Shown here: positions 1 through 64,000 of the stretch, one piece after another
Layout: each line of letters begins with the position of its first letter
Numbering within the stretch: position 1 is the first letter of the stretch
DNA from: Nymphaea colorata
Lineage: Eukaryota > Streptophyta > Magnoliopsida > Nymphaeales > Nymphaeaceae
Assembly: GCF_008831285.2 (NCBI RefSeq)
Contig: NC_045140.1
Coordinates: 27,236,131 to 27,300,130, forward strand
Direction: 5' to 3'
Length of the DNA: 64,000 nucleotides
Made by a program: the position numbers and the translations under genes
The notes under the pieces: model-generated
What the model saw: only the letters and a program-made list of their open reading frames with translations
Database searches by the model: none
Told to the model about the DNA's origin: nothing

Positions 1-638
1 TGTTACGAGGAAATTAACATTATTTGATGCGTAATATTGCATCAAAATATAGTAACAAAGTTCACATCTAAAAGTACACCTAATTGGTCCTATAGCTTTT
101 GCTTATGACAAAGCAAACGAGGGCTTCACTCATGCAGTGCTTTTAAGGTGAAAAATGGTACTTGTCTTCACTTTTAAAGTTAAAATGAATCGAGCTCCTT
201 CGTTGGAGCAATTTAATTTTAAATGGGCAATGACGCCTCTTGTCCTTGGTTTGAAAGTTGTACCCATAATCCTAGTTCCTGGGAGGAGCCATGGAAATTA
301 CTTTCAGAGATTCTGATCAAAAGATCCATGCCGCAGTTATAAATGGGAATCAAGCTCATTCGGTCAGTAGACGGCCCAAATCATGTTCAGACTGTCTCTC
401 TCTCTCTATCTATCTTAAACGGCGAGAGAAATGCATACAATGTTTATTACAAAGTATGTATAGATGTTATTTGTGGTGATAAATTATGCAACGGAGGACG
501 ATGGATAACATGCGTAAGGTATATGGTCGGGCTAGCCAATGTCCACCCTTACAATTTATTTAAATGGACGAGCGAGCCTGCACTCTGTTTATTACATACC
601 CAAAAAGACAAGCCAAACACTAGGCATGCCCTGTATGT
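1..638 (-). repeat. PR-1 unit 3' flank, copy 1
   Basis: No gene is seen here. The stretch is the 3' flank of the PR-1 pseudogene that follows on the minus strand. It recurs with the same order of landmarks at 13741-14266 and 53160-53700: an opening TGTTACGAGGAAAT-like block, a TTTTGCTTATGACAAAG block, a GGGGATCAAGCTCATT block, a short CT-rich run, and a block containing CACCCT followed by AATTTATT. A more diverged copy lies at 59640-60190. The shared flank shows that the cluster grew by duplicating units larger than the gene itself. Short open frames here are not conserved between copies and are not called. Confidence 0.8.
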
Positions 639-1013
639 CTAATAGGGAATCTCTCCTATAATGTTATCAGCGGGGTCGTAGTTGCAGGTAATGAAAGCGC
701 CACCATTGTTACACTCGACCCTAGCGCGAGCCAGCCGCACCGAGTTGTGCCACACCACCTGAGTGTAGTGCCCGCACACTTTATCAGTAGCACATGTATT
801 GGTGCCGTAGTCGTAGTTGCTCTTCTTGGACACCCACAAGTTCACGGCATCTACGGCGGTCCACCCAGAACCACCGCCTCCGAAGATGTTCTCCCCATAC
901 TCGCCAGTGGCCACGAGAGTGGATCAGGCTGCACTCGCTGATCCTCTGGCTGGCATAGTTCTGGGCGTAAGCTGCAACGGTGTCGCCCCCAAGAGATTGG
1001 ACCAATGCCATTT
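639..1013 (-). pseudogene. PR-1 pseudogene 1, 5'-truncated and frameshifted
   Basis: This is a broken copy of a PR-1 (CAP superfamily) gene. Reading on the minus strand, homology starts abruptly at GIGPISW. The signal peptide and the first CAP helix with its His are missing, and unrelated sequence lies upstream. A one-base insertion follows at SWG, where intact copies read TGGGACGACACC and this one reads TGGGGGCGACACC. A second frameshift lies before EYGENIF. The C-terminal half stays open through GHYTQVVW and ITCNYDP to a stop at 639-641. Within it the conserved WVSEK has become WVSKK, losing a CAP-cavity Glu, and the LGC cysteine is replaced in [10 protein letters not shown]. It cannot make a functional CAP protein. 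The 3' flank is the best preserved part. Confidence 0.93.
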
Positions 1014-1850
1014 TTGACCAATGGAACTAGTTTACACTCTGCGCCTTTTTGTCGATAACAAATAAACTGAAAATCACAGACATTTGTTTGCATCCAGCCA
1101 CCGTGGAGTATCTTTCACCTGAAGAGTTAACTCAAACCCGGATCCGTTTTTTCTCATCGCTCCGAACCCGTTACATTTTTCTGCCTCAAGTCTTAGAATG
1201 CTGGATCTTAACTAGTTGGACTTGGTTCTGGTTTGAGAAAACCAGACCCGAGCTGGAAGTTGGACCTGAATTTGATTGGGTCAGATCTCATCGTTGCAGA
1301 TTTGGTTGTGCATGAGTTCAAATTGGATATATCATTGACGACGTTATTTAGACGAGTCGATGAAAAATGCCATCACATGAGACCCATTAGTTGCTTATAG
1401 CTTAATAATATTCACTTCAAATTGATATTATTAACTAAAATGGAAGTTTTATTGCGTTAAAACACTTGTTCTAGTTTTTTGTTCATTTATATGTTCCTAA
1501 CTTGCTCGAGCTAAAACTATTTTAATCTTTGGATACATAGTGGTAATTGTTTCAAACCTTTTAGCGGCGCTAGCTATAATCTTTGCCTCATGACAGCCTT
1601 TTAACGGGTCAATTAGTGGATACATATGCCGTCCTACTTTTTCTCCACACATTTTAAATATCATTAAATTTAAATTATCATAAACTACACTTTTTAAGTA
1701 TAATTAAACAGATATGTTAAATAAAACTCTCAAAAAAATGTGAGACCAAGTTCTATACGTCATTCCTGCATATATATCGAGCACACACTAGATATTGACC
1801 CTACTATAAAAATGCATATTTACTTTCATGTTCAAACATTGCAGCATAAG
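1014..1850. other. no gene seen
   Basis: No supported gene. Positions 1120-1320 are rich in repeated 'aacccg' and 'gacccg' words, like the edges of plant non-autonomous DNA elements, but no terminal inverted repeat pair could be placed. The remainder is AT-rich and unstructured. Confidence 0.5.
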
Positions 1851-1854
1851 ATAA

Positions 1855-2092
1855 CAAGTGTATGAGATAACAAATAGATATGAAAAAATAAATAGGTATG
1901 ATATAACAAATAATTATGAAATAATGTGTATGAAATAACAAATAATTGTGAGATAATGAAAATGTATGAGATAACACTAAACATAAATATGAGATAATGC
2001 GTATGAGATAACAAAAGATTTATGAGATAACAGACGGTTGGTATGAAATAATGTTAAACATAAGTATGAGATAATGTTTATGAGAACAACAA
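1855..2092. repeat. degenerate tandem repeat, TATGAGATAACAAA family
   Basis: About a dozen imperfect copies of a word close to TATGAGATAACAAA or TATGAGATAATG follow one another with variable spacers. The minus-strand open frame across the array is a low-complexity product of the repeat and is not called as a gene. Confidence 0.85.
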
Positions 2093-2930
2093 AAAAAAAG
2101 AAGGCATTTTTTTACCACTAAAGGGGCATATTGGTTATAACGGTATGCATATACAAACTGACAAAATCTTCTTTTTGCGGCTTTATTTTTTGTCCTTACA
2201 AAAAGTTTCTTTTATATTAATCATGAACATTTTGTCATTATGGCGCATAAAAATTCATATATGGGAGTATAGTATATAACCAGCTTCGACCTAAAGTTAT
2301 GACTGACTATGCCTTCTTTTCCGGTCAAACTAGATGTTTAGAGTTTGTGTGGCTGCATAGACTTTCATGTGGCCGACCGCCATTTGGTCGAACCCTCTTA
2401 CCGACGTACAACTTAGCCAATTGAGTGTTGAGGGCGCTACGTGGGGGTTTAGTGTGAAAAAACTACTGCTACTTTGCTCATTTACTACAAGTTATATCTT
2501 CCTATGCATAAAAAAGCAAAAGTGTAATTGCAAATCCATTTGAGGTTCTAGACTTATGTAAATGTCATCTAGCTCTTTTCTTTTTGTCATTATTTTATCA
2601 TGAAAATGCTAGAACTATCTTTGTAATTGACAACAAAGATATTGTTGACGATTTAAACATGGAGTTAGGAAAGATAAGTGCACAAAATTTTATATTCGTA
2701 GCAGAAAATAAAATATTGTGGCCATCGGCCTTACAAAAGACATGATCAAGTCATCAATGTGTTTGACCAAATGGCAAGAGAAACCATTTCCGAAACACAC
2801 TCCACTGCCGAGTTGAATGGCAACAGAGAAAGAGAGCAACGGTGGCACGTACCAAGTCCAACTTTGAAGGGGTGCATCCGTTTTCCATTTCATCGTATAG
2901 ATTACGAGAATGAGTTGTGTGTGTTCCTTC
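2093..2930. other. no gene seen
   Basis: AT-rich intergenic DNA. No conserved coding frame, RNA gene or repeat boundary was recognised. Confidence 0.5.
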
Positions 2931-2934
2931 GCTA

Positions 2935-3940
2935 CCATTGTCTCATTTTATTAATGATAAGGTTGAAAGACAATTGTTTTAGAGAGATTCAAGGAAAGAA
3001 TCCCAATAAGATCAATCAAATTTAATGATAAAGGAAAAATAAAATCTTTTTTCAAAAATCAGATTTAGCTTCCCATGTTTATTGTTGCCAAGATTATAGT
3101 GTTGTCGATAAGGTTGAAAGACAACCATTCTAGGGATATTTAAGGAAAGAATCCCAACAAGATCAATCAAAATTAATGATAAAGGAAAAATAAAATCTTT
3201 CCACAAAAACCAGATTTAGTTTCTTATGTTTATCGTTGCCAAGATTATAGAAACTTCAACTATTTAAGCTCATTCTATGTATTGTCTAACCAGGGCTCAC
3301 AGTGGCCTTCTATGGTGAAAAATCATGCACGTTTAATGAAAAAATCTTTTCATTGCTAGTTTTTATTTGTTTTGCTTCTTCTTTATTTTTTAACCAGAGC
3401 AGGATGCTTGACAAAGAAGAATGAAGACCATAGGTGGCCTGCAGACGACCAAATACATAGCTGCATTCTTCACCAAAGTGAAGACTCGATTCTGTGAAAA
3501 AAATCTTAAGGAATCAAACTTGGGTTTTCTGAATCGCTGTCAAAGCTCACAAAAAATTTCATGGAGCAAATTTGGGCTCGCCCAATCACTGCCAGAGAAA
3601 TGGCATGATCACCTTTTACAAAGTTGTGCAGCAAACTTGGACTTTTAGATCCATTGTCCAGTTTGAAGGAGGATGTTAACGATATGATTGAAAGGCAACC
3701 ATTCTAGAAAGATTCAAAGAAAGAATCTCAGCAAGATCAATCAAAATTAATGATAATGAAAAAAGGAAATCTTTTTACAAAAATCAGATTTAGTTTCCCA
3801 TGTTTGTCGTTGCCAAGATTATAGGAACTTCAACTACTTAAGCTCGTTCTATGCATTGTGTAACTGAGACTCATGGTAGTCTTCTATAGTGAAAAACTAT
3901 GTATATTTAATGAAAAAACATTAAACCAGCCTATAAAACC
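2935..3940 (+). mobile_element. TRIM-like miniature LTR retrotransposon with an extra partial LTR
   Basis: Three copies of one terminal repeat lie in direct orientation: a partial copy at 2935-3099, a copy from about 3100, and a copy from 3674. The last starts TGTTAACGATA just after a purine run (TTGAAGGAGGA, 3663-3673) that fits a polypurine tract. Following the second copy is AACCAGAGCAGGATGCTTGA. In the related minus-strand copy near 49380 the same place reads TGGTATTAGAGCAGGATG, close to the initiator-tRNA-Met primer-binding site TGGTATCAGAGC. The internal part is only about 280 bp and has no gag or pol. Size and layout fit a TRIM element, and the extra LTR suggests recombination between copies. 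Related copies lie at 48900-49832. Confidence 0.72.
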
Positions 3941-6221
3941 CACCATTTGAAACAACTGTTGGGAAATTGCATGTGTTGAATGCCATAGGCTTGCTATTCA
4001 CAAGTCATCATTTGTGGCCATGCGTCTTGCTGATCGCTAATCCTGGATGATACGAATGGAAAGCCAATCAACTTATCAAGTCAACATTGTAAGAATTTCC
4101 ATGCACGCCAAGAATCAAATAAACGAGAAATGTCAAAGCACATAATAGAAGCAAGTGTAGCCACTCAAAATTTTCCATATCCATCATAACTGGAGATGAC
4201 ATGTTGAAAGCTCTATGGATATTCAAAACGCTCAAGTATGTGATATCTTTGCATGTTACTCTTATGATATGCAAATAACAAAAAAACGAGCGGTAGATCC
4301 ATTAGAAGAAACAAAATATGTAGCTTTTAGCCATCAACAAGAGAATGTGTTAATAAAGGGATAAAAAAGAGAAACATCGCCATAGAATACAAACACCAGA
4401 TGGTTTAACTTAGGTTTCAAAACCTTGAGAATCCAAAATTTATGATTAGTTATTGATTTGATTACTTTCTAAAAGTTTAAATGTCTTTAATTACAACTTG
4501 AGACCAAATACCAACCTTCTATGTGCGACTGCTCATTTGCTCCAATAAGTAGCAAATTGCACCATAAATCTTTGTATAAGTCAACGTCAATATATTTATA
4601 AACTGGAAGGATTAAGGATTTTCTGCCCTTTCAATGTCATGATTGATGAAGATTTCGTTCACCATTCTAAAAAGGATGAGCTAGCTCTAGAGTCTAGCCA
4701 AATCAGCAGATTGGGTCGTTCTATTTTTTGAACCACCCTCATATCACATTAACAATGCATCAAGTAGTGTTGACATTGGCCTGGATCAATCTTTGGCCAG
4801 CCTACAAACCATAGGTGATAAGACCCAATGTAGAAGTACAACTGCAGATTAAGTTCCCAACAAAGCTTGAGTTGTTCTAGAGGTAGTAGTAGAGCTACCA
4901 TGGGGGCCGTGTGGGCAACTACCCAACCCAGCCTGTGTAAACATTTTAAAAAATTTTATTTATCATGTTTTGTACTCAAGCCTAGACAGATGGAGTGCCC
5001 ACACTAGACCCCGGCTAATGTTCTGTAACTTTACATGAACCCAATCAATTGCAATAATAAGATTGATCAGTTCCCATCAACTAAACTTTCAGTATTCTTT
5101 TATTGGAATCATTATTTTACTATCTTCAGTTGTTTGATTATTTACTGTTTGCTTGTTTGAATCGTTGTTATGTCAGATCCCTACATCTGATTCAGACTCA
5201 TAGGCCCTTATTTATAGAGGATCGTGCATGTCATTTGCTAGTTTAAACTGCATAGTGAATCAGCTCATATCTAACTTATTATCAAAAGTGCTGAGTGTGA
5301 CAAATTTGTTCGATGTTCATTGGGACTTGATGCTTACCAAGTCCCATACATGCATCTTTAACAAACTTTAGAATGACCAACAAAGTCGGAAAAAGTTGCA
5401 ATATGTTCAGGAATTTACTAAGAGATTTCTTATTCTATTTTCATCAGAGGCCCAGCTAGGGCCCTCTTTCCTTGTGCTATTTCTTTGATATAATATAAAT
5501 TTGAACTATGACTTTCCTCACCCTGGTGGGTGTATCGCTCCTCGCCCAAGTTCCACAACAGTCCCAAACCTTAAAAGCAAGAAGATAGAGGGAGGAGCTT
5601 CAGCCTCTTCAGGGTATCTCTCTCCCGGGCAAGCTGAAACTACGAAGACAAGACGGCCACTATCATAATGGATCGTTCGAGTTCAACTATTAATTGATAA
5701 CCCATGAGGACTGTGTTTTCCACTACTGATATATTGACTAATCCACTTTGAGAGGGGCAGGAGAAAGTTATAAAGTAGATGTATCTCATCTTCTAGCGTG
5801 TAAGCATCTCCTTGTTCTGCCAATTGATAATCTGAGGCTTCATTGAATGATTCTTGTCCAATCGTCTTTTCCAATATGGTCATGAAATAGATCCGGGTGG
5901 ACAGACTTTCCAATATATGCACATACTATTTTACACTTGTTATTTCAATTACCAACAGGTTACCATGGTTCACGTGTCATTCGATATCAAATTCAAATTT
6001 GAAAAAGAAAACAAATTTAACAATGTTTTTTTCAATTTGTAACATCTTGTCCCAGTACATGTTGTATTTGGGCGTTTGTACTTTTCAATTCAATTAAAAA
6101 TTTAACTTGTGTATAGTTCAATCTAATTCTGAATTAGACTCCAAAACTAATTAGCCAATGTTTGAGCAGTTGATGTGTAACACTTTATTATGAGTAGTAT
6201 AGGCCTAAATTATAGATTATG
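3941..6221. other. no gene seen
   Basis: Mostly AT-rich intergenic DNA with no convincing coding frame. A less AT-rich patch at about 5510-5680 stands out by composition but has no long or recognisable frame, so no gene is called. Confidence 0.5.
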
Positions 6222-6892
6222 ATAGATCCTCAAAGACTTATAAAAAAGTTGTTAAGTGATTGTTGTCCACTTTTAGAGTTTAACTAAAATTACTGGGGGC
6301 AAGTTGTCATCATTTGGATTTTCCAGCAAAGGTAAATTAATGGCAGATTGGTATTGAGTGTCATCCATACAGACTAATATTGGTCTCTTTTTACTAGTTA
6401 ATGAAAGTAAAAATTTGAAAAAAGAAATTTTTGACAATATCCAGCGCCCAAGACATGCATACATTAAAATATAAATGTCCCCAAGTTTGGTGCGCTTTCA
6501 TAATCATAGAATAAAATGCAAATAAAAACAATTAAAATTCCACAGAATTTTCCATCTATTGATTAACCTAAATGAAGATCAAATTTCGGACGGTCATCCA
6601 TTTGTGTCAGCAGCAGAGCTACATATAGGCTTGTGGGGACAATTGACCACACCAGCCCAAAGAACTGTTGATGCACTCACAGGAAATACAAGCTACGGAA
6701 ACTTCGCAAGAACTTTCTATATTGGGTGGCGTACTTCAAGAGATCTTCAAAGACTTACAAAAAAGTTGTTAAGTGATTGTTGTCTATTTTTAGAGTTGAA
6801 CTAAAATTACTGGAGGCAAGTTGTGATCATTTGGATTTTCCAACAAAGGTAAATTAATGGCAGATTGGTATTGACTGTCATCCATTGATAGA
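6222..6892. repeat. 150-bp direct repeat, two copies
   Basis: Positions 6222-6372 and 6740-6892 are near-identical by eye, in the same orientation. Both run from AGATC(C/T)TCAAAGACTTA through GTTGTTAAGTGATTGTTGT to GGCAGATTGGTATTGA. The 370 bp between them is not repeated. This looks like a local duplication or two fragments of one element. No coding frame is shared between the copies. Confidence 0.8.
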
Positions 6893-7643
6893 TGTCTTGG
6901 TGGCTGTGAATATGCCATTGAAGATGCTTTTCATCCCTCATATTTCGCTTCAAGCTAATTTTATAAGAAATTTGATTTTGGTGTTGTAAAAGCTGTTTAT
7001 TTCTCATTATTAAAAAAAATATTAAATTAATGCTTGGACCGCTTTTACCGATGTTTTTTTCACTGTTGATAATATATTTATTTTTTGTAGTGTGGAACTT
7101 TCTTGAAGCTAATTATATGTAGAGATGCGTGCCTAGAAGACAAAGGAAACCTTCTTATAAAACAAAAAAACTTACATAGTTGACAAATGTAAGAGAGTTT
7201 TCTTGTGTATGTGGACAAATGGAGAAAAAAAAATGTAAAATGGGCATCGCCCACACCAGTCCACACTGGCTCCGCCTGTTATTTGCTGGCTGTACGTGTT
7301 CCCACCTCATGCCCGCCTATGGGCTTGGCCAACTTTGATCTTTGTCTACGAAAGAGCTCCGTGTTACTTAGAGTCCTGTGCCGGTCATGTACGTCGTATT
7401 TGTACACAAAATTCATCAGCAATATAACTAATGATGAAAATGTCTCTAGTTAATAAAAAAAAAAACTTTTTATAAAAATAAACAAGAAAAAAACTTTAAA
7501 AAATGAAAAGATATTTATTTTTAAATAATTTTCAAATAAACTTTACTTCTACCGTTTCATTTTTAGTGTATATATGTTGTGTGCGCCAAGCAGCACACGC
7601 ATGCAGAAAAGTGGTTGGCTTTTGTACGAAGTTGGTCGCTTAT
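6893..7643. other. no gene seen
   Basis: AT-rich intergenic DNA with poly(A) and poly(T) runs and no supported gene. Confidence 0.5.
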
Positions 7644-8475
7644 AATTCGCCTCCGGGGACTAAAATCGAAGGGAATTTACAAGCACACTGTGCCACCTCA
7701 AACCTCAATAATGGCCTCCTACGTACTCTACTTTTCCCTATTGAATCTTTTTTATCTTTCCGTTAAAAAGGAGAGGACAACGTGGCGTCTAAGAATGAAA
7801 GCGCAAGAGGAATAGAAGAAAAAGCCATATGAAGTAAAGACAGAAGCCTGAAAGATGAACTAATCCGATCCAAGATGGAGACCACTTCGAGAAAACTATG
7901 ATTAACTGGCAGTAGGAAATCAAGGTTCTCGTGACCACCTAAAATTGGAAACCTTAAACCACAAAGATAGCTTCAAAGAAATCAATGGCCAGACTTGAAT
8001 CAGCGAGCCAAGTACTCAAAACTAGCAACCTTATGCCCCTAGTGTTAAGAGGGATCAGGAGGAGAATCAACTAGACGAGGTTCTTAACATACCCAAAGGA
8101 GTACTACCAGAAAGCAGCCTTACTCGAACAGGCCACCACTAAGCAAGAAAGACGGATCTTTCAGAATGAAAAACAAGAACTCCTTTAGGTGGTCACGAGA
8201 ACCTTGATTTCCTACTGCCAGTTAATCATAGTTTCCTCCAAGTGGTCTCTATCTTGGATAAGATTACTTCAGAAGACTTCTGTCTTTACTTCATATCGCT
8301 TTTTCTTCTATTCCTTTTCTTTTCTTGCGCTTTCATTCTTAGACGCCACGTTGTCCTCTCCTTAACGGAAAGATAAAAAGATTCAATAGGGAAAAGTAAA
8401 GTACGTAGGGGGCCATTATGAGGTGGCACAGTGTGCTTGTAAATTCCCTTCGATTTTAGTCCTCGGAGGCGAATT
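7644..8475. mobile_element. foldback element with about 295-bp inverted arms
   Basis: The left arm (7644 to about 7940) and right arm (about 8183 to 8475) are imperfect reverse complements over nearly their whole length. The outer ends read AATTCGCCTCCGGGG and, as its complement, CCTCGGAGGCGAATT. The inner ends both carry the block AGGTGGTCACGAGAACCTTG in opposite senses. The roughly 240-bp centre is unique. No target-site duplication was evident at the ends. It may be a non-autonomous foldback or MULE-like element, or a transcribed inverted repeat. Similar short open frames appear in both arms only because the arms are copies. Confidence 0.82.
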
Positions 8476-8558
8476 GACACAAAACTCAAAGCTTAACCTC
8501 GATTATTCATCCCGTAGTTTCAAGTTTCTCTCTCTCTCATATTCTGGTCCTATATTCT

Positions 8559-8745
8559 TTGGCCGATGAGAATTCTCGAGCGCGGTACCCGCAACCTGGC
8601 ATCCGTGAGGGTCCAGGAGGTCCAGCGAATATGAACCAGGGCCAGGCCCTCAATGGAGGGGTAGCCAGCAACAATATGTTCAAAGAGGTCTGTCGCAGTA
8701 TCAGCAACAGCAGCAGCAGCAACAACATCCTCAATGGTTGAGGAG
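8559..8745 (+). pseudogene. DHH1/DDX6-type DEAD-box RNA helicase (RH6/RH8/RH12-like), N-terminal exon fragment
   Basis: The first part reads NSRARYPQPGIREGPGG, like the N-terminus of plant DHH1-family helicases (RGRYPPGIG type). The frame then slips near 8660. The continuation reads QQQYVQRG, a glutamine run, then HPQWLRR, which is the family's low-complexity N-terminal tail ending in QWLRR. A splice donor, AG/GTAAGC, follows at 8745/8746. The expected start codon reads TTG, not ATG. None of the helicase core (DEAD box, SAT, HRxGR) is in the next kilobase. The family acts in cytoplasmic mRNA decapping and P-bodies. This copy is best read as a captured or duplicated first exon that has decayed. 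The assignment rests on short but distinctive motifs. Confidence 0.72.
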
Positions 8746-8788
8746 GTAAGCTTCTGTTGAGGCTGGGGCCAGTACAGCAGAGAGGCTT

Positions 8789-8890
8789 GAAGGGGCTCCA
8801 GCTGCTGCCGTGAAGGGGCTCCTGCTGCTGCCGTGTCGTGAAGGGTCTCACTTTCAAGCCTTTCTTAGGTCTCACTTTCAAGCCTTTCTT
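8789..8890 (+). repeat. two adjacent short tandem duplications
   Basis: GAAGGGGCTCC(A/T)GCTGCTGCCGT occurs twice in a row from 8789. Then a roughly 24-bp word, GGTCTCACTTTCAAGCCTTT plus CTT, occurs twice from about 8844. Both sit just downstream of the helicase exon fragment. Confidence 0.8.
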
Positions 8891-10244
8891 CCTTTTCTTC
8901 TGTTGTTCTTTCTTCCCCCGCTTTTCATTTGGAAGCTAACACTCCTCCACGTGTTCTTGTTGGTCAAACGTTCCCTCTTCAATGGGAGGTTGACAAAAGC
9001 AGGATGTTGTCTTACCGGTTGGAAGGGAGACATACTTCTCTCTCCTTCTCTTCCTCTGTGTTCCTGGTTCTTTTTCCCTTTACATGGTTTTCTTTTGGTT
9101 GTTAAAATGATAGATGATGGGATGATGGGAGATAAAAAGGAGGAGAACGTCTGATAAAGAAGCACTGGTCATCATCAAAGGACTCACCAAAGCAAACAGC
9201 CTTGAGGAATTGTGAGAAAAGCAAGTTTCTTGAAAACCCAAACCCTAATCTCAACCCCAATCCCAACATAGCAAACTCCTCATCCCCCGCAACCTCTCAG
9301 ATGAAAAAAAGTAATTATGGAACATGTTGACCAGTGAACTGTGATTTGGGAAGCAAATATTTTCTTACGTTCTCCTTTTCTTTAAGAACATCCCATAGGT
9401 CACTTTATATTCCCTTCATCCCACCTCCTCCGGGCATTTGGAGGACCTACTTCAGAATTCCAAACATTGCACCCCGCCATAGTAGCAGATGGATTGTTGT
9501 AACATTCAAATGGCAGATTTTAACATGTCTTCCTAGCAGTGTTGGTTTCAATTTCAATTCCAATTCTAAAAAAGTTACGGAACTAAACTTATCAAGTGAG
9601 GCATTATAATTCCTTGCATGTGAGACTCTAGGTTTCACTCTAACGGCCTGAATAATGGCTCTTAACAGTTTCGGTTTCAGCTTTAAAAAGGCTACGAATC
9701 AAGATAAGCAATCATTTGACAACTCTTTTTACAAGTTTCTCAAGATTATGTACAATCTTAAATACTATACTAAAATTTTCAATGTTGGGTTACATAATTA
9801 AGACATGTTTTACTACTCACCATACTAAGAATCATTTTAGCGTATATTTATTTGGTCACATCATCTGGAGAACTGCCAATGTTATCCATCCAAGTGTAGC
9901 AAAATTCTTTTAGTGGAATTCATCGCCAGAGAGGAGATATGCTATGATTATTAAAAATTGCTATCTAGCTAATGGTTGGAATCTAAATTTTGACCCTAAA
10001 GTTGGTCCTAAGATAAACAAGAGAAAAAGGTGAAGGGGGTAAGAAAATACGGTTAAAATATTTCAAACACTATTCTAAGTCAGCATATATAAAAGCCACC
10101 AGCAAAAATAGGAAAAGACTTATCATAATCCATAAAAATATTATAAAAACAAAAGTGGTCCGCGTCTTGATCAAATTGGGTATTATTGTGAACAAGCCTT
10201 ACCATATTTTTGCAATAAATTATTCTTGAATACTGAAATAGAAA
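8891..10244. other. no gene; CT-rich stretch and a PR-1 upstream-module fragment
   Basis: No supported gene. Positions about 8880-9080 are CT-rich. Positions about 9316-9420 resemble the PR-1 distal upstream module, with ATGTTGACCAGTGAACTGTG resembling the same module at 19710 and 63325. Positions about 9990-10240 resemble the module seen at 52260-52420, including a shared TACGGTTAA(G/A)ATAT word. Confidence 0.5.
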
Positions 10245-10720
10245 GTTCTAGTCAACTTTCGGTAGCTAGCACGCGCAATGAGATGGCGCACATTTTAATA
10301 GAGAAAAGGCCAAACTCTGCAAGAAATTAGTAGTGATGCGAAACGATCAGGAGCAAGGAACTCCACAAAAAATCATCTTTTATATTTTCCCATTCGAAAG
10401 TTATCGTATTTGGCATCCTTACCTACATACAAGAGGTGTCCATTCTCGACATATCCGGCAGTTGGTAGTGGATATTCTTAAGATAACGTCTTCATATCGT
10501 GAGTCAAATTGGAAAAACAATTGTACTCTATATGTATACTATTTTATTGAAATCTAATCTTCACGTTACTATCGAACATGAAATATCAAAGAAGCGTTCT
10601 AAGCGTTCGAATCACTGCCTGTAGTAAAATGATTATATATATATATATACTGACCGCAGAAACTGCTGATTATCAACTACTCCATCCAAAATGGATTTTC
10701 TTAATCGATTTTTTTTTTTT
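10245..10720 (-). repeat. PR-1 upstream module without its gene
   Basis: This is a diverged copy of the region upstream of the PR-1 gene at 14267-14761 (its 15020-15570 and 16300-16370). Shared blocks include TTTCGG(T/C)AGCTAG, AAC/AGGATCAGGAGCAA, CATTCTCGACA(T/C)ATCCGG, GATATTCTT, AACGTCTTCATATCG, a following (TA)n run, and CAACTACTCCATCCAAAAT. No PR-1 coding sequence lies to its left, so the unit is gene-less here. Confidence 0.75.
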
Positions 10721-13496
10721 AAGTTTTCCTTAAACTACGCATATAAATTTTATTTAGCCCGCTGCTCGATTTTTTTAATACTTTCTGTTCAGTTACGCTG
10801 CAAAGCATGTCGGGGAAAATCCCCATCATTTATTAACAAAATATTTTTTATCTGGTTAAGAGTTCTTTTAGAACTTGTTTGACTGACACTTTAAAATTAG
10901 GCTTTTAAAGTGTTTGGATAAAGTACAATTTGAGAAAAACTTAGCCGAGACAAAAGCTGGTTTTGAAAAAAAAAACTGGTATCTGATAGATAAGTATCTG
11001 ATTGATGATGGGGCAGACTTAGGTTGATTATTTGGTATTCGAGCAAACCCGATTAAAAAAATATGTCAAGTCGGTCTGGCACGAGTCAAGTATTACGAGC
11101 TCGACCTGACTATATATATGCATTTAAAATTCATTTTGAAAGAATTATTATATGAAAAACATAATAATTAATTAAAATACAAGACATCCTAAATGTAATA
11201 AAATAACTAGAAGCTGAAACTTAAAAACCTCGACATTGGCCAATGAATCAAATCTTGGGTCTGTTCTGACCCCAGCAAAAAGAGATGCTTTTGGTTTCTC
11301 CGGACTGGACCCGCCGACCCTACGAGTCACTGGAGTCGTAGAAAATCTGTTATACGACTTGAAAGTGGAGCCCCTTTGGTAAGATTGGGCACGGTCTAAC
11401 TCAACTTTTGACAAAGTGGGCCTCGACTGACTTGAAATCTTTGCCGTCCGCCTACCTAGGGTCAGTGTCGACCATCAACTTTATGTTTGTCAAATACCGA
11501 TTTAATATCCACCAATATTTTTGAAAATTTTTAATATTTCATATTTTAATATCTCATAAACTCTTAATAAGTTGTCATGAGTTTTTAAGAATGTCATCAG
11601 CGACACATAAAAAGTTTTTAAGAAAGTAATCGCTGATGCACCAAGAATTTCCAACTGAGTCAATTGCTACTATCATATTCCGATATATATATATATATAT
11701 CATTGCTATTTAAAAGAGAAAAAAAAGCATTGACACTGCATTGAATGCTGTTTAGTAGGAAAAAACTGAAGAAGACGGTTGGCTGGTAAGAGGAGTAGCA
11801 TGCAGAGTAACCCAACGTCTACCCTTCTGTTTATTTAGTATAGACGATGAAGTTACAAAAGAACAGCTCTAGCTAAATTCGTGGTCACCTTTTGGAAAGC
11901 ATGGCATCTAAGGTGGAAAATTTTGGTAAAGTATGGCCATAGTACGTCACATGAGCCACCCTCTTAACGTAAAGAAGAAGGTGAAACAACAAGAAACTTC
12001 ACGGTGATGGGCAAGGGCAGGTGCAATGAAACTGCTACACGGTCGAATCAGTAGTCTTGCAATTTTTCTTTTCGAAATGATAGTTGTATAGAAGCGTTCC
12101 ACATGCTTCAAAACAACAAAATAGATGCTTTCATTTGTTATGTGATTGCCTTACAAACATAGTTTCCAATTAGTTTTTTAGGGCTGTTTCTCTCGCCTCC
12201 ACTTGTTTATATCGTAGACCAATGTAGCAGAAATCAATCCCTCATGAATTGAATCTGCAGGGCTGCAGAACCGGTGAGTCAGTGGCTTCACATTTGATGG
12301 AGGCCGGAACGTGAGCTCTACATTAGATGGAGGCCTGAAATCACGGGCAAAGTTGGGTACAAATTTCTAGCTGAGAGGCACTTGAATCACTAGCCCAAGA
12401 ATGGTGCTTATTTAATTTTTGAGTTATGAAGTTGTAATTTTAAACGTTTCAATCAAAATTTTAATGAGCGAACCCATGTATCTCTGCTACTGGTTCGTTT
12501 TTCGATTCAAATTTGCTTTTGTCTTTCTGTCTACTGGAATCTTCGTCTTGATGTTGGACATGTACCAAGAAAGACTGCGACGACTAAAAATTCCATTTCT
12601 TTTTGGAATTGTTAACAGACACTTGGAAAATCTCCTACATTTCTCAATTACAACGATTGTGTTTCGTTTAAAATGAGAAATTGGCTTTCCAAATAGTGTA
12701 TCTTTACTGCATAAACGATCCTCTCATTCTTTTTATTACCTAACTTTTAATTTTCATCAAAACATTTGTGTTTGATTCAATAATGCATATGACTTTATGT
12801 TATTACAACTGAACAAACGAATGCATGTGACATGTGAGCCCCACGACGTACTTATTATCCGAATGACCAACATAAATACTTATTCCAATGTTACTGTCGA
12901 TACTGTCAAAGTTAGAATCTGTGCTCGTGATTCACATTACCAAATTCGGTATTTATTTCAAATCCTTTGCATCAATACAGCTCTGGACCTTGTGGGCCGG
13001 TGAGAGAATGATGCAGGTCTCGGCTCCCATTTGAACATTGAAATTAGTCTTAACTTAGTCGTGAGTAAGGACAAATTAGGGTTCGTTAAACTTAATCCAT
13101 TTTGCATTTAACTAATAGCTTAGTATGTTCGACTAAGCTAAGACTATGCTTAACACTAACTAAAACTCAAGCAAATGATTAGACAAACAAGAGGAACAAC
13201 TAACAAAGCTTGAATATCTTTTCCTTGTCAACTTATAACTGTCCGTACAAAAATGAACTCATGTCCCATTATATAGAGAAAGGAATGGTTTGGATCGGGA
13301 TCCGCGTACAAGTATTAGAAACTAATTACATCCAGTTAAGCAGATATAGATCTAGTACATAGGTATTTATATTAAGGACTAAGGTCCAAATAACCAAACA
13401 AATTCCAAAACGGAAGTCTAAATGAACTATTAAATCTCATTACAATCCAAAATAAGTTGGATCTGGAATCTGGATCTATCTGCCTCAGGCTCTCCA
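10721..13496. other. no gene seen
   Basis: No supported gene. Positions 11030-11460 contain repeated 'gagc', 'gacc' and 'ggacccgcc' words like edges of plant DNA elements, but no element could be delimited. A (TA)n run lies at about 11681-11700. The 85-codon open frame near 12419-12676 has no recognisable motif and is not called. Confidence 0.5.
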
Positions 13497-14266
13497 TCAT
13501 TCTCCAAACTTAAGATCCTTAGGGATGGGTTCAAGAGCTTCCTCAACTTCAATTTTGGTATGGCCGTATTTGATCACATCAGTGCAACTCATTTGGGCAA
13601 GCTTGCTGTATCGACAAAACCAGAAACATGGCCTACTCAAATATGACCATGAACAAGCTAGGCAGCCATGAACCTGACCCGATGACCCTACGCTTGACCA
13701 GAACTGCCTTAGCTTCTGGAGGGCCAATGCTCCGTTATTCTTGTTACGAGGAAATGAACATTATTTGATGCGTAACATTTCATCAAAATATAGTAGCAAG
13801 TTTGCACTCCTGGTTGGTTCTAATGCTTTTGCTTATGACAAAGGAAGCAAAGGCCTCGGCATGAATTAAATTGGTCGCTCATGAAGTACTGTAAACAGTA
13901 ACACAGTAGAAACTTTCTGAGATTCTGATAAAAAGATCGATGGCCCTTTATAATGGAATTTGATGGGGATCAAGCTCATTTCTTCAGTATGCATAGACCA
14001 CCCAAATCATTATCAGACTATCTCTCTCTATCTTAAACAGCCAATGAAAAGCACACAATTGTTATTACATATTAAGCATGTATGTATATATATTAGTTAA
14101 TGGGATAAATTAAGCAACAGAGGACGGTGGATGACATGCGTGGGATGTATGGGCGGGGATAGACAACATCCACCCTAACAATTTATTCCATATAGAGGAG
14201 AGAGCCTATGGTCCTCTTTATTACATGGCCAGAAGGACAAGCGAAATGCAGGCATGTTCTGTATAT
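13497..14266 (-). repeat. PR-1 unit 3' flank, copy 2
   Basis: Two linked modules. At 13560-13740 a block with CAAGCT(A/T)GGCAGCCATGAACC recurs near 52720, and a weaker form lies near 59480-59590. At 13741-14266 the block repeats the start of the window. In PR-1 sense it includes two AATAAA signals, at 14217-14222 and 14182-14187, about 45 and 80 bp after the stop codon of the gene at 14267. These are the likely polyadenylation signals. Confidence 0.8.
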
Positions 14267-14761
14267 CTAATAGGGACTCTCCCCTACAACGTTACCAGCA
14301 GGGTCGTAGTTGCAGGTGATGAAGATGGCACCACTGTTACACGTGACCTTGGCGCAACCCAGCCGCACAGAGTTGCGCCACACCACCTGAGTGTAGTGCC
14401 CGCACACCTTATCAGTAGCACAGGTGTTGGTGCTGTAGTCGTAGTCACTCTTTTCAGACACCCAAGAGTTCACGGCGTCAACTGCAGTGTAGTCACGCCC
14501 ACTGCCCCAGAAGATGTTCTCCCCATACTGGCCGCCAGAGTGCACCAGGCTGCAGTCCCCGATCCTTTGGTTTGCATAGTTCTGGGCGTAGGCTGCAACG
14601 GTGTCGTCCCAAGAGATTGGACCGACACCAACCTCGGCACGAGCGGTATTGTGAGCATCAACAAAGTCTTGAGGTGAGTCTTGAGCGTGATTGCCATGGA
14701 TTAGCATTCCAACGCCCAGCAGTAGGGAGACCCAAACAAGTGCATGAGTGGAGAGCTCCAT
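14267..14761 (-). CDS. PR1: pathogenesis-related protein 1 (PR-1), intact copy 2
   Basis: This is an intronless PR-1 gene of 164 codons, the usual family length. An in-frame ATG four codons upstream exists, but this start is preferred because it aligns with the M-E/R-x-S-x-x-A-L start of the other copies. Residues 1-26 form a signal peptide with a hydrophobic core ([12 protein letters not shown]), and cleavage after HA would leave an N-terminal Gln as in other PR-1 proteins. The CAP domain follows: AHN (about 35), [20 protein letters not shown] and ITCNYDP. All four CAP-cavity residues (His, Glu, Glu, His) and six cysteines are present. The tail [11 protein letters not shown] follows CNYD and fits the CAPE peptide signature. 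PR-1 proteins are secreted to the apoplast, induced in defence, and some bind sterols. TATA box at 14868-14875. Confidence 0.96.
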
Positions 14762-14867
14762 CTGGGTGATCACACGAAAGAGAAAAAAAGAACAGCTCTA
14801 GAAAGCAGGTTCTTCCTTAAGTGGAGCTAGATTTTGGGCTTGTGATAGAAGAAGGTGAGGTCGCCAA

Positions 14868-14875
14868 ATTTATAG
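14868..14875 (-). promoter_or_regulatory. TATA box of PR-1 copy 2
   Basis: CTATAAAT on the minus strand, within the conserved block GCTCTATAAATTTGG, 107 bp upstream of the chosen ATG. The same block lies upstream of every PR-1 copy whose 5' end survives. Confidence 0.85.
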
Positions 14876-14879
14876 AGCA

Positions 14880-15515
14880 TCATGGGCGTAAGGGCATGCT
14901 GGTTACCTTCGTCATCATCTTTGAAAAGTATGTTCTCCTACCATGCACAGCATGAACGGGCTCGCTGGTTAGCTTCCTTATCAGCTTTGAAAAGCACGCC
15001 ATCCAATATTGAAAGTTGTCCTGAAGTTTCGGCAGCTAGTACGTTCTGTGAGTACGTGGCCCACATATTAGTATAGAAAGGAAATGAAACTTCGCAGGAA
15101 ATTAATTAATGGAGACACGAAAGGATCAGGAGCAATGGAGCTCGACATGCAAAAAGCATCTTTTATATTTTCCTAATCAAAATGGAGGTTGAAATTTACT
15201 CAGAGAAGCAACAGGAGACTCTGATGCTTGAGAATCGAAATATGTATCATACGAGTACATATCAAACTCACAAATTCATCATATATCGTGAAACCACGAA
15301 TTTACAAGTTATCGTATTTGTTATCCTCATCTACAAATAAGGCCTGTCCATTCTCGACACATCCGGTCGTTGGTATCGGATATTCTTCAGGTAACGTCTT
15401 CATATCGCGAGTTATATTGGAAAACAATGGTAAGTCCATATGTATACAATTTTATTGAGATCTAATCTTCACGCTACTATCTAAGGTGAAATATCAAAGA
15501 AGCGGTCGAATAACT

Positions 15516-15554
<39 letters not shown>

Positions 15555-16500
15555 AACTACTGTTTCCTTAGATATCTTATAATTAGAATCCCTTTTTTCT
15601 GATCCAGTTCCTCGTAAACTCCAATTAGATTCAAACATGATACACTTTTTTTTTTTCTTGAAAGATACATGAGCAAAACAATCAACCTATTAATATTGAG
15701 AGATTTCTGACCGGTAGTTTGAACGGCTGCTTTCCAATCAGGCGGGTGTCCCAATCTACGTTCTCGGAAAATTTTGAATAATCCAGGTCGCGCAAAGTCC
15801 CACCTATCGATGGAGTAGTAGTCTTATGGTTAATTGCCTGTGTGTGACCATGTCCATGGCCAAAGAAAAATGGTCATGAAGATGAGGTTATAAGGAAAAG
15901 AAGAAAGAGAACAGTTGATGACCAGTACCAGACGGCTGTGATATTGGTATATCTACTTCCAATATCGCCAGGAATGGCGGTCAGGGCTGAGCACTCAATT
16001 TTTTCTCTGAAGGATTTCTACTCATCTGAAAGAAAAAAAGTGGCCAAGTAATGAACAAGACGTTCATGACGGCCACGGCATGAGCAGCCGTGCCTAATAT
16101 TCAAGCCGGTTTGGACGAGAGACTGGGCGGCCAAGGTGAAGACCGAGAAGAACCAAACTATATATGTTTACTAATAATTAAGCAAGTGGCCGAAGTAGCG
16201 ACGGCGAACTTTGAGATGAGTTGTGCTACTGGGTCACGGTGATGGAGATCCGTTTGTTGTGACGCACAGGTGGTGGGTCTCATCAGCTTTTACATTCATA
16301 TAAACGGACAGCAGAAACTACGAGCTGATCATCAACTACTCCATCCAAAATACTGTTTCTCTCTTCTTATGGCCTTACCAGAGACGAGATATTTTATGCT
16401 TACCCTAAAAGATTCTCTGATCAGAGAACGTAGAACTCGCTCTTCAGATTACCTTCCCTTCCTTTATAAGTTTTCTCATTTTCTTCTTTAGTTCAATTAA
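14880..16500 (-). repeat. PR-1 copy 2 upstream region
   Basis: No gene. The stretch holds the promoter-distal part of the unit. It matches 10245-10720 in blocks, and the part near 15200-15260 matches 53710-53760 (GAGAATCGAA words). A (TA)n microsatellite lies at about 15521-15551. Confidence 0.65.
15519..15552. repeat. (TA)n microsatellite
   Basis: An uninterrupted TA run in the PR-1 copy 2 upstream region. The diverged copy at 10245-10720 carries a much shorter run at 10637-10650 in the same place, so the locus has changed in length since duplication. Confidence 0.95.
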
Positions 16501-16517
16501 TTTCAGTGTTGCTACTC

Positions 16518-16553
<36 letters not shown>

Positions 16554-17739
16554 CGTTCATGGGCATATTTTATCCCCTCCTCCACTTGTTTATCCAAGTA
16601 ATTTTTTTGGATACATTCTAAAACCCCACTTGGATTGTAAAAGATGGTTAAATGAAACAGCGTTACGGCTGGGGCGGCATCAGCTTTTGGTACTAATATG
16701 TAAATAGTGCACCATGAAGCAGCCTTGAACCCTTGGGAATGAAGGGAAAGAAATGAAGGTTTTGGCCTTCACTCAGATGATGGGATTAGCCTTTCGCTCA
16801 CCTAAAAATAAAACAGTATTCTAGATTTGGTACTCAGTCGATTATTTAAGCTCAATTGGTCAAAATCCTAAATATTAAAAACAGTTTAAGGAAGCTGGAA
16901 TCCGGCACCCTTGAATTTGCCTATCGAATCAAATCCGCTTGATGTTGATTCGATTCAAATGGGTCGATTTTGAACCAGCAAAAAATGATCCGGTGCCAAA
17001 GTCTCCGGCAATTGTCCGGGACTGTTCCTGTCCATCCTAAAGATTCCCGCAAATGCCATCATCTGTTTCTTACTTGAACTATGTCTAGAAATTAAACCCT
17101 TTCAAAAGTTACGTTATAAATGAAAAAAAATTTGAAACGGTAAAGAATATATGCGCTGGAGAAGAAAGGCAATTTGGACAGCCCAAGGCATGTTCGAAGT
17201 TCTCAATTCTAATTATGTTATAGTAAATATTAATATCATGAATGCAAGGGATCTAATTTGCCATATATTAACAGACTTTTGAAATTTGCCATGTCTACAC
17301 AATATAAAGGATAACAAACTTGAGAATTAATAATCAAAGATTAACAATGTGCAGAGCCCAAAAAACATATATAATAATTAGATATAATTAAGCAAAAACG
17401 GTCACATTTTAGAACTGGTTTTTTCAAATTTTCTCATCTAGGATCCGCCACATATATATTAACATATTGTTCTCATACATATAACAAATGTTCTATTGTT
17501 CTCACATATAACAAATTTAGATTTCTGTGTTGGGGCCCAGGCTTTCAGTGTTTCCATTACGTCGAACTTTTCATTGTTCGATGAGTTCCGATCGGGCGTC
17601 AGTTCGTGGAAAAGTTCATATATATGTTGAAAATACCTAACTTAGTGCTACTGCTTTCGCTCATGTACATAGTTGGTCGCATGTAAATCTCGTGTAAATT
17701 TTTGTACTCGTGTTCTTGTATATTAATGGGATAATTAAA
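16501..17739. other. no gene; (TA)n run
   Basis: A (TA)n run at about 16518-16543 is followed by (CA)n. Positions 16880-17035 hold 'gattcgattc' and 'ccgg' words like a short DNA-element edge. No supported gene. Confidence 0.5.
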
Positions 17740-17935
17740 TAGACGTTGTCTTCACTTGCAGAAAAATGGATCGCTTTCGTTAAATGGTGCAGTTTCTTAT
17801 TTAAATGACAAAACTTCAAGACTTTATGGGGCTCATATTTTCGGCCCACTCCGAGAAAAGGATTGGATCTGCTTTTGTGGACCTACCACTTCTGAATGGT
17901 TAATTTACAAAAAAAAATTGACCCCCTTAACGAAG
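17740..17935 (+). repeat. dispersed repeat shared with 45219-45420
   Basis: Matches 45219-45420 in blocks: GCAGAAAAATGG, GGTGCAGTTT(C/G)TTATTTAAA, TATTTTCGGCCCA, GATTGGATCT, TGGTTAATTTACAAA against TGGTCAATTTATAAA. Neither copy keeps a common reading frame, so the open frames over it are not called. The parent element is not identified. Confidence 0.65.
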
Positions 17936-19609
17936 ATTATCGATCATTGCTCCGTCAAGTGCGTTGTGCAGCTTGTAGTTTCCTACATTGTTGCTTTGCA
18001 AGACTTTTATGTTACGATAAGGAGATTAATTTGGCAGCCTGTGCCTTGTCGCGAATATATAGTATAGTGGCTAGACAGACCTGGGCTTTTCTTCCTTCTT
18101 TGCGTCACTCATAATACTTTTTTTCTAAACTTAGGCAGCACGTTGTTGAAGATATGTGTGTTTTAGAAGAGTCGTTGTCATTGAATATTGCAAGAAAAAG
18201 ATAAAATGCATGACATGACCTTTGTCATTGATAATGAAGAACATGTAGGTGGAGAAGAAAACCCTCGCTCGGGTAACTGTTCGGAAGAATAGGCAGACTC
18301 AAAGAAATTCATAGCCGGCCCTCCGACATTGAACTGATGGTGTCTTCATCTTCTTGTGTTCTTCACGTGACTACGTTGGCATACGTTAAATTTTATTTTT
18401 TGTATATATTCTTTTCTTTTCGTAGTTTTTATTTGTCAGTGTTTTTATTTTTTTTTTTAATTTTCCCCTTAAACTAACGGTATATTTTCCAAACCAAATT
18501 TTTATTGTGTTTTGCTACCATCAAAACATATTTTAAGTTTTAAAAATCATCGAACTAAATTTTCACTAACCGAGTTAGATAATGTCGCTAACCAAACATC
18601 CGCTATGATTTTGGTCCGAAAATGATTTTCAGAATGCTGTTTGCTACACATGGATTGTTCTGTTTACCTCAGCCTGACTGACTAATGAAAACCGACTCAT
18701 CAGAATAAAAAAGGGGACGTGAATGAAGGTAACGAGTGTGCATTGTCCCGACCGGGTCGCTTGGTGCCGAGGAACAAAAGAACGTCATCGACGATTTCTG
18801 TCACGGCCGTCTGTTACCGAACGACCTTGAAGGTTGACGGGGGGGACAGGGCGCCGCGTTTGATGGAGACAAGGCCTCCATCTAATTGGCGTCCTCCATC
18901 TAAATAAAACGATGGCTGGTTGGCCTTCAAGGGAGGAGACCTTCTTACCAGTGGTTGGATCTGGGTAATCCTTGCTTCACTTATCCGGATCAGCACCACC
19001 AGACCCGGTCGAGTCACTGTCCCAAAACTAATGGTGAGGAGCCTAGCTCCCCGCGATCTATCATAGAAAAAGACTTTCTTATTCGCTCCCTCATTTGATA
19101 TGTAATATTTTACCATGATTTTGGTAATATTTGATAGTATTTTTTTACAGGCAAGGTTCCCATATGAAAAGTGCCTGATTTGAGCTATCGCTTCTGCTAA
19201 CAGCTACCAAACAGGGGCCCCGGCTCGAAGTTTGTAAAGTGTGAACTTTCATCCTCATTTTCTTAAACATTATTGTCCCCAATACTTATTATAATCTGAA
19301 AAATGGTGGTCTTTGGTTACAGAAAAACGAATTGCTTTCATTGGAGCAAATTTTTCTTTAAATGGGCATGATACCTGCAGGGATATGATTATAGCATGTA
19401 AAAAAGACCTGGATCAATCATTTCATTTTTTTTTTCTTTTGGTGGATTGGACAGACAGCATAATATGATAAGAGGCTTTCTAGGACAGCAGAAATAAATT
19501 TGATATCTAATGGCTGTTATTGTACATGCAAGTTATATAAAGAAGGATGCAAGTGCAAATGATTTAAGTTGTTAAAACTTAATACATCTGCAAGCTTATT
19601 ACAATTTGA
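17936..19609. other. no gene seen
   Basis: No supported gene. Positions 18720-19060 are less AT-rich and include a 100-codon minus-strand open frame with no recognisable domain. It may be element debris and is not called. Confidence 0.45.
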
Positions 19610-19800
19610 AAACAGAATTAAGAAATTGACAATCTGAAACGCAATTGCACAGAAATTGTGGGATATTAGATTGTATCAATCGAGTCCTTGCTGAAAAACT
19701 TATTGATGGAAAATGTTGGCCAGTAGACTGTGAACCAGATGATTTTTATTTCTTTCAATTTCCCTTTCTCAAATGGCAATGCCCTTTGATTTCTTGAACC
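19610..19800 (-). repeat. PR-1 distal upstream module fragment
   Basis: A diverged copy of the module found upstream of the PR-1 genes at 57290-57400 and 63230-63350: an AGAAATTG-(T/C)-(A/G)-like opening, a GGATATTAGATTGTATC block, then TTGATGGAAAATGTTGGCCAG followed by a GTGAACC-like word. No PR-1 gene is attached. Confidence 0.55.
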
Positions 19801-20141
19801 TGTCAGCAGGAAGATGCATGCATATCATTCCTTTAGTTTTCTTCCTAAACCACTACCTTGCAATCCTTTTCATTAAAAAGCCTTACATTTCTACTTCAAC
19901 ACTCTAAACCGTGGACGCACTTAACGACACGCACAAAGAAACACTTCTAGAAAAGGCCTCAATAATTTCTGCTTCCGATTTTATAAATGGCAGTTCATAC
20001 TCGTTCGTAAAAGGGTCTTAAATTTCGTCCTTGTCAGCGACATGTTATTGAGCGTTTCTGCAAGTGGCAGCCTGGCTACATGCAAGAGGGTAAAAAGAAA
20101 GATATCACAGGCTGCCATTGGTACATCCAATGGTTGGTATC

Positions 20142-20145
<4 letters not shown>

Positions 20146-20212
<67 letters not shown>
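20146..20212. repeat. compound (TG)n(TA)n(GA)n microsatellite
   Basis: A short TG run passes into (TA)n and then (GA)n without interruption. Open frames through it on both strands are artefacts of the repeat. Confidence 0.97.
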
Positions 20213-20214
<2 letters not shown>

Positions 20215-20659
20215 CACGCCTTCCACTTTTGCCTTCTTAGTGACTGACTGCGTCAAAATATATAAGTTGGTTAAAGAGTCAATTGATTTGTATTGAATTA
20301 ATGTAACTAATTGAGACCTGGTTTTCTTTTCCTTCATTGAGTCACTCCCAATCTTCTAAACTTGGCGGTACGTTCTTGATGACATATATGTATGCTTAAC
20401 TTAGAAGAATGGTTGTGGTCATAGAATATTGCAACAGAAGAAGCAGCACAACACATTACTGTAGTAGGAGCTGTTCAAGTTGCAACAAACGAAAAAACTT
20501 TTCGCCAACTTAACGAGCCGAACAAAGCTGAAACGGTTCGTCTACCCTGGTAAGCCTCCTCCCCCTGCAACTCGTCCCCGCTGGGGAAGAAAGGCTCGAC
20601 CCTAGAGTAAGTGATGTCTCAATCTTACAGTTTTCCCTCCTGCACCCAGGCAGGCGGCC

Positions 20660-21700
20660 TTTATAGAAATGCTCTCATTTACATGTAAATGAGAACTACT
20701 GCCAGTTTATTCATTAACATGGAAATATAAACTACTGGCTTTTGAAATAAATTAAAACTATGCGATCAAGTTCATAGTTCACTTCCGGTCAACGTTTTCC
20801 ATCATTTACTTTTTCATCCGGGATCCAATACAATCTAATTTCTTACAACTTCTGTGCAATTATAGGAATAAATTAAATTCATAAGATGAGGTTCATTGTT
20901 GACTTGCCGTCAACGTTTTCATCATTTACTTTTTGATCTGGGATCCAATACTATCTAATTTCTTACAACTTCTTTGCAATCACAATTCGCAAATCAATTT
21001 CGCAACTGCTCCTTCCGATATTTTAATTAACCTTGAAGATACATTGATATCTTAACAGTTGATGCTTGCGTCTTCTTCTGTTTTCTTTTCTTTTTTTTGG
21101 CAATTTGCAAGTAATTATATGAGACTCTAGACATCAAGTTTGAAAAAGATTAATTCACTAATCCTATATTATGAAATCCTATTCAGGCATCAAACCAGAA
21201 TCGTTTGAAAGTTGGCGATATAAATTGTGAACTTTAGGCCGAAGTTTGTCGAGTTTGATGATGATCTCGTATTATAAATACTTGGATTCTCAATCACCAA
21301 AGCCTCCACATGCTTCTCTGAGTTTCACGTACAAAAAATATAAGAGATTTCATGAATTATAACGGCACTGTTTCGTGTGCAGCTCCATTGCTCATGACAA
21401 TTTATCATCGCCATCTGTTTCTTGTTAAGTTTCATCTTCTTTATATTAAAATCTGGGCCATGCATGCATGTATGGGTTTGTCTTTACGGAATAAATCGTA
21501 AGGGTGGACATTGACCTGCCCCCTGTGTCCTGCTCATGTTACAGGCCAACTTCATGTCCGTAGTAGTTTTCTAGTACCGTTTGCGTGATTACTTCATGAT
21601 AAAAGATTGTGTGATTTTTCTTTCATGTTAGTCTGATCTGCATGCGCCGGCTATGCGTGGTGAGTTAATGAGCTTGATCCCCATCAAATTCCATTGGACA
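20660..21700 (+). repeat. inverted, gene-less PR-1 unit
   Basis: This segment carries PR-1 flanking modules in the opposite orientation to the rest of the cluster. Positions 20763-20985 hold two tandem copies of the distal module (GGTCAACGTTTTCCATCATT against GTCAACGTTTTCATCATTTA, each followed by a GGGATCCAATAC block), the reverse complement of 53990-54110. Positions 21060-21240 match the reverse complement of 53810-53930 (CATCAAACCAGAATCGT). Positions 21280-21330 match the reverse complement of 53700-53770 (CTCAATCACCAAAGCCTCC). Positions 21490-21695 match the sense 3' flank (TAAGGGTGGAC and AGCTTGATCCCCATCAAATT). No CAP coding sequence remains between promoter side and 3' side. Part of 20660-20760 instead runs parallel to 54735-54835, so the segment is itself rearranged. 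Confidence 0.7.
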
Positions 21701-22335
21701 TGCATCATCTTTAATTTGAGCCCATATATAATCTCCGGAGGTTCCAAGAGTTGTACATGCATGCTACAATTATATTTCTAGCTACAGGCCAAATTAAATC
21801 AAACAGTGACGTGAGTAAGCGATTCCTATCATGCGGAAGAAGGAATGAAAATAGTGGCGCTTTTCTGCAAATGTAAAGCACGTATGAGTTAATTGGGAAA
21901 ACCATAGAGTTGGTTTAGTTGCAGATCTGACTCATATAAAATCTGCTTACCAAGGACACATATGGATCCAGTTCGGGGACTGATTTTCACAAAGTTGGGT
22001 TTCATGATTCTTGTCCTTTTCAAAGAACGCTTCTCGTATCAGATACAAGTTTTTGTAACCAGTGTATCTCCTGATCAGTGGTTTGAATTTATGCAAACGC
22101 AAAAGCTGATGAGAAAAGCCGAGGCTCGCGTCCTTTTCATCAGGTCGTGAGCAAATTAAAACCCCAATGCCAAACCGGCCGGCTTAAGACAGACGGCAGA
22201 GAGTCATCGCCGCCGATTCTTGGAGAAAATCTTGAAAGCTCAAAAATCTGTGACCGTGAGCCTCCTTTTTGAAAGTCGTGTTCAAACGTAATGGTTAAAG
22301 ATAAAATAAAATGAAATAAAATTATAGAATTCGGT
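21701..22335. other. no gene seen
   Basis: No supported gene. A 62-codon plus-strand open frame at 21962-22150 lacks recognisable motifs and is not called. Confidence 0.45.
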
Positions 22336-22389
22336 TTAAGCAGCCACCACCGACTTCTTCTCTCCGGGGCCGCTGGCCATTGTGAGTTG

Positions 22390-22440
22390 TCATATTCCAA
22401 GGCCCAGCAGTAAGCAGAGCCAAACAAGGGCGCCAGCCAT
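22390..22440 (-). pseudogene. PR-1 relic: signal peptide only
   Basis: An ATG at 22438-22440 opens MAGALVWLCLLLGLGI and then a TGA at 22390-22392. The 16 residues match the start of the intact PR-1 signal peptides (for example GALVWICLLGLGM at 62875). No CAP domain follows on the left: the homology ends within the signal peptide and unrelated sequence begins. The leader GCTGATCACAAG-like block and the TATA box are conserved upstream, so this is the 5' stub of a PR-1 copy whose body was lost. Confidence 0.88.
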
Positions 22441-22553
22441 TTTGGCTGATCACAAGAAAAAAGCAAAAGAAAAGAGATGCAGAAGAACAGCTCTAGAAAG
22501 CCACTACTTCCTTATGTGGAGCTTGTGATACAATAATGTGGAGAGGTTGCCAA

Positions 22554-22561
22554 ATTTATAG
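22554..22561 (-). promoter_or_regulatory. TATA box of the PR-1 relic
   Basis: CTATAAAT on the minus strand in the conserved block GTCTATAAATTTGGCAACCT, about 115 bp upstream of the relic ATG. The core promoter outlived its gene, so a short transcript is conceivable. Confidence 0.75.
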
Positions 22562-22621
22562 ACCACCATGCAAATCTTCAATTATATATATATAAACATG
22601 GAAGGGGCAGCAAAAAGTGAA

Positions 22622-22653
22622 GGCATGGTTGACTATATATAGTCAACCATGCC
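22622..22653. promoter_or_regulatory. 32-bp perfect palindrome with two W-box cores
   Basis: The half-site GGCATGGTTGACTATA is followed directly by its exact reverse complement. Each half contains TTGACT, a match to the WRKY W-box (TTGACY), facing each other across TATATATA. It lies about 60-90 bp upstream of the relic TATA box. Binding is inferred from motif identity only. Confidence 0.85.
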
Positions 22654-22889
22654 ATTAATTTTTGTTATCCCTTCGACGCAGGGGGCGCGCCTATGCCCAC
22701 CCCAACCAAATGAGAAAAATATATATATAGTGTAAAAATTAATTAATTTTTTTTTTTTGCTTTCATGTATTTTTTTTAGTGTGAGTTAAGTTTAACCCTA
22801 CCCAAATCCAACCCACAAAACTCATCCCCCATTTAACCCACCTACGAAAAAAATCTTGACTCCACCCCTGCTTCCACGCTAATATATAC

Positions 22890-24740
22890 GTCTAGATTGT
22901 AATGAAACTCTCCAAATGTGACCACGTTAATAATGTGAATCAGTCAACTGATCATACTAAAATTTAAGTCTGATGAAAGAAAATGATAAATAATAATTAA
23001 ATACATGAATATAATGAAACGACATAAACATGTTACACATTCAATCAAAGAACTACGTGCGTGCATGTGATCTATGTAAAAGATGAAAATTAATAGAGAC
23101 AAATGGAACGTGACGAATGGGAGGATACTTACATGATATCCATGAGAGAGAGAGAGAGAAGAGCCCGAAAAATCAAAGAAGGAGAGAAATAGAAACATGT
23201 TTTTTTCTTCCTTTTTCTTCTCTTCTTCTTACTTCATTTATTCTTTCTAGACCAGGTCCAGACCTCTTGGAGTACCTTAGAACAACATTGGAACCATACA
23301 CAGAAAGGAGGAATAGAAGGTTGGAAAACCATCCTGCCCCCAAACCCTTTTTTATAAGTGTTTTGGCCAGATTTTAGTCAATTGAGCCAATTAATTTTCC
23401 TTTGAACGATGTGTTAGACAAATTTACGGTGCAGATTTGGCTGAAAATTTGATCATCAAAGGCACACTTTTTAATAGATGAGATTGACTTTTTGAATTAA
23501 TTCCAAGAAAATAGGAGTGGGGGCGGCACTCCTAGGGCTTGCTTTTAAAAAATATGAAAAACCTGGGGCAGACGGACGACTAAAATTGATCCACTTAAAG
23601 TTGGATTTGATGCTTGATGAGGATTGTGGTCCGAATTCTAACTGTGAATTTGGATTTTTTATTAGATCAGAGGCTTCGACCTGGTTTTGAATTGGGAAGA
23701 ATTATTTTGGATATCAGATTTGAGATCCAGATAGGAAACATTAAAGACTACAGAGCTAGATTGCGGATTTAGAGTTTAAATTCAAGAGCTCAGATCCATG
23801 CACATGACCTGGCCCAACATGCGTTTAGTGTGTTCATGCTCAGTGCTCGGAGGTTGATTTGGGCTTGCTCTGGGTCTGGGCTAGGTTGGATTTAGGTCCA
23901 GTATAGGCTTAAAGTTGATTGGGTTTAGCTTTAGCTAAATCTGAGCTGATTGATCCAAGCTGGGTTCAAGGTTGCTTTAGGGTCTGCGTGAGCCACATTG
24001 GCTTAGATTTGACATATGGAATATTAAGTTAGGTTTATATAGTTCCTAGCTTATGAAAATGATGCAAATTTTGTCAAAAGATGGTTTTGCCCCTGCACAA
24101 AAACCATGTTGTGCGAGCCAAGATAGTCCAAAGACCTTGAAGGATCTTAGGCAATACAAAGATATGTGCTCATGTGAAATTTCATAGAAAAAGGACTTGA
24201 TTTGCCCTTGAAAAATCAAAATTTTCGAAATGAACAAAGCTGGAAAACGAAAATATGGATGGCGAAATGGAAAACATTGGTTTTGGCCTTGTTCATGAGA
24301 AACAGCACACAGATAGTCTCTTCAAGTGACTTTGAATCCATTGGTGTGTTTAGATTCGAAATCTGAATCCTGGATTGATCAAAATTTAGCTCTAAAACCG
24401 CATATGCATAATGTCCAGATTTCGACAAGGCAGTTCACCCCACGAGAGTTGGGATTGAAGATGGACTTACATTGGAACCAAACTAAAGCAGATAATATTT
24501 TGTTGAGATGTTTATTATCATATTGGTGTGAAAATCACCAATTCAATTTTGGGATTGTGAGAATTTCAACTCAGATATTTGAGCAGCCACTGAAAGCTCT
24601 AGACATGCAAAAGAAATAAGTGGGAATGGAAAGTGAACTAGACACTGAAGAACATGTTGCTACTTCAACACAGGCAGACGAGTCCCGAATTGAGAGAACT
24701 TTACCTAAGACACTCAAAATGAAAGAAAAAGGATGGCTTT
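22890..24740 (+). repeat. large inverted repeat, left arm
   Basis: The sequence is the diverged reverse complement of 28380-30245. Landmarks seen in both arms include the block around TGTGACCACGTTAATAATGT, a (GA)n patch, the stretch with GACCTCTTGGAGTACCTTAG, and AATTAATTTTCCTTTGAA. Short open frames in both arms (for example PDLLEYLR and KPFFISVLARF) match each other because the arms are copies. I recognise no protein domain, so the parent is probably a non-autonomous or untranslated element. Confidence 0.85.
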
Positions 24741-25120
24741 GGTATTATGACAACTCTTTCGAGCTCAAATTAGGACGTGTTTAGTAAAAATTAACTTTGA
24801 ACGTACACTCTTGGTAATGAGAAAACCTTAACAGAAAGAGTTAGTGCTAAGAATTAGGCGAATCACTGAACTAGTGAAATCATTTCAGCTGAAATAGAGA
24901 AAAATGGAAGGATATTTGACTCCAGAAATTAAGGGTTTTACTCAAAATAATTTTCAGATGAAAATGAAGCTGGCAGGATCAGCCGACGATCTAGTGCGAA
25001 GAAATTATGGAAAAACAGCATAAATGAGCCATTTTGAGCTAACCAAAATGTGAGTTGGAAAATGAGCTGTGGAAGCTCTTAGTGATTTGTAACTATGAAA
25101 ATATGCATAATTGAAATGGT

Positions 25121-26060
25121 AAACCAGGTCGGGAACGGCCCAGCGGGCTCGGCCCGAAATCTGAAACCTGGGCCCGTGTCTGAACCGGCCCGAAATCTGA
25201 AACTCGGGTTCGGGCCCAACCCAGCTCGGACCAGTTATAATAAAATAATTTTTTAATTATAAAATAATTTTTTAAATATAAAATACTTTTTTAGTAATAA
25301 ATATATTATTAAAATAAAAAAAATTAAAAAACGTATTTTTTAATTCTTAACGGGTGGGATTTCTCAGCCTGAACCCAAGGCCCGCCATCGACCCCGCCCT
25401 AGGCCAGCCCTATTAACAAGTTATCCAGTCGCACCCATTCCATAGATGTAGTGTGGATGTCAGCTTCGAAAGGTTTTTTATTTTTTTTTAAAAAAAAGGA
25501 AATTACCAAAACAGGCACTGCCATTTTTGAGGGAGAGAATCAGGCGATTAAGTCTGGTTCGCCCGATTCTTCTCAGATTGGACCGATTCCCTAGAAAGTA
25601 GGGCGATCATTGGTGGCCCTTGAACGAGCTTACGAACCCAGTCAAAATATACCGATTCAATTTGAATCGGCTGACTCTGGTGGTTTAAACAACACTGAGG
25701 CCAAGGTCTGTTTAAAAAGCAGGCAAGCTCGGGGCCATGAAGAAATGCCAACTTAAACTACACATACTGCTGCCAGGCCGGCCTGGCCTGACCCTATTGG
25801 GCCTGGGCCCGATAGGTCGGTCCGGGTCAGCACGGCCTAGCCAGATCTGTTTAGCTCATTTATATTAAAAAAATATTTTTTTAATTTTTTTGTTTTAATA
25901 ATATATATTTATTATTAATAAACATATTTTATATTTAAAAAATATTTAATAATTAAAAATTATTTTTAAATTTTAAATGGACAAGACCCGAACCGAAACC
26001 CGAGCTATCGGGCCGGGCTCACCGGCCTGTCGGGCCGACCCGATGCCCACCCTTAATCCA
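25121..26060. repeat. GC-edge/AT-core repeat copies and third inverted block
   Basis: Two elements share one plan: GC-rich ends full of GGCCCG and CCCGAAC words around an AT-rich core of TTTTAATTATAAAATA-like words. One spans about 25130-25410 and the other about 25771-26054. The second ends GATGCCCACCCTTAA, like hAT-type terminal sequences. Between them, 25495-25745 is the reverse complement of 27800-28060 and also matches 55000-55220 (AACAGGCACTGCCATTTTT in one sense). No coding capacity was seen. Confidence 0.6.
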
Positions 26061-26212
26061 GCTATGTGTTTAAGGCCTAGGAATGTAATGAACACACCCA
26101 CATAAATTGACAGAGGCACACATGCACACCTTGATCATGTAGTTTTAATTTCTTTCTATTTTTCTTTTGATTAATTTCTTCCAAAAAGAAATAGTTTATA
26201 TTTCCATGTTAA

Positions 26213-26506
26213 TTTTAAATGGACCAGACCCGAACCGAGATCCGAGCTGAACCCGGGGCGAGCTCATCGGCCCGTTGGGCCGGCTCTTACCGGGCCGAGG
26301 CTGGGCTGGGCTGGGCTCACTCATCTATATAGAATAACTTGTAAGGGTGGACGTTGGCTTGCCCTGGAGATATATCCGGGGAATGTTATTCCGTTGCATA
26401 ATTTGTCCCGTCAAATAACTTGTAAAGATGGACGTGGGCTAGCTAGATGGGTCAAATGTTTTCTTGAATTAGAATATGTCATCGGGCGTACTACATACAG
26501 AAACAT
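26213..26506 (+). repeat. repeat edge and inverted PR-1 3'-flank fragments
   Basis: Positions 26213-26325 are another GC-rich repeat edge. From 26334 the sequence AATAACTTGTAAGGGTGGAC matches the PR-1 3' flank in PR-1 sense (the complement of 53655-53690), and a second piece at about 26413 repeats it (AATAACTTGTAAAGATGGAC). These are 3'-flank pieces in the plus orientation, opposite to the cluster. Confidence 0.6.
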
Positions 26507-26886
26507 ATCAGGGAACCTTTTAGCTTGGATGGCTTACTTTTCAAAAACGATATTCACGAAGGTGATCATGGAGCCGGTTCAAACTGTCCATGGTGCTCTA
26601 TAAATTTGGCAACCTCTCCAAGACCTCTACGTCTCTTTTTTTTTTCTTTTTATAAAAAAATGTTTTTAAATATAAAATATACTTATTAATAATAAATCAG
26701 GGAACCTTTTAGCTTGGATGGCTCCCTTTTCAAAAACGATATTCACGAAGGTGACCATGGAGCCGGTTCAAACTGTCCATGGTGCTCTATAAATTTGGCA
26801 ACCTCTCCAAGACCTCTACGTCTCTTTTTTTTTTCTTTTTATAAAAAAATGTTTTTAAATATAAAATATACTTATTAATAATAAAT
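26507..26886 (+). repeat. 189-bp tandem duplication carrying a PR-1 core promoter fragment
   Basis: Positions 26507-26695 and 26696-26886 are near-identical tandem copies. Each carries GGTGCTCTATAAATTTGGCA followed by ACCTCTCC, the TATA block of the PR-1 genes (compare the minus strand at 22554-22561), now on the plus strand. The TATA motifs are at 26598-26605 and 26787-26794. A GC-rich/AT-core repeat edge follows to 27053. No CAP coding sequence follows either TATA box. Confidence 0.75.
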
Positions 26887-27053
26887 CTATATTATTAAAA
26901 CAAAAAAATTAAAAATATATATATATATATTTTAAACTTGAACGAACGAAACCGGACTGCGTCGGGCTGACCGGGCCCGGCCCGCCCGGCCCAAACCCAA
27001 AAAATCCTAGCCTGAACCCGGACCCAACCGGGCAGACCCGACTCCCACCCTTA

Positions 27054-28133
27054 GTGGTGAGAGTAGGTGGATTGGGGGACATGAAATGAAATTGGGTAAG
27101 GACCGAAAGTGGTTAGAGGTATTTTTGTAATTTTCAATAAAATAATTGAAAATTTAGACTTTCTAACTTTTTCGTCATTTTTTTTATCCTTAAAAAAAAA
27201 AAGGTATACTTTAGAAAAAATTTTATGCATTGGGATGTGCACGTAACCGAGTGCACGCAACATATATCCATCCTAAAAAAAATGTGGGAGTTGGGATACT
27301 TCAGAAATCTTTAAAAAATAAATGGACTTTTGAACTTTTAATTTTCTCACAATCTTTAATGTCCGTACACGGAAAAGCTTCTTATTTTTATGATCAATGA
27401 TATTCTGGTCATTGAGAATTGTCTTTGTTGTCCAATTTAACTTAGTACCACAGCGAGATGTTAATTAGCTTAAGAATGTCGAGGGATACCATTCATCGGA
27501 AGCGCCAATGACGGCCTGAGATGTTTTCCAGTTTTCCGGCCTGGCCTTGGTAGAAATGTTGTCCTTGACTATGATAAAATTCCTTGACATCTAAATAAGA
27601 ACAACTGCCAATTTATTGATTTAACATGGAAATGTAAACTATTGATTTTCGGAAGAAATTAATCAAAAGGAAAATAGAAAGGTAAAACTACGTGATCAAA
27701 GGTGTGCATCTGCGTCTCAGTCAATTTATGTGGTTGTGTTCTTTACATTCCCAGATCTTAAACACAGGTGGATTATATGCGTATGTGCAGTTTAAGCTGA
27801 TATTCTCGTGGTTCATGGCCCGAGCTTGGCTGCTTTTTAAACAGACCTTGGCCTCAGTGATGTTTAAATCCGCCAGACTCAACCGATTCAATTTGAATCG
27901 GTATATCTTGATTGGGTTCTTAGGCTCGTTCAAGGTGCACCAATGATCGCCCTACTTTCTAGGGAATCGGTCAAATCTGGAAAGAATCGGGCGAATCAAA
28001 CTGAATCGCCTCATTTTTCTCCCTGAAAAATGGCAGTGCCTGTTTTGGTAATTTCTCGTTTTTTAAATTAAAAGACCTTTGGAAGCTGTATTAAGTGACA
28101 TTCACCCTTCATCTATGAAAGGGTAGTAAAACC
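27054..28133 (+). repeat. module shared with 54200-55290
   Basis: Collinear with 54200-55290 by shared blocks: GAAATTGGGTA, AATTTAGACTT, CCACAGCGAGATGTTAATTA, GAAGCGCCAATGACGG, AAACAGACCTTGGCCTCA against AAACAGACTTGGCCTCA, and the end GAAAGGGTAGTAAAACC. The two lie 27 kb apart and precede PR-1 units 4 and 5, so they mark the left part of the duplicated unit. No gene seen. Confidence 0.75.
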
Positions 28134-28379
28134 GGTCCGGCTGGATGACTTGTAAACCCACATCTCGGTTTGATTCCTGCGAGGCAGCGTCTTGATGGTA
28201 TTGAGAGTCTTGGCTCATGTTGAGGGTGGCCTGTCGCTGTAATGTGATGGGGTTTTTGCCTTTTTCTTTGTAGACACCTCAAATTTTTCATTACGAAAAT
28301 GATCATGTTATTCCTCATCATATCAAACCCATCCTTTTTCTTTGATTTTGAGTGTCTCAGGTGAAATTCTCTCAATTAG
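28134..28379 (+). mobile_element. possible SINE-like insertion
   Basis: The 54200-55290 copy passes straight from GTAGTAAAACC to CCTAATTTC. Here foreign sequence starts at that point. Its first 60 bp contain GGTTTGATTCCTG, close to a pol III B box (GGTTCGANNCC), with a weak A-box-like word (GCTGGATGAC) before it. No poly(A) tail or target duplication could be placed, so this is tentative. It may simply be the edge of the larger insertion that continues to about 32050. Confidence 0.3.
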
Positions 28380-30245
28380 GGACTAGGTAGCCTGTGCTAA
28401 AGTAGAAACATGTTCTTCAGTGTCTAAGCAGATTATCTTTAGCTCAGCTTAGATTCATTGGTCTGAAATCTAGTTCATTTTCATTCCCACTTATTTCTTT
28501 TGCATGTCAGTGACTGCTCAAATATCTGAGTTAAAATTCTCACAATCCAAAAATTGAATTGGCGATTTTTTCACATTAATATGATTAGAAACATCTCAAC
28601 AAAACATTACCAGCATCAGTTTGGATAAAGCACCTCCAATCATACAATTCATCACTCTTGTGGTGTGCACTACCTTGTCTAAATCTGAACATTATCACAT
28701 GCGGTTTCAGAGCTAAATTTTGATCAATCCAAGATTCCGACTTTGAATCTGAACACACCAATGGATTCAGCGTCACTCGAAGTGCCTATCAGTGCATCTG
28801 TTTCTCATGAACAAGGCCAAACCCAATGTTTTTCCATTTTGCCCTCCATATTTTCGTTTTATAGCTTCACCAATTTCAAAAATTTTGATTTTTCAAAGGC
28901 AAATCAAATCATTTTTCTATGAAATTTCACATGAGCACATATCTTTGTATTGCCTAAGATCCCACATGGCCTTATGTGTACCCAGACTCGCAAAACATGG
29001 TTTTTTCGTAGGGGCAGAACCATCTTTTGACGAAATCTACATCATTTTCATAAGCAGGGAACCACATAAACCTAACTTAAATATTTCATATGTCAGATCT
29101 GAGCCAATATAGGTCACGCAGACCCTAAACCAACCTTGAACCCAGCTTAGAATCAATCAGGTCAAACATACCTATACCTAAACCTAAACCTAATCAACTT
29201 TAGACCGATACTGGACATAAATCCAACCTAGCCCAGACCCAGAGCAAGCCCAAAGCAACCTCCTAGCACTAAGCATGAACTCACTAAACCCATGCTGGAC
29301 CCAAGTCATCTGCATGGATCTCAGATCTTGAATTTAAACTCTAAATCGGCAATCTAGATCGGTAATCTTTGACGTTTTACATCTGGATCTCAAATCTGAT
29401 ATCCAAAATAATTCTTCCCAATCCAAAACCAGATCTAAACCTCTGATCCAATAAAAAAAACTAAAAACACACTTAGAATTCAGACCACAATCCTGATCAA
29501 GCATCAAACCCATCTTGAACCGGATCAATTTTAGTCATCCTTCTCAGGGCTGCCCAAGGATTTTCAGTATCTTTTAAAAGAAAACCCTAAAAGTGCCGCC
29601 CCCACTCCTATTTTCTTGGAATTAATTCAAAAAGTCAATCTCATCTAGTAAAAATTGCACCTTTGATCAATTTTTCTGCCAAAACTGCACCGTAAATCTG
29701 TCTAACACATCGTCAACCCATGTTTTCATTTTCAAAGGAAAATTAATTGGCTCAATTGACTAAAATCTGGCCAAAACACTTATAAAAAAAGGTTTGGGGG
29801 AAGGGTGGTTTTCCAAACTTCTATTCCTCCCTTTTGTGTATGGTTCCAATGTTTTTCTAAGGTACTCCAAGAGGTCTGGACGTGGTCTAGCAAGAATAAA
29901 TGAAGGAAGAAGAAGAGGAGAAGAGAAGAAGAGAAGAAAAAGGCATGTCTCTCTTTCTCTCCTTCTTTGATTTTTCATGCATTTCTCCATCTCTCTCCTG
30001 GACATCATGTAAGTATCCTCCTATTCTTCACGTTCCATTTGTCTCCATTATTTTTCATCTTTTACATAGATTACATGCACGTAGTTCTTTGATTTAATGT
30101 GTAACATGTTTATTTTGTTTCATTCTATTCATGTATTTAGTCATTATTTTATCGTTTTCTTTCTTCATTTTAAATTTAGTGTGATCAGTTGACTGATTCA
30201 CATTATTAACGTGGTCACATTTTGGGAGTTTCATTAAATCTAGTT
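28380..30245 (-). repeat. large inverted repeat, right arm
   Basis: Reverse complement of 22890-24740 (see there). It lies inside the roughly 3.9-kb segment (28134 to about 32050) that interrupts the unit relative to the 55290 copy, so it probably arrived as part of that insertion. Confidence 0.85.
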
Positions 30246-32399
30246 TAAGAGATGTTAAATTTTAAGTTAAATGAAAATCGGGCTTGTTGTCATAGGCCAG
30301 ATTTTTTGCCTAACTTTAAATGATTGTATCTATCAAACCAGAAACCTTTTTCCTAATCAGACTAAAAACATGGTTTTTTGTATGTGTCTAGTTTGTGTCT
30401 GCCAATTTTTATCTATTTTTGTTATGATTTGACCTCTTTGTCATGTCAACATTAAAACTTGGTTTTTCGGTCTTAGGTTTTGATAAAACTAAGTCCTAAC
30501 ATTTTTGTGCATTAATTAGCTAAGTTTTCTCACTCCATAAAGCCAAATGAAGTTTGTAAAATCGAGAAGTTTGTTGTATGTGTTCGGTTCCTTGGCCTAA
30601 AATTTCATGCAATTTATGCTCATTTGAGCCCTCAATTAAATGCTACAACTTTTTTGCATAACATTGTACAAAACAGAATTTCTGCTTGCCCTTACATGTG
30701 TATAATTTTATGTGTAGTTACCGTTTTTTAGTGTTTTTAAGTCCCTTAGTTTTGTTTCATATAGTGAGTTTACACTCAAATTTTCAACCAAAACCAAGTT
30801 TTCTACCCCTTATACATAGGATCATAAAATGTAGTTCTTGAACAATTTATTGTTGTAGATTTCTAATAACTTTGCCACTTTTTCATTTTAATGCCTGAAA
30901 TTCTTTTTCAAATGTGTAAGTTTAGTAGATTCTTTGATATGTAAAGAACCTGTCCATCAAATTTCAGATCAAGATGAGCTTTGTAACCCTACTTTACATC
31001 TCTTTGAACTTCACGTAGAAACTGTTATGCAAAATTTTTGTTTTTAAGTTATTGTACCAACTTGATAGATGCTCTGATTTATAGAGAGTCTACAAATAAT
31101 TCTGATGATTTTGAGTTATGTAGATTCCCTGATGTATAAAAAGTCTACAAATAAAATTTCACATTAATCACCATGCAAATTTGACATGTTTTCCACATTG
31201 GCAACATTCATGGTTTGAGTCATTCTTCGTTTTTCATCTTTCAACTTTCCTGCATAAAAATGTTTAATAGTCTATTTTTTATTTTATATCTTTTGTGCCA
31301 TGAGAGCTTTTTCAAAAATTTCAAATGTCGCTGAAAGCTTGATATATAAAGAGTAAGTATACTAACTTTTTTATCATTGAACATCATTACATTAAGTTTT
31401 GCACACCTGAAACATGAGTTTCTTAGTTTGTCAACAAGTTATTTGTGTAAAAAATTTGTTGATCATAACCTTTTCATCTGAATCTATAAAGTTAAATTGC
31501 TTTCCTGTTATATAGTGAATCTACAATCCAAATTTCCCATCAATACAAGTAGCAGTAAAACTATTTTATGTATTGTTTCAGTAGCAAATCTTTTTTCTGC
31601 ACCAATTTCATTGTTTAATATCTTCTTGTAGAAAAGATATGTTTAGATTTATCACTTGAAACTAATCATTTGTAATGAGAAGAATCATTATCCAGAGTTT
31701 TGTGAAAATTGGATGGCATGTGCTTATCTTTTAGGACCAATCAAATCAGTAGCAAAAAATAAGTTGCAGCTTTTTTAAGACTTAGCTACATTTCCTTTTT
31801 CCGCCTAGTTAGGGATTTTCCACTTGATTTTTTTTTAAACTTAAAAATTTTTATTTTTTTCATCATAAAATTTCTAATTGATGTGGTTAATCATGTGAAT
31901 CATCAATTTAAGGTTTTCGAATATATTTATTTGGTTAATTTTATTCATGTATTATTAAGTCTGTATTATTTCAAAATACTGCATTTTGACTTTAGCATAT
32001 GAAATTAGGGTTTTGAATGAGCTTGTGGCAAAAGACTCTTCTCATTAAACTTGATTTATCAAGTGAAAGCCCTAATTTCAATTTGAATACTATATAATTT
32101 CGAAATATCATACGATTCATGCATTTATATATGTTTTGCTTTATTTTATTTTCATTAATTTGCTTAATTGTGTTTATTTATGTAGTTTGCTATTGTAATG
32201 CATTCATTCACTTCAAATTGCACATGTCTGGGTTTCATTTTAATCATGTTGAGATCATCAGCTATATAATTGCGGCAATATCTCATTCATATGCTTAGCT
32301 TCAATTGATTATATGAAAATACAGTTTTCAAAAACATAATTTTCGAATGAACCTTTTCAAATTGGCCTCTTTCAAACTTATTTTTCTAAAAACCTAGAT
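30246..32399. other. no gene; T-rich DNA
   Basis: Strongly T-rich plus strand with no long open frame and no recognised domain. Composition resembles plant intron or untranslated repeat DNA. Homology to the 55290 unit resumes at about 32060 with AGCCCTAATTTCAATTTGAA. Confidence 0.5.
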
Positions 32400-33480
32400 T
32401 CGCTGATGATTGAAACTTAATTCTTGGTATTAAACCTAGCTATATCAGAGTCTTCTCACAATATCTTAACCAACGCTTGATATTTGAAATTATGTACCTA
32501 TTTTTGTACCCTAGTCACGTTAGAACTATATCATAGTCAGATTAAAGCTCAACCTTAGCCAAGTTAAACTCAAACCCTACTTAGACTTAGCCTAAAGCCT
32601 AGCAAGTTTAACCCAAATCTCAATAAGGTAGGACTTGTGGATCTTAAAGGAACTGAATCCAGATCTCAATGAATTGGATTTAAATATTGAATTTAAGATC
32701 AAATACAAGATTGGATTTGGATTTGACAAATTTGAATATGATTTGGATCGGAAGAATTGGATTATTGAACTTAGACCTTATGAAGACTTGATCCTAGAAT
32801 AGGATTTCATATCAACAGTTTTGGATTTGGATTTCAAGTTACTCAGATCCAGATTTCTAACCTTTATCCAAAACCCTAAATCCTCAAACTTTGACATTGG
32901 ATCATGAAATTCCATTTCGGATTTGGATCATGGACTTTGAATCAAGAATCATTGTGAATTGAATCAACTCCCAAATAAGATTTGAACCTAAGACCCTATT
33001 AGGATGATCCTAAGTCTAAATGCCATATCTAGATCAATTATTGAATGTTTGCATCATCTTTATTCGATGACCTTGAATTTGAACTTTGAATTAAAGTTTT
33101 CCTAGGTCTACGACCCAAACTTAGATACCAGATCTTAATTATGCATTGAATCTATTTTGCATGCATCTATACTAGACCTAGAAATTAACCCTTGCATGGA
33201 TCTATGATGACATGGATCATGAACTATGTTACTAAATTTAAGAATTTCCTAGTTCATGCTTTCTGATCTCTCATGATCCACTTAGTTTTCAAAAACTTTC
33301 AATTTTTAAAATCAAGGTTCCCGTTTTTGTCATTTAGGTTTGACAACAATCATATCTTGGGACCTTAAACACTTAATATGGCTTTTGATCTTATTACTCG
33401 TGTTAAAACAACAGGAATGTTCAGATTCATACCGATGAGTTGAGTCCTCGCAATAAGAATACGAAGGCAAATTAATATTT
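32400..33480 (+). repeat. GGATTTGGAT-rich module, copy 1
   Basis: The module runs from AATTCTTGGTATTAAACCTA to a block with CAGATTCATACCGATGAGT. Copies lie at 43530-44460 and 60380-61440, always just left of a PR-1 unit. Many overlapping GGATTTGGAT and TTGAATTT words give it a simple-sequence feel. No coding frame is conserved across the three copies. Confidence 0.82.
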
Positions 33481-33512
33481 GATAGTTTTTTGTTCATCCT
33501 ACATGAACAATC

Positions 33513-34976
33513 ATGACATGCAAGATTACTAAATTTTGCAATGTATCACCCTCTTACCCTCCTATCTGCCTTCCACCTTTCTCTTTTTGTTCACTGAAGC
33601 AACAGCAGCATGCCGGCGTAACATACACAATAGTGGCACAATCGGTCGCCGCTGCTCATCCTCTTGCGACAAAAAAGTTTCATGGTATCCTTTTCTATTA
33701 GTCTTTTTTTGGGTTTTCGATTTTCAAAAGGTGTCCTTCCTTCGAATTCTTTTGGTGGCAATGGACTTTCTCCCTCTGGTCACCTATGTCACCAGAGTAC
33801 AGGGTGCGGGTGCCGGAGCGGTACATCTTAAAAAATTGAGGTGCAGAGAGGGTATTTTATTATTATTATTATTATATTTAATTTATTATATATATAATAG
33901 AATAAGCATGTATATATTATTATTATAATTTAGTTATTAATGTATATAACATACTTGAATAATTGTATTGTACAGGAAAATATCATAACATATATTATAT
34001 AAGTAATTTAGTAATATGACATTTTAATTGAGCTCGGGTGTGAGCCGGAGTAGCACCCATATCCGGTGCGCACCCGATTCGATGCGACTCAAGTGCAACA
34101 GTAAAATAGAAGACTCCGATGACTTCGCTCGTCACCCATTTCTTTGCCGGAACGTCCTTTCCAATCAATCAAGTGAATGTGAGAGCATTCACCAACATCT
34201 TATTAATTGAAGAATATAAATTTGGAAAGTATCCGTCCGTTCATCATCGATTTATTGTATTTAGTTATGTTTTCTAATTCTTAGTCCCAAATTAGTAACC
34301 GCTGTTTGCTTTGTCCATTTCTGCTTTTGCTTTATTTGTTAGTATTTCTTTTTTGTTATGTTTTGATATTTTTTCAATTTTATCTATTTTTAAATTGTAA
34401 ATATATTTTAATCAATATGATTTTTCGATTTGATTCACCTAAATCATTTGGCTTTTCAAATCGATTGAAAAACCCTTCTTGGTAACAATGCTTGGCACGC
34501 GCTATCAAGCCTCATTGTAAACTGCAGATGGAGACATAACCAAATCCGTTGTGCCATTTGCTCCCTACCTTATCAAAATGGCCTTCCATGAACGTACAAA
34601 ACTAAAAAAATGTTAAAACAAGTCGCAGTCATCCATTTCATACCATCTACGTTTCTAACACCAGAAACAAGTAATGAATAGTGTACGTGAAGGGCAGTAG
34701 CGAAAAAACGTCCAGTATCATCAAATTCCATGAAAATTAAAGGCAGTTTGGCACGAGTGGCAAATTGACACCGCCTTGAACACTGGGGAGGGTAGATTCA
34801 TGTGCACATGGCATTGAAAATTTATTTATTTATTTATTTATTTATTTAAACTACTGTATGCAGTATGCATCCAGTCTTACATTTTATTATAGGTAGACGA
34901 GCTGCTGCTCTGATTATTAAAACTCAAAGTAAACTAAGGCTAAGCCAAATGTTAATTTGGCACGCCCCATATATAT
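33513..34976 (-). repeat. PR-1 copy 4 unit, 3' flank with an inserted MITE
   Basis: Collinear with 55510-56440, 61500-62383 and, in part, 44480-45220. Landmarks are CCTATCTGCCT, AGCAGCATGCCGGCGTAACA (absent in 55510), TTCTTTTGGTGGCA, CGTCCTTTCCAATCA, GGCACGAGTGGCAAATTGA, a (TTTA)n run at 34816-34848, and AATAAA on the minus strand at 34883-34888, about 90 bp past the PR-1 stop codon. A (TTA)n run lies at 33858-33880. No gene is called in this segment. Confidence 0.8.
33802..34075. mobile_element. short inverted-repeat (MITE-like) insertion
   Basis: The related copies at 44710 and 55640 pass directly from the GGCAGGGGACGCTCTCCCTC block to GTCACCCATTTC. Here about 330 bp intervene. The insertion is bounded by GGGTGCGGGTGCCGGA on the left and TCCGGTGCGCACCC on the right, which are imperfect inverted repeats around an AT-rich core. 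The extra few tens of bases outside these ends mean the exact boundaries are uncertain. Confidence 0.6.
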
Positions 34977-35468
34977 CTAGTAGGGACGCTCCCCTACAAC
35001 GTTACCAGCAGGGTCGTAGTTGCAGGTGATGAAGATTTCACCACTGTTGCACTTGACCCTGGCGCAACCCAGCCGCACCGAGTTGCGCCACACCACCTGA
35101 GTGTAGTTCAGGCACATTTTTCCATTGGCACAGGTGTTGGTGTTGTAGTCGTAGTCACTCTTTTCAGACACCCACGCTTTCACGGCATCAACTGCAGTGT
35201 AGTCTTGCCCACCTGCCTTGAAGATGTTCTGCCCATACTTGTCGGAGGGTACCAGGTTGCAGTCACCGATCCTTTGGTTGGCATAGTTCTGGGCGTAGGC
35301 TGCAACGGTGTCGTCCCATGCCATAGGACCAACACCAACTTCTGCGCGAGCTGCGTTGTGAGCAGCAAGGAAGTCTTGGGGAGAGTTTTGGGCGTGAGCG
35401 CCATGGATTAGCATTCCAAGGCCCAGCAGTAAGCTAAACCAAACAAGGACGCCAGGGGAATGCTCCAT
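34977..35468 (-). CDS. PR1: PR-1, copy 4, with altered CAP cavity
   Basis: This intronless gene has 163 codons, the usual PR-1 length. The signal peptide starts [20 protein letters not shown], with likely cleavage after HA to leave Gln-Asn-Ser. The CAP domain follows: [21 protein letters not shown] and ITCNYDP, with six cysteines. Two of the four cavity residues are changed. GENI is GQNI (Glu to Gln), and GHYTQ is LNYTQ (the His-bearing GH replaced by LN). The frame is otherwise intact. The tail [11 protein letters not shown] fits the CAPE signature. TATA box at 35581-35588, ACGT motif at 35779-35786, AATAAA at 34883-34888. Secretion and apoplastic location are inferred. Metal binding at the cavity is probably lost, while lipid binding and CAPE release need not be. 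Confidence 0.95.
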
Positions 35469-35580
35469 TTTGGCTGATCACAAGAAGAAAGCAAAAGAAA
35501 AGAGAGAGTGGTCTGAAAAGAACACCTCTAGGAAGCAAGTACTTTGGGCTTGTGATAGCATAATGGAGAGAGGTTTTCAA

Positions 35581-35588
35581 ATTTATAG
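35581..35588 (-). promoter_or_regulatory. TATA box of PR-1 copy 4
   Basis: CTATAAAT on the minus strand, 113 bp upstream of the ATG, in the same sequence block as the other copies. Confidence 0.85.
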
Positions 35589-35778
35589 AGCACCATGCGC
35601 AGCTTGAATAGGCTTCATCATCTTTGAGAATTATGTCATTCCAAAGTTAGACGACTGATTTTGTTTTGGTGCCTGAATGGGACTTATTATTAGTATAAAA
35701 AACTCAATGTCGACCTAAAGTTTCCGAAACTTGGCGTCTATCACTCGCAAGTTGTGAAAGGAAAGACGGATGCATGCA

Positions 35779-35786
35779 TTACGTAA
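35779..35786. promoter_or_regulatory. ACGT (bZIP/TGA-type) motif TTACGTAA
   Basis: A perfect 8-bp palindrome about 310 bp upstream of the ATG, conserved within TGCATTACGTAAGTTG at 57236-57243 and 63173-63180. ACGT cores are known TGA/bZIP sites and such factors control PR-1 in model plants. Function here is inferred. Confidence 0.6.
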
Positions 35787-36178
35787 GTTGTTTACGTTGT
35801 TAATAGATCTGCAAGGTTAGAAATTTTTTTTGAAAAGCAATTAAGACATTGATTCGCCAAGCGTGACTGGACAAACGTTGTACAAAATTGGATGGCGTCG
35901 GATATCTACAGATGATAACATTAATTTCTTTCCACTGTAATGCTTTCCCTTCAGGTGAGCTCATGCCCTCTAATTTCGTCAGTGAAGGTGGCTTGGGTCC
36001 TATCATATCCGAGTCCTATATTTTAAAAAATTAAAATGAAGTTTACATATTCATGTCGTGAGTTGAAGGTGATAGTCAACCCATCTATGAGAGAATACAC
36101 CGTATACTATTATAGTGATTATTCACGTGACGTCCCTCCTCACGCATGCTCGATGAATTTATCATGTACTAGACGACC

Positions 36179-37570
36179 AATTGTAACTTTTTATGCATCA
36201 AAATCACATATAAGTGTTTTATGTTTCGTTGCAAACCCGTGGGAGGAAGGGACCTCTTGCTTGCACAACTATGTGCATGCACAAATATACACAAAACAAA
36301 CAAAAAATAAAAGGATGGTTAAAGTATTTTCCAAGTCTTTTATAAAGAAATGTACATTAGAAACTTTTTTTAACTTTTTTATAACCTTTTTTTGTCCTTT
36401 TAAAAAGTTTTTTTTTTTAAGAAGGGTAATATTTTAATCACGACACATTCTGTATACAATTTTTTGATCAATGAAGTGTAAACATAACCAGTTTCGCTCT
36501 TTAACCTTTTTATTTCAAATAATAAAGGGATTTACATGGGAGAACAAAATAACAGAAGAAATGAGGCAGTATGACCTCTCTACACAACTAAATATCTCCA
36601 TTCCAGTTTGGAATTAAGGGGAATGGGCCATCTTAGAAGGTCAATAGCCGCTTCTGAAGGATCACAAAATTTCAGAATATGCAAAATTCTCCCATGCTTG
36701 TCCACACCCAAGGACTTCCCAAAACCACCAGATGAAAATCTGATGGCCCTTTTAATCCTCCCCCAAAATCAGGCAGGTCGTGGAGCAAGTTGTAGAGAAA
36801 TTGCTGCGCACTCCAGCTATACCGTTCATCAAAAAATCTCACATCGGCAACCGTCTTTAAACAATTTCTGACTTTGACCAGGTAAACCAGCTTCTGTCGT
36901 CTCCTTTCCATGCAGCTAGCTGCATGCAGATTGCACAATAACAGAATGATTTGCGAAAGATGGCCACGGGTCCGGCCTGATGCCTGTGGACGACCATGAA
37001 GATATTGCTTCTTTGTCCTGCTTGGTCTAAGTGGCATTAATAACAAATTCTTTAATTTCTATCCATATATTCGATTGAAATTTGTCCAATCAACTTCAAC
37101 TCCATGGGAATCGCATTTCTCCATTTCCGCATTTTGGTCAGGGAGATAGGGATTAGGAAAGCAAGCATGGCAGCTATAAGTCAGCCATTTAAACCAGAAC
37201 TTTCGGCGCCACCACCATCTAGCTGCTTCCTGAATTGAATTCCAGACCTTGATAGCAATATTGAACCTTGCTCCCGATGATCTCCAATCCATTTTGGCTT
37301 TTAGACAATGAATGACATGATTGTTAATTTGCCTGTTCCTGACTACCACATAGGTGACATCTATTTGCTAAGTGAACACCAAATCTTTTGAGCTTGTCTT
37401 GGGTTAAAAGGGGAGCGTCCCCTTTCTGCCATACCATCCTGCAGCACAGATCATGAGAGTGTTTATCTCTAATTTCTTCATGAATCGACATGCAAGGGAT
37501 CAACGTTGCATCTTTCTCACCCCAACGCAGTGTATAAGGGTTTTTTGTTGTCAAATTGGAGCGCAACTTA
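36179..37570 (-). mobile_element. degenerate LINE (non-LTR retrotransposon) fragment
   Basis: On the minus strand at about 37566-37330 the reading LLTQDKLKRFGVHLANRCHL is followed by CG and, after a frameshift, INNHVIHC. This is the zinc-binding region that follows reverse transcriptase in plant LINEs (LLTxDNLxxRGxxxxxxCxxC...HLxxxC). Several frames are open in turn to about 36620, with no intact ORF. The copy-5 unit lacks most of this segment: it jumps from GTACTAGACGACCA to an ATCAACGTTGCATC block at about 57774-57800. The copy-6 unit has its beginning (63597 onward), so the LINE debris was present before at least one duplication. Confidence 0.7.
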
Positions 37571-38733
37571 CATGGCTTATTTGTAGCAGTTTTCCTTTGA
37601 CGTTTTCTTCTTTTTTTCTCTCGTCTTCTTTCCGACGTAACAGTGTATTACTTGGATGACTAAGCAGTTTATATATATAAAGGATCATGTTCAACGCAAT
37701 TGCGAAGAAACCGTGAGTTGCAATTCAAAAATCAAATTCCGAATTCCTTCTCCAGATTCCAACCAGAAGGACGTAATTTCTGTAGTTCCAAACCTAGAGA
37801 TCAGTATCCACAACCGGATGAGCATGTATGGATGTTTTTGTAAGGGCTTTATAAGTATCCAAATGTGTGTGTGCGTGTGCAGAAGTCCAGATGGTCCTCA
37901 TCTGCACACTCTTGCTCACATTTCGTGCAGTAAGCAGTTAATGTTGAGTTTGAGTTGCTTTTTAAATCCAAACAGGAGCATTTTTTTCATTAAACGCAAA
38001 AAATTTCATGCCCCAGTACACGACGTATAATGTTAGGGTCCAGCATCTCGCTGCATTGCTAATTCTGATCATCCACGACCTTGGCAGATGTGAAACAATG
38101 AGAAAAAAAAGAAAAAACCAGCGGGTGCAGCTGAAGATGATGATGATGACGAAATTTAAGCAACATGTCTGGGAACGGATTGGATCAGCTTTTATGAAGC
38201 TGCCAATGTCGGTGTAGATAAGTAATTAAGGTACGTTTAAATAAAACTTGACCGTCTCAAATGATTTGGTGTTCCGCAATGTGTTGGCGCTCGATACAGA
38301 CCAGATAAAAAGCTGATCCAATCCGATTTCCTCATCTTCTTTGCGAATTCGTCTGAAAGCAAAATGAAAATAAAAACAAGTAACGTAATGGGCTATACCG
38401 GCCGACACGCCATGTCTTTTCGGCTTCAGACTTGAAACATCCTTTTTTGTTTTCACAATATTGGTCCTCCTATAAGTGAAAAAAATGTGAAACGATAATT
38501 GCAAATACAACTCCTTTGCTCAAGCATGTGCTAGTTAGGCCGCAGCCTGGAATCAGCTGATCCGATAAGCCTAGTCTTGACCCGAACTGCTGGGACTTCT
38601 GGTTTTCAGTTTCGTTATTTCTTCTTACGAGCTAGAAAAAAACCTGATTGGAGCGTCCGCTTTTGCTTATGACGAGCAAACAATGGCTTCGGTATAAAGT
38701 TGGTCATTGGTTAAACTTTCTGACTTTTCTTTG

Positions 38734-38775
<42 letters not shown>

Positions 38776-39399
38776 GAAAGAAGAACCAATCAAAAGGCAA
38801 AGACATAATGGGAAAGTAGAACCATTAGAACAATTCAAAACGCAAAGAATAGTGACCGGGTAACGAAAGACGACATGAATGGAAGTATCTATTCCTCAGG
38901 CCAATTAATGTTGGTAAGGCGACAGATCTGATGGACACAGGGGTCACAGTCGACCCACATTGTTTTATTTAGGTTTACTATTCACCCAACCTCGGGTATT
39001 TCAAGTCCTTTGACTTCCCAATTGCGTTCAGATTCAAAGCCAAAGTCGGACAGAGATACTTTTCATAAACTTAACCCAAACTTACCGCTAAGCTAAAATT
39101 CCAGATTTTTCAATTTCAATGATGGAATTGACGGAGGAGAACGAATGAACATTTCCATGCATGGAAGTCGTGCAGGTCCATGCCTCAAAGTAAAAACAAA
39201 AAAAAAACCATTATTTATTTTGAAAAATATGCACATACCTTTTTCAATATTTAATGAAAAATAATGGATTTGAGAAAATTAGAAAAAAAGCCTAATGTTT
39301 GGAAAATAAGAAATCATTATCCGACCAGTCTACAGTGTTTCCCTGAGCTATCAAACATGTCAGGGGTTACTCTAGGAAGCCCCTTCTCCTGTTTTTTTC
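37571..39399. repeat. unit right part and next 3'-flank relic; no gene
   Basis: Positions 37660-38500 are collinear with 57950-58830 (AGATCAGTATCCACA, GTGCAGAAGTCCA, CATCTCGCTGCATTGCTA). Positions 38520-38760 match 59515-59765 (CCGATAAGCCTAGTCTTGAC, TTTTGCTTATGACGAGCAAA), a relic of the PR-1 3' flank with its (TA)n run at 38735-38773. No CAP sequence follows. From 38760 to 39400 nothing is recognised. Confidence 0.7.
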
Positions 39400-39932
39400 T
39401 TTTTCTCTGTCCACAATATTCATCCTCTATTATTCTGTCTCTCTCTGTTGTTTTTCTTGGAAAGAAATTTCATTTGCTGCAATTTCATTGTTTGGAGCCT
39501 AAATCTTGATCTTTTATCTGATTTTTGAGTTGCTTTCTTTGTTGCCCTTGCAGATGTGTCTGTTCAAAGTTAACATTCACTGTCATGGATATCAGCAGAA
39601 GGTAAAGAAGCTGCTGCAAGAAATAGATGGTGGGTATTATTCTTCAAATTCATAATTTTTTTTTTTTTGCTTTTTATACCTTTTGTTTTTCCTTAGATAT
39701 GTTTGTACATCCGACTGTTTCCCCTTTTGTTTTCCTACTATGTACATTCCTAAAACGTTTGCTTTATGATGAAACTCAAGTTTTCTCATCTTGTTATGTG
39801 GTTCATTTGTCATGGGTATTGACGACCACCAATGATGCAGAACAGGGGAAGGTGATAGTATCAGGCTAGGTAGATCTCGAAGAACACCTAATGTAGTAGC
39901 AAGAGCCAAAAGAATGAAGATTAGAATGGCTA
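39400..39932 (+). pseudogene. HIPP-type heavy-metal-associated (HMA) gene fragment, left arm
   Basis: After a splice acceptor (CTTGCAG, ending 39553), the exon at 39554-39629 reads [20 protein letters not shown] and then a donor (GTGGGT). This is the first beta-alpha of an HMA domain as in isoprenylated HIPP proteins (KVNIHCDGCxxKVKKxL). The second metal-binding Cys of CxxC is Tyr here. About 190 bp on, DAEQGKVIVSG, the domain's second half, reads into a stop at 39867-39869. The C-terminal region and CaaX box are absent. The fragment extends upstream into an intron-like CT-rich stretch. HIPPs are metallochaperones of plants. This copy is broken. Confidence 0.8.
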
Positions 39933-39993
39933 GATCTTGCTGCTTCTGTATTAGTTGCTGTATTATTAGTTGTTGTTGCTGCTACTGCTGGGG

Positions 39994-40545
39994 CTGGCCT
40001 TTCTAATCTTCATCTTTTTGGCTAATACAATTGTATTAGTTTCTCTTGCTGATCCACATCGCTTGAGACCTTCACCCTCTTTTGTTGTGCATCTTGCCCT
40101 GTTCCGCATTAATGGTGGTCGTCCATCCCATGATAAATGAACCAGATAACAAGATAAAGAAACATGAGTACCAACAGAGAAAAAATGTTTTAAGAGTGTA
40201 CATAGATGGAAGATAAAGTGGAAAACTCTTGGATGTACAAAAATATCCAAGGAAAAACAAAAAGTTAGGGATAGAAGAACGGGGCACGAAGAATTTGAAG
40301 AATAACACCCACCATTTATTTCTTGCAGTAGCTTGTTTACCTTCTGCTTACATCCATCCAATGAATGTTAACATTGAACAGACATGTCTGCAATAGCAAC
40401 AAAAAACAAAGCAACTAAGGAAACAGATAAAGGAGCTAAATTTGGTGTCAGAACAATTGAATTGCATCAAATGAAATAGATTTTCAAGAAAAGTTGCCGA
40501 GAGAGACAGGAGAATAGAAAACGAGTGTTGCAGACAGGAAAAAAA
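39994..40545 (-). pseudogene. HIPP-type HMA gene fragment, right arm (inverted copy)
   Basis: A diverged inverted copy of 39400-39932. On the minus strand the same intron-like leader precedes an exon near 40388-40312 with a VNKLLQEINGG-type reading. A one-base deletion in the TGTGATGGATGT (CDGC) region throws it out of frame. The second exon part reads TTTINAEQGK at about 40125-40090. The two arms point at each other across about 60 bp of CTG/TTG-rich spacer, so transcription through the locus would give a roughly 540-bp imperfect hairpin. Confidence 0.78.
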
Positions 40546-40585
40546 AATGGTAGACTTCTGTCAGCGGAGTCCCTCTACCACCGAC

Positions 40586-40637
<52 letters not shown>

Positions 40638-41555
40638 TCAAGGCTCGAGTCTTGGCATCATCTTTTTTACCTCTTGTTTTTTTTCTTCACCTTCTTTTAT
40701 TTGTCTGGCCTTCCTTGCCTACCACTCTCCTAAACTAAACCTCTCCACAACTCCTTCCCCCCAACCCTTGTAAGTCGTGCTTGACAATTCACTTGGTATT
40801 CCTAGTTTATCAATTATTGGTAGAGAATATGAGAGGAGCAGAACAATCGGGTCTTTGGAGACACAGCTATTGTGGGTTATTCTGTTCGGGATGACACAGC
40901 TACTTCGATCACTTTTGTGGGTTATTCGTTCGGGATGAAATGCACATTGCTATTAACATTGGTCGATGTTTTTGGTCAGCTACTGACTAGTTGCCCCTCC
41001 CCAGTTTTAGTTTACCTATTTTTATTTGTTTGTTTTAGCTGTCCTTTACAAAGAGATAAGGAGGCGATCCACTATATTTGGAAAGGAGATATCTATAGAT
41101 TTGGGCGTTTCCTCATTTCAGCCCATCTTCTCCATGATTATTGAAATCAATCCTAAGATTTTCGTAACTCCCTCATATAGGTGTTTCCATCTAAAGATGG
41201 TTGTAACTTTATATAAATCGTGAATTCCTAGTGTAAAAGCATGAGAAATAATATGAAGAAGAACGCCCCTCTTCTCTGGTGGATGTAGGCTACAAGCCGA
41301 ACCACGTAACATGCTGCCTTCCTCTGCTCCCTTCCTATTGGCATCTTTTGTTTCCTCATTTTATGCTTTCTAACATTAGCATTTTTTTCGTAGTCATTTT
41401 GTCTCCAGTTCATTGTGACTTTTGTTACAATTTTTGCTATTCCATTTTTCATTTTGCCCGCTCTCTCTATCTCTCTCTGCCCTTCTCTCTTTTCCTCTCT
41501 CTATCACTCTGCCCTGTGAAAACATGTAGTAAAGGAACTCGGGGCTGTTGTGGCA
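40546..41555. other. no gene; (GA)n microsatellite
   Basis: A (GA)n run of roughly 48 bp lies at 40587-40635, beside the HIPP inverted repeat. The open frames across it are low-complexity. CT-rich DNA continues to about 41510. No gene is supported. Confidence 0.55.
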
Positions 41556-42385
41556 GCCGAACACTGAAAGAACTTGGAAGACCTGAAGAATCCTTTCCCA
41601 ACAGCCGCTAGTTCAATGAATGTTGTCGAAGAATCCATCCATAATGGAGGCAGAGGTTTATTGACGGCACGTGAAATAGCTTCTAACGTTAGTTTCCTCC
41701 CAAACTTTGATCAAAAGAGCACATGATCGGCACCTCTCTTCCTCTTTTTTATTATATTTATATACATTATGGAGAGAGAGAGAGCGGACAAAATGTAAAT
41801 TCTTTGAAGATAAAAGCAATGACAAGACGTCACCAATCAACCACTAATAAAAAATGGCAAAAAACAAAAACATGCAGAAACAAAAGTCAAAGCATGAACA
41901 AAAAATAAGAGGTGGAAGATGAACTGAGCAAGTTAGTCTGAGGCGAAAGTCATCTTGCGACCCATGAAAATGACAAGGTGCACATCTTCCTTCACGATAC
42001 ATTCTATAGAAGCGACACTCTCTGTTGTGTCCCTAAATATGTGATTGTTGTCTTCTTTCCAAATTAGCCACCAATAACAATTGAGCCACGGCCACCATGT
42101 AAAATGCCACCCACTGCTAACTGAATGTGAAGGTGAAAAGAGAAAGCTGCCTCTAGAAAAGAAGAAGTGCAACCAAAACACTTTGAAAGAACCTGGAAGA
42201 CCTGAAAAATCATTTCCCAATAGACGCTAGTTCAATGAATGTTGTCGAAGAATCCATTAATAAAGGATCCATAAAGGAGGCAGGGGTTCATCGACGGCTC
42301 GTGAATAGCTTCTAATGTAAGTTTCCTCCCAAACTTTGATCAAAAGAGCACAAAATCAGCGCCTCTCTCCCTCTTTCTCATTATA
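41556..42385 (-). mobile_element. LINE fragment (3' part) with internal direct repeat
   Basis: On the minus strand, 42220-41940 includes WWLIWKEDNNHIFRDTTESV, the tryptophan-rich WWxIWKERNxRIF motif near the end of plant LINE ORF2, in the zf-RVT region. Positions 41556-41750 and 42180-42385 are direct repeats of each other (CTAGTTCAATGAATGTTGTC and CTCCCAAACTTTGATCAAAA), so a segment of the element is duplicated. No intact ORF remains. Confidence 0.75.
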
Positions 42386-42800
42386 AAGGAGGCCTTCCCA
42401 AGGAAACGCGCATGAGATGATTGAGACTGGTGAAAGTGGCAGTTGATGGCTTATAAAGAGAAGGGCATGTAGTTGGACGGAAGCGAGAGAATGTCGGATC
42501 AGGTGATTCTATTGGCAAGGGAGAGGACCTTAGCCTATCAATCTTGCAGGCAAAAAAGCATCTGCTGCTCGACGTTCGCTCAGAAGAAAGGCGGCGGCAG
42601 AAAATTGAGATAACGAAAGGCCAAGAGCTTCAGCAAAAAGTGTTGTTGCAGGATCTACATGAAAGAGCGCAAGCTTACATTTAGCGGGATTAATGGGAAG
42701 CCCAAAACGAAAGAGAGAGTGGGTGCAGAATTTGTGCTCTTTTGATCAAATTTTCGTAGGAAATTGGCAGAAGCTCTTCACAGGCGGCTAATGAAATGGT
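42386..42800 (-). pseudogene. LINE reverse transcriptase fragment
   Basis: Reading minus, the pieces INPAKCKLALF, FAEALGLSLSQF and DAFLPARLIDRL appear in order, interrupted by frameshifts and stops. They match the C-terminal part of plant LINE reverse transcriptase (LxINPxKSE..., EALGxPLGxLPVxYLG, LPxxxRIxxR). It lies upstream (on the minus strand) of the WWLIWKE part, in the normal LINE order, so both belong to one decayed element. Positions 42800-43000 are less AT-rich and may belong to the same element but were not matched. Confidence 0.72.
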
Positions 42801-43489
42801 GAGGGAGCCATAGACTGGGATCCCTGCTCCAGCCTCGATTATAGATGGATCCTTCAGTGGCTTTCATCTGACTACTGGGAGAGGACTCTTCGAGTTTTCC
42901 AACGCTTGCCATCAAGGCTCCGAGTTCCCCTGCTGCAGTTCTCAGCAGGGCTGGGGCAAAGGGACTGAGGAATCAGAGTTGACTACGTTTACGTTTTTGC
43001 TTGTAAAAAGTATTGAGGCGTATGCTTTGAGTTTAACAACCATAAAAAAGAAAAAAAAAAAAAACTGGATCCTAAATTGCAAGGGTTTGGGGAGGGCTAC
43101 CGGCTATGGCTACCTCAAGTTTTGAAAATTTAAATTTATTAATTAAAACTTTTCAACAGATTTTCGTTCAGCCCGTCCCGGAGAACCTTTAAAAAGATTT
43201 ATGCTATAATATAACGAATGACTAAAACAATTGTCGAAAGCACCATCCAACAACAGAGCATTAGTAATAATTTATGGTGTAATATTATTTTAACAACTAT
43301 TCATGGTGCTTTTAATGATGGGTTTTAAAAGATTAGCCATTCAAAAACATCGGGCCTGCTGATAAGAAATTATTTGTTTTTCAAATTTGGGTGTACATGA
43401 CCGATAATCCAGCAGGTGCTGTCATACTGATCACGATGATAGGTTTCTTGTTGTTGACAGCGACTACGAAGACGATGAGGACGTAAGTC

Positions 43490-45200
43490 TAGGATGAAGA
43501 TTTTTCTGAAAACTTAGTTTCACTCATGATTGAGACCTAATTCTTGGTATTAAACCTACCTAAATCATAGTCTTCTCTCAATATCTTAACCACGACTTGA
43601 TATTTGAAATTATGTACCTATGTTTGAACCCTAGTCCCGTTAGAACTATATCATAGTCAGGTTAAAGCTAAATCTTAGCCAAGTTAAACTCAAACCTTAA
43701 TTAGACTCTACCTAAAGCCTAGCAAGTTTAACCCAAATCTCAATAAGGTTGGACATGTGGATCTTAAAGAAATTGTATTCAGATCTCAATGAATTGGATT
43801 TAAATATCAAATTTAAGATCAAATACAAGATTGAATTTGGATTTGACAAATTTGAATATGATTTGGATTGAAAGAATTGGATTACTGAACTTAGACCTTG
43901 TGAAGATTTAATCCTAGAAATGGATTTCATATCAACACTTTTGGATTTGGATTTCATGTTACTCAGATCCAGATTTCAGACCTTTATCCAAAACCCTAAA
44001 TCCCTAAACTTTCACATTGGATCGTTAAATTTCATTTCAGATTTGGATCATGGACTTTGAATCAAGAATCAATATGAATTGAGTCAACTCTCAGTTGGGA
44101 TTTGAACCTAAGACCCTATTAGGATGATCCTAAGTCCAAATGCCATACCTAGATCAATTAATGAACGTTTGCATCATCTTTAGTTGATGAACTTGAATTT
44201 AAACTTTGAATTAATGTTTTCCTAGGTCTACGACCCAAACTTAGAAACCAGATCTTAATTATGCATTGAATCTAGTTTCCTTGTTGCATTTAGGTTTGAC
44301 AACAATCATATCTTGGGACCTTAAGCACTTAATATGGTTCTCGGTCTGATTACTCCTGTTAAAAGCAACAGGAATTGTCAGATTCATACCAATGAGTCGA
44401 GTTCTATCTCACGTAGATTCTAAGGCAAGTTAATATTTGATATGTTCTTGTTCATCCGACATGAAATTCTCGCAATGAGAATACGCACCCTCTTACTCTC
44501 CTATCCTATCTGCCTTCCACCTTTCCCTTATTGTTCACTAAATCAACAGCAGCATGCTGGCGTAACATACACAATAGTGGCACAATCGGTGGCCGCTGCT
44601 CATCCTCTTGTGACTTTCACGGTATTCTTTTCGGTTTGTAGTTTTTGGTTTTCAATTTTCAAAGGGGGTCCTTTCTTCGGATTCTTTTGGTGGCGGGGGA
44701 CGCTTTCTCTCTCGTCACCCATTTCTTTGCCGGAGCGTCCTTTCCAATCAGGTGAACCTGAGAAGATTCACCAAAATGTTATTGAAGAACATAAACTTGG
44801 AAAATATCCGTCCGTTCATCATCAGTTTATCGTATTTAGTTAGGTTTTCTAATTCTCAGCCCCCAAATTAGTAGCCTCTGTTTGCTTTATGCATTTCTGC
44901 TTTGCTTTATTTATTAGTTTTTTTTTTGTTATGTTTCGATATTTTTTCAATTTTATTTTTTATAATTTAAAATACATTTTAATCAATACGATTCTCGATT
45001 TGATTCACCTAACCGATTGAAAAACCCTTCTTCATAACATTTCTTGGCGCGCGTTATCTAGTTTCATAATAAACTGCAGATTTTTTCAGTAACATCAAAT
45101 TTCATGAAAATTTGTGGCAGTTTGGCACGAGTGGCAAATTGATACCTTCAACCTTGAACACTGGGGAGGGTCGATTCTAATGCTCTTTTATTTATTTATT
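43490..45200 (+). repeat. PR-1 unit without its gene
   Basis: Positions 43530-44460 copy the GGATTTGGAT-rich module (32400-33480). Positions 44480-45210 copy the 3'-flank part of the PR-1 4, 5 and 6 units, ending near the (TTTA)n run and ATGCCGTATGCAG. In the other units a PR-1 gene follows within about 150-200 bp. Here homology switches to the dispersed repeat also seen at 17740. The gene is absent, and no PR-1 promoter side was seen. Confidence 0.8.
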
Positions 45201-45840
45201 TAAACTACTGTATGCCGTATGCAGAAAAATGGTTGGTGCAGTTTGTTATTTAAATTTTTTCAGGAAATGACAAAAGATGAAGACTTTGTGGGGCTCATTA
45301 TTTTTCTTAGCAGAAACGAAATTTGCTCGAATTTCTATTTTCGGCCCATGACGATTGGATCTTCTTTTCTGGGCCTGCACCTGGATGGTCAATTTATAAA
45401 ATAAGTGGACCTCAAAGAGCAATAAGTTTATTCACTGGTTTAGATCTTAAAAGAGCAAAAGAAAGAAAGAAAAGCTTGGGCTTCTTTTCATCCCAACTTG
45501 CACATCAAAAGGAGGGCAACGGAAGGCTAGAAGAAGGAACATCTTAATTAAACCAAATATTGGACCTAAATCTGCAATAGAATCCTCCTGCCTCTCTCAC
45601 TTAATGAGTGAGTTAATCAGGCCTCATCCTTTTTGCTTGTGTTCGAATCACCACAGCCATTCTAGCGAACATGTCATTTGATTCCGCCCGTCTTGTACTA
45701 CGAATTAATTTTGTTTGTATCGGGTCCAAATGGGTCTGGTCTAAAGTTCAAAAGCAGTAATTACGGGTAGCATTCGAATCAAATCGTAAAGCCATATTCG
45801 ATCCGTTTGCAGCTCCAACCAATGTTCCTGTGCGGGTCGG
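45201..45840. other. dispersed repeat; no gene
   Basis: Positions 45219-45420 are the second copy of the repeat at 17740-17935. From 45420 to 45840 no repeat or gene is recognised. Positions about 45720-45850 have GGGTC-rich words like element edges. Confidence 0.5.
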
Positions 45841-45939
45841 TTGTCAGAGATGTCAACCCGATTGAGTCCGACGTCTTTCGCACGAAATCCCTGGGCTTCA
45901 TCTTTCCCTACGCCCACGCGTCACCGACTTCTATGTCAA

Positions 45940-46252
45940 AGACTCGGTTACTTTGGGTTTAACCGCAGTTACTTCTCTTAACTCATCGTTACTATTTGAG
46001 GGACGCGATCACATTCCCCTTCATCGACTTTTTGTCCCCTTTTTTCTTCTCTCTTTCCCTCTCCTCTTTCCCTGTCCCTCTCTCTTTCCCTCTCCCTCTT
46101 CCTCCTTCGTCCTCTCGAAAGGGAGAAGAAACCCTAACTCTGGCTCTAACCTAGCGCGCGAACCCCTTCAACGGAAATCAATCGTCTTTCTCCACGGGAG
46201 GGGGGAAGCACGAGGGGGCTAGGGTTTCCTTCCTTTCCAGTTTCCCCCCACC
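45940..46252 (+). promoter_or_regulatory. UPF1-type 5' leader
   Basis: This CT-rich leader precedes the UPF1-like ATG, with a telo-box-like AAACCCTA at about 46129. It contains an 89-codon upstream open frame (45953-46222) of low complexity. It looks like the 5' untranslated region of the parent gene carried over with exon 1. No TATA box was assigned. Confidence 0.5.
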
Positions 46253-46763
46253 ATGGCCGCGCAGCATGTCGTCCCCAACCTCTACGAGACAGCGTCCCAG
46301 CCCGACACAGGCGACCCTTACACCTTCCTAGAATTCAACACGCAAGGCGACGACTACGACTACGAATTCAGGGAGCTCAGCCAGCCGATCAGGTCGACCG
46401 TGTGGTCTCCCAACAACTGGCCTCCCTACCACCGGTGCCGCGGCGGCCAACGAGTCGAACAACCGCGATCTGCCTGCAGATACGGCGTCTGCCAACACGG
46501 CCGCGTCGTCTCCCAGGCCTACCGGGACGAAAGGCCGGTGGAACCAGGGCGTGACAGATGCCTTGGCTGCGGGTATCGGTGAGCTGAGCTTCGAGGCAAC
46601 TGGCGATGAGGAGGGCTTTGAGGTTGGCAAGGGCGGGGATTTCACTGAGCATGCGTCCCGGTATTGCGGGGTGCAGAACCCTGCTTGCGTCGTCCCGTCC
46701 TGCCGCAAGTGGTTCTGCAATTCAAGGGGCAACACGTCCGGGTCTCATATTGTTAATCATCTG
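46253..46763 (+). pseudogene. UPF1: UPF1 (regulator of nonsense transcripts 1) first exon, broken
   Basis: The ATG opens into LYETASQPDTGDPYTFLEFN and FRELSQPIRSTVWS, diagnostic of the plant UPF1 N-terminus. One extra base near 46425 shifts the frame, after which the second frame reads TGAAAANESNNRDLPADTA, VTDALAAGIGEL and then DFTEHASRYCGVQNPACV. The zinc-binding CH domain is damaged: the first Cys of HACxYCG is Ser, and the RCNV segment of CVVRCNVPSCRKWFC is missing. SRGNTSGSHIVNHL then ends at a likely donor, CTG/GTTGGT, at 46763. No exon 2 or helicase follows. UPF1 is the RNA helicase of nonsense-mediated decay. This is a duplicated 5' end, no longer coding for a full protein. The frameshift could in principle be an assembly error, but the two zinc-site changes argue for decay. 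Confidence 0.9.
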
Positions 46764-47307
46764 GTTGGTTGCCGTTTCTCTTCATCCTTTATTTATTGAA
46801 AATGGGCGCCATTATGTCTCGTTTCTATTTTTGGGGCTTCAGTATGTTTCTCAATTTTGTTGAACAAATATTAATGTTGGATTTGGTCTGCGATTTTGCC
46901 TTCCGAACTGCGTCCTTCCGCTTTTACTTGTTCCCTGGATGTGTTTGGTGCAATACAAGTCCGTAATTAGGAAATTGAACTGAGGAAGGTAGCCGAATGG
47001 GCAATTGGACCGAGTGCAGTTCCTACAAAGACTTTATAATTGCCGAGAGGAAGTTTTTTCTTTTTGTTTTCTTTTCATTTGCTCCGTGGAAGGTGATAAT
47101 AAAAGCGATTTTTGTTGATTTTGTCCTTGTAACATTGAAGAATGCTGGTTGGGGTTAATGCATTGTCAATGACAATGCCGGTTGGTATTAAACCTATGCT
47201 TGCTGTTTAAGAAAAAGTGATGACTGATTCTTGCCAGTAATAAAAATTCTTTTGGTTGTATGGGTTCCTTTTGTTATGATTGTTCTTTTTCTGATTGATT
47301 TGCCAAT
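46764..47307 (+). other. intron-like remainder of the UPF1 fragment
   Basis: T-rich sequence following the UPF1 donor, with no exon recognised. Probably the start of UPF1 intron 1. It runs directly into the palindrome. Confidence 0.6.
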
Positions 47308-48069
47308 ATCTAATGATCTTTCAAATCCTTGGATTTAGATATTGTTGCTAGTGGATGTTTCATACTTGCTGTTTGTTGTTTATTTTGGATGTTATATATT
47401 CATTCTGATTTGATTTTTGTTAATTGGTTTGTGTCTTTTGCAAATTTGCCGCAGGTTTTTTTTAGTGCATGTACATGTTTTTCTATTTCCTTTTATCATT
47501 AGGAGTCGCTGAAGAAAAAAATGTTGGCGTAACTTTCATTTGTTTTGGTCTATTTATGTACAAACAAAAAACCATCAACCATAAGCCAAGGCCAAAATGC
47601 GCTTTGCTTTATTGCTTTTGCCTATTTTTATACCAAAAAAAACCATCAGACATTCAAACTTAGCAAACACCAGACAACCTCATTAAAGTCCTAATGAGGT
47701 TGTCTGGTGTTTGCTAAGTTTGAATGTCTGATGGTTTTTTTTGGTATAAAAATAGGCAAAAGCAATAAAGCAAAGCGCATTTTGGCCTTGGCTTATGGTT
47801 GATGGTTTTTTGTTTGTACATAAATAGACCAAAACAAATGAAAGTTACGCCAACATTTTTTTCTTCAGCGACTCCTAATGATAAAAGGAAATAGAAAAAC
47901 ATGTACATGCACTAAAAAAAACCTGCGGCAAATTTGCAAAAGACACAAACCAATTAACAAAAATCAAATCAGAATGAATATATAACATCCAAAATAAACA
48001 ACAAACAGCAAGTATGAAACATCCACTAGCAACAATATCTAAATCTAAGGATTTGAAAGATCATTAGAT
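47308..48069. repeat. near-perfect long palindrome, 378-bp arms, 6-bp loop
   Basis: Left arm 47308-47685 and right arm 47692-48069 are reverse complements around the loop AAGTCC. Position x pairs with 95377 minus x. I found one mismatch (47331 against 48046) and no indels by eye. The left arm is continuous with the UPF1-like intron, and the right arm meets unrelated sequence at 48070. The identical 64-codon open frames on both strands come from this symmetry and are not genes. Near-identity means the inversion is very recent, subject to gene conversion, or an assembly artefact. Confidence 0.95.
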
Positions 48070-48899
48070 TGAATAACCAGCAAAACATTATCAAGCTTAG
48101 ATATAAGTCTGTAACCTTCATATTACACGTTAGCTAAGCATTGGCAGGGCAAAACAAGCCGACTTGACACTCGGTGTTTGTGCTAATTACCCATTTATGC
48201 ATAATGAGCTGCTAATTGCACAGCTCCCCTTACAAAAATAAATTGTCGGTTAGCCATGAGCTTGCTATTTATTCATCAGCTCTACCTGCAAACTGAAAGG
48301 CTGCAAGAGGAATCATGTTCATGGGAAAAATGGTTCATGAGTTGGCTAGTTAGAATTGGTTTCCTAAACGAAAGTTAGTTTGAGAAACAACGCTTGAGAT
48401 GTAAAATGGAAATGATGTGAGGAATCATGTTCTGGAAAACAAAGTCATTGTTAGCAACTCTGTCCCAGGCGTTCGTTCTAGAAGGACTCTTGTCAGATTA
48501 CAAAGATTAGTTAAATGTATGCATCAAAAAAAGAAGTCATTTTCCTAATGGCTCCAGGTCCCATGTTTGAATTGGACTCAACCTCCTTAAATTTCTATCA
48601 TTCTTGGTACCACGGGTCTGACCAGAGCAGAAGCACCATTTTTCTCTTGATGTGAATATATATATAGATATATGCAATTCGCTTTATCATTAATTAAAAA
48701 ATATTGATAATCTTTAATTCTAGATTGAAGATTAGTAACTCATGAAGAGCGAACAATTAGTTTCATTTGCAGTAATAGATACATAGTTTGTTTTTTCTTT
48801 TGTTCTTTTCAGAAATAAGACAACCGATTGTTTGCATACGCCTGCCTCGAGAGAGGTGAAATAAAAAAATAGCGCTACATTCTCAGAATATCATAATTC
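48070..48899. other. no gene seen
   Basis: AT-rich intergenic DNA with no supported gene or repeat boundary. Confidence 0.5.
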
Positions 48900-49832
48900 T
48901 TGAGCAAGGTACCGCCCCCACAAAAATATCCTAAATGAATCATAAACACCAAATCATAACTGATAATTAACAAATTTAAATAATTACGCATAGAACAAGC
49001 TTAAATAGTTGAAGTTCCTACAATCATGATAACGATAAACATAGAAAACTAAATCTGATTTTTATGGAAAGATTTTATTTTTCATTTATCATTAATTTTG
49101 ATTGATTTTGTTGGGATTCTTTCTTTGAATCTCTCTTGAATGATTGACTATCAAACTTATCGTTAACATCCTCTAAGGTGATCATGCCATCCCTTTGGCA
49201 ATGATTTGACGAGCCCAAATTTGCTTTATAAAGTTTTTTGTGAAGGTAGATCGTGCTTTGGCAGCAATTCAAAAAACCCAAGTTTGATTTGTCAAGATTT
49301 TGGTGAAGAAGATAACAATGAATTTGGTCGCATGCAGGCCACCTATGGGCTTCATTCTTTTTCATCAAGCATCCTGCTCTAATACCAAGATAAAAAATAA
49401 AAAATAAGTAAAACAAATAAAAACCAGCATGAAAAAATTCTTTTCATTAAACGTATATGGTTTTTCACCCTGAAAGGCCACCATGAGCATTGGTTACACA
49501 ATGCATGGAACGAACTTAAATAGTTGAATGTCCTATAATCTTGACAATGATAAAAATGAGAAACTAAATCTAATTTTTGTGGAAAGTTTTTTATTTCTTC
49601 ATCATTAACTTTGATAGATCTTACTAAGATTATTTCCTTCAATTTCTCTAGAACGGTTGTCTTTCAACCTTATCATTTAACGCTAAAATCTTGGCAACGA
49701 TACATATGAGAAACTAAATCTGATTTTTGCAGAAAAATTTTCTTTTTTCTTTATGATTAGTTTTGATTGATCTTGCGAGGATTTTTTCCTTAAATATCTC
49801 TAAAACGGTTGTCTTTCAACCTTATCGTTAAC
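48900..49832 (-). mobile_element. TRIM-like retroelement, minus strand, with partial tandem LTR
   Basis: Reverse-strand relative of the element at 2935-3940. LTR starts (TGTTAACGATAAG on the minus strand) lie at about 49168 and 49832, with a third LTR body between 49440 and 49670. The internal part (49169 to about 49385) includes the primer-binding-like TGGTATTAGAGCAGGATG near 49385. There is no gag or pol. The outer LTR end at 49832 directly abuts the terpene synthase fragment that follows. Confidence 0.75.
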
Positions 49833-50094
49833 AGAACCAGACAAAGGTAGCGGAGGAACAAACATGGCAGCACATATGGCACTTGCTAAAGGATGCATGG
49901 AGGAGGCTGAACAGCACTCGGCTCAGCAACATCAGCAACATACTGCCTTCTCTCGATCCTTCATGGACGTGGCGCTCAACATTGCGAGGGTCTCCCAGTG
50001 CATGTATGATTATGAAGATAGCGTTGGTGTCTTGAAGCATGAGTCCATGGACCGTGTCTACTCTCTCATTGCCGAACCCATCCAAACTGCCTAA
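49833..50094 (+). pseudogene. terpene synthase, last-exon fragment
   Basis: Two frames together give the C-terminus of a plant terpene synthase. The first reads HIWHLLKDAWRRLNST, matching the HIxxLIxxAWKxLN region at the start of the last exon. After a frameshift, FSRSFMDVALNIARVSQCMY and then DRVYSLIAEPI appear, matching PFxRxFLDxALNLARVSQCxY and DRVxSLLFEPI. A stop lies at 50092-50094. The catalytic DDxxD and NSE/DTE motifs are on earlier exons and absent here. An apparent 76-codon frame with an internal ATG covers only part. The fragment starts at the end of a TRIM LTR, which probably truncated it. Confidence 0.85.
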
Positions 50095-51412
50095 GCAAAC
50101 CACCAATCGCTTCTTCCCACTTTCAACCATGTTGCTGCTCATTAACCGAATCGTACTTATGATACTATATATCATCATGCAATAAAATGAGTACATTAAT
50201 ATATTAAATTAAGTGCTCTCTCTCTCTCTCTGTCACACACACACATGTATGCACACAGTCATAATTTGTTCTTCCAATCTCACATTTACTATCAGTAGAA
50301 CTGTTTGGATTTAGATGAATGGTGTTCTTGTTTGGTAACTTGAACAAAAAATTAATTCAATAAAAATACAGATCCTGTACAAATGGGTCTTGGTCTGTAT
50401 CATAATGAAAGACAAAAAAAAAATTAACAAAACATATATATACATAACAACCACTTATTATTTCAACTCAAACTTTATTAATCTTTATGTTTTATAGTAT
50501 GAAAATCAACACAAAAGTGACTTTTATATACTTAAAAGGATGTTGTTGACTCTTAAAAAACTTATTTATGCATCGCAATGCCATTTTAGGTAGATAGATT
50601 TTATTGTTTTGATGACTGAGATTCATGTCCACATTTTAAAAGAAAAGGGTATGGAATGCTAATGAGCGCAGCACTGTTTATAATCATCTTTTGCAAGAGA
50701 CCCTACGGATCCCAAAAGCAAGAACTTCCATAGTTTATGTCCAAAGAAAACAAGAAGTGCCTCTCCAAAAGAACCTGACATGTACAAAAAAAAAAAAGAG
50801 GAGAGACGACTCCTTCACCGCTGCACATGTCAAAGATGCAATTCAACGAAAAAAATAAACGCAGATGACAATTCCTCTAATAATTAAAATCATTTTACAG
50901 ATCTAGACAATTCTAAAGCTACAATTACACAACACTCTCCCTTTAGCATATATATAAAAAAAAAAAACCCAAACCACCCACCGGTCACCTCCTTCTCCAC
51001 CGCCACTACCAAAGAGGCTCCCCACAAGAGCACAACTAAAACAATATTTCATATTCATTCCCCACTTGGCTTTTCTTTTTCTTTTTTTTTTTGGAAAAAC
51101 AAAACTTTAGACATACGGAAAAAAAAATGCATATGTTTTGATATGCTTTCCTCACGATGGGTGAGTTGTTTTGTTTTCCCCATTAACTTAAAATTGAAAC
51201 TTTTTAACCTATGAGTTTGAGTTGCTATTCTACCTCATTCAACGAAGTTTGATGTTTCAAAACTCAATTGGCTTAAACTTGGTTCGAGCTTCCAAAAATA
51301 AGTTCAACTCGACCGAGCTCATTAAGACATGAATGATCCAGTCATTCCAAACGAGTCAAGCTTTAACATCCTCGGCTCTGCTGGTGCACGACTGACTGCA
51401 AGAGTGACGTCT
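50095..51412. other. no gene; CT and CA microsatellite
   Basis: A (CT)n run is followed by (CA)n at 50214-50245. The rest is AT-rich with several poly(A) runs. No gene is supported. Confidence 0.5.
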
Positions 51413-51472
51413 TCTTATGATATTTGACCGTTGACTTTGATTTCTTATGATATTTGACCGTTGACTTTGATT
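51413..51472. repeat. 30-bp tandem duplication with paired W-boxes
   Basis: A 30-bp unit occurs twice head to tail. Each unit contains TTGACCGTTGACT, that is two WRKY W-boxes (TTGACC and TTGACT) one base apart, giving four in 60 bp. No recognised gene starts nearby: a 61-codon open frame at 51461 has no known motif. Confidence 0.8.
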
Positions 51473-52129
51473 TTGGGTTTGAAGAACAAAATTAAACCCA
51501 TCTTCTCAACAAGTTCGGTGAAGTGCTTTTGCAATCGTTTAATTGCAAAAGGGACAATAAAATGGGAGTCACTCCCGACAAGATTTTCATTGGAATTGCA
51601 AAAGGGAGACAAACGGAGTCACTCCCAATTCTCAATTTCATCTTAAGCTTTCCAATCAATCAACATTTTCATTTTCCCTTTCATTTTTCTCTTTTCTCAC
51701 CAATTTCTCTTTTCTCACCAAGTTGATCGTTATTTTTCCTTCCTTTTTTTTTCTCGCCCACACTTTTTCTCCTGCCTTTAAGCACTTCTCATGGCAGGTG
51801 TCATTACCGAACACACCACCATAGCATAGTCAGTGTGGAAAAGAATGCATGAATAAAAAATAAACTAGCCGCCTGAGTCGAACTTGAGTTGAAAATGTAA
51901 AGCTCGTGTCAAGCTCGAGCTGACTAAACATGAATCGAGCCAAGCTGAAGCTGACTGAGCTCGAGCTCAACTCTGCTCGTGCGCAGCCCTACGATGAGGG
52001 ACAGATCAGATTGTATCTACCAAGTATTAAATCAACAAACAGACCTTCTTACGTGATCTACGACGCGGCTCGCTGGTGGACCCAAAAGCAGCTTCGGCCC
52101 ATCACGGGTATAACGACCCAGAAATTTTA
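51473..52129. other. no gene; possible DNA-element edge
   Basis: Positions 51895-51990 are rich in GCTCGAGCT words and end CGTGCGCAGCCCTA, like a terminal repeat of an hAT-type non-autonomous element. A partner end was not found. No gene. Confidence 0.45.
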
Positions 52130-53159
52130 AAGTTTTTTTAATTTACTTAATAAACAAATCTGCAAATAAAAATAAGATAGAATCACGTTAAAAATATTGG
52201 CCAATACAGGTTGATACGCTGTATCATTTAGGCAACAGGCAAGCGACGTGTTTTGATCTATTTTTACAAAATTGATCCTGAAGTAAGCATGAGAAGAAAC
52301 GAAAAATTGTGTGAAAGTACGGTTAAGATATCTCAAAAGCCATCGGCAAATACTTGTCATAACTATTTATAAAAACAGAAGCAGTCGCCACCTTAATTAC
52401 TTATATGCAAATTGGTCGATGTATTCGAACTGCATCATGATTTGTTATAATTTGAAATTCTTCAAATGTAAGAACCTTATGGACAAGTTCAAAAGCAACC
52501 TCATCTTCAATTCATGTGTTGTTATTGGGAAATCGGGAAGCGGTACTGAACAAGATCTGGATTGAACTTTAAAGTTTGATAGACCTTAAATTTTGGTGTG
52601 GACTTATGTGATCACATCATGGTATGGGCTTATGTGATCACATCAGTATGACTCATTTGGACAAGCTGGTAGTACCGACTGCACCAGAAACTTGGCGTAT
52701 TCAAATATGACCATGGACAAGCTAGGCAGCCATGAACCTGATGTTGGGTAGTGGCCGTGAGCCCTATCCCTTTCATTTTGTAACTGCAAAGAAGATCCTG
52801 CAATTATAGAATTAAAACAAGAAATAAATCATGTTACCGTTTTGATTCTTACCTTAAATCTCCTTGCCATAACCGTAGCTGGGTAATTGGAGAAATCTTG
52901 AGAGGCGGTCTATAAAACCCAGCGTCTTTACCTTAATACATTATCGTTGAGAAATCAACTGTCAGAAGCAAACCCTCATACTGTTCTTTTTAGCTTTCTC
53001 CTCTTTCTTCTCTCTGTTTTCTTTGTCACAGGTGCTGCCCCTTATCCTGCTAGTCAGACGACGGCTATTTCCACTGCTATACTGAGCTCTTTATCCATCA
53101 CCTGACCCTTGACCAGAAGTGCTGCAACTTCCGGTGCGCCTAGCGACGCTATGTCATTC
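52130..53159 (-). repeat. module left of PR-1 3' flanks
   Basis: Parts recur at 9990-10240, 13560-13740 and 58850-59640. At about 52700-52745 CAAGCTAGGCAGCCATGAAC matches 13655-13675. At about 53105-53160 a GACCAGAAGTGCTGCAACTT block matches the line before copy 2's 3' flank. The DNA between is unique. No gene seen. Confidence 0.6.
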
Positions 53160-54110
53160 TTGTCAAGAGGCAAGTAACATTATTTGATGCATAATATTCA
53201 ATCAAAATATGGTAACAAGGTTCACATCCAAAAGTACACCTGATTGGTGCTGTAGCGTTTGCTTATGACAAAGCAAAGCGAGGGCCTGGGTATGAATTAA
53301 GCTGATCACTCATGAAGTGCTGCAAATAGTAACCCTAGCCGTTTTCCCGTATATCATTTGTCCTTTTAGGATGAAAGATGGTGCCTGTCTTCACTTTTAA
53401 AGTTAAAATGAATCAAGCTCCTTCGTTGGAGCATCGACGCCCAGTTATAAATGGAAGTTGATGGGGATCAAGCCCGTTCATTCAGCATGAATAGACGACG
53501 ACCGAAATCATGATTAGACTCTCTCTTTTTGTCTCTCTCAAACAGCGACAGAAAAGGATGCAATTTTTATCACAAAGTACATGTAGATACTATTTGACGG
53601 GATAAGTAAGCAACGGAGGACGGCGGATAACATTCGTAGGATATATCAACGGGGCTAGCTACCCAACGTCCACCCTCACAAGTTATTCTATATAGATGAG
53701 CGAGTCTACGAGAAGCACGCAGAGGCTTTGGTGATTGAGAATCGAAGTCTTTATAATACGGGTGCATGCATTTTCAAACTCAAGAAACTCAGCAGACATC
53801 AGCCTCTTGTTTACAATTTACTTCGCCAACTTTGGGACGATTCTGGTTTGATGTCTGAATAGAAATTCAAATTTGGTCTTTAGAGTCTCTCATAATTACT
53901 TGCAAGTTGCAAGAAAAGACCCAAGCATGAACAGTTAAGTTGTCAAAAATGAATCAGAATATCGGAAGGAGCAGTTAAGAAATTGAGTTGCGACCTGTGA
54001 TTGCGCACAAGTTGTACGAAATTAGGTTGTACTGGATCCCAGATGAGAAAAGTTAATGATGGAAAAAGTTGACCGGACGAAAAAAATAAAAAGATGGAAA
54101 ACATTGACCG
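53160..54110 (-). repeat. PR-1 unit from which the gene is deleted
   Basis: Positions 53160-53700 are the PR-1 3' flank (as 1-638). At about 53700 it joins directly to sequence that in copy 2 lies near 15205-15260, upstream of the gene (GAGAATCGAA words), and then to the distal module at 53930-54110 with TTGACC at 54069-54074 and 54104-54109. The coding sequence, TATA block and proximal promoter are missing between them. The inverted unit at 20660-21700 shares this arrangement, so the deletion probably predates that inversion or duplication. Confidence 0.75.
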
Positions 54111-56440
54111 GAAGTCAGCTATATATATCGTTATATATATAAGGTGAACCTTACCTCCTCTTGCGGTGACGGTGGGAGGGGAAAGCATCACCCTCCGGGA
54201 CTATCCTCTGGCTGAAGAAGAGGGATTGGAGAAGGAGATGAAATTGGGTACAACACGTATGCACCAAAAGGAAAAGGAGTTAGGGGGTATTTTTGAAGTT
54301 TTTTATAAAATAATTGAGAATTTAGACTTCCTAACTTTTTCATCATTTTCGTTCATCCTTTTAAAAAAAGTCTCTTTTTATTTTATCAAAAGTATTTTGA
54401 TCATTGAACACTCATGTACACAATTTTTATGCACAGGAATGTGCACATAACCAGCATCCTTTGGCAAACCGAGTGCATGGTGGTTCACGCAACGTATATC
54501 CATCCTAAAAAAAAAAGAGAATGGGAGTTGGGATACTTTAGAAATTTCAAAAAATTAATGCTTTTTTGAACTTTTAATTTTCTCAGCTTCCTACTTTTAT
54601 GATCAACGATATTATGGTCATTCAGGATTGTATTTGTTGTCCAATTTAAGTCAGTACCACAGCGAGATGTTAATTAGCTTAAGAATATCGACGGATACCG
54701 TTCATCCGGAAGCGCCAATGACGGATACCGTTCATCCTTTGTAGAAATGCTGTCATTGACTATGATAAAATTCCTTGACATCTAAATAGAAACAACTGCC
54801 AGTTTATTGATTAACATGGAAATATAAACTATTGCTTTTCGGACAAAATTAATGAAAAGAAGATTAGAAAGAAATTAAAATTACATGATCATGGTGTTAT
54901 GTGGGTGTGTTCTTTACATTCCCAGATCTTAAACACAGCTGGAATGGAAGCGTATGTACAGTTTAACCTCACATTCCCATGACTCATGGCCCGAGCTTGG
55001 CTGCTTTTTAAACAGACTTGGCCTCACTGCTGTTTAAATCCGCAAGAGTCATCAACTTGAATCGGAATATTTTGACTGGGTTCCTAGGCTTGTTCAAGGG
55101 GCACCAATGATCGCCCTACCTTCTAGGGTATCGGTAAAATCTGGAAAGAATCGGCGAATCAGACTGAATCGCCTGATTTTCTCCCTGAAAAATGGCAGTG
55201 CTTGTTTTGGTAATTTCCTTTTTTTTAATTAAAAAACCTTTGGAAGCTGTATTGTGTGACATCCACCCTTCATCTTTGAAAGGGGTAGTAAAACCCTAAT
55301 TTCAAGTGGAAGCCCTAATTTCAATTTGAATACTATATAATTTTGCGACAGGCTAGGGTTTTGGAGGTGAAGTCTCCAGAAACTCATGATTTCCAATTAG
55401 GGATGGCGTTTCATGTTAACGGCCACACACTTGACCGAACCCTTGAGTCCCTCCCCCTCCGCGCTCACCGTCTCTCTCTCTCTCTCTCTCGCTTTCTCTG
55501 CTACAGAGGGACTCATCCACTTGCGACAAAAAAAGTTTGATGGTATCCTTTTCTATTCGTCTTGTTTTGGGTTTTCAAATTTTCAAAGGGGGTCCCTTTC
55601 TTGGAATTCTTTTGGTGGCAGGGGACGCTCTCCCTCTCGTCACCCATTTCTTTGCCGGAACGTCCTTTCCAATCAATCAAGTGAATGTGAGAGCATTCAC
55701 CAACATCTTATTAATTGAAGAATATAAATTTGGAAAGTATCCGTCCGTTCATCATCGATTTATTTATTGTATTTAGTTAGGTTCTCTAATTCTCAGCCCC
55801 AAATTAGTAGCCTCTCTTTGCTTTGTGTATTTCTGCTTTTGCTTTATTCGTTAGTATTTCTTTTTTGTTATGTTTTGATATTTTTTCAATTGTATCTATT
55901 TTTAAATTGTAAATATATTTTAATCAATATGATTTTTCGATTTGATTCACCTAAATCATTTGGCTTTTCAAATCGATTGAAAAACCCTTCTTGGTAACAA
56001 TGCTTGGCACGCGCTATCAAGCCTCATTGTAAACTGCAGATGGAGACATAACCAAATCCGTTGTGCCATTTGCTCCCTACCTTACCTTACCAAAATGGCC
56101 GCACTTTTCCCAAAAATTCTTCTTTTTTCATGAAAAAGTTAAAACAGGTCGCTGTCCAGTAACTAGTAAGGAATAGTGTACGTGAAGGGCAGGAGCGAAA
56201 AAGCGTCCAGTATCATCAAATTTCATGATAATTAAAGGCAGTTAGGCACGAGTGGCAAATTGATACCGCCTTGAACACTGGGGAGGGTAGATTCATGTGC
56301 AAATGACCTGTAAAATTTATTTATTTATTTATTTAAACAACTGTATGCATACATTTTATTCTAGGTAAACGAGCTGCTGCTCTGACTATTAAAACCCAAA
56401 GTAAACTAAGGCGAAGCCAAATGTTAATTTGGCACGCCAT
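54111..56440 (-). repeat. unit of PR-1 pseudogene 5, left part
   Basis: Positions 54200-55290 match 27054-28133. Positions 55290-55335 match 32060. Positions 55500-56440 match 33680-34976, without the MITE. A short segment at 55335-55500 with CTCTCTCTCT and a GGGATGGCGTTTC block is not in the other units. A (TTTA)n run lies at 56304-56333 and AATAAA on the minus strand at 56355-56360. No independent gene is supported. Confidence 0.75.
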
Positions 56441-56934
56441 TTAGTAGGGACGCTCCCCTGGAAAGTTACCAGGAGGGTCGTAGTTGCAGGTGATGAAGGT
56501 GGCACCACTGGTACATGTGACCCTGGCACAGCCCAGCTGCACCGAGTTGCGCCACACCACCTGAGTGTAGCTTCCGCACCTCTTCCCACTGGCACAGGTG
56601 TTGGTGCTATAGTCGTAGTCACTCTTTTCAGACACCCACAAGTTCACGGCATCAACTGCAGTGTAGTCTTGCCCAGTCCCCTTGAAGATGTTCTCCCCAT
56701 ACGGGCCGTCGGAGGGCACCAGGTTGCAGTCACCGATCCTTTGGTTGGTATAGTTCTGGGCGTAGGCTGCAACGGTCTTGTCCCATACCATAGGACCAAC
56801 ACCACTTGTGCTCGAGCTGCGTTGTGAGGAGCAAGGAAGTCTTGGGGAGAGTTTTGGGCGTGAGTGCCATGGATTAGCATTGCAACGCCCAACAGTAAGC
56901 TGAACCAAACAAGAGCGTCAGGGGAACGCTCCAT
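56441..56934 (-). pseudogene. PR-1 pseudogene 5, single frameshift
   Basis: The minus-strand ATG at 56932-56934 opens [20 protein letters not shown], a normal PR-1 signal peptide, and runs through [18 protein letters not shown] one-base deletion near 56805 (ACCACTTG where intact copy 4 reads ACCAACTTC) then breaks the frame. The remainder is open in another frame: [52 protein letters not shown] and [11 protein letters not shown], stop at 56441-56443. Besides the frameshift, AHN is PHN and the GHYTQ His is Ser. TATA box at 57039-57046 and upstream motifs are intact, so it may still be transcribed. The single lesion suggests recent loss; an assembly error is the alternative. Confidence 0.93.
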
Positions 56935-57038
56935 TTTAGCTGATCACAAGAAGAAAGCCAAAGAAAAGAGAGATTGGTCTGAAAAGTAGGAAGCAAGAAC
57001 TTTGGGCTTGTGATAGCATAATGGAGAGAAGTTTTCAA

Positions 57039-57046
57039 ATTTATAG
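57039..57046 (-). promoter_or_regulatory. TATA box of PR-1 pseudogene 5
   Basis: CTATAAAT on the minus strand, 105 bp upstream of the ATG, conserved with the other copies. Confidence 0.8.
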
Positions 57047-57235
57047 AGCACCATGCGCAGCTTGAATAGGCTTCAACATCTTTGAGAAGTATGTCGTCCA
57101 AAGTTAGACAACTGATTTTGTTTTGGTGCCCGAATAGGACTTATTATTAGTATAAAAAACTCAATGTCGACCTAAAGTTTCCGAAAGTTGGCGTCTATCA
57201 CTCGCAAGTTGTGAAAGGAAAGACGGATGCATGCA

Positions 57236-57243
57236 TTACGTAA
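57236..57243. promoter_or_regulatory. ACGT motif TTACGTAA
   Basis: Same conserved palindrome as at 35779 and 63173, about 302 bp upstream of the ATG. Confidence 0.6.
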
Positions 57244-57391
57244 GTTGTTTACGTTGTTAATAGATCTGCAAGGTTAGAAATTTTTTGAAAAGCAAGTAAG
57301 ACATTGATTCGCCAAGCGTGACTGGACAAACGTTGTGCACAATTGGATGGCGTTGGATATCTACAGATGAAAAAATTAATGGCGGACAACG

Positions 57392-57397
57392 TTGACT
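57392..57397. promoter_or_regulatory. W-box TTGACT in the distal promoter
   Basis: Lies in GGCGGACAACGTTGACTAGG, a block shared with 63322-63341 but deleted in the promoter of copy 4. W-boxes bind WRKY factors; activity here is inferred. Confidence 0.5.
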
Positions 57398-57399
57398 AG

Positions 57400-59639
57400 G
57401 GAACCGCGAAGCTGAAGATTTTAGTTACTTTCCATTCAGATGAGCTCATGCCCTCCAATTTCGTCAGTGAAGGTGACTTGGGTGCCTCGGTAGATGCAAG
57501 AAGGGAAGGAAAAAAAAAAAAACAAAACAAAAACAAAAAAGCAAGACATCATAGGGTGTAGTTATCATATCCGAGTCGTATACTTTTAAAAATTAAAATG
57601 AAGCTTACATATTCATGTCATAAGGTGAAGGTGATAGTCAACCCCTCTATGAGAGAATATACTGTTTACTATTCTATTGACATCTATTCACGTTACTGTC
57701 GGTGGGGGACGACGCCTGGATGAGGTCCCTCCTCAAGCATGCTCGATGAATTTATCATGTACTAGACGACCATATCAAGAATCCACTTGCAAGAGATCAA
57801 CGTTGCATCTTTCTAACCCCAACGCAGTGTATAAAGGTTTTATGTTGTCAAATTCGAGCGCAAGTTACATGGCTTATTTGTAGCAGTTGTCCTTCGACGT
57901 TTTCTTCTTCTTTCTCTCGTCTTGTTTCCGACGTAACAGTGTATTACTTGGATAACTAAGCAGCTAAGCTTATGAAGGATCATGTTCAACGCAATTGCGA
58001 ATTAACCGTGAGTTGCAATTCAAAAATCAAATTCCGAATTCCTTCTCCAAATTCCAACCAGAACTAGTTTCAAGCCTAGAGATCAGTATCCACATCCGGA
58101 TGAGCATATATGGATGTTTCTGTAAGGGCTTTATAATTATCCAAATGTGTGTATGCGTGTGCAGAAGTCCACGTGGTTCTCATCTGCACACTCTTGCTTG
58201 CATTCGTGCTGTAAGCAGTTAATAATGTTGAGTTTGAGTTGCTTTTTAAATCCAAACAGAAGCATTTTTGTCATTAACGGTATTGACGCATAAAATTTCA
58301 TGCACCAGTACACGACGTGTACACGACCTATAATGTTAGGGTATAGCATCTCGCTGCATTGCTAGTTCTAATCATCCACGACCTTGGCCGATGCTTCCAT
58401 ACTGCACCCAACCAAACAATGAAAAAGAAAACCAGCGGGTGCAGTTCAAGATTATGATGATGATGAAATTTAAGTGCATGTCTGAGAACGGATTGGATCA
58501 GCTTTTACAAAGCTGCCCAATGTCGGTGTAGATAAATAATTAAGGTACGTAAATAAAACTTGACCGTCTTACATGATTTGGTGGTCCGCATTGTGATGGG
58601 GTTCGATACCAGATAAATGCTAGTATCGGCCTATATCGGGCACTACAACCCGGTTTCCTCAACTTCTTTGCGAGTTTCTTTTAAAGCAAAATGAAAATAA
58701 AAATGAGAACGTAATGCACTATACCGGCCGACACGCCATGTCTTTTCGGCTTCTGACTCGCTACATCCTTTTTGTTTTCACAATATTGGTCCTCCTACAA
58801 GTGAGAAAAAAAAATGTGAAACGATCATTGCAAATAGACAATTAAGATACCTCGAAAGGCATATATCAGAGTAAATTAGACTATCATGTTTACAACACAA
58901 ATCAGTTGCTTTGATACTTGTGATAAATGTGGCGAGATGTTTTGAATAAAGGCCGGCAAATTAGAGGGAGTTAATGCTAAGGTTTCGGCAAATTAGGCAA
59001 ATACTTGTGATGAATGTGATAAAGCCGGACTCACTTGATCAGATTTGGTATCCTTGTCAATAAACTTTGATATGACATGTTTACAACACAAATCCTTACC
59101 CACTTTTTAAAATTTTTCTTAATAACGAAATCGTCCGTATAATTGCTCTAATTACATGGCAAATCGGTTGATATAGCGGATAACGGATCCTATCATGAAG
59201 CTTAATTTCATGATCTCTATTCGGTTCCAACAAAAAAGTTGATCCGATTTATCATGGAAGGATTCTAATTTGAAATACCTCAAATTTAAGATCTGTACGG
59301 TAAAGGTCAAAACTTACCCCTTCTTCAATACATGTTTTCTTAATGAGAAACTGAAAAAACGTTGTGTCTTACATCTTGTTTGAGACTTGAATAAGATTTA
59401 GAGTGAACTCTATAATTTGGTATGCCTTAGATCAGATGTGGTTGTGAGCTTGTATTGTATCAGTACAACTCCTTTGCCCAAGCATGGCTGCCTCAAATGC
59501 ATCAGATGATCATGTGCTAGCTAGACCGCAGCCAGGAATCAGCTGATCCGATAAGCCTAGTCTTGACGCGAACTGCTGGGGCTTCTGGGCTTAAGTTTTG
59601 TTTTTTCTTGTTACGAGCTAGAAAAATATCTGATTGGAG
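57400..59639 (-). repeat. right part of unit 5 and next module; no gene
   Basis: Positions 57560-58830 are collinear with 36010-36170 plus 37490-38510, lacking most of the LINE debris. Positions 58850-59640 are the module that precedes PR-1 3' flanks, with GATCAGATTTGGTATCC and CAGCTGATCCGATAAGCC. No gene is supported. Confidence 0.7.
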
Positions 59640-59719
59640 CGTCCGCTTTTGCTTATGACGAGCAAACAATGGCTTCTGTATAAAGTTGGTCACTGGTTAA
59701 ACTTTCGGACTTTTCTATG

Positions 59720-59767
<48 letters not shown>

Positions 59768-60204
59768 AAAAAAAAGTTAGGAATTGCTTTCATTGGAGGC
59801 CAATCATTTTTTCATTTTTCACTTTAATGGGTAGGCACGATACCTCTGCGCTTCGACTTGTAGTTACACGTATAATTATAGCGTGCAAGACTTTGGGGGA
59901 CTTTTGAGATCATGCATATCAGATCAATGGAATTTGAAGGGGATCAAGCTCATTCATTCAGTATTCAGTATGCATAGGATAGCAAGATCAGAAGCTCTCT
60001 CACTCTCTCTCTCTCTCTCTCTCAAGCAGCAAAAGAAAAGCGTACAAATTTTTTGGGAAGTATTAATATGGTGGGGCTAACCAACGTGCACCCTTACCAT
60101 TTATTCTAGATAGACGATCGAGCTCATGCTTTAACTATTAAATACACCCAAAAGGACAAGCCAAACGGGGGCCAGGTCCTACATATCTAATAGGGAAGCT
60201 GTTT
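59640..60204 (-). pseudogene. PR-1 3'-end relic
   Basis: The 3' flank of a PR-1 unit is present: TTTTGCTTATGACGAGCAAA, GGGGATCAAGCTCATTCATT, a (TC)n run near 60000-60022, CACCCTTACCATTTATTC, and CCAAAAGGACAAGCCAAACG. It continues to the TATCTAATAGGGAA block that holds the stop and last two codons (PY-stop) of PR-1 genes. At about 60204 homology stops and unrelated sequence begins. Only the terminal codons survive. A (TA)n run lies at 59720-59763. Confidence 0.75.
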
Positions 60205-60359
60205 GGGGGAGATCTCGTGAAGATGCCAAAATTCCTTCTGGTTTTGTGCTGTCTTCAACGTTTAGGGCTACTTCGGAACCCAGTTGGAAGATAATTAGAG
60301 ATCATATTCTTTCGAGCATATGCATACCCGGATACCCATTTTAGGAATATAGGTTTCGC
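60205..60359. other. unassigned sequence at a breakpoint
   Basis: A short foreign stretch between the PR-1 3'-end relic and the next module. One plus-strand frame is open for about 45 codons (including ATSEPSWKIIRDHILSS) but I recognise no family. It could be retroelement debris. Confidence 0.35.
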
Positions 60360-62383
60360 TCTCTCTTTAGTCCACTCATGATTGAGACCTAATTCTTGGT
60401 ATTGAACCTACCTAAATCATACTCTTATCTCAATATATTAACCAAGACTCGATATTTGAAATTATGTACCTATGTTTGAACCCTAGTCAAGTTAGAACTA
60501 TATCATAGTCAGGTTAAAGCTAAACCTTAGCCAAGTTAAACACAAACCATAATTAGACTCAGCCTACAGCCTAGCAAGTTTAACCCAAATGTCAATAAGG
60601 TTGGACATGTGGATCTTGAAGGAATTGAATCCAGATATCAATGAATTGGATTTAAATATCAAATTTAAGATGAAAACAAGATTGGATTTGGATTTGGCAA
60701 ATTTGGATATGAGTTGGATCGAAAGAATTGGATCATTGAACTTAGACCTTATGAAGGCTTGATTCTAGAATTGGATTTCATATCAACACTTGTGGATTTG
60801 GAATTCATGTTACTCAGATCCAGATTTCATACCTTCATCCAAAACCCTAAATCCCTAAACTTGGACATTGGATCATTAAATTTCATTTCAGATTTGGATC
60901 ATGGACTTTGAATCAAGAACCATTATGAATTGAGTCAACTCTCAGTTAGGATTTCAACCTAAGACCCTTTTAGGATGATCCTAAGTCTAAATGCCATATC
61001 TGGATCGTTAATGAACGTTTGCATCATTTTTAGTTGAGGAACTTGAATCTAAACTTTGAATTGTAGTTTTCCTATGTCTACGACCCTAACTTGGAAACCT
61101 TATCTTAATTATGCGTTGAATCTAGTTTTTTATGCATCTATATCAGACCTAGGAATTAACCCTTGCATGGATCTACGATGACATGGATCATGAACTATAT
61201 TACTTAATTTAAGAATTTCTTAATTCATGCTTTCTAATCTCTAATGATCCACTTAGTTTCAAAAACTTTCAATTTTTAAATTAAGGATTCCCTGTTGCAT
61301 TTAGGTTTGACAACAATCATATCTTGGGACCTTAAACACTTAATATGGTTTTAGATTGACTACTCTTGTTAAAAGCAACAAGAATGGTCAGATTCATACC
61401 GATGAGTCGAGTCCTATCCCTCGTAGATTCTCGCAATGACAACACGAAGACAAGTTAATATTTGATATGTTTTTGTTCATCTAAGATGAATGATCATGAC
61501 ATGCAGGATTGCAAAATTTTACAGTGTAGCACACTCTTACCCTCCTATCTGCCTCGCACCTTTCCCTTTTTGTTCGCTAAAGCAACAGCAGCATGCCGGC
61601 GTAACATGCACAATAGTGGCACAATCGCCTGTGCTCATCCTCTTGTGACAAAAAAGTTTCACGGTATTCTTTTCTGTTTGTAGTTTTTGGTTTTCAATTT
61701 TCAAAGGGGGTCCGTTCTTCGGATTCTTTTGGTGGCCGGGGACGCTCTCCCTCTCGTCACCCATTTCTGTTCAATTTTATTTATTTTCAAATATAAAGTA
61801 CGTTTTAATCAACATGATTCTCGATTTGATTCACCAAAATCATTTGGCTTTTCAAATGATTGAAAAAATAACATTTCTTGGCGCGCGTTATCTAGTTTCA
61901 AAATAAACTGCAGATCGAGAGACAACCAAATCCGTTGTGCCATTTGCTCCTTACCTTACCAAAACGGCCTCACTTCTCCCAACAATTCTTCTTTTTCCTT
62001 GAACGTAAAACTGTCATCCATTTCATCCCATCTACGTTTCTAACAGCAGAAACAAGTAAAGAATAGTGTACGTGAAGGGCAGTAGCGAAAAAACGTCCAG
62101 TACCATCAAATTTCATGAAAATTAGAGGCAGTTTGGCACGAGTGGCAAACTGATACCATCAAATAAATCCGCCTTGAACATTGGGGAGGGTCGATTCATG
62201 TGGAAATGGCCTCTAATGCTTATTTATTTATTTATTTATTTACTTATTTATTTAAACTACTGTATGCCGTATGCATTCAGTCTTACATTTTATTCTAGAT
62301 AGACGAGCTGCTGCTCTGGTTATTACAACGCAAAGTAAATTAAAGGCCAAGCCAACTGTTTATTTGGCACGTACTATATAGAT
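60360..62383 (-). repeat. PR-1 copy 6 unit, left part
   Basis: Positions 60380-61440 are the third copy of the GGATTTGGAT-rich module. Positions 61500-62383 match 33540-34976: AGCAGCATGCCGGCGTAACA, TTCTTTTGGTGGC, GGCACGAGTGGCAAACTGAT, a (TTTA)n-type run at 62220-62253, and AATAAA on the minus strand at 62289-62294, about 90 bp past the stop codon of the gene. Open frames in it are not conserved among copies. Confidence 0.8.
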
Positions 62384-62875
62384 CTAGTAAGGACGCTCGC
62401 CTTTAACGTTACCAGGTGGATAGTAGTTGCAGGTAATGAAGATGGCACCATTGTGGCATTTGACCCTGGCGCAGCCCAGCCGCACCGACTTGCGCCACAC
62501 CACCTGTGTGTAGTGGCCGCATACCTTTCCACATGCACAGGTGTTGGTGGCGTGGTTGTAGTACCTCTTTTCGGCTACCCACCAGTTCACAGCATCTTTT
62601 GCAGTGTTCTGGTGCCCACTGCTCAGGAAGAGGTTCTCCCCATACGGCCCATGGGAGTGTACCAGCCTGCAGTCACCGATCCTCTGCTTGGCATACTTCT
62701 GGGCATAGGCCGCAACGTTAGCGTCCCATACCATATGGCCGACACCTACTTGGGCGCGAGCCTTGTTGTGAGCAGCAAGGAAGTCTTGCGGAGAGTTTTG
62801 GGCGTGAGTGCCACGGAACAGCATTCCAAGGCCCAGCAGGCAGATCCAAACAAGAGCGCCAGGGGAACGCCTCAT
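62384..62875 (-). CDS. PR1: PR-1, copy 6, basic with an extra cysteine
   Basis: An intronless gene of 163 codons. The frame is open for 27 more codons upstream, but the chosen ATG aligns with the other copies and lies about 100 bp from the TATA box at 62976-62983. Signal peptide MRRSPGALVWICLLGLGMLF, likely cut after HA to leave Gln-Asn-Ser. The CAP domain has AHN, YGENLF, WVAEK and CGHYTQVVW, so all four cavity residues are kept. It is richer in Lys and Arg than its neighbours (AQKYAKQR, VVWRKSVR). TCACGK gives a seventh mature cysteine, and CNYY replaces CNYD before PPGNVKGERPY, a CAPE-like tail. Secreted, apoplastic defence role inferred from the family. Confidence 0.95.
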   Translation of the reverse strand: MRRSPGALVWICLLGLGMLFRGTHAQNSPQDFLAAHNKARAQVGVGHMVWDANVAAYAQKYAKQRIGDCRLVHSHGPYGENLFLSSGHQNTAKDAVNWWVAEKRYYNHATNTCACGKVCGHYTQVVWRKSVRLGCARVKCHNGAIFITCNYYPPGNVKGERPY

Positions 62876-62975
62876 TGACTGATCACAAGAAGAAAACAAA
62901 AGAAAAGAGAGAGTGGTCTGATCTAGGAACCAAGTACTTTGGGCTTGTGATAGCATAATGGAGAAAGGTTTTCAA

Positions 62976-62983
62976 ATTTATAG
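62976..62983 (-). promoter_or_regulatory. TATA box of PR-1 copy 6
   Basis: CTATAAAT on the minus strand, 101 bp upstream of the chosen ATG, in the conserved block GTGCTCTATAAATTTG. Confidence 0.85.
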
Positions 62984-63172
62984 AGCACCATGCCCAGCTT
63001 GAATAGGCGACATCATTTTTGAGAAGTATGTCATCCAAAGTTAGACAACTGATTTTGTTTTGGTGCCTGAATAGGACTTATTATTAGTATAAAAAACTCG
63101 ATGTCGACCTACCGTTTTCGAAAGTTGGCGTCTGTCACTTGCAAGTTGTGAAAGGAAAGACGAATGCATGCA

Positions 63173-63180
63173 TTACGTAA
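63173..63180. promoter_or_regulatory. ACGT motif TTACGTAA
   Basis: About 298 bp upstream of the ATG, conserved with copies 4 and 5. Confidence 0.6.
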
Positions 63181-63329
63181 GTTGTTTACGTTCTTAATGG
63201 ATCTGCAAGGTTAGAAATTTTTTTACTAGCAATTAAGACATTGATTCGCCAAGCGTGACTGGACAAACGTTGTGCACAATTGGATGGCGTTGGATATCTA
63301 CAGATGAAAAAAATTAATGGCGGACAACG

Positions 63330-63335
63330 TTGACC
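63330..63335. promoter_or_regulatory. W-box TTGACC in the distal promoter
   Basis: Lies in CGGACAACGTTGACCAGGGA, about 455 bp upstream of the ATG. The same block is in copy 5 but missing from copy 4. Confidence 0.5.
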
Positions 63336-63499
63336 AGGGAACCGTGAAGCTGAAGAGTTTAATTTCTTTCCACTGCAATGCTTTCCCTTCAGGTGAGCTC
63401 ATGCCCTCTAATTTAGTCAGTGAAGGTGACTTGGGTGCCAAGGTACATGCAAGAAGGGAAGAAAAAAAACAAAAAAGCAAGACATCATATCATAGGCTG

Positions 63500-64000
63500 T
63501 AGTTATCATATCCGAGCATGTCTTGAGTTGAAGGTGATAGTCAACCCTTCTCTGAGAGAATATACCGTATATTATTCTAGTGACATCTCTTTACGTTAGA
63601 CGACCAATTGTAACTTTTTATGCATCAAAGTCACATATAACTGTTCTATGTTTCGTTGCAAACCCGTGGAAGGAAGAGGCCTCTTGCTTGCGCAACTGTG
63701 TGCATGCACAAATATACACAAAACAAAGAAACAAAAAGGATGGTTAGAGTATATTCCAAGTCTTTTGTAAAGAAATGTACATTAGAAACTTTTAACTTCT
63801 TTTTGTAACCTTGTTTTGTCCTTTTAAAAAACCTTTTTTCTATAATTCAAACGGTAATATTTTAATCATTACACATTCTGTATACAATTTTTTGTTCACT
63901 GAAGTGTAAGCATAACCAGTTTCGCTCTTTAGCATTTTTATTACAAATAATAAAGGGATTTACATGAGAGAACAAAATAACAGAAGAAATGAGACAGTAT
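63500..64000 (-). repeat. PR-1 copy 6 unit, right part, cut by the window end
   Basis: Collinear with 36040-36570 (GACGACCAATTGTAACTTTT, AACCAGTTTCGCTCTTTA, AATAATAAAGGGATTTACAT), so the unit continues beyond the window and probably includes the LINE debris seen at 36620-37570. No gene seen. Confidence 0.8.

Follow-up and report, generated by a model that had tools for sequence, protein, structure and literature searches.

A near-perfect palindrome present twice in the Nymphaea colorata genome, in a rearranged UPF1 relic, and evidence consistent with partial homogenisation of its arms

In yeast deficient in Mre11 or Sae2, inverted repeats of 5-9 bp with spacers of 3-12 bp can drive palindromic duplications (PMC7999016). 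Hairpin stems can be both made and repaired by template switching (PMC8794818), and conversion between the arms of a palindrome is recorded on the W chromosome of willow (PMC7023750). The palindrome described below is 762 bases long and lies in a stretch of 64,000 nucleotides on contig C3 of Nymphaea colorata (the window; C3:27236131-27300130). No published report of it was found in titles or in the opening parts of abstracts.

The palindrome resembles the fold-back inverted duplications of PMC3907307, PMC7467729 and PMC7999016, in which an inverted copy stands at a very short spacer and short hairpin seeds are involved. Those cases, from human cells and yeast, are gross rearrangements and duplications of large size, whereas the present event measures 0.8 kb and lies in a plant pseudogene. 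Its seed sequence was not found in a genome search with the inner part of the arm. As in template-switch hairpins, a reverse-complement copy gives a stem that pairs perfectly, and pairing can be restored by later switches, although the largest pattern mentioned in the extract of PMC8794818 is 59 bp, compared to arms of 378 bp here (392 inferred for the ancestor). The test for conversion used in willow (PMC7023750) and for palindromes of the X chromosome (PMC8981503), ie differences between copies or species that are common to the arms of one palindrome, applies equally to this locus. The willow arms share a sequence of 20 kb that includes genes and lies on a sex chromosome, whereas the arms here are shorter than 0.4 kb, have no UPF1 exon that could be found and offer two informative sites. 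Finally, there is a likeness to Tpd1, a long hairpin-forming hpRNA locus of teosinte and maize (PMC11390486). Tpd1 is known from small-RNA and target-cleavage data, whereas the present palindrome is known from its sequence and an intron is its sole identified target.

Structure of the palindrome and its surroundings

The original prediction gave two arms of 378 bp with one mismatch, a centre of 6 nt and no indels, and alignment of the arms confirmed each of these values. The elements of the palindrome are:

47308..47685, + strand: left arm (arm pairing)
47686..47691, no strand: palindrome centre, 6 nt, AAGTCC, unpaired (comparison with the second copy, D)
47692..48069, - strand: right arm, inverted copy of the left arm (arm pairing)
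47533..47685, + strand: inner part of the arm (genome search; four matches, each an arm)

The 378 paired positions contain a single mismatch, a G at 47331 opposite a T at 48046. When folded as RNA, the palindrome strand forms one unbroken hairpin of -645.6 kcal/mol, in which the G-T mismatch pairs as G-U. Shuffled controls (n = 20) had a mean of -152.7 kcal/mol with a standard deviation of 6.9, and the stability of the hairpin is therefore far beyond chance. In the window there are four inverted repeats with arms of at least 80 nt lying no more than 3 kb apart, the palindrome included. The other three are unlike it, having arms 79-93% alike with 240-2174 nt in between. Nearby repeats had been described as clearly diverged; this mostly holds, the longer direct repeats of 94-151 nt being 74-83% alike, though a tandem pair of 30 nt at 51412-51471 has two identical units.

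A rough scan for palindromes with arms of at least 40 nt covered 243,604 bases in 19 pieces, which were chosen by similarity and not at random, and low-complexity matches were dropped uncounted. It returned three palindromes: the window copy, the D copy and one with 41-nt arms. The loose rule applied in the scan over-extended the ends of the window copy to 47241-48136, and only the unbroken inner part of the D palindrome was registered. The small palindrome, with its arms 59 nt apart, lies at L021:4316-4456 (C3:27744316-27744456).

Elsewhere in the window, copies of a CAP-domain (PR-1-like) gene are found on the - strand at 14270-14773, 34980-35468 and 62387-62956 (PF00188, 69.8-77 bits). The window has five open reading frames of at least 150 aa, and PF00188 was present in three of the four frames scanned. 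Blocks similar to these CAP-domain copies recur at C3:27.68-27.73 Mb.

UPF1 ancestry and the right border

The palindrome had been placed at the end of a broken 5' fragment of UPF1. Such a fragment is indeed present, with the frame of exon 1 broken and the match to PF09416 retained. The pieces derived from UPF1 are:

45430..47099, + strand: 5' region of UPF1 origin, comprising exon 1 and the beginning of intron 1; homologous stretch at C4:21422875-21424580, identity about 88%
46254..46766, + strand: exon 1 of UPF1 with a broken frame, its right end approximate; PF09416 match of 51.1 bits, start of the Zn-binding domain
47092..47535, + strand: piece of a later UPF1 intron; C4:21429406-21430198, alignments stop at 47527 and similarity is visible by eye to about 47535
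51082..51610, + strand: second piece of UPF1 origin, its counterpart lying upstream of the C4 gene; C4:21422088-21422584, 79%

The gene on contig C4 used for these comparisons is an apparently intact relative. Its exon 1 is open from MAAQ and bears the start of the UPF1 Zn-binding domain, more of that domain (PF09416) lies at C4:21426088-21426354, and pieces of the AAA helicase, some of them under the Pfam cut-off, are found further along. The match of the window to this gene is not continuous. It jumps from C4:21422875-21424580, which is followed to 47099, to C4:21429406-21430198, which is followed from 47092, and 4,825 bp of the C4 gene, exon sequence included, are absent at the junction. 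A 4.8-kb transposon inserted in the C4 gene was considered as the cause of this gap in the homology and was ruled out by the UPF1 exon sequence that lies there (the PF09416 match at C4:21426088-21426354). The second stretch, C4:21429406-21430198, sits between two open frames, and their products match neighbouring parts of PDB chain 2xzo_A (Regulator of nonsense transcripts 1), the first corresponding to 148-189 and ending SQVY, the second to 183-226 with the Walker-A loop. Because this stretch lies between frames adjacent in 2xzo_A, and 4,825 bp are lost, the apparent intron in the window is a chimera, in which intron 1 is fused to a later intron, the one before the Walker-A exon.

The original prediction that the left arm continues the UPF1-like intron needs correction, as the arm does not continue intron 1. 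About 220 bases of its outer part are UPF1 intron and run on from the left flank, but the intron is a later one, brought next to intron 1 by an internal loss: on alignment to the intact gene, the start of intron 1 matches to 47099 and the later intron matches from 47092. The inner part, about 153 bases, matched arms only, as a genome search with 47528-47691 returned the four arm copies and found no unduplicated ancestor. Comparison with the C4 gene detected no exon sequence of UPF1 in either arm. The C4 intron holds an extra stretch of about 360 bp that is not in the window and is probably a repeat element. Two places in the window in opposite orientations, 25801-25971 and 26826-26992, are 75% like this insertion (C4:21429921-21430093). 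A stretch of the arm of 61 bp (47467-47527) has an 84% match at C13:7524823-7524882, and the exon 1 region has a weak match (46117-46485, 66%) at C5:12278419-12278799, where PF09416 was not found.

The second UPF1 piece, 51082-51610, lies downstream of the first in the same orientation. Compared to the parent locus the two pieces have changed places, an arrangement like that of a circular permutation or a collapsed tandem. Because a piece from upstream of the gene is now downstream of the first piece, the locus is a multiply rearranged relic.

At its right end the palindrome adjoins a repeat that is dispersed in the genome:

48063..51012, + strand: dispersed repeat, entered in its interior at the right border of the palindrome; partial copies on C9 (two) and C4 (21.50 Mb, and a weaker one at 23.98 Mb)
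48063..48069, + strand: junction microhomology ATTAGAT, 7 bp, common to the arm end and the repeat; exact in two of three other repeat copies, ATTAAAT in the third

The numbers of copies are lower bounds, ie at least two on C9 and at least two on C4. To the left of 48063 the three repeat copies compared share a further 35-62 bases, and the window has the arm there instead. One repeat copy on C4 lies about 70 kb from UPF1. An origin of the right flank from that neighbourhood was set aside, since the C9 copies are closer (91-95%, compared to 86-89%). Inside the repeat, at 49018-49833, a unit of about 95-150 bp occurs three times in diverged form, the copies being 74-84% alike.

The second copy and the comparison of four arms

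Genome searches were made over the 407.8-Mb assembly of 783 contigs. With 47200-48200 as the query, the whole structure was found to recur on the opposite strand at C3:27718445-27719447, about 435 kb away, and this copy is referred to as D. Whole-palindrome copies are present in at least two places, both of them within a segmental duplicate:

45312..53710, + strand: inverted-duplicate segment, palindrome included; matches C3:27712919-27721369 throughout, in inverted orientation

Outside the palindrome, the flanks of the window and D copies differ at 142 of 7,565 aligned positions (1.9%, summed; 0.76-4.45% by segment), and divergence is just 0.76-1.75% in the segments adjoining the palindrome. 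Leftwards, similarity to D is 98% at 42389-44256, 92.6% at 38525-42183 and about 85-86% at 34773-38507. Rightwards, it is about 85-86% at 53710-55345. A stretch of 1,055 bp (window 44257-45311) is absent from D. As a target-site duplication is not clearly present, and the neighbourhood of D contains related sequence, this difference is probably a deletion in D.

Because the right border and the arms are common to the two copies, the palindrome predates their split, or one copy later passed it to the other. A very recent inverted duplication, which had been among the origins proposed, is contradicted by the presence of the palindrome in both members of a duplicate with flanks 1.9% apart. At the centre, pairing in D extends 14 bases further in each arm, to a loop of 5 nt, and the arms there are perfect; the window is without 27 bases that D has between 47691 and 47692. 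In view of these extra bases and of the perfect arms leading to the 5-nt loop, the centre of the window copy looks like a deletion scar. At the left border D is without 17 bases (window 47292-47308). A similar form is present in the C4 UPF1 intron, and the loss is therefore D's; it was taken as an ordinary deletion between TCT repeats. The missing 17 bp end exactly at the first base of the left arm.

The left and right arms of the window copy and of D were aligned together. Differences private to one arm occur at 47331 in window-left, where the C4 gene shows the state of the other three arms; at 47428 in D-left, together with a change losing six bases near 47574-47587; and at 47728 and 47791 in D-right. 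These five private differences show that the arms and the copies change independently. Two sites in total are informative, a C/G transversion at 47483 and a 1-nt indel, one T at 47534 in a run of three T. Both unite the two window arms against the two D arms, and no site in the alignment groups left with left, or left with right, across the copies. Parallel change at both informative sites has a probability of 2.7e-5 under a simple and crude model. At 47483 the C4 gene has C like the window (aligned by eye, next to an insertion of C4's own), because of which D, and not the window, would probably be the copy that changed.

The grouping of arms by copy supports arm-to-arm conversion, or copying templated by the hairpin, which may have partly homogenised the arms in at least one copy since the split. 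The simplest account would place in D one or more tracts of conversion or template switching, at least 52 bp long and, if the private changes on either side are older, no longer than 147 bp. Gene conversion had also been proposed originally, and both informative sites speak for it, with the caveat that read polishing may have copied one arm onto the other, though five private arm differences survived. The small divergence between the arms, taken alone, is marginal and only weak evidence for conversion. The chance of no more than one difference in 378 positions is 0.09 at a flank divergence of 1.08%, 0.05 at 1.25%, 0.02 at 1.5% and 0.005 at 2%, and the arms of D differ at four places, which is about the expectation without conversion. 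The identity of the arms was dropped as a clock for the age of the palindrome, as the shared sites group the arms by copy.

Origin and possible function

Fold-back template switching in a rearranged UPF1 fragment, followed by partial homogenisation of the arms, is in our judgement the likely origin. The starting material would have been a truncated UPF1 fragment with an internal deletion. A strand copying this fragment would have folded back on itself at a short hairpin, whose 5-nt loop is the centre kept in D; a spacer as tiny as this loop is consistent with a short hairpin seed. About 392 bases would then have been copied in reverse, after which synthesis would have switched to the dispersed repeat at the 7-bp microhomology ATTAGAT. 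The palindrome would next have come to lie in both members of the inverted duplicate about 435 kb apart, in each of which it is in fact observed. After the split, the arms within at least one copy would have been partly homogenised, either by arm-to-arm conversion or by hairpin-templated replication, and the window copy would later have lost 27 central bases, as expected if the tip of the hairpin was cut and rejoined.

A palindrome formed shortly before the segmental duplication might have similar arms through youth alone. The arm differences are few (1/378 in the window, four places in D) and the segments adjoining the palindrome are little diverged between the copies, both of which fit such an age, but the same transversion and the same 1-nt indel would then have had to arise in each arm of one copy, at mirror positions, and we consider youth without conversion unlikely. 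A transposon of the foldback type or a MITE, inserted as a mobile element into the UPF1 fragment, is highly improbable. Some foldback elements typically have long near-perfect inverted repeats with a tiny loop, as seen here, but the outer part of the arms is UPF1 intron running on from the left flank, and the right border shows microhomology to the interior of a repeat. Independent insertions elsewhere in the genome were not found: the search with the inner arm returned nothing beyond the arms of the two segmental copies.

Perfect palindromes are well known as a form of assembly artefact, and a misassembly at a haplotype join had been suggested; a palindromic long-read chimera is the other artefact to be considered. 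The second copy contradicts the suggestion: it has the same right junction, has diverged separately and is assembled on the same contig in the opposite orientation. The two copies differ in the centre, the left border and their private changes, and the uneven similarity around them (98%, 92.6% and about 85-86%) is unlike that of two haplotypes of one place. There is no N in the window, in 100 kb around D or in 40 kb around the C4 gene, and we regard an artefact of either kind as extremely unlikely. The existence, about 435 kb away, of a second copy with private changes of its own suggests an old rearrangement with arms overwriting each other, and argues against an assembly error as well as against a very recent event. 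The palindrome is genuine, and probably neither very recent nor an artefact.

Most likely the palindrome would have no function of its own. A candidate role as an hp-siRNA locus could coexist with the fold-back origin: transcription from the UPF1-type leader would give a 378-bp duplex, Dicer-like enzymes would cut it to siRNAs of 21-24 nt, and selection would keep the locus. If transcribed, the palindrome is predicted to yield an RNA with one long near-perfect stem. Exact matches to the UPF1 region on the plus strand of C4:21423000-21444000 were found for 26 of the 358 21-mers and 18 of the 355 24-mers of the left arm; these matches make up three stretches, 33, 31 and 22 nt long, none of which extends beyond a single intron. 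Maize pollen siRNAs are known from long near-perfect hairpins (PMC11390486). However, exon sequence of UPF1 was not detected in the arms and the spliced UPF1 mRNA would therefore be no target, leaving only pre-mRNA or chromatin; the arms of D have four unpaired changes; and Rfam gave no match for 44000-54000 at gathering scores. On balance this role is quite unlikely. A more elaborate proposal, that the two palindromes are a candidate natural hairpin-RNA pair, is very unlikely. Both would feed 21-24 nt siRNAs into the UPF1 intron before the Walker-A exon, so that a relic of the gene would tune a central factor of nonsense-mediated decay while conversion kept the stem fit for Dicer.

The individual processes are already known elsewhere, and the locus is an instructive pair of a known kind. 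A sub-kilobase palindrome that occurs twice in the same genome and whose parent gene can be identified amounts to a small natural experiment. The pair suggests how a hairpin forms, how its arms correct each other over perhaps 50-150 bp and how its centre is prone to loss. The identity of the arms is a poor clock, as the palindrome seems new and yet is common to copies whose flanks are about 1.9% apart.
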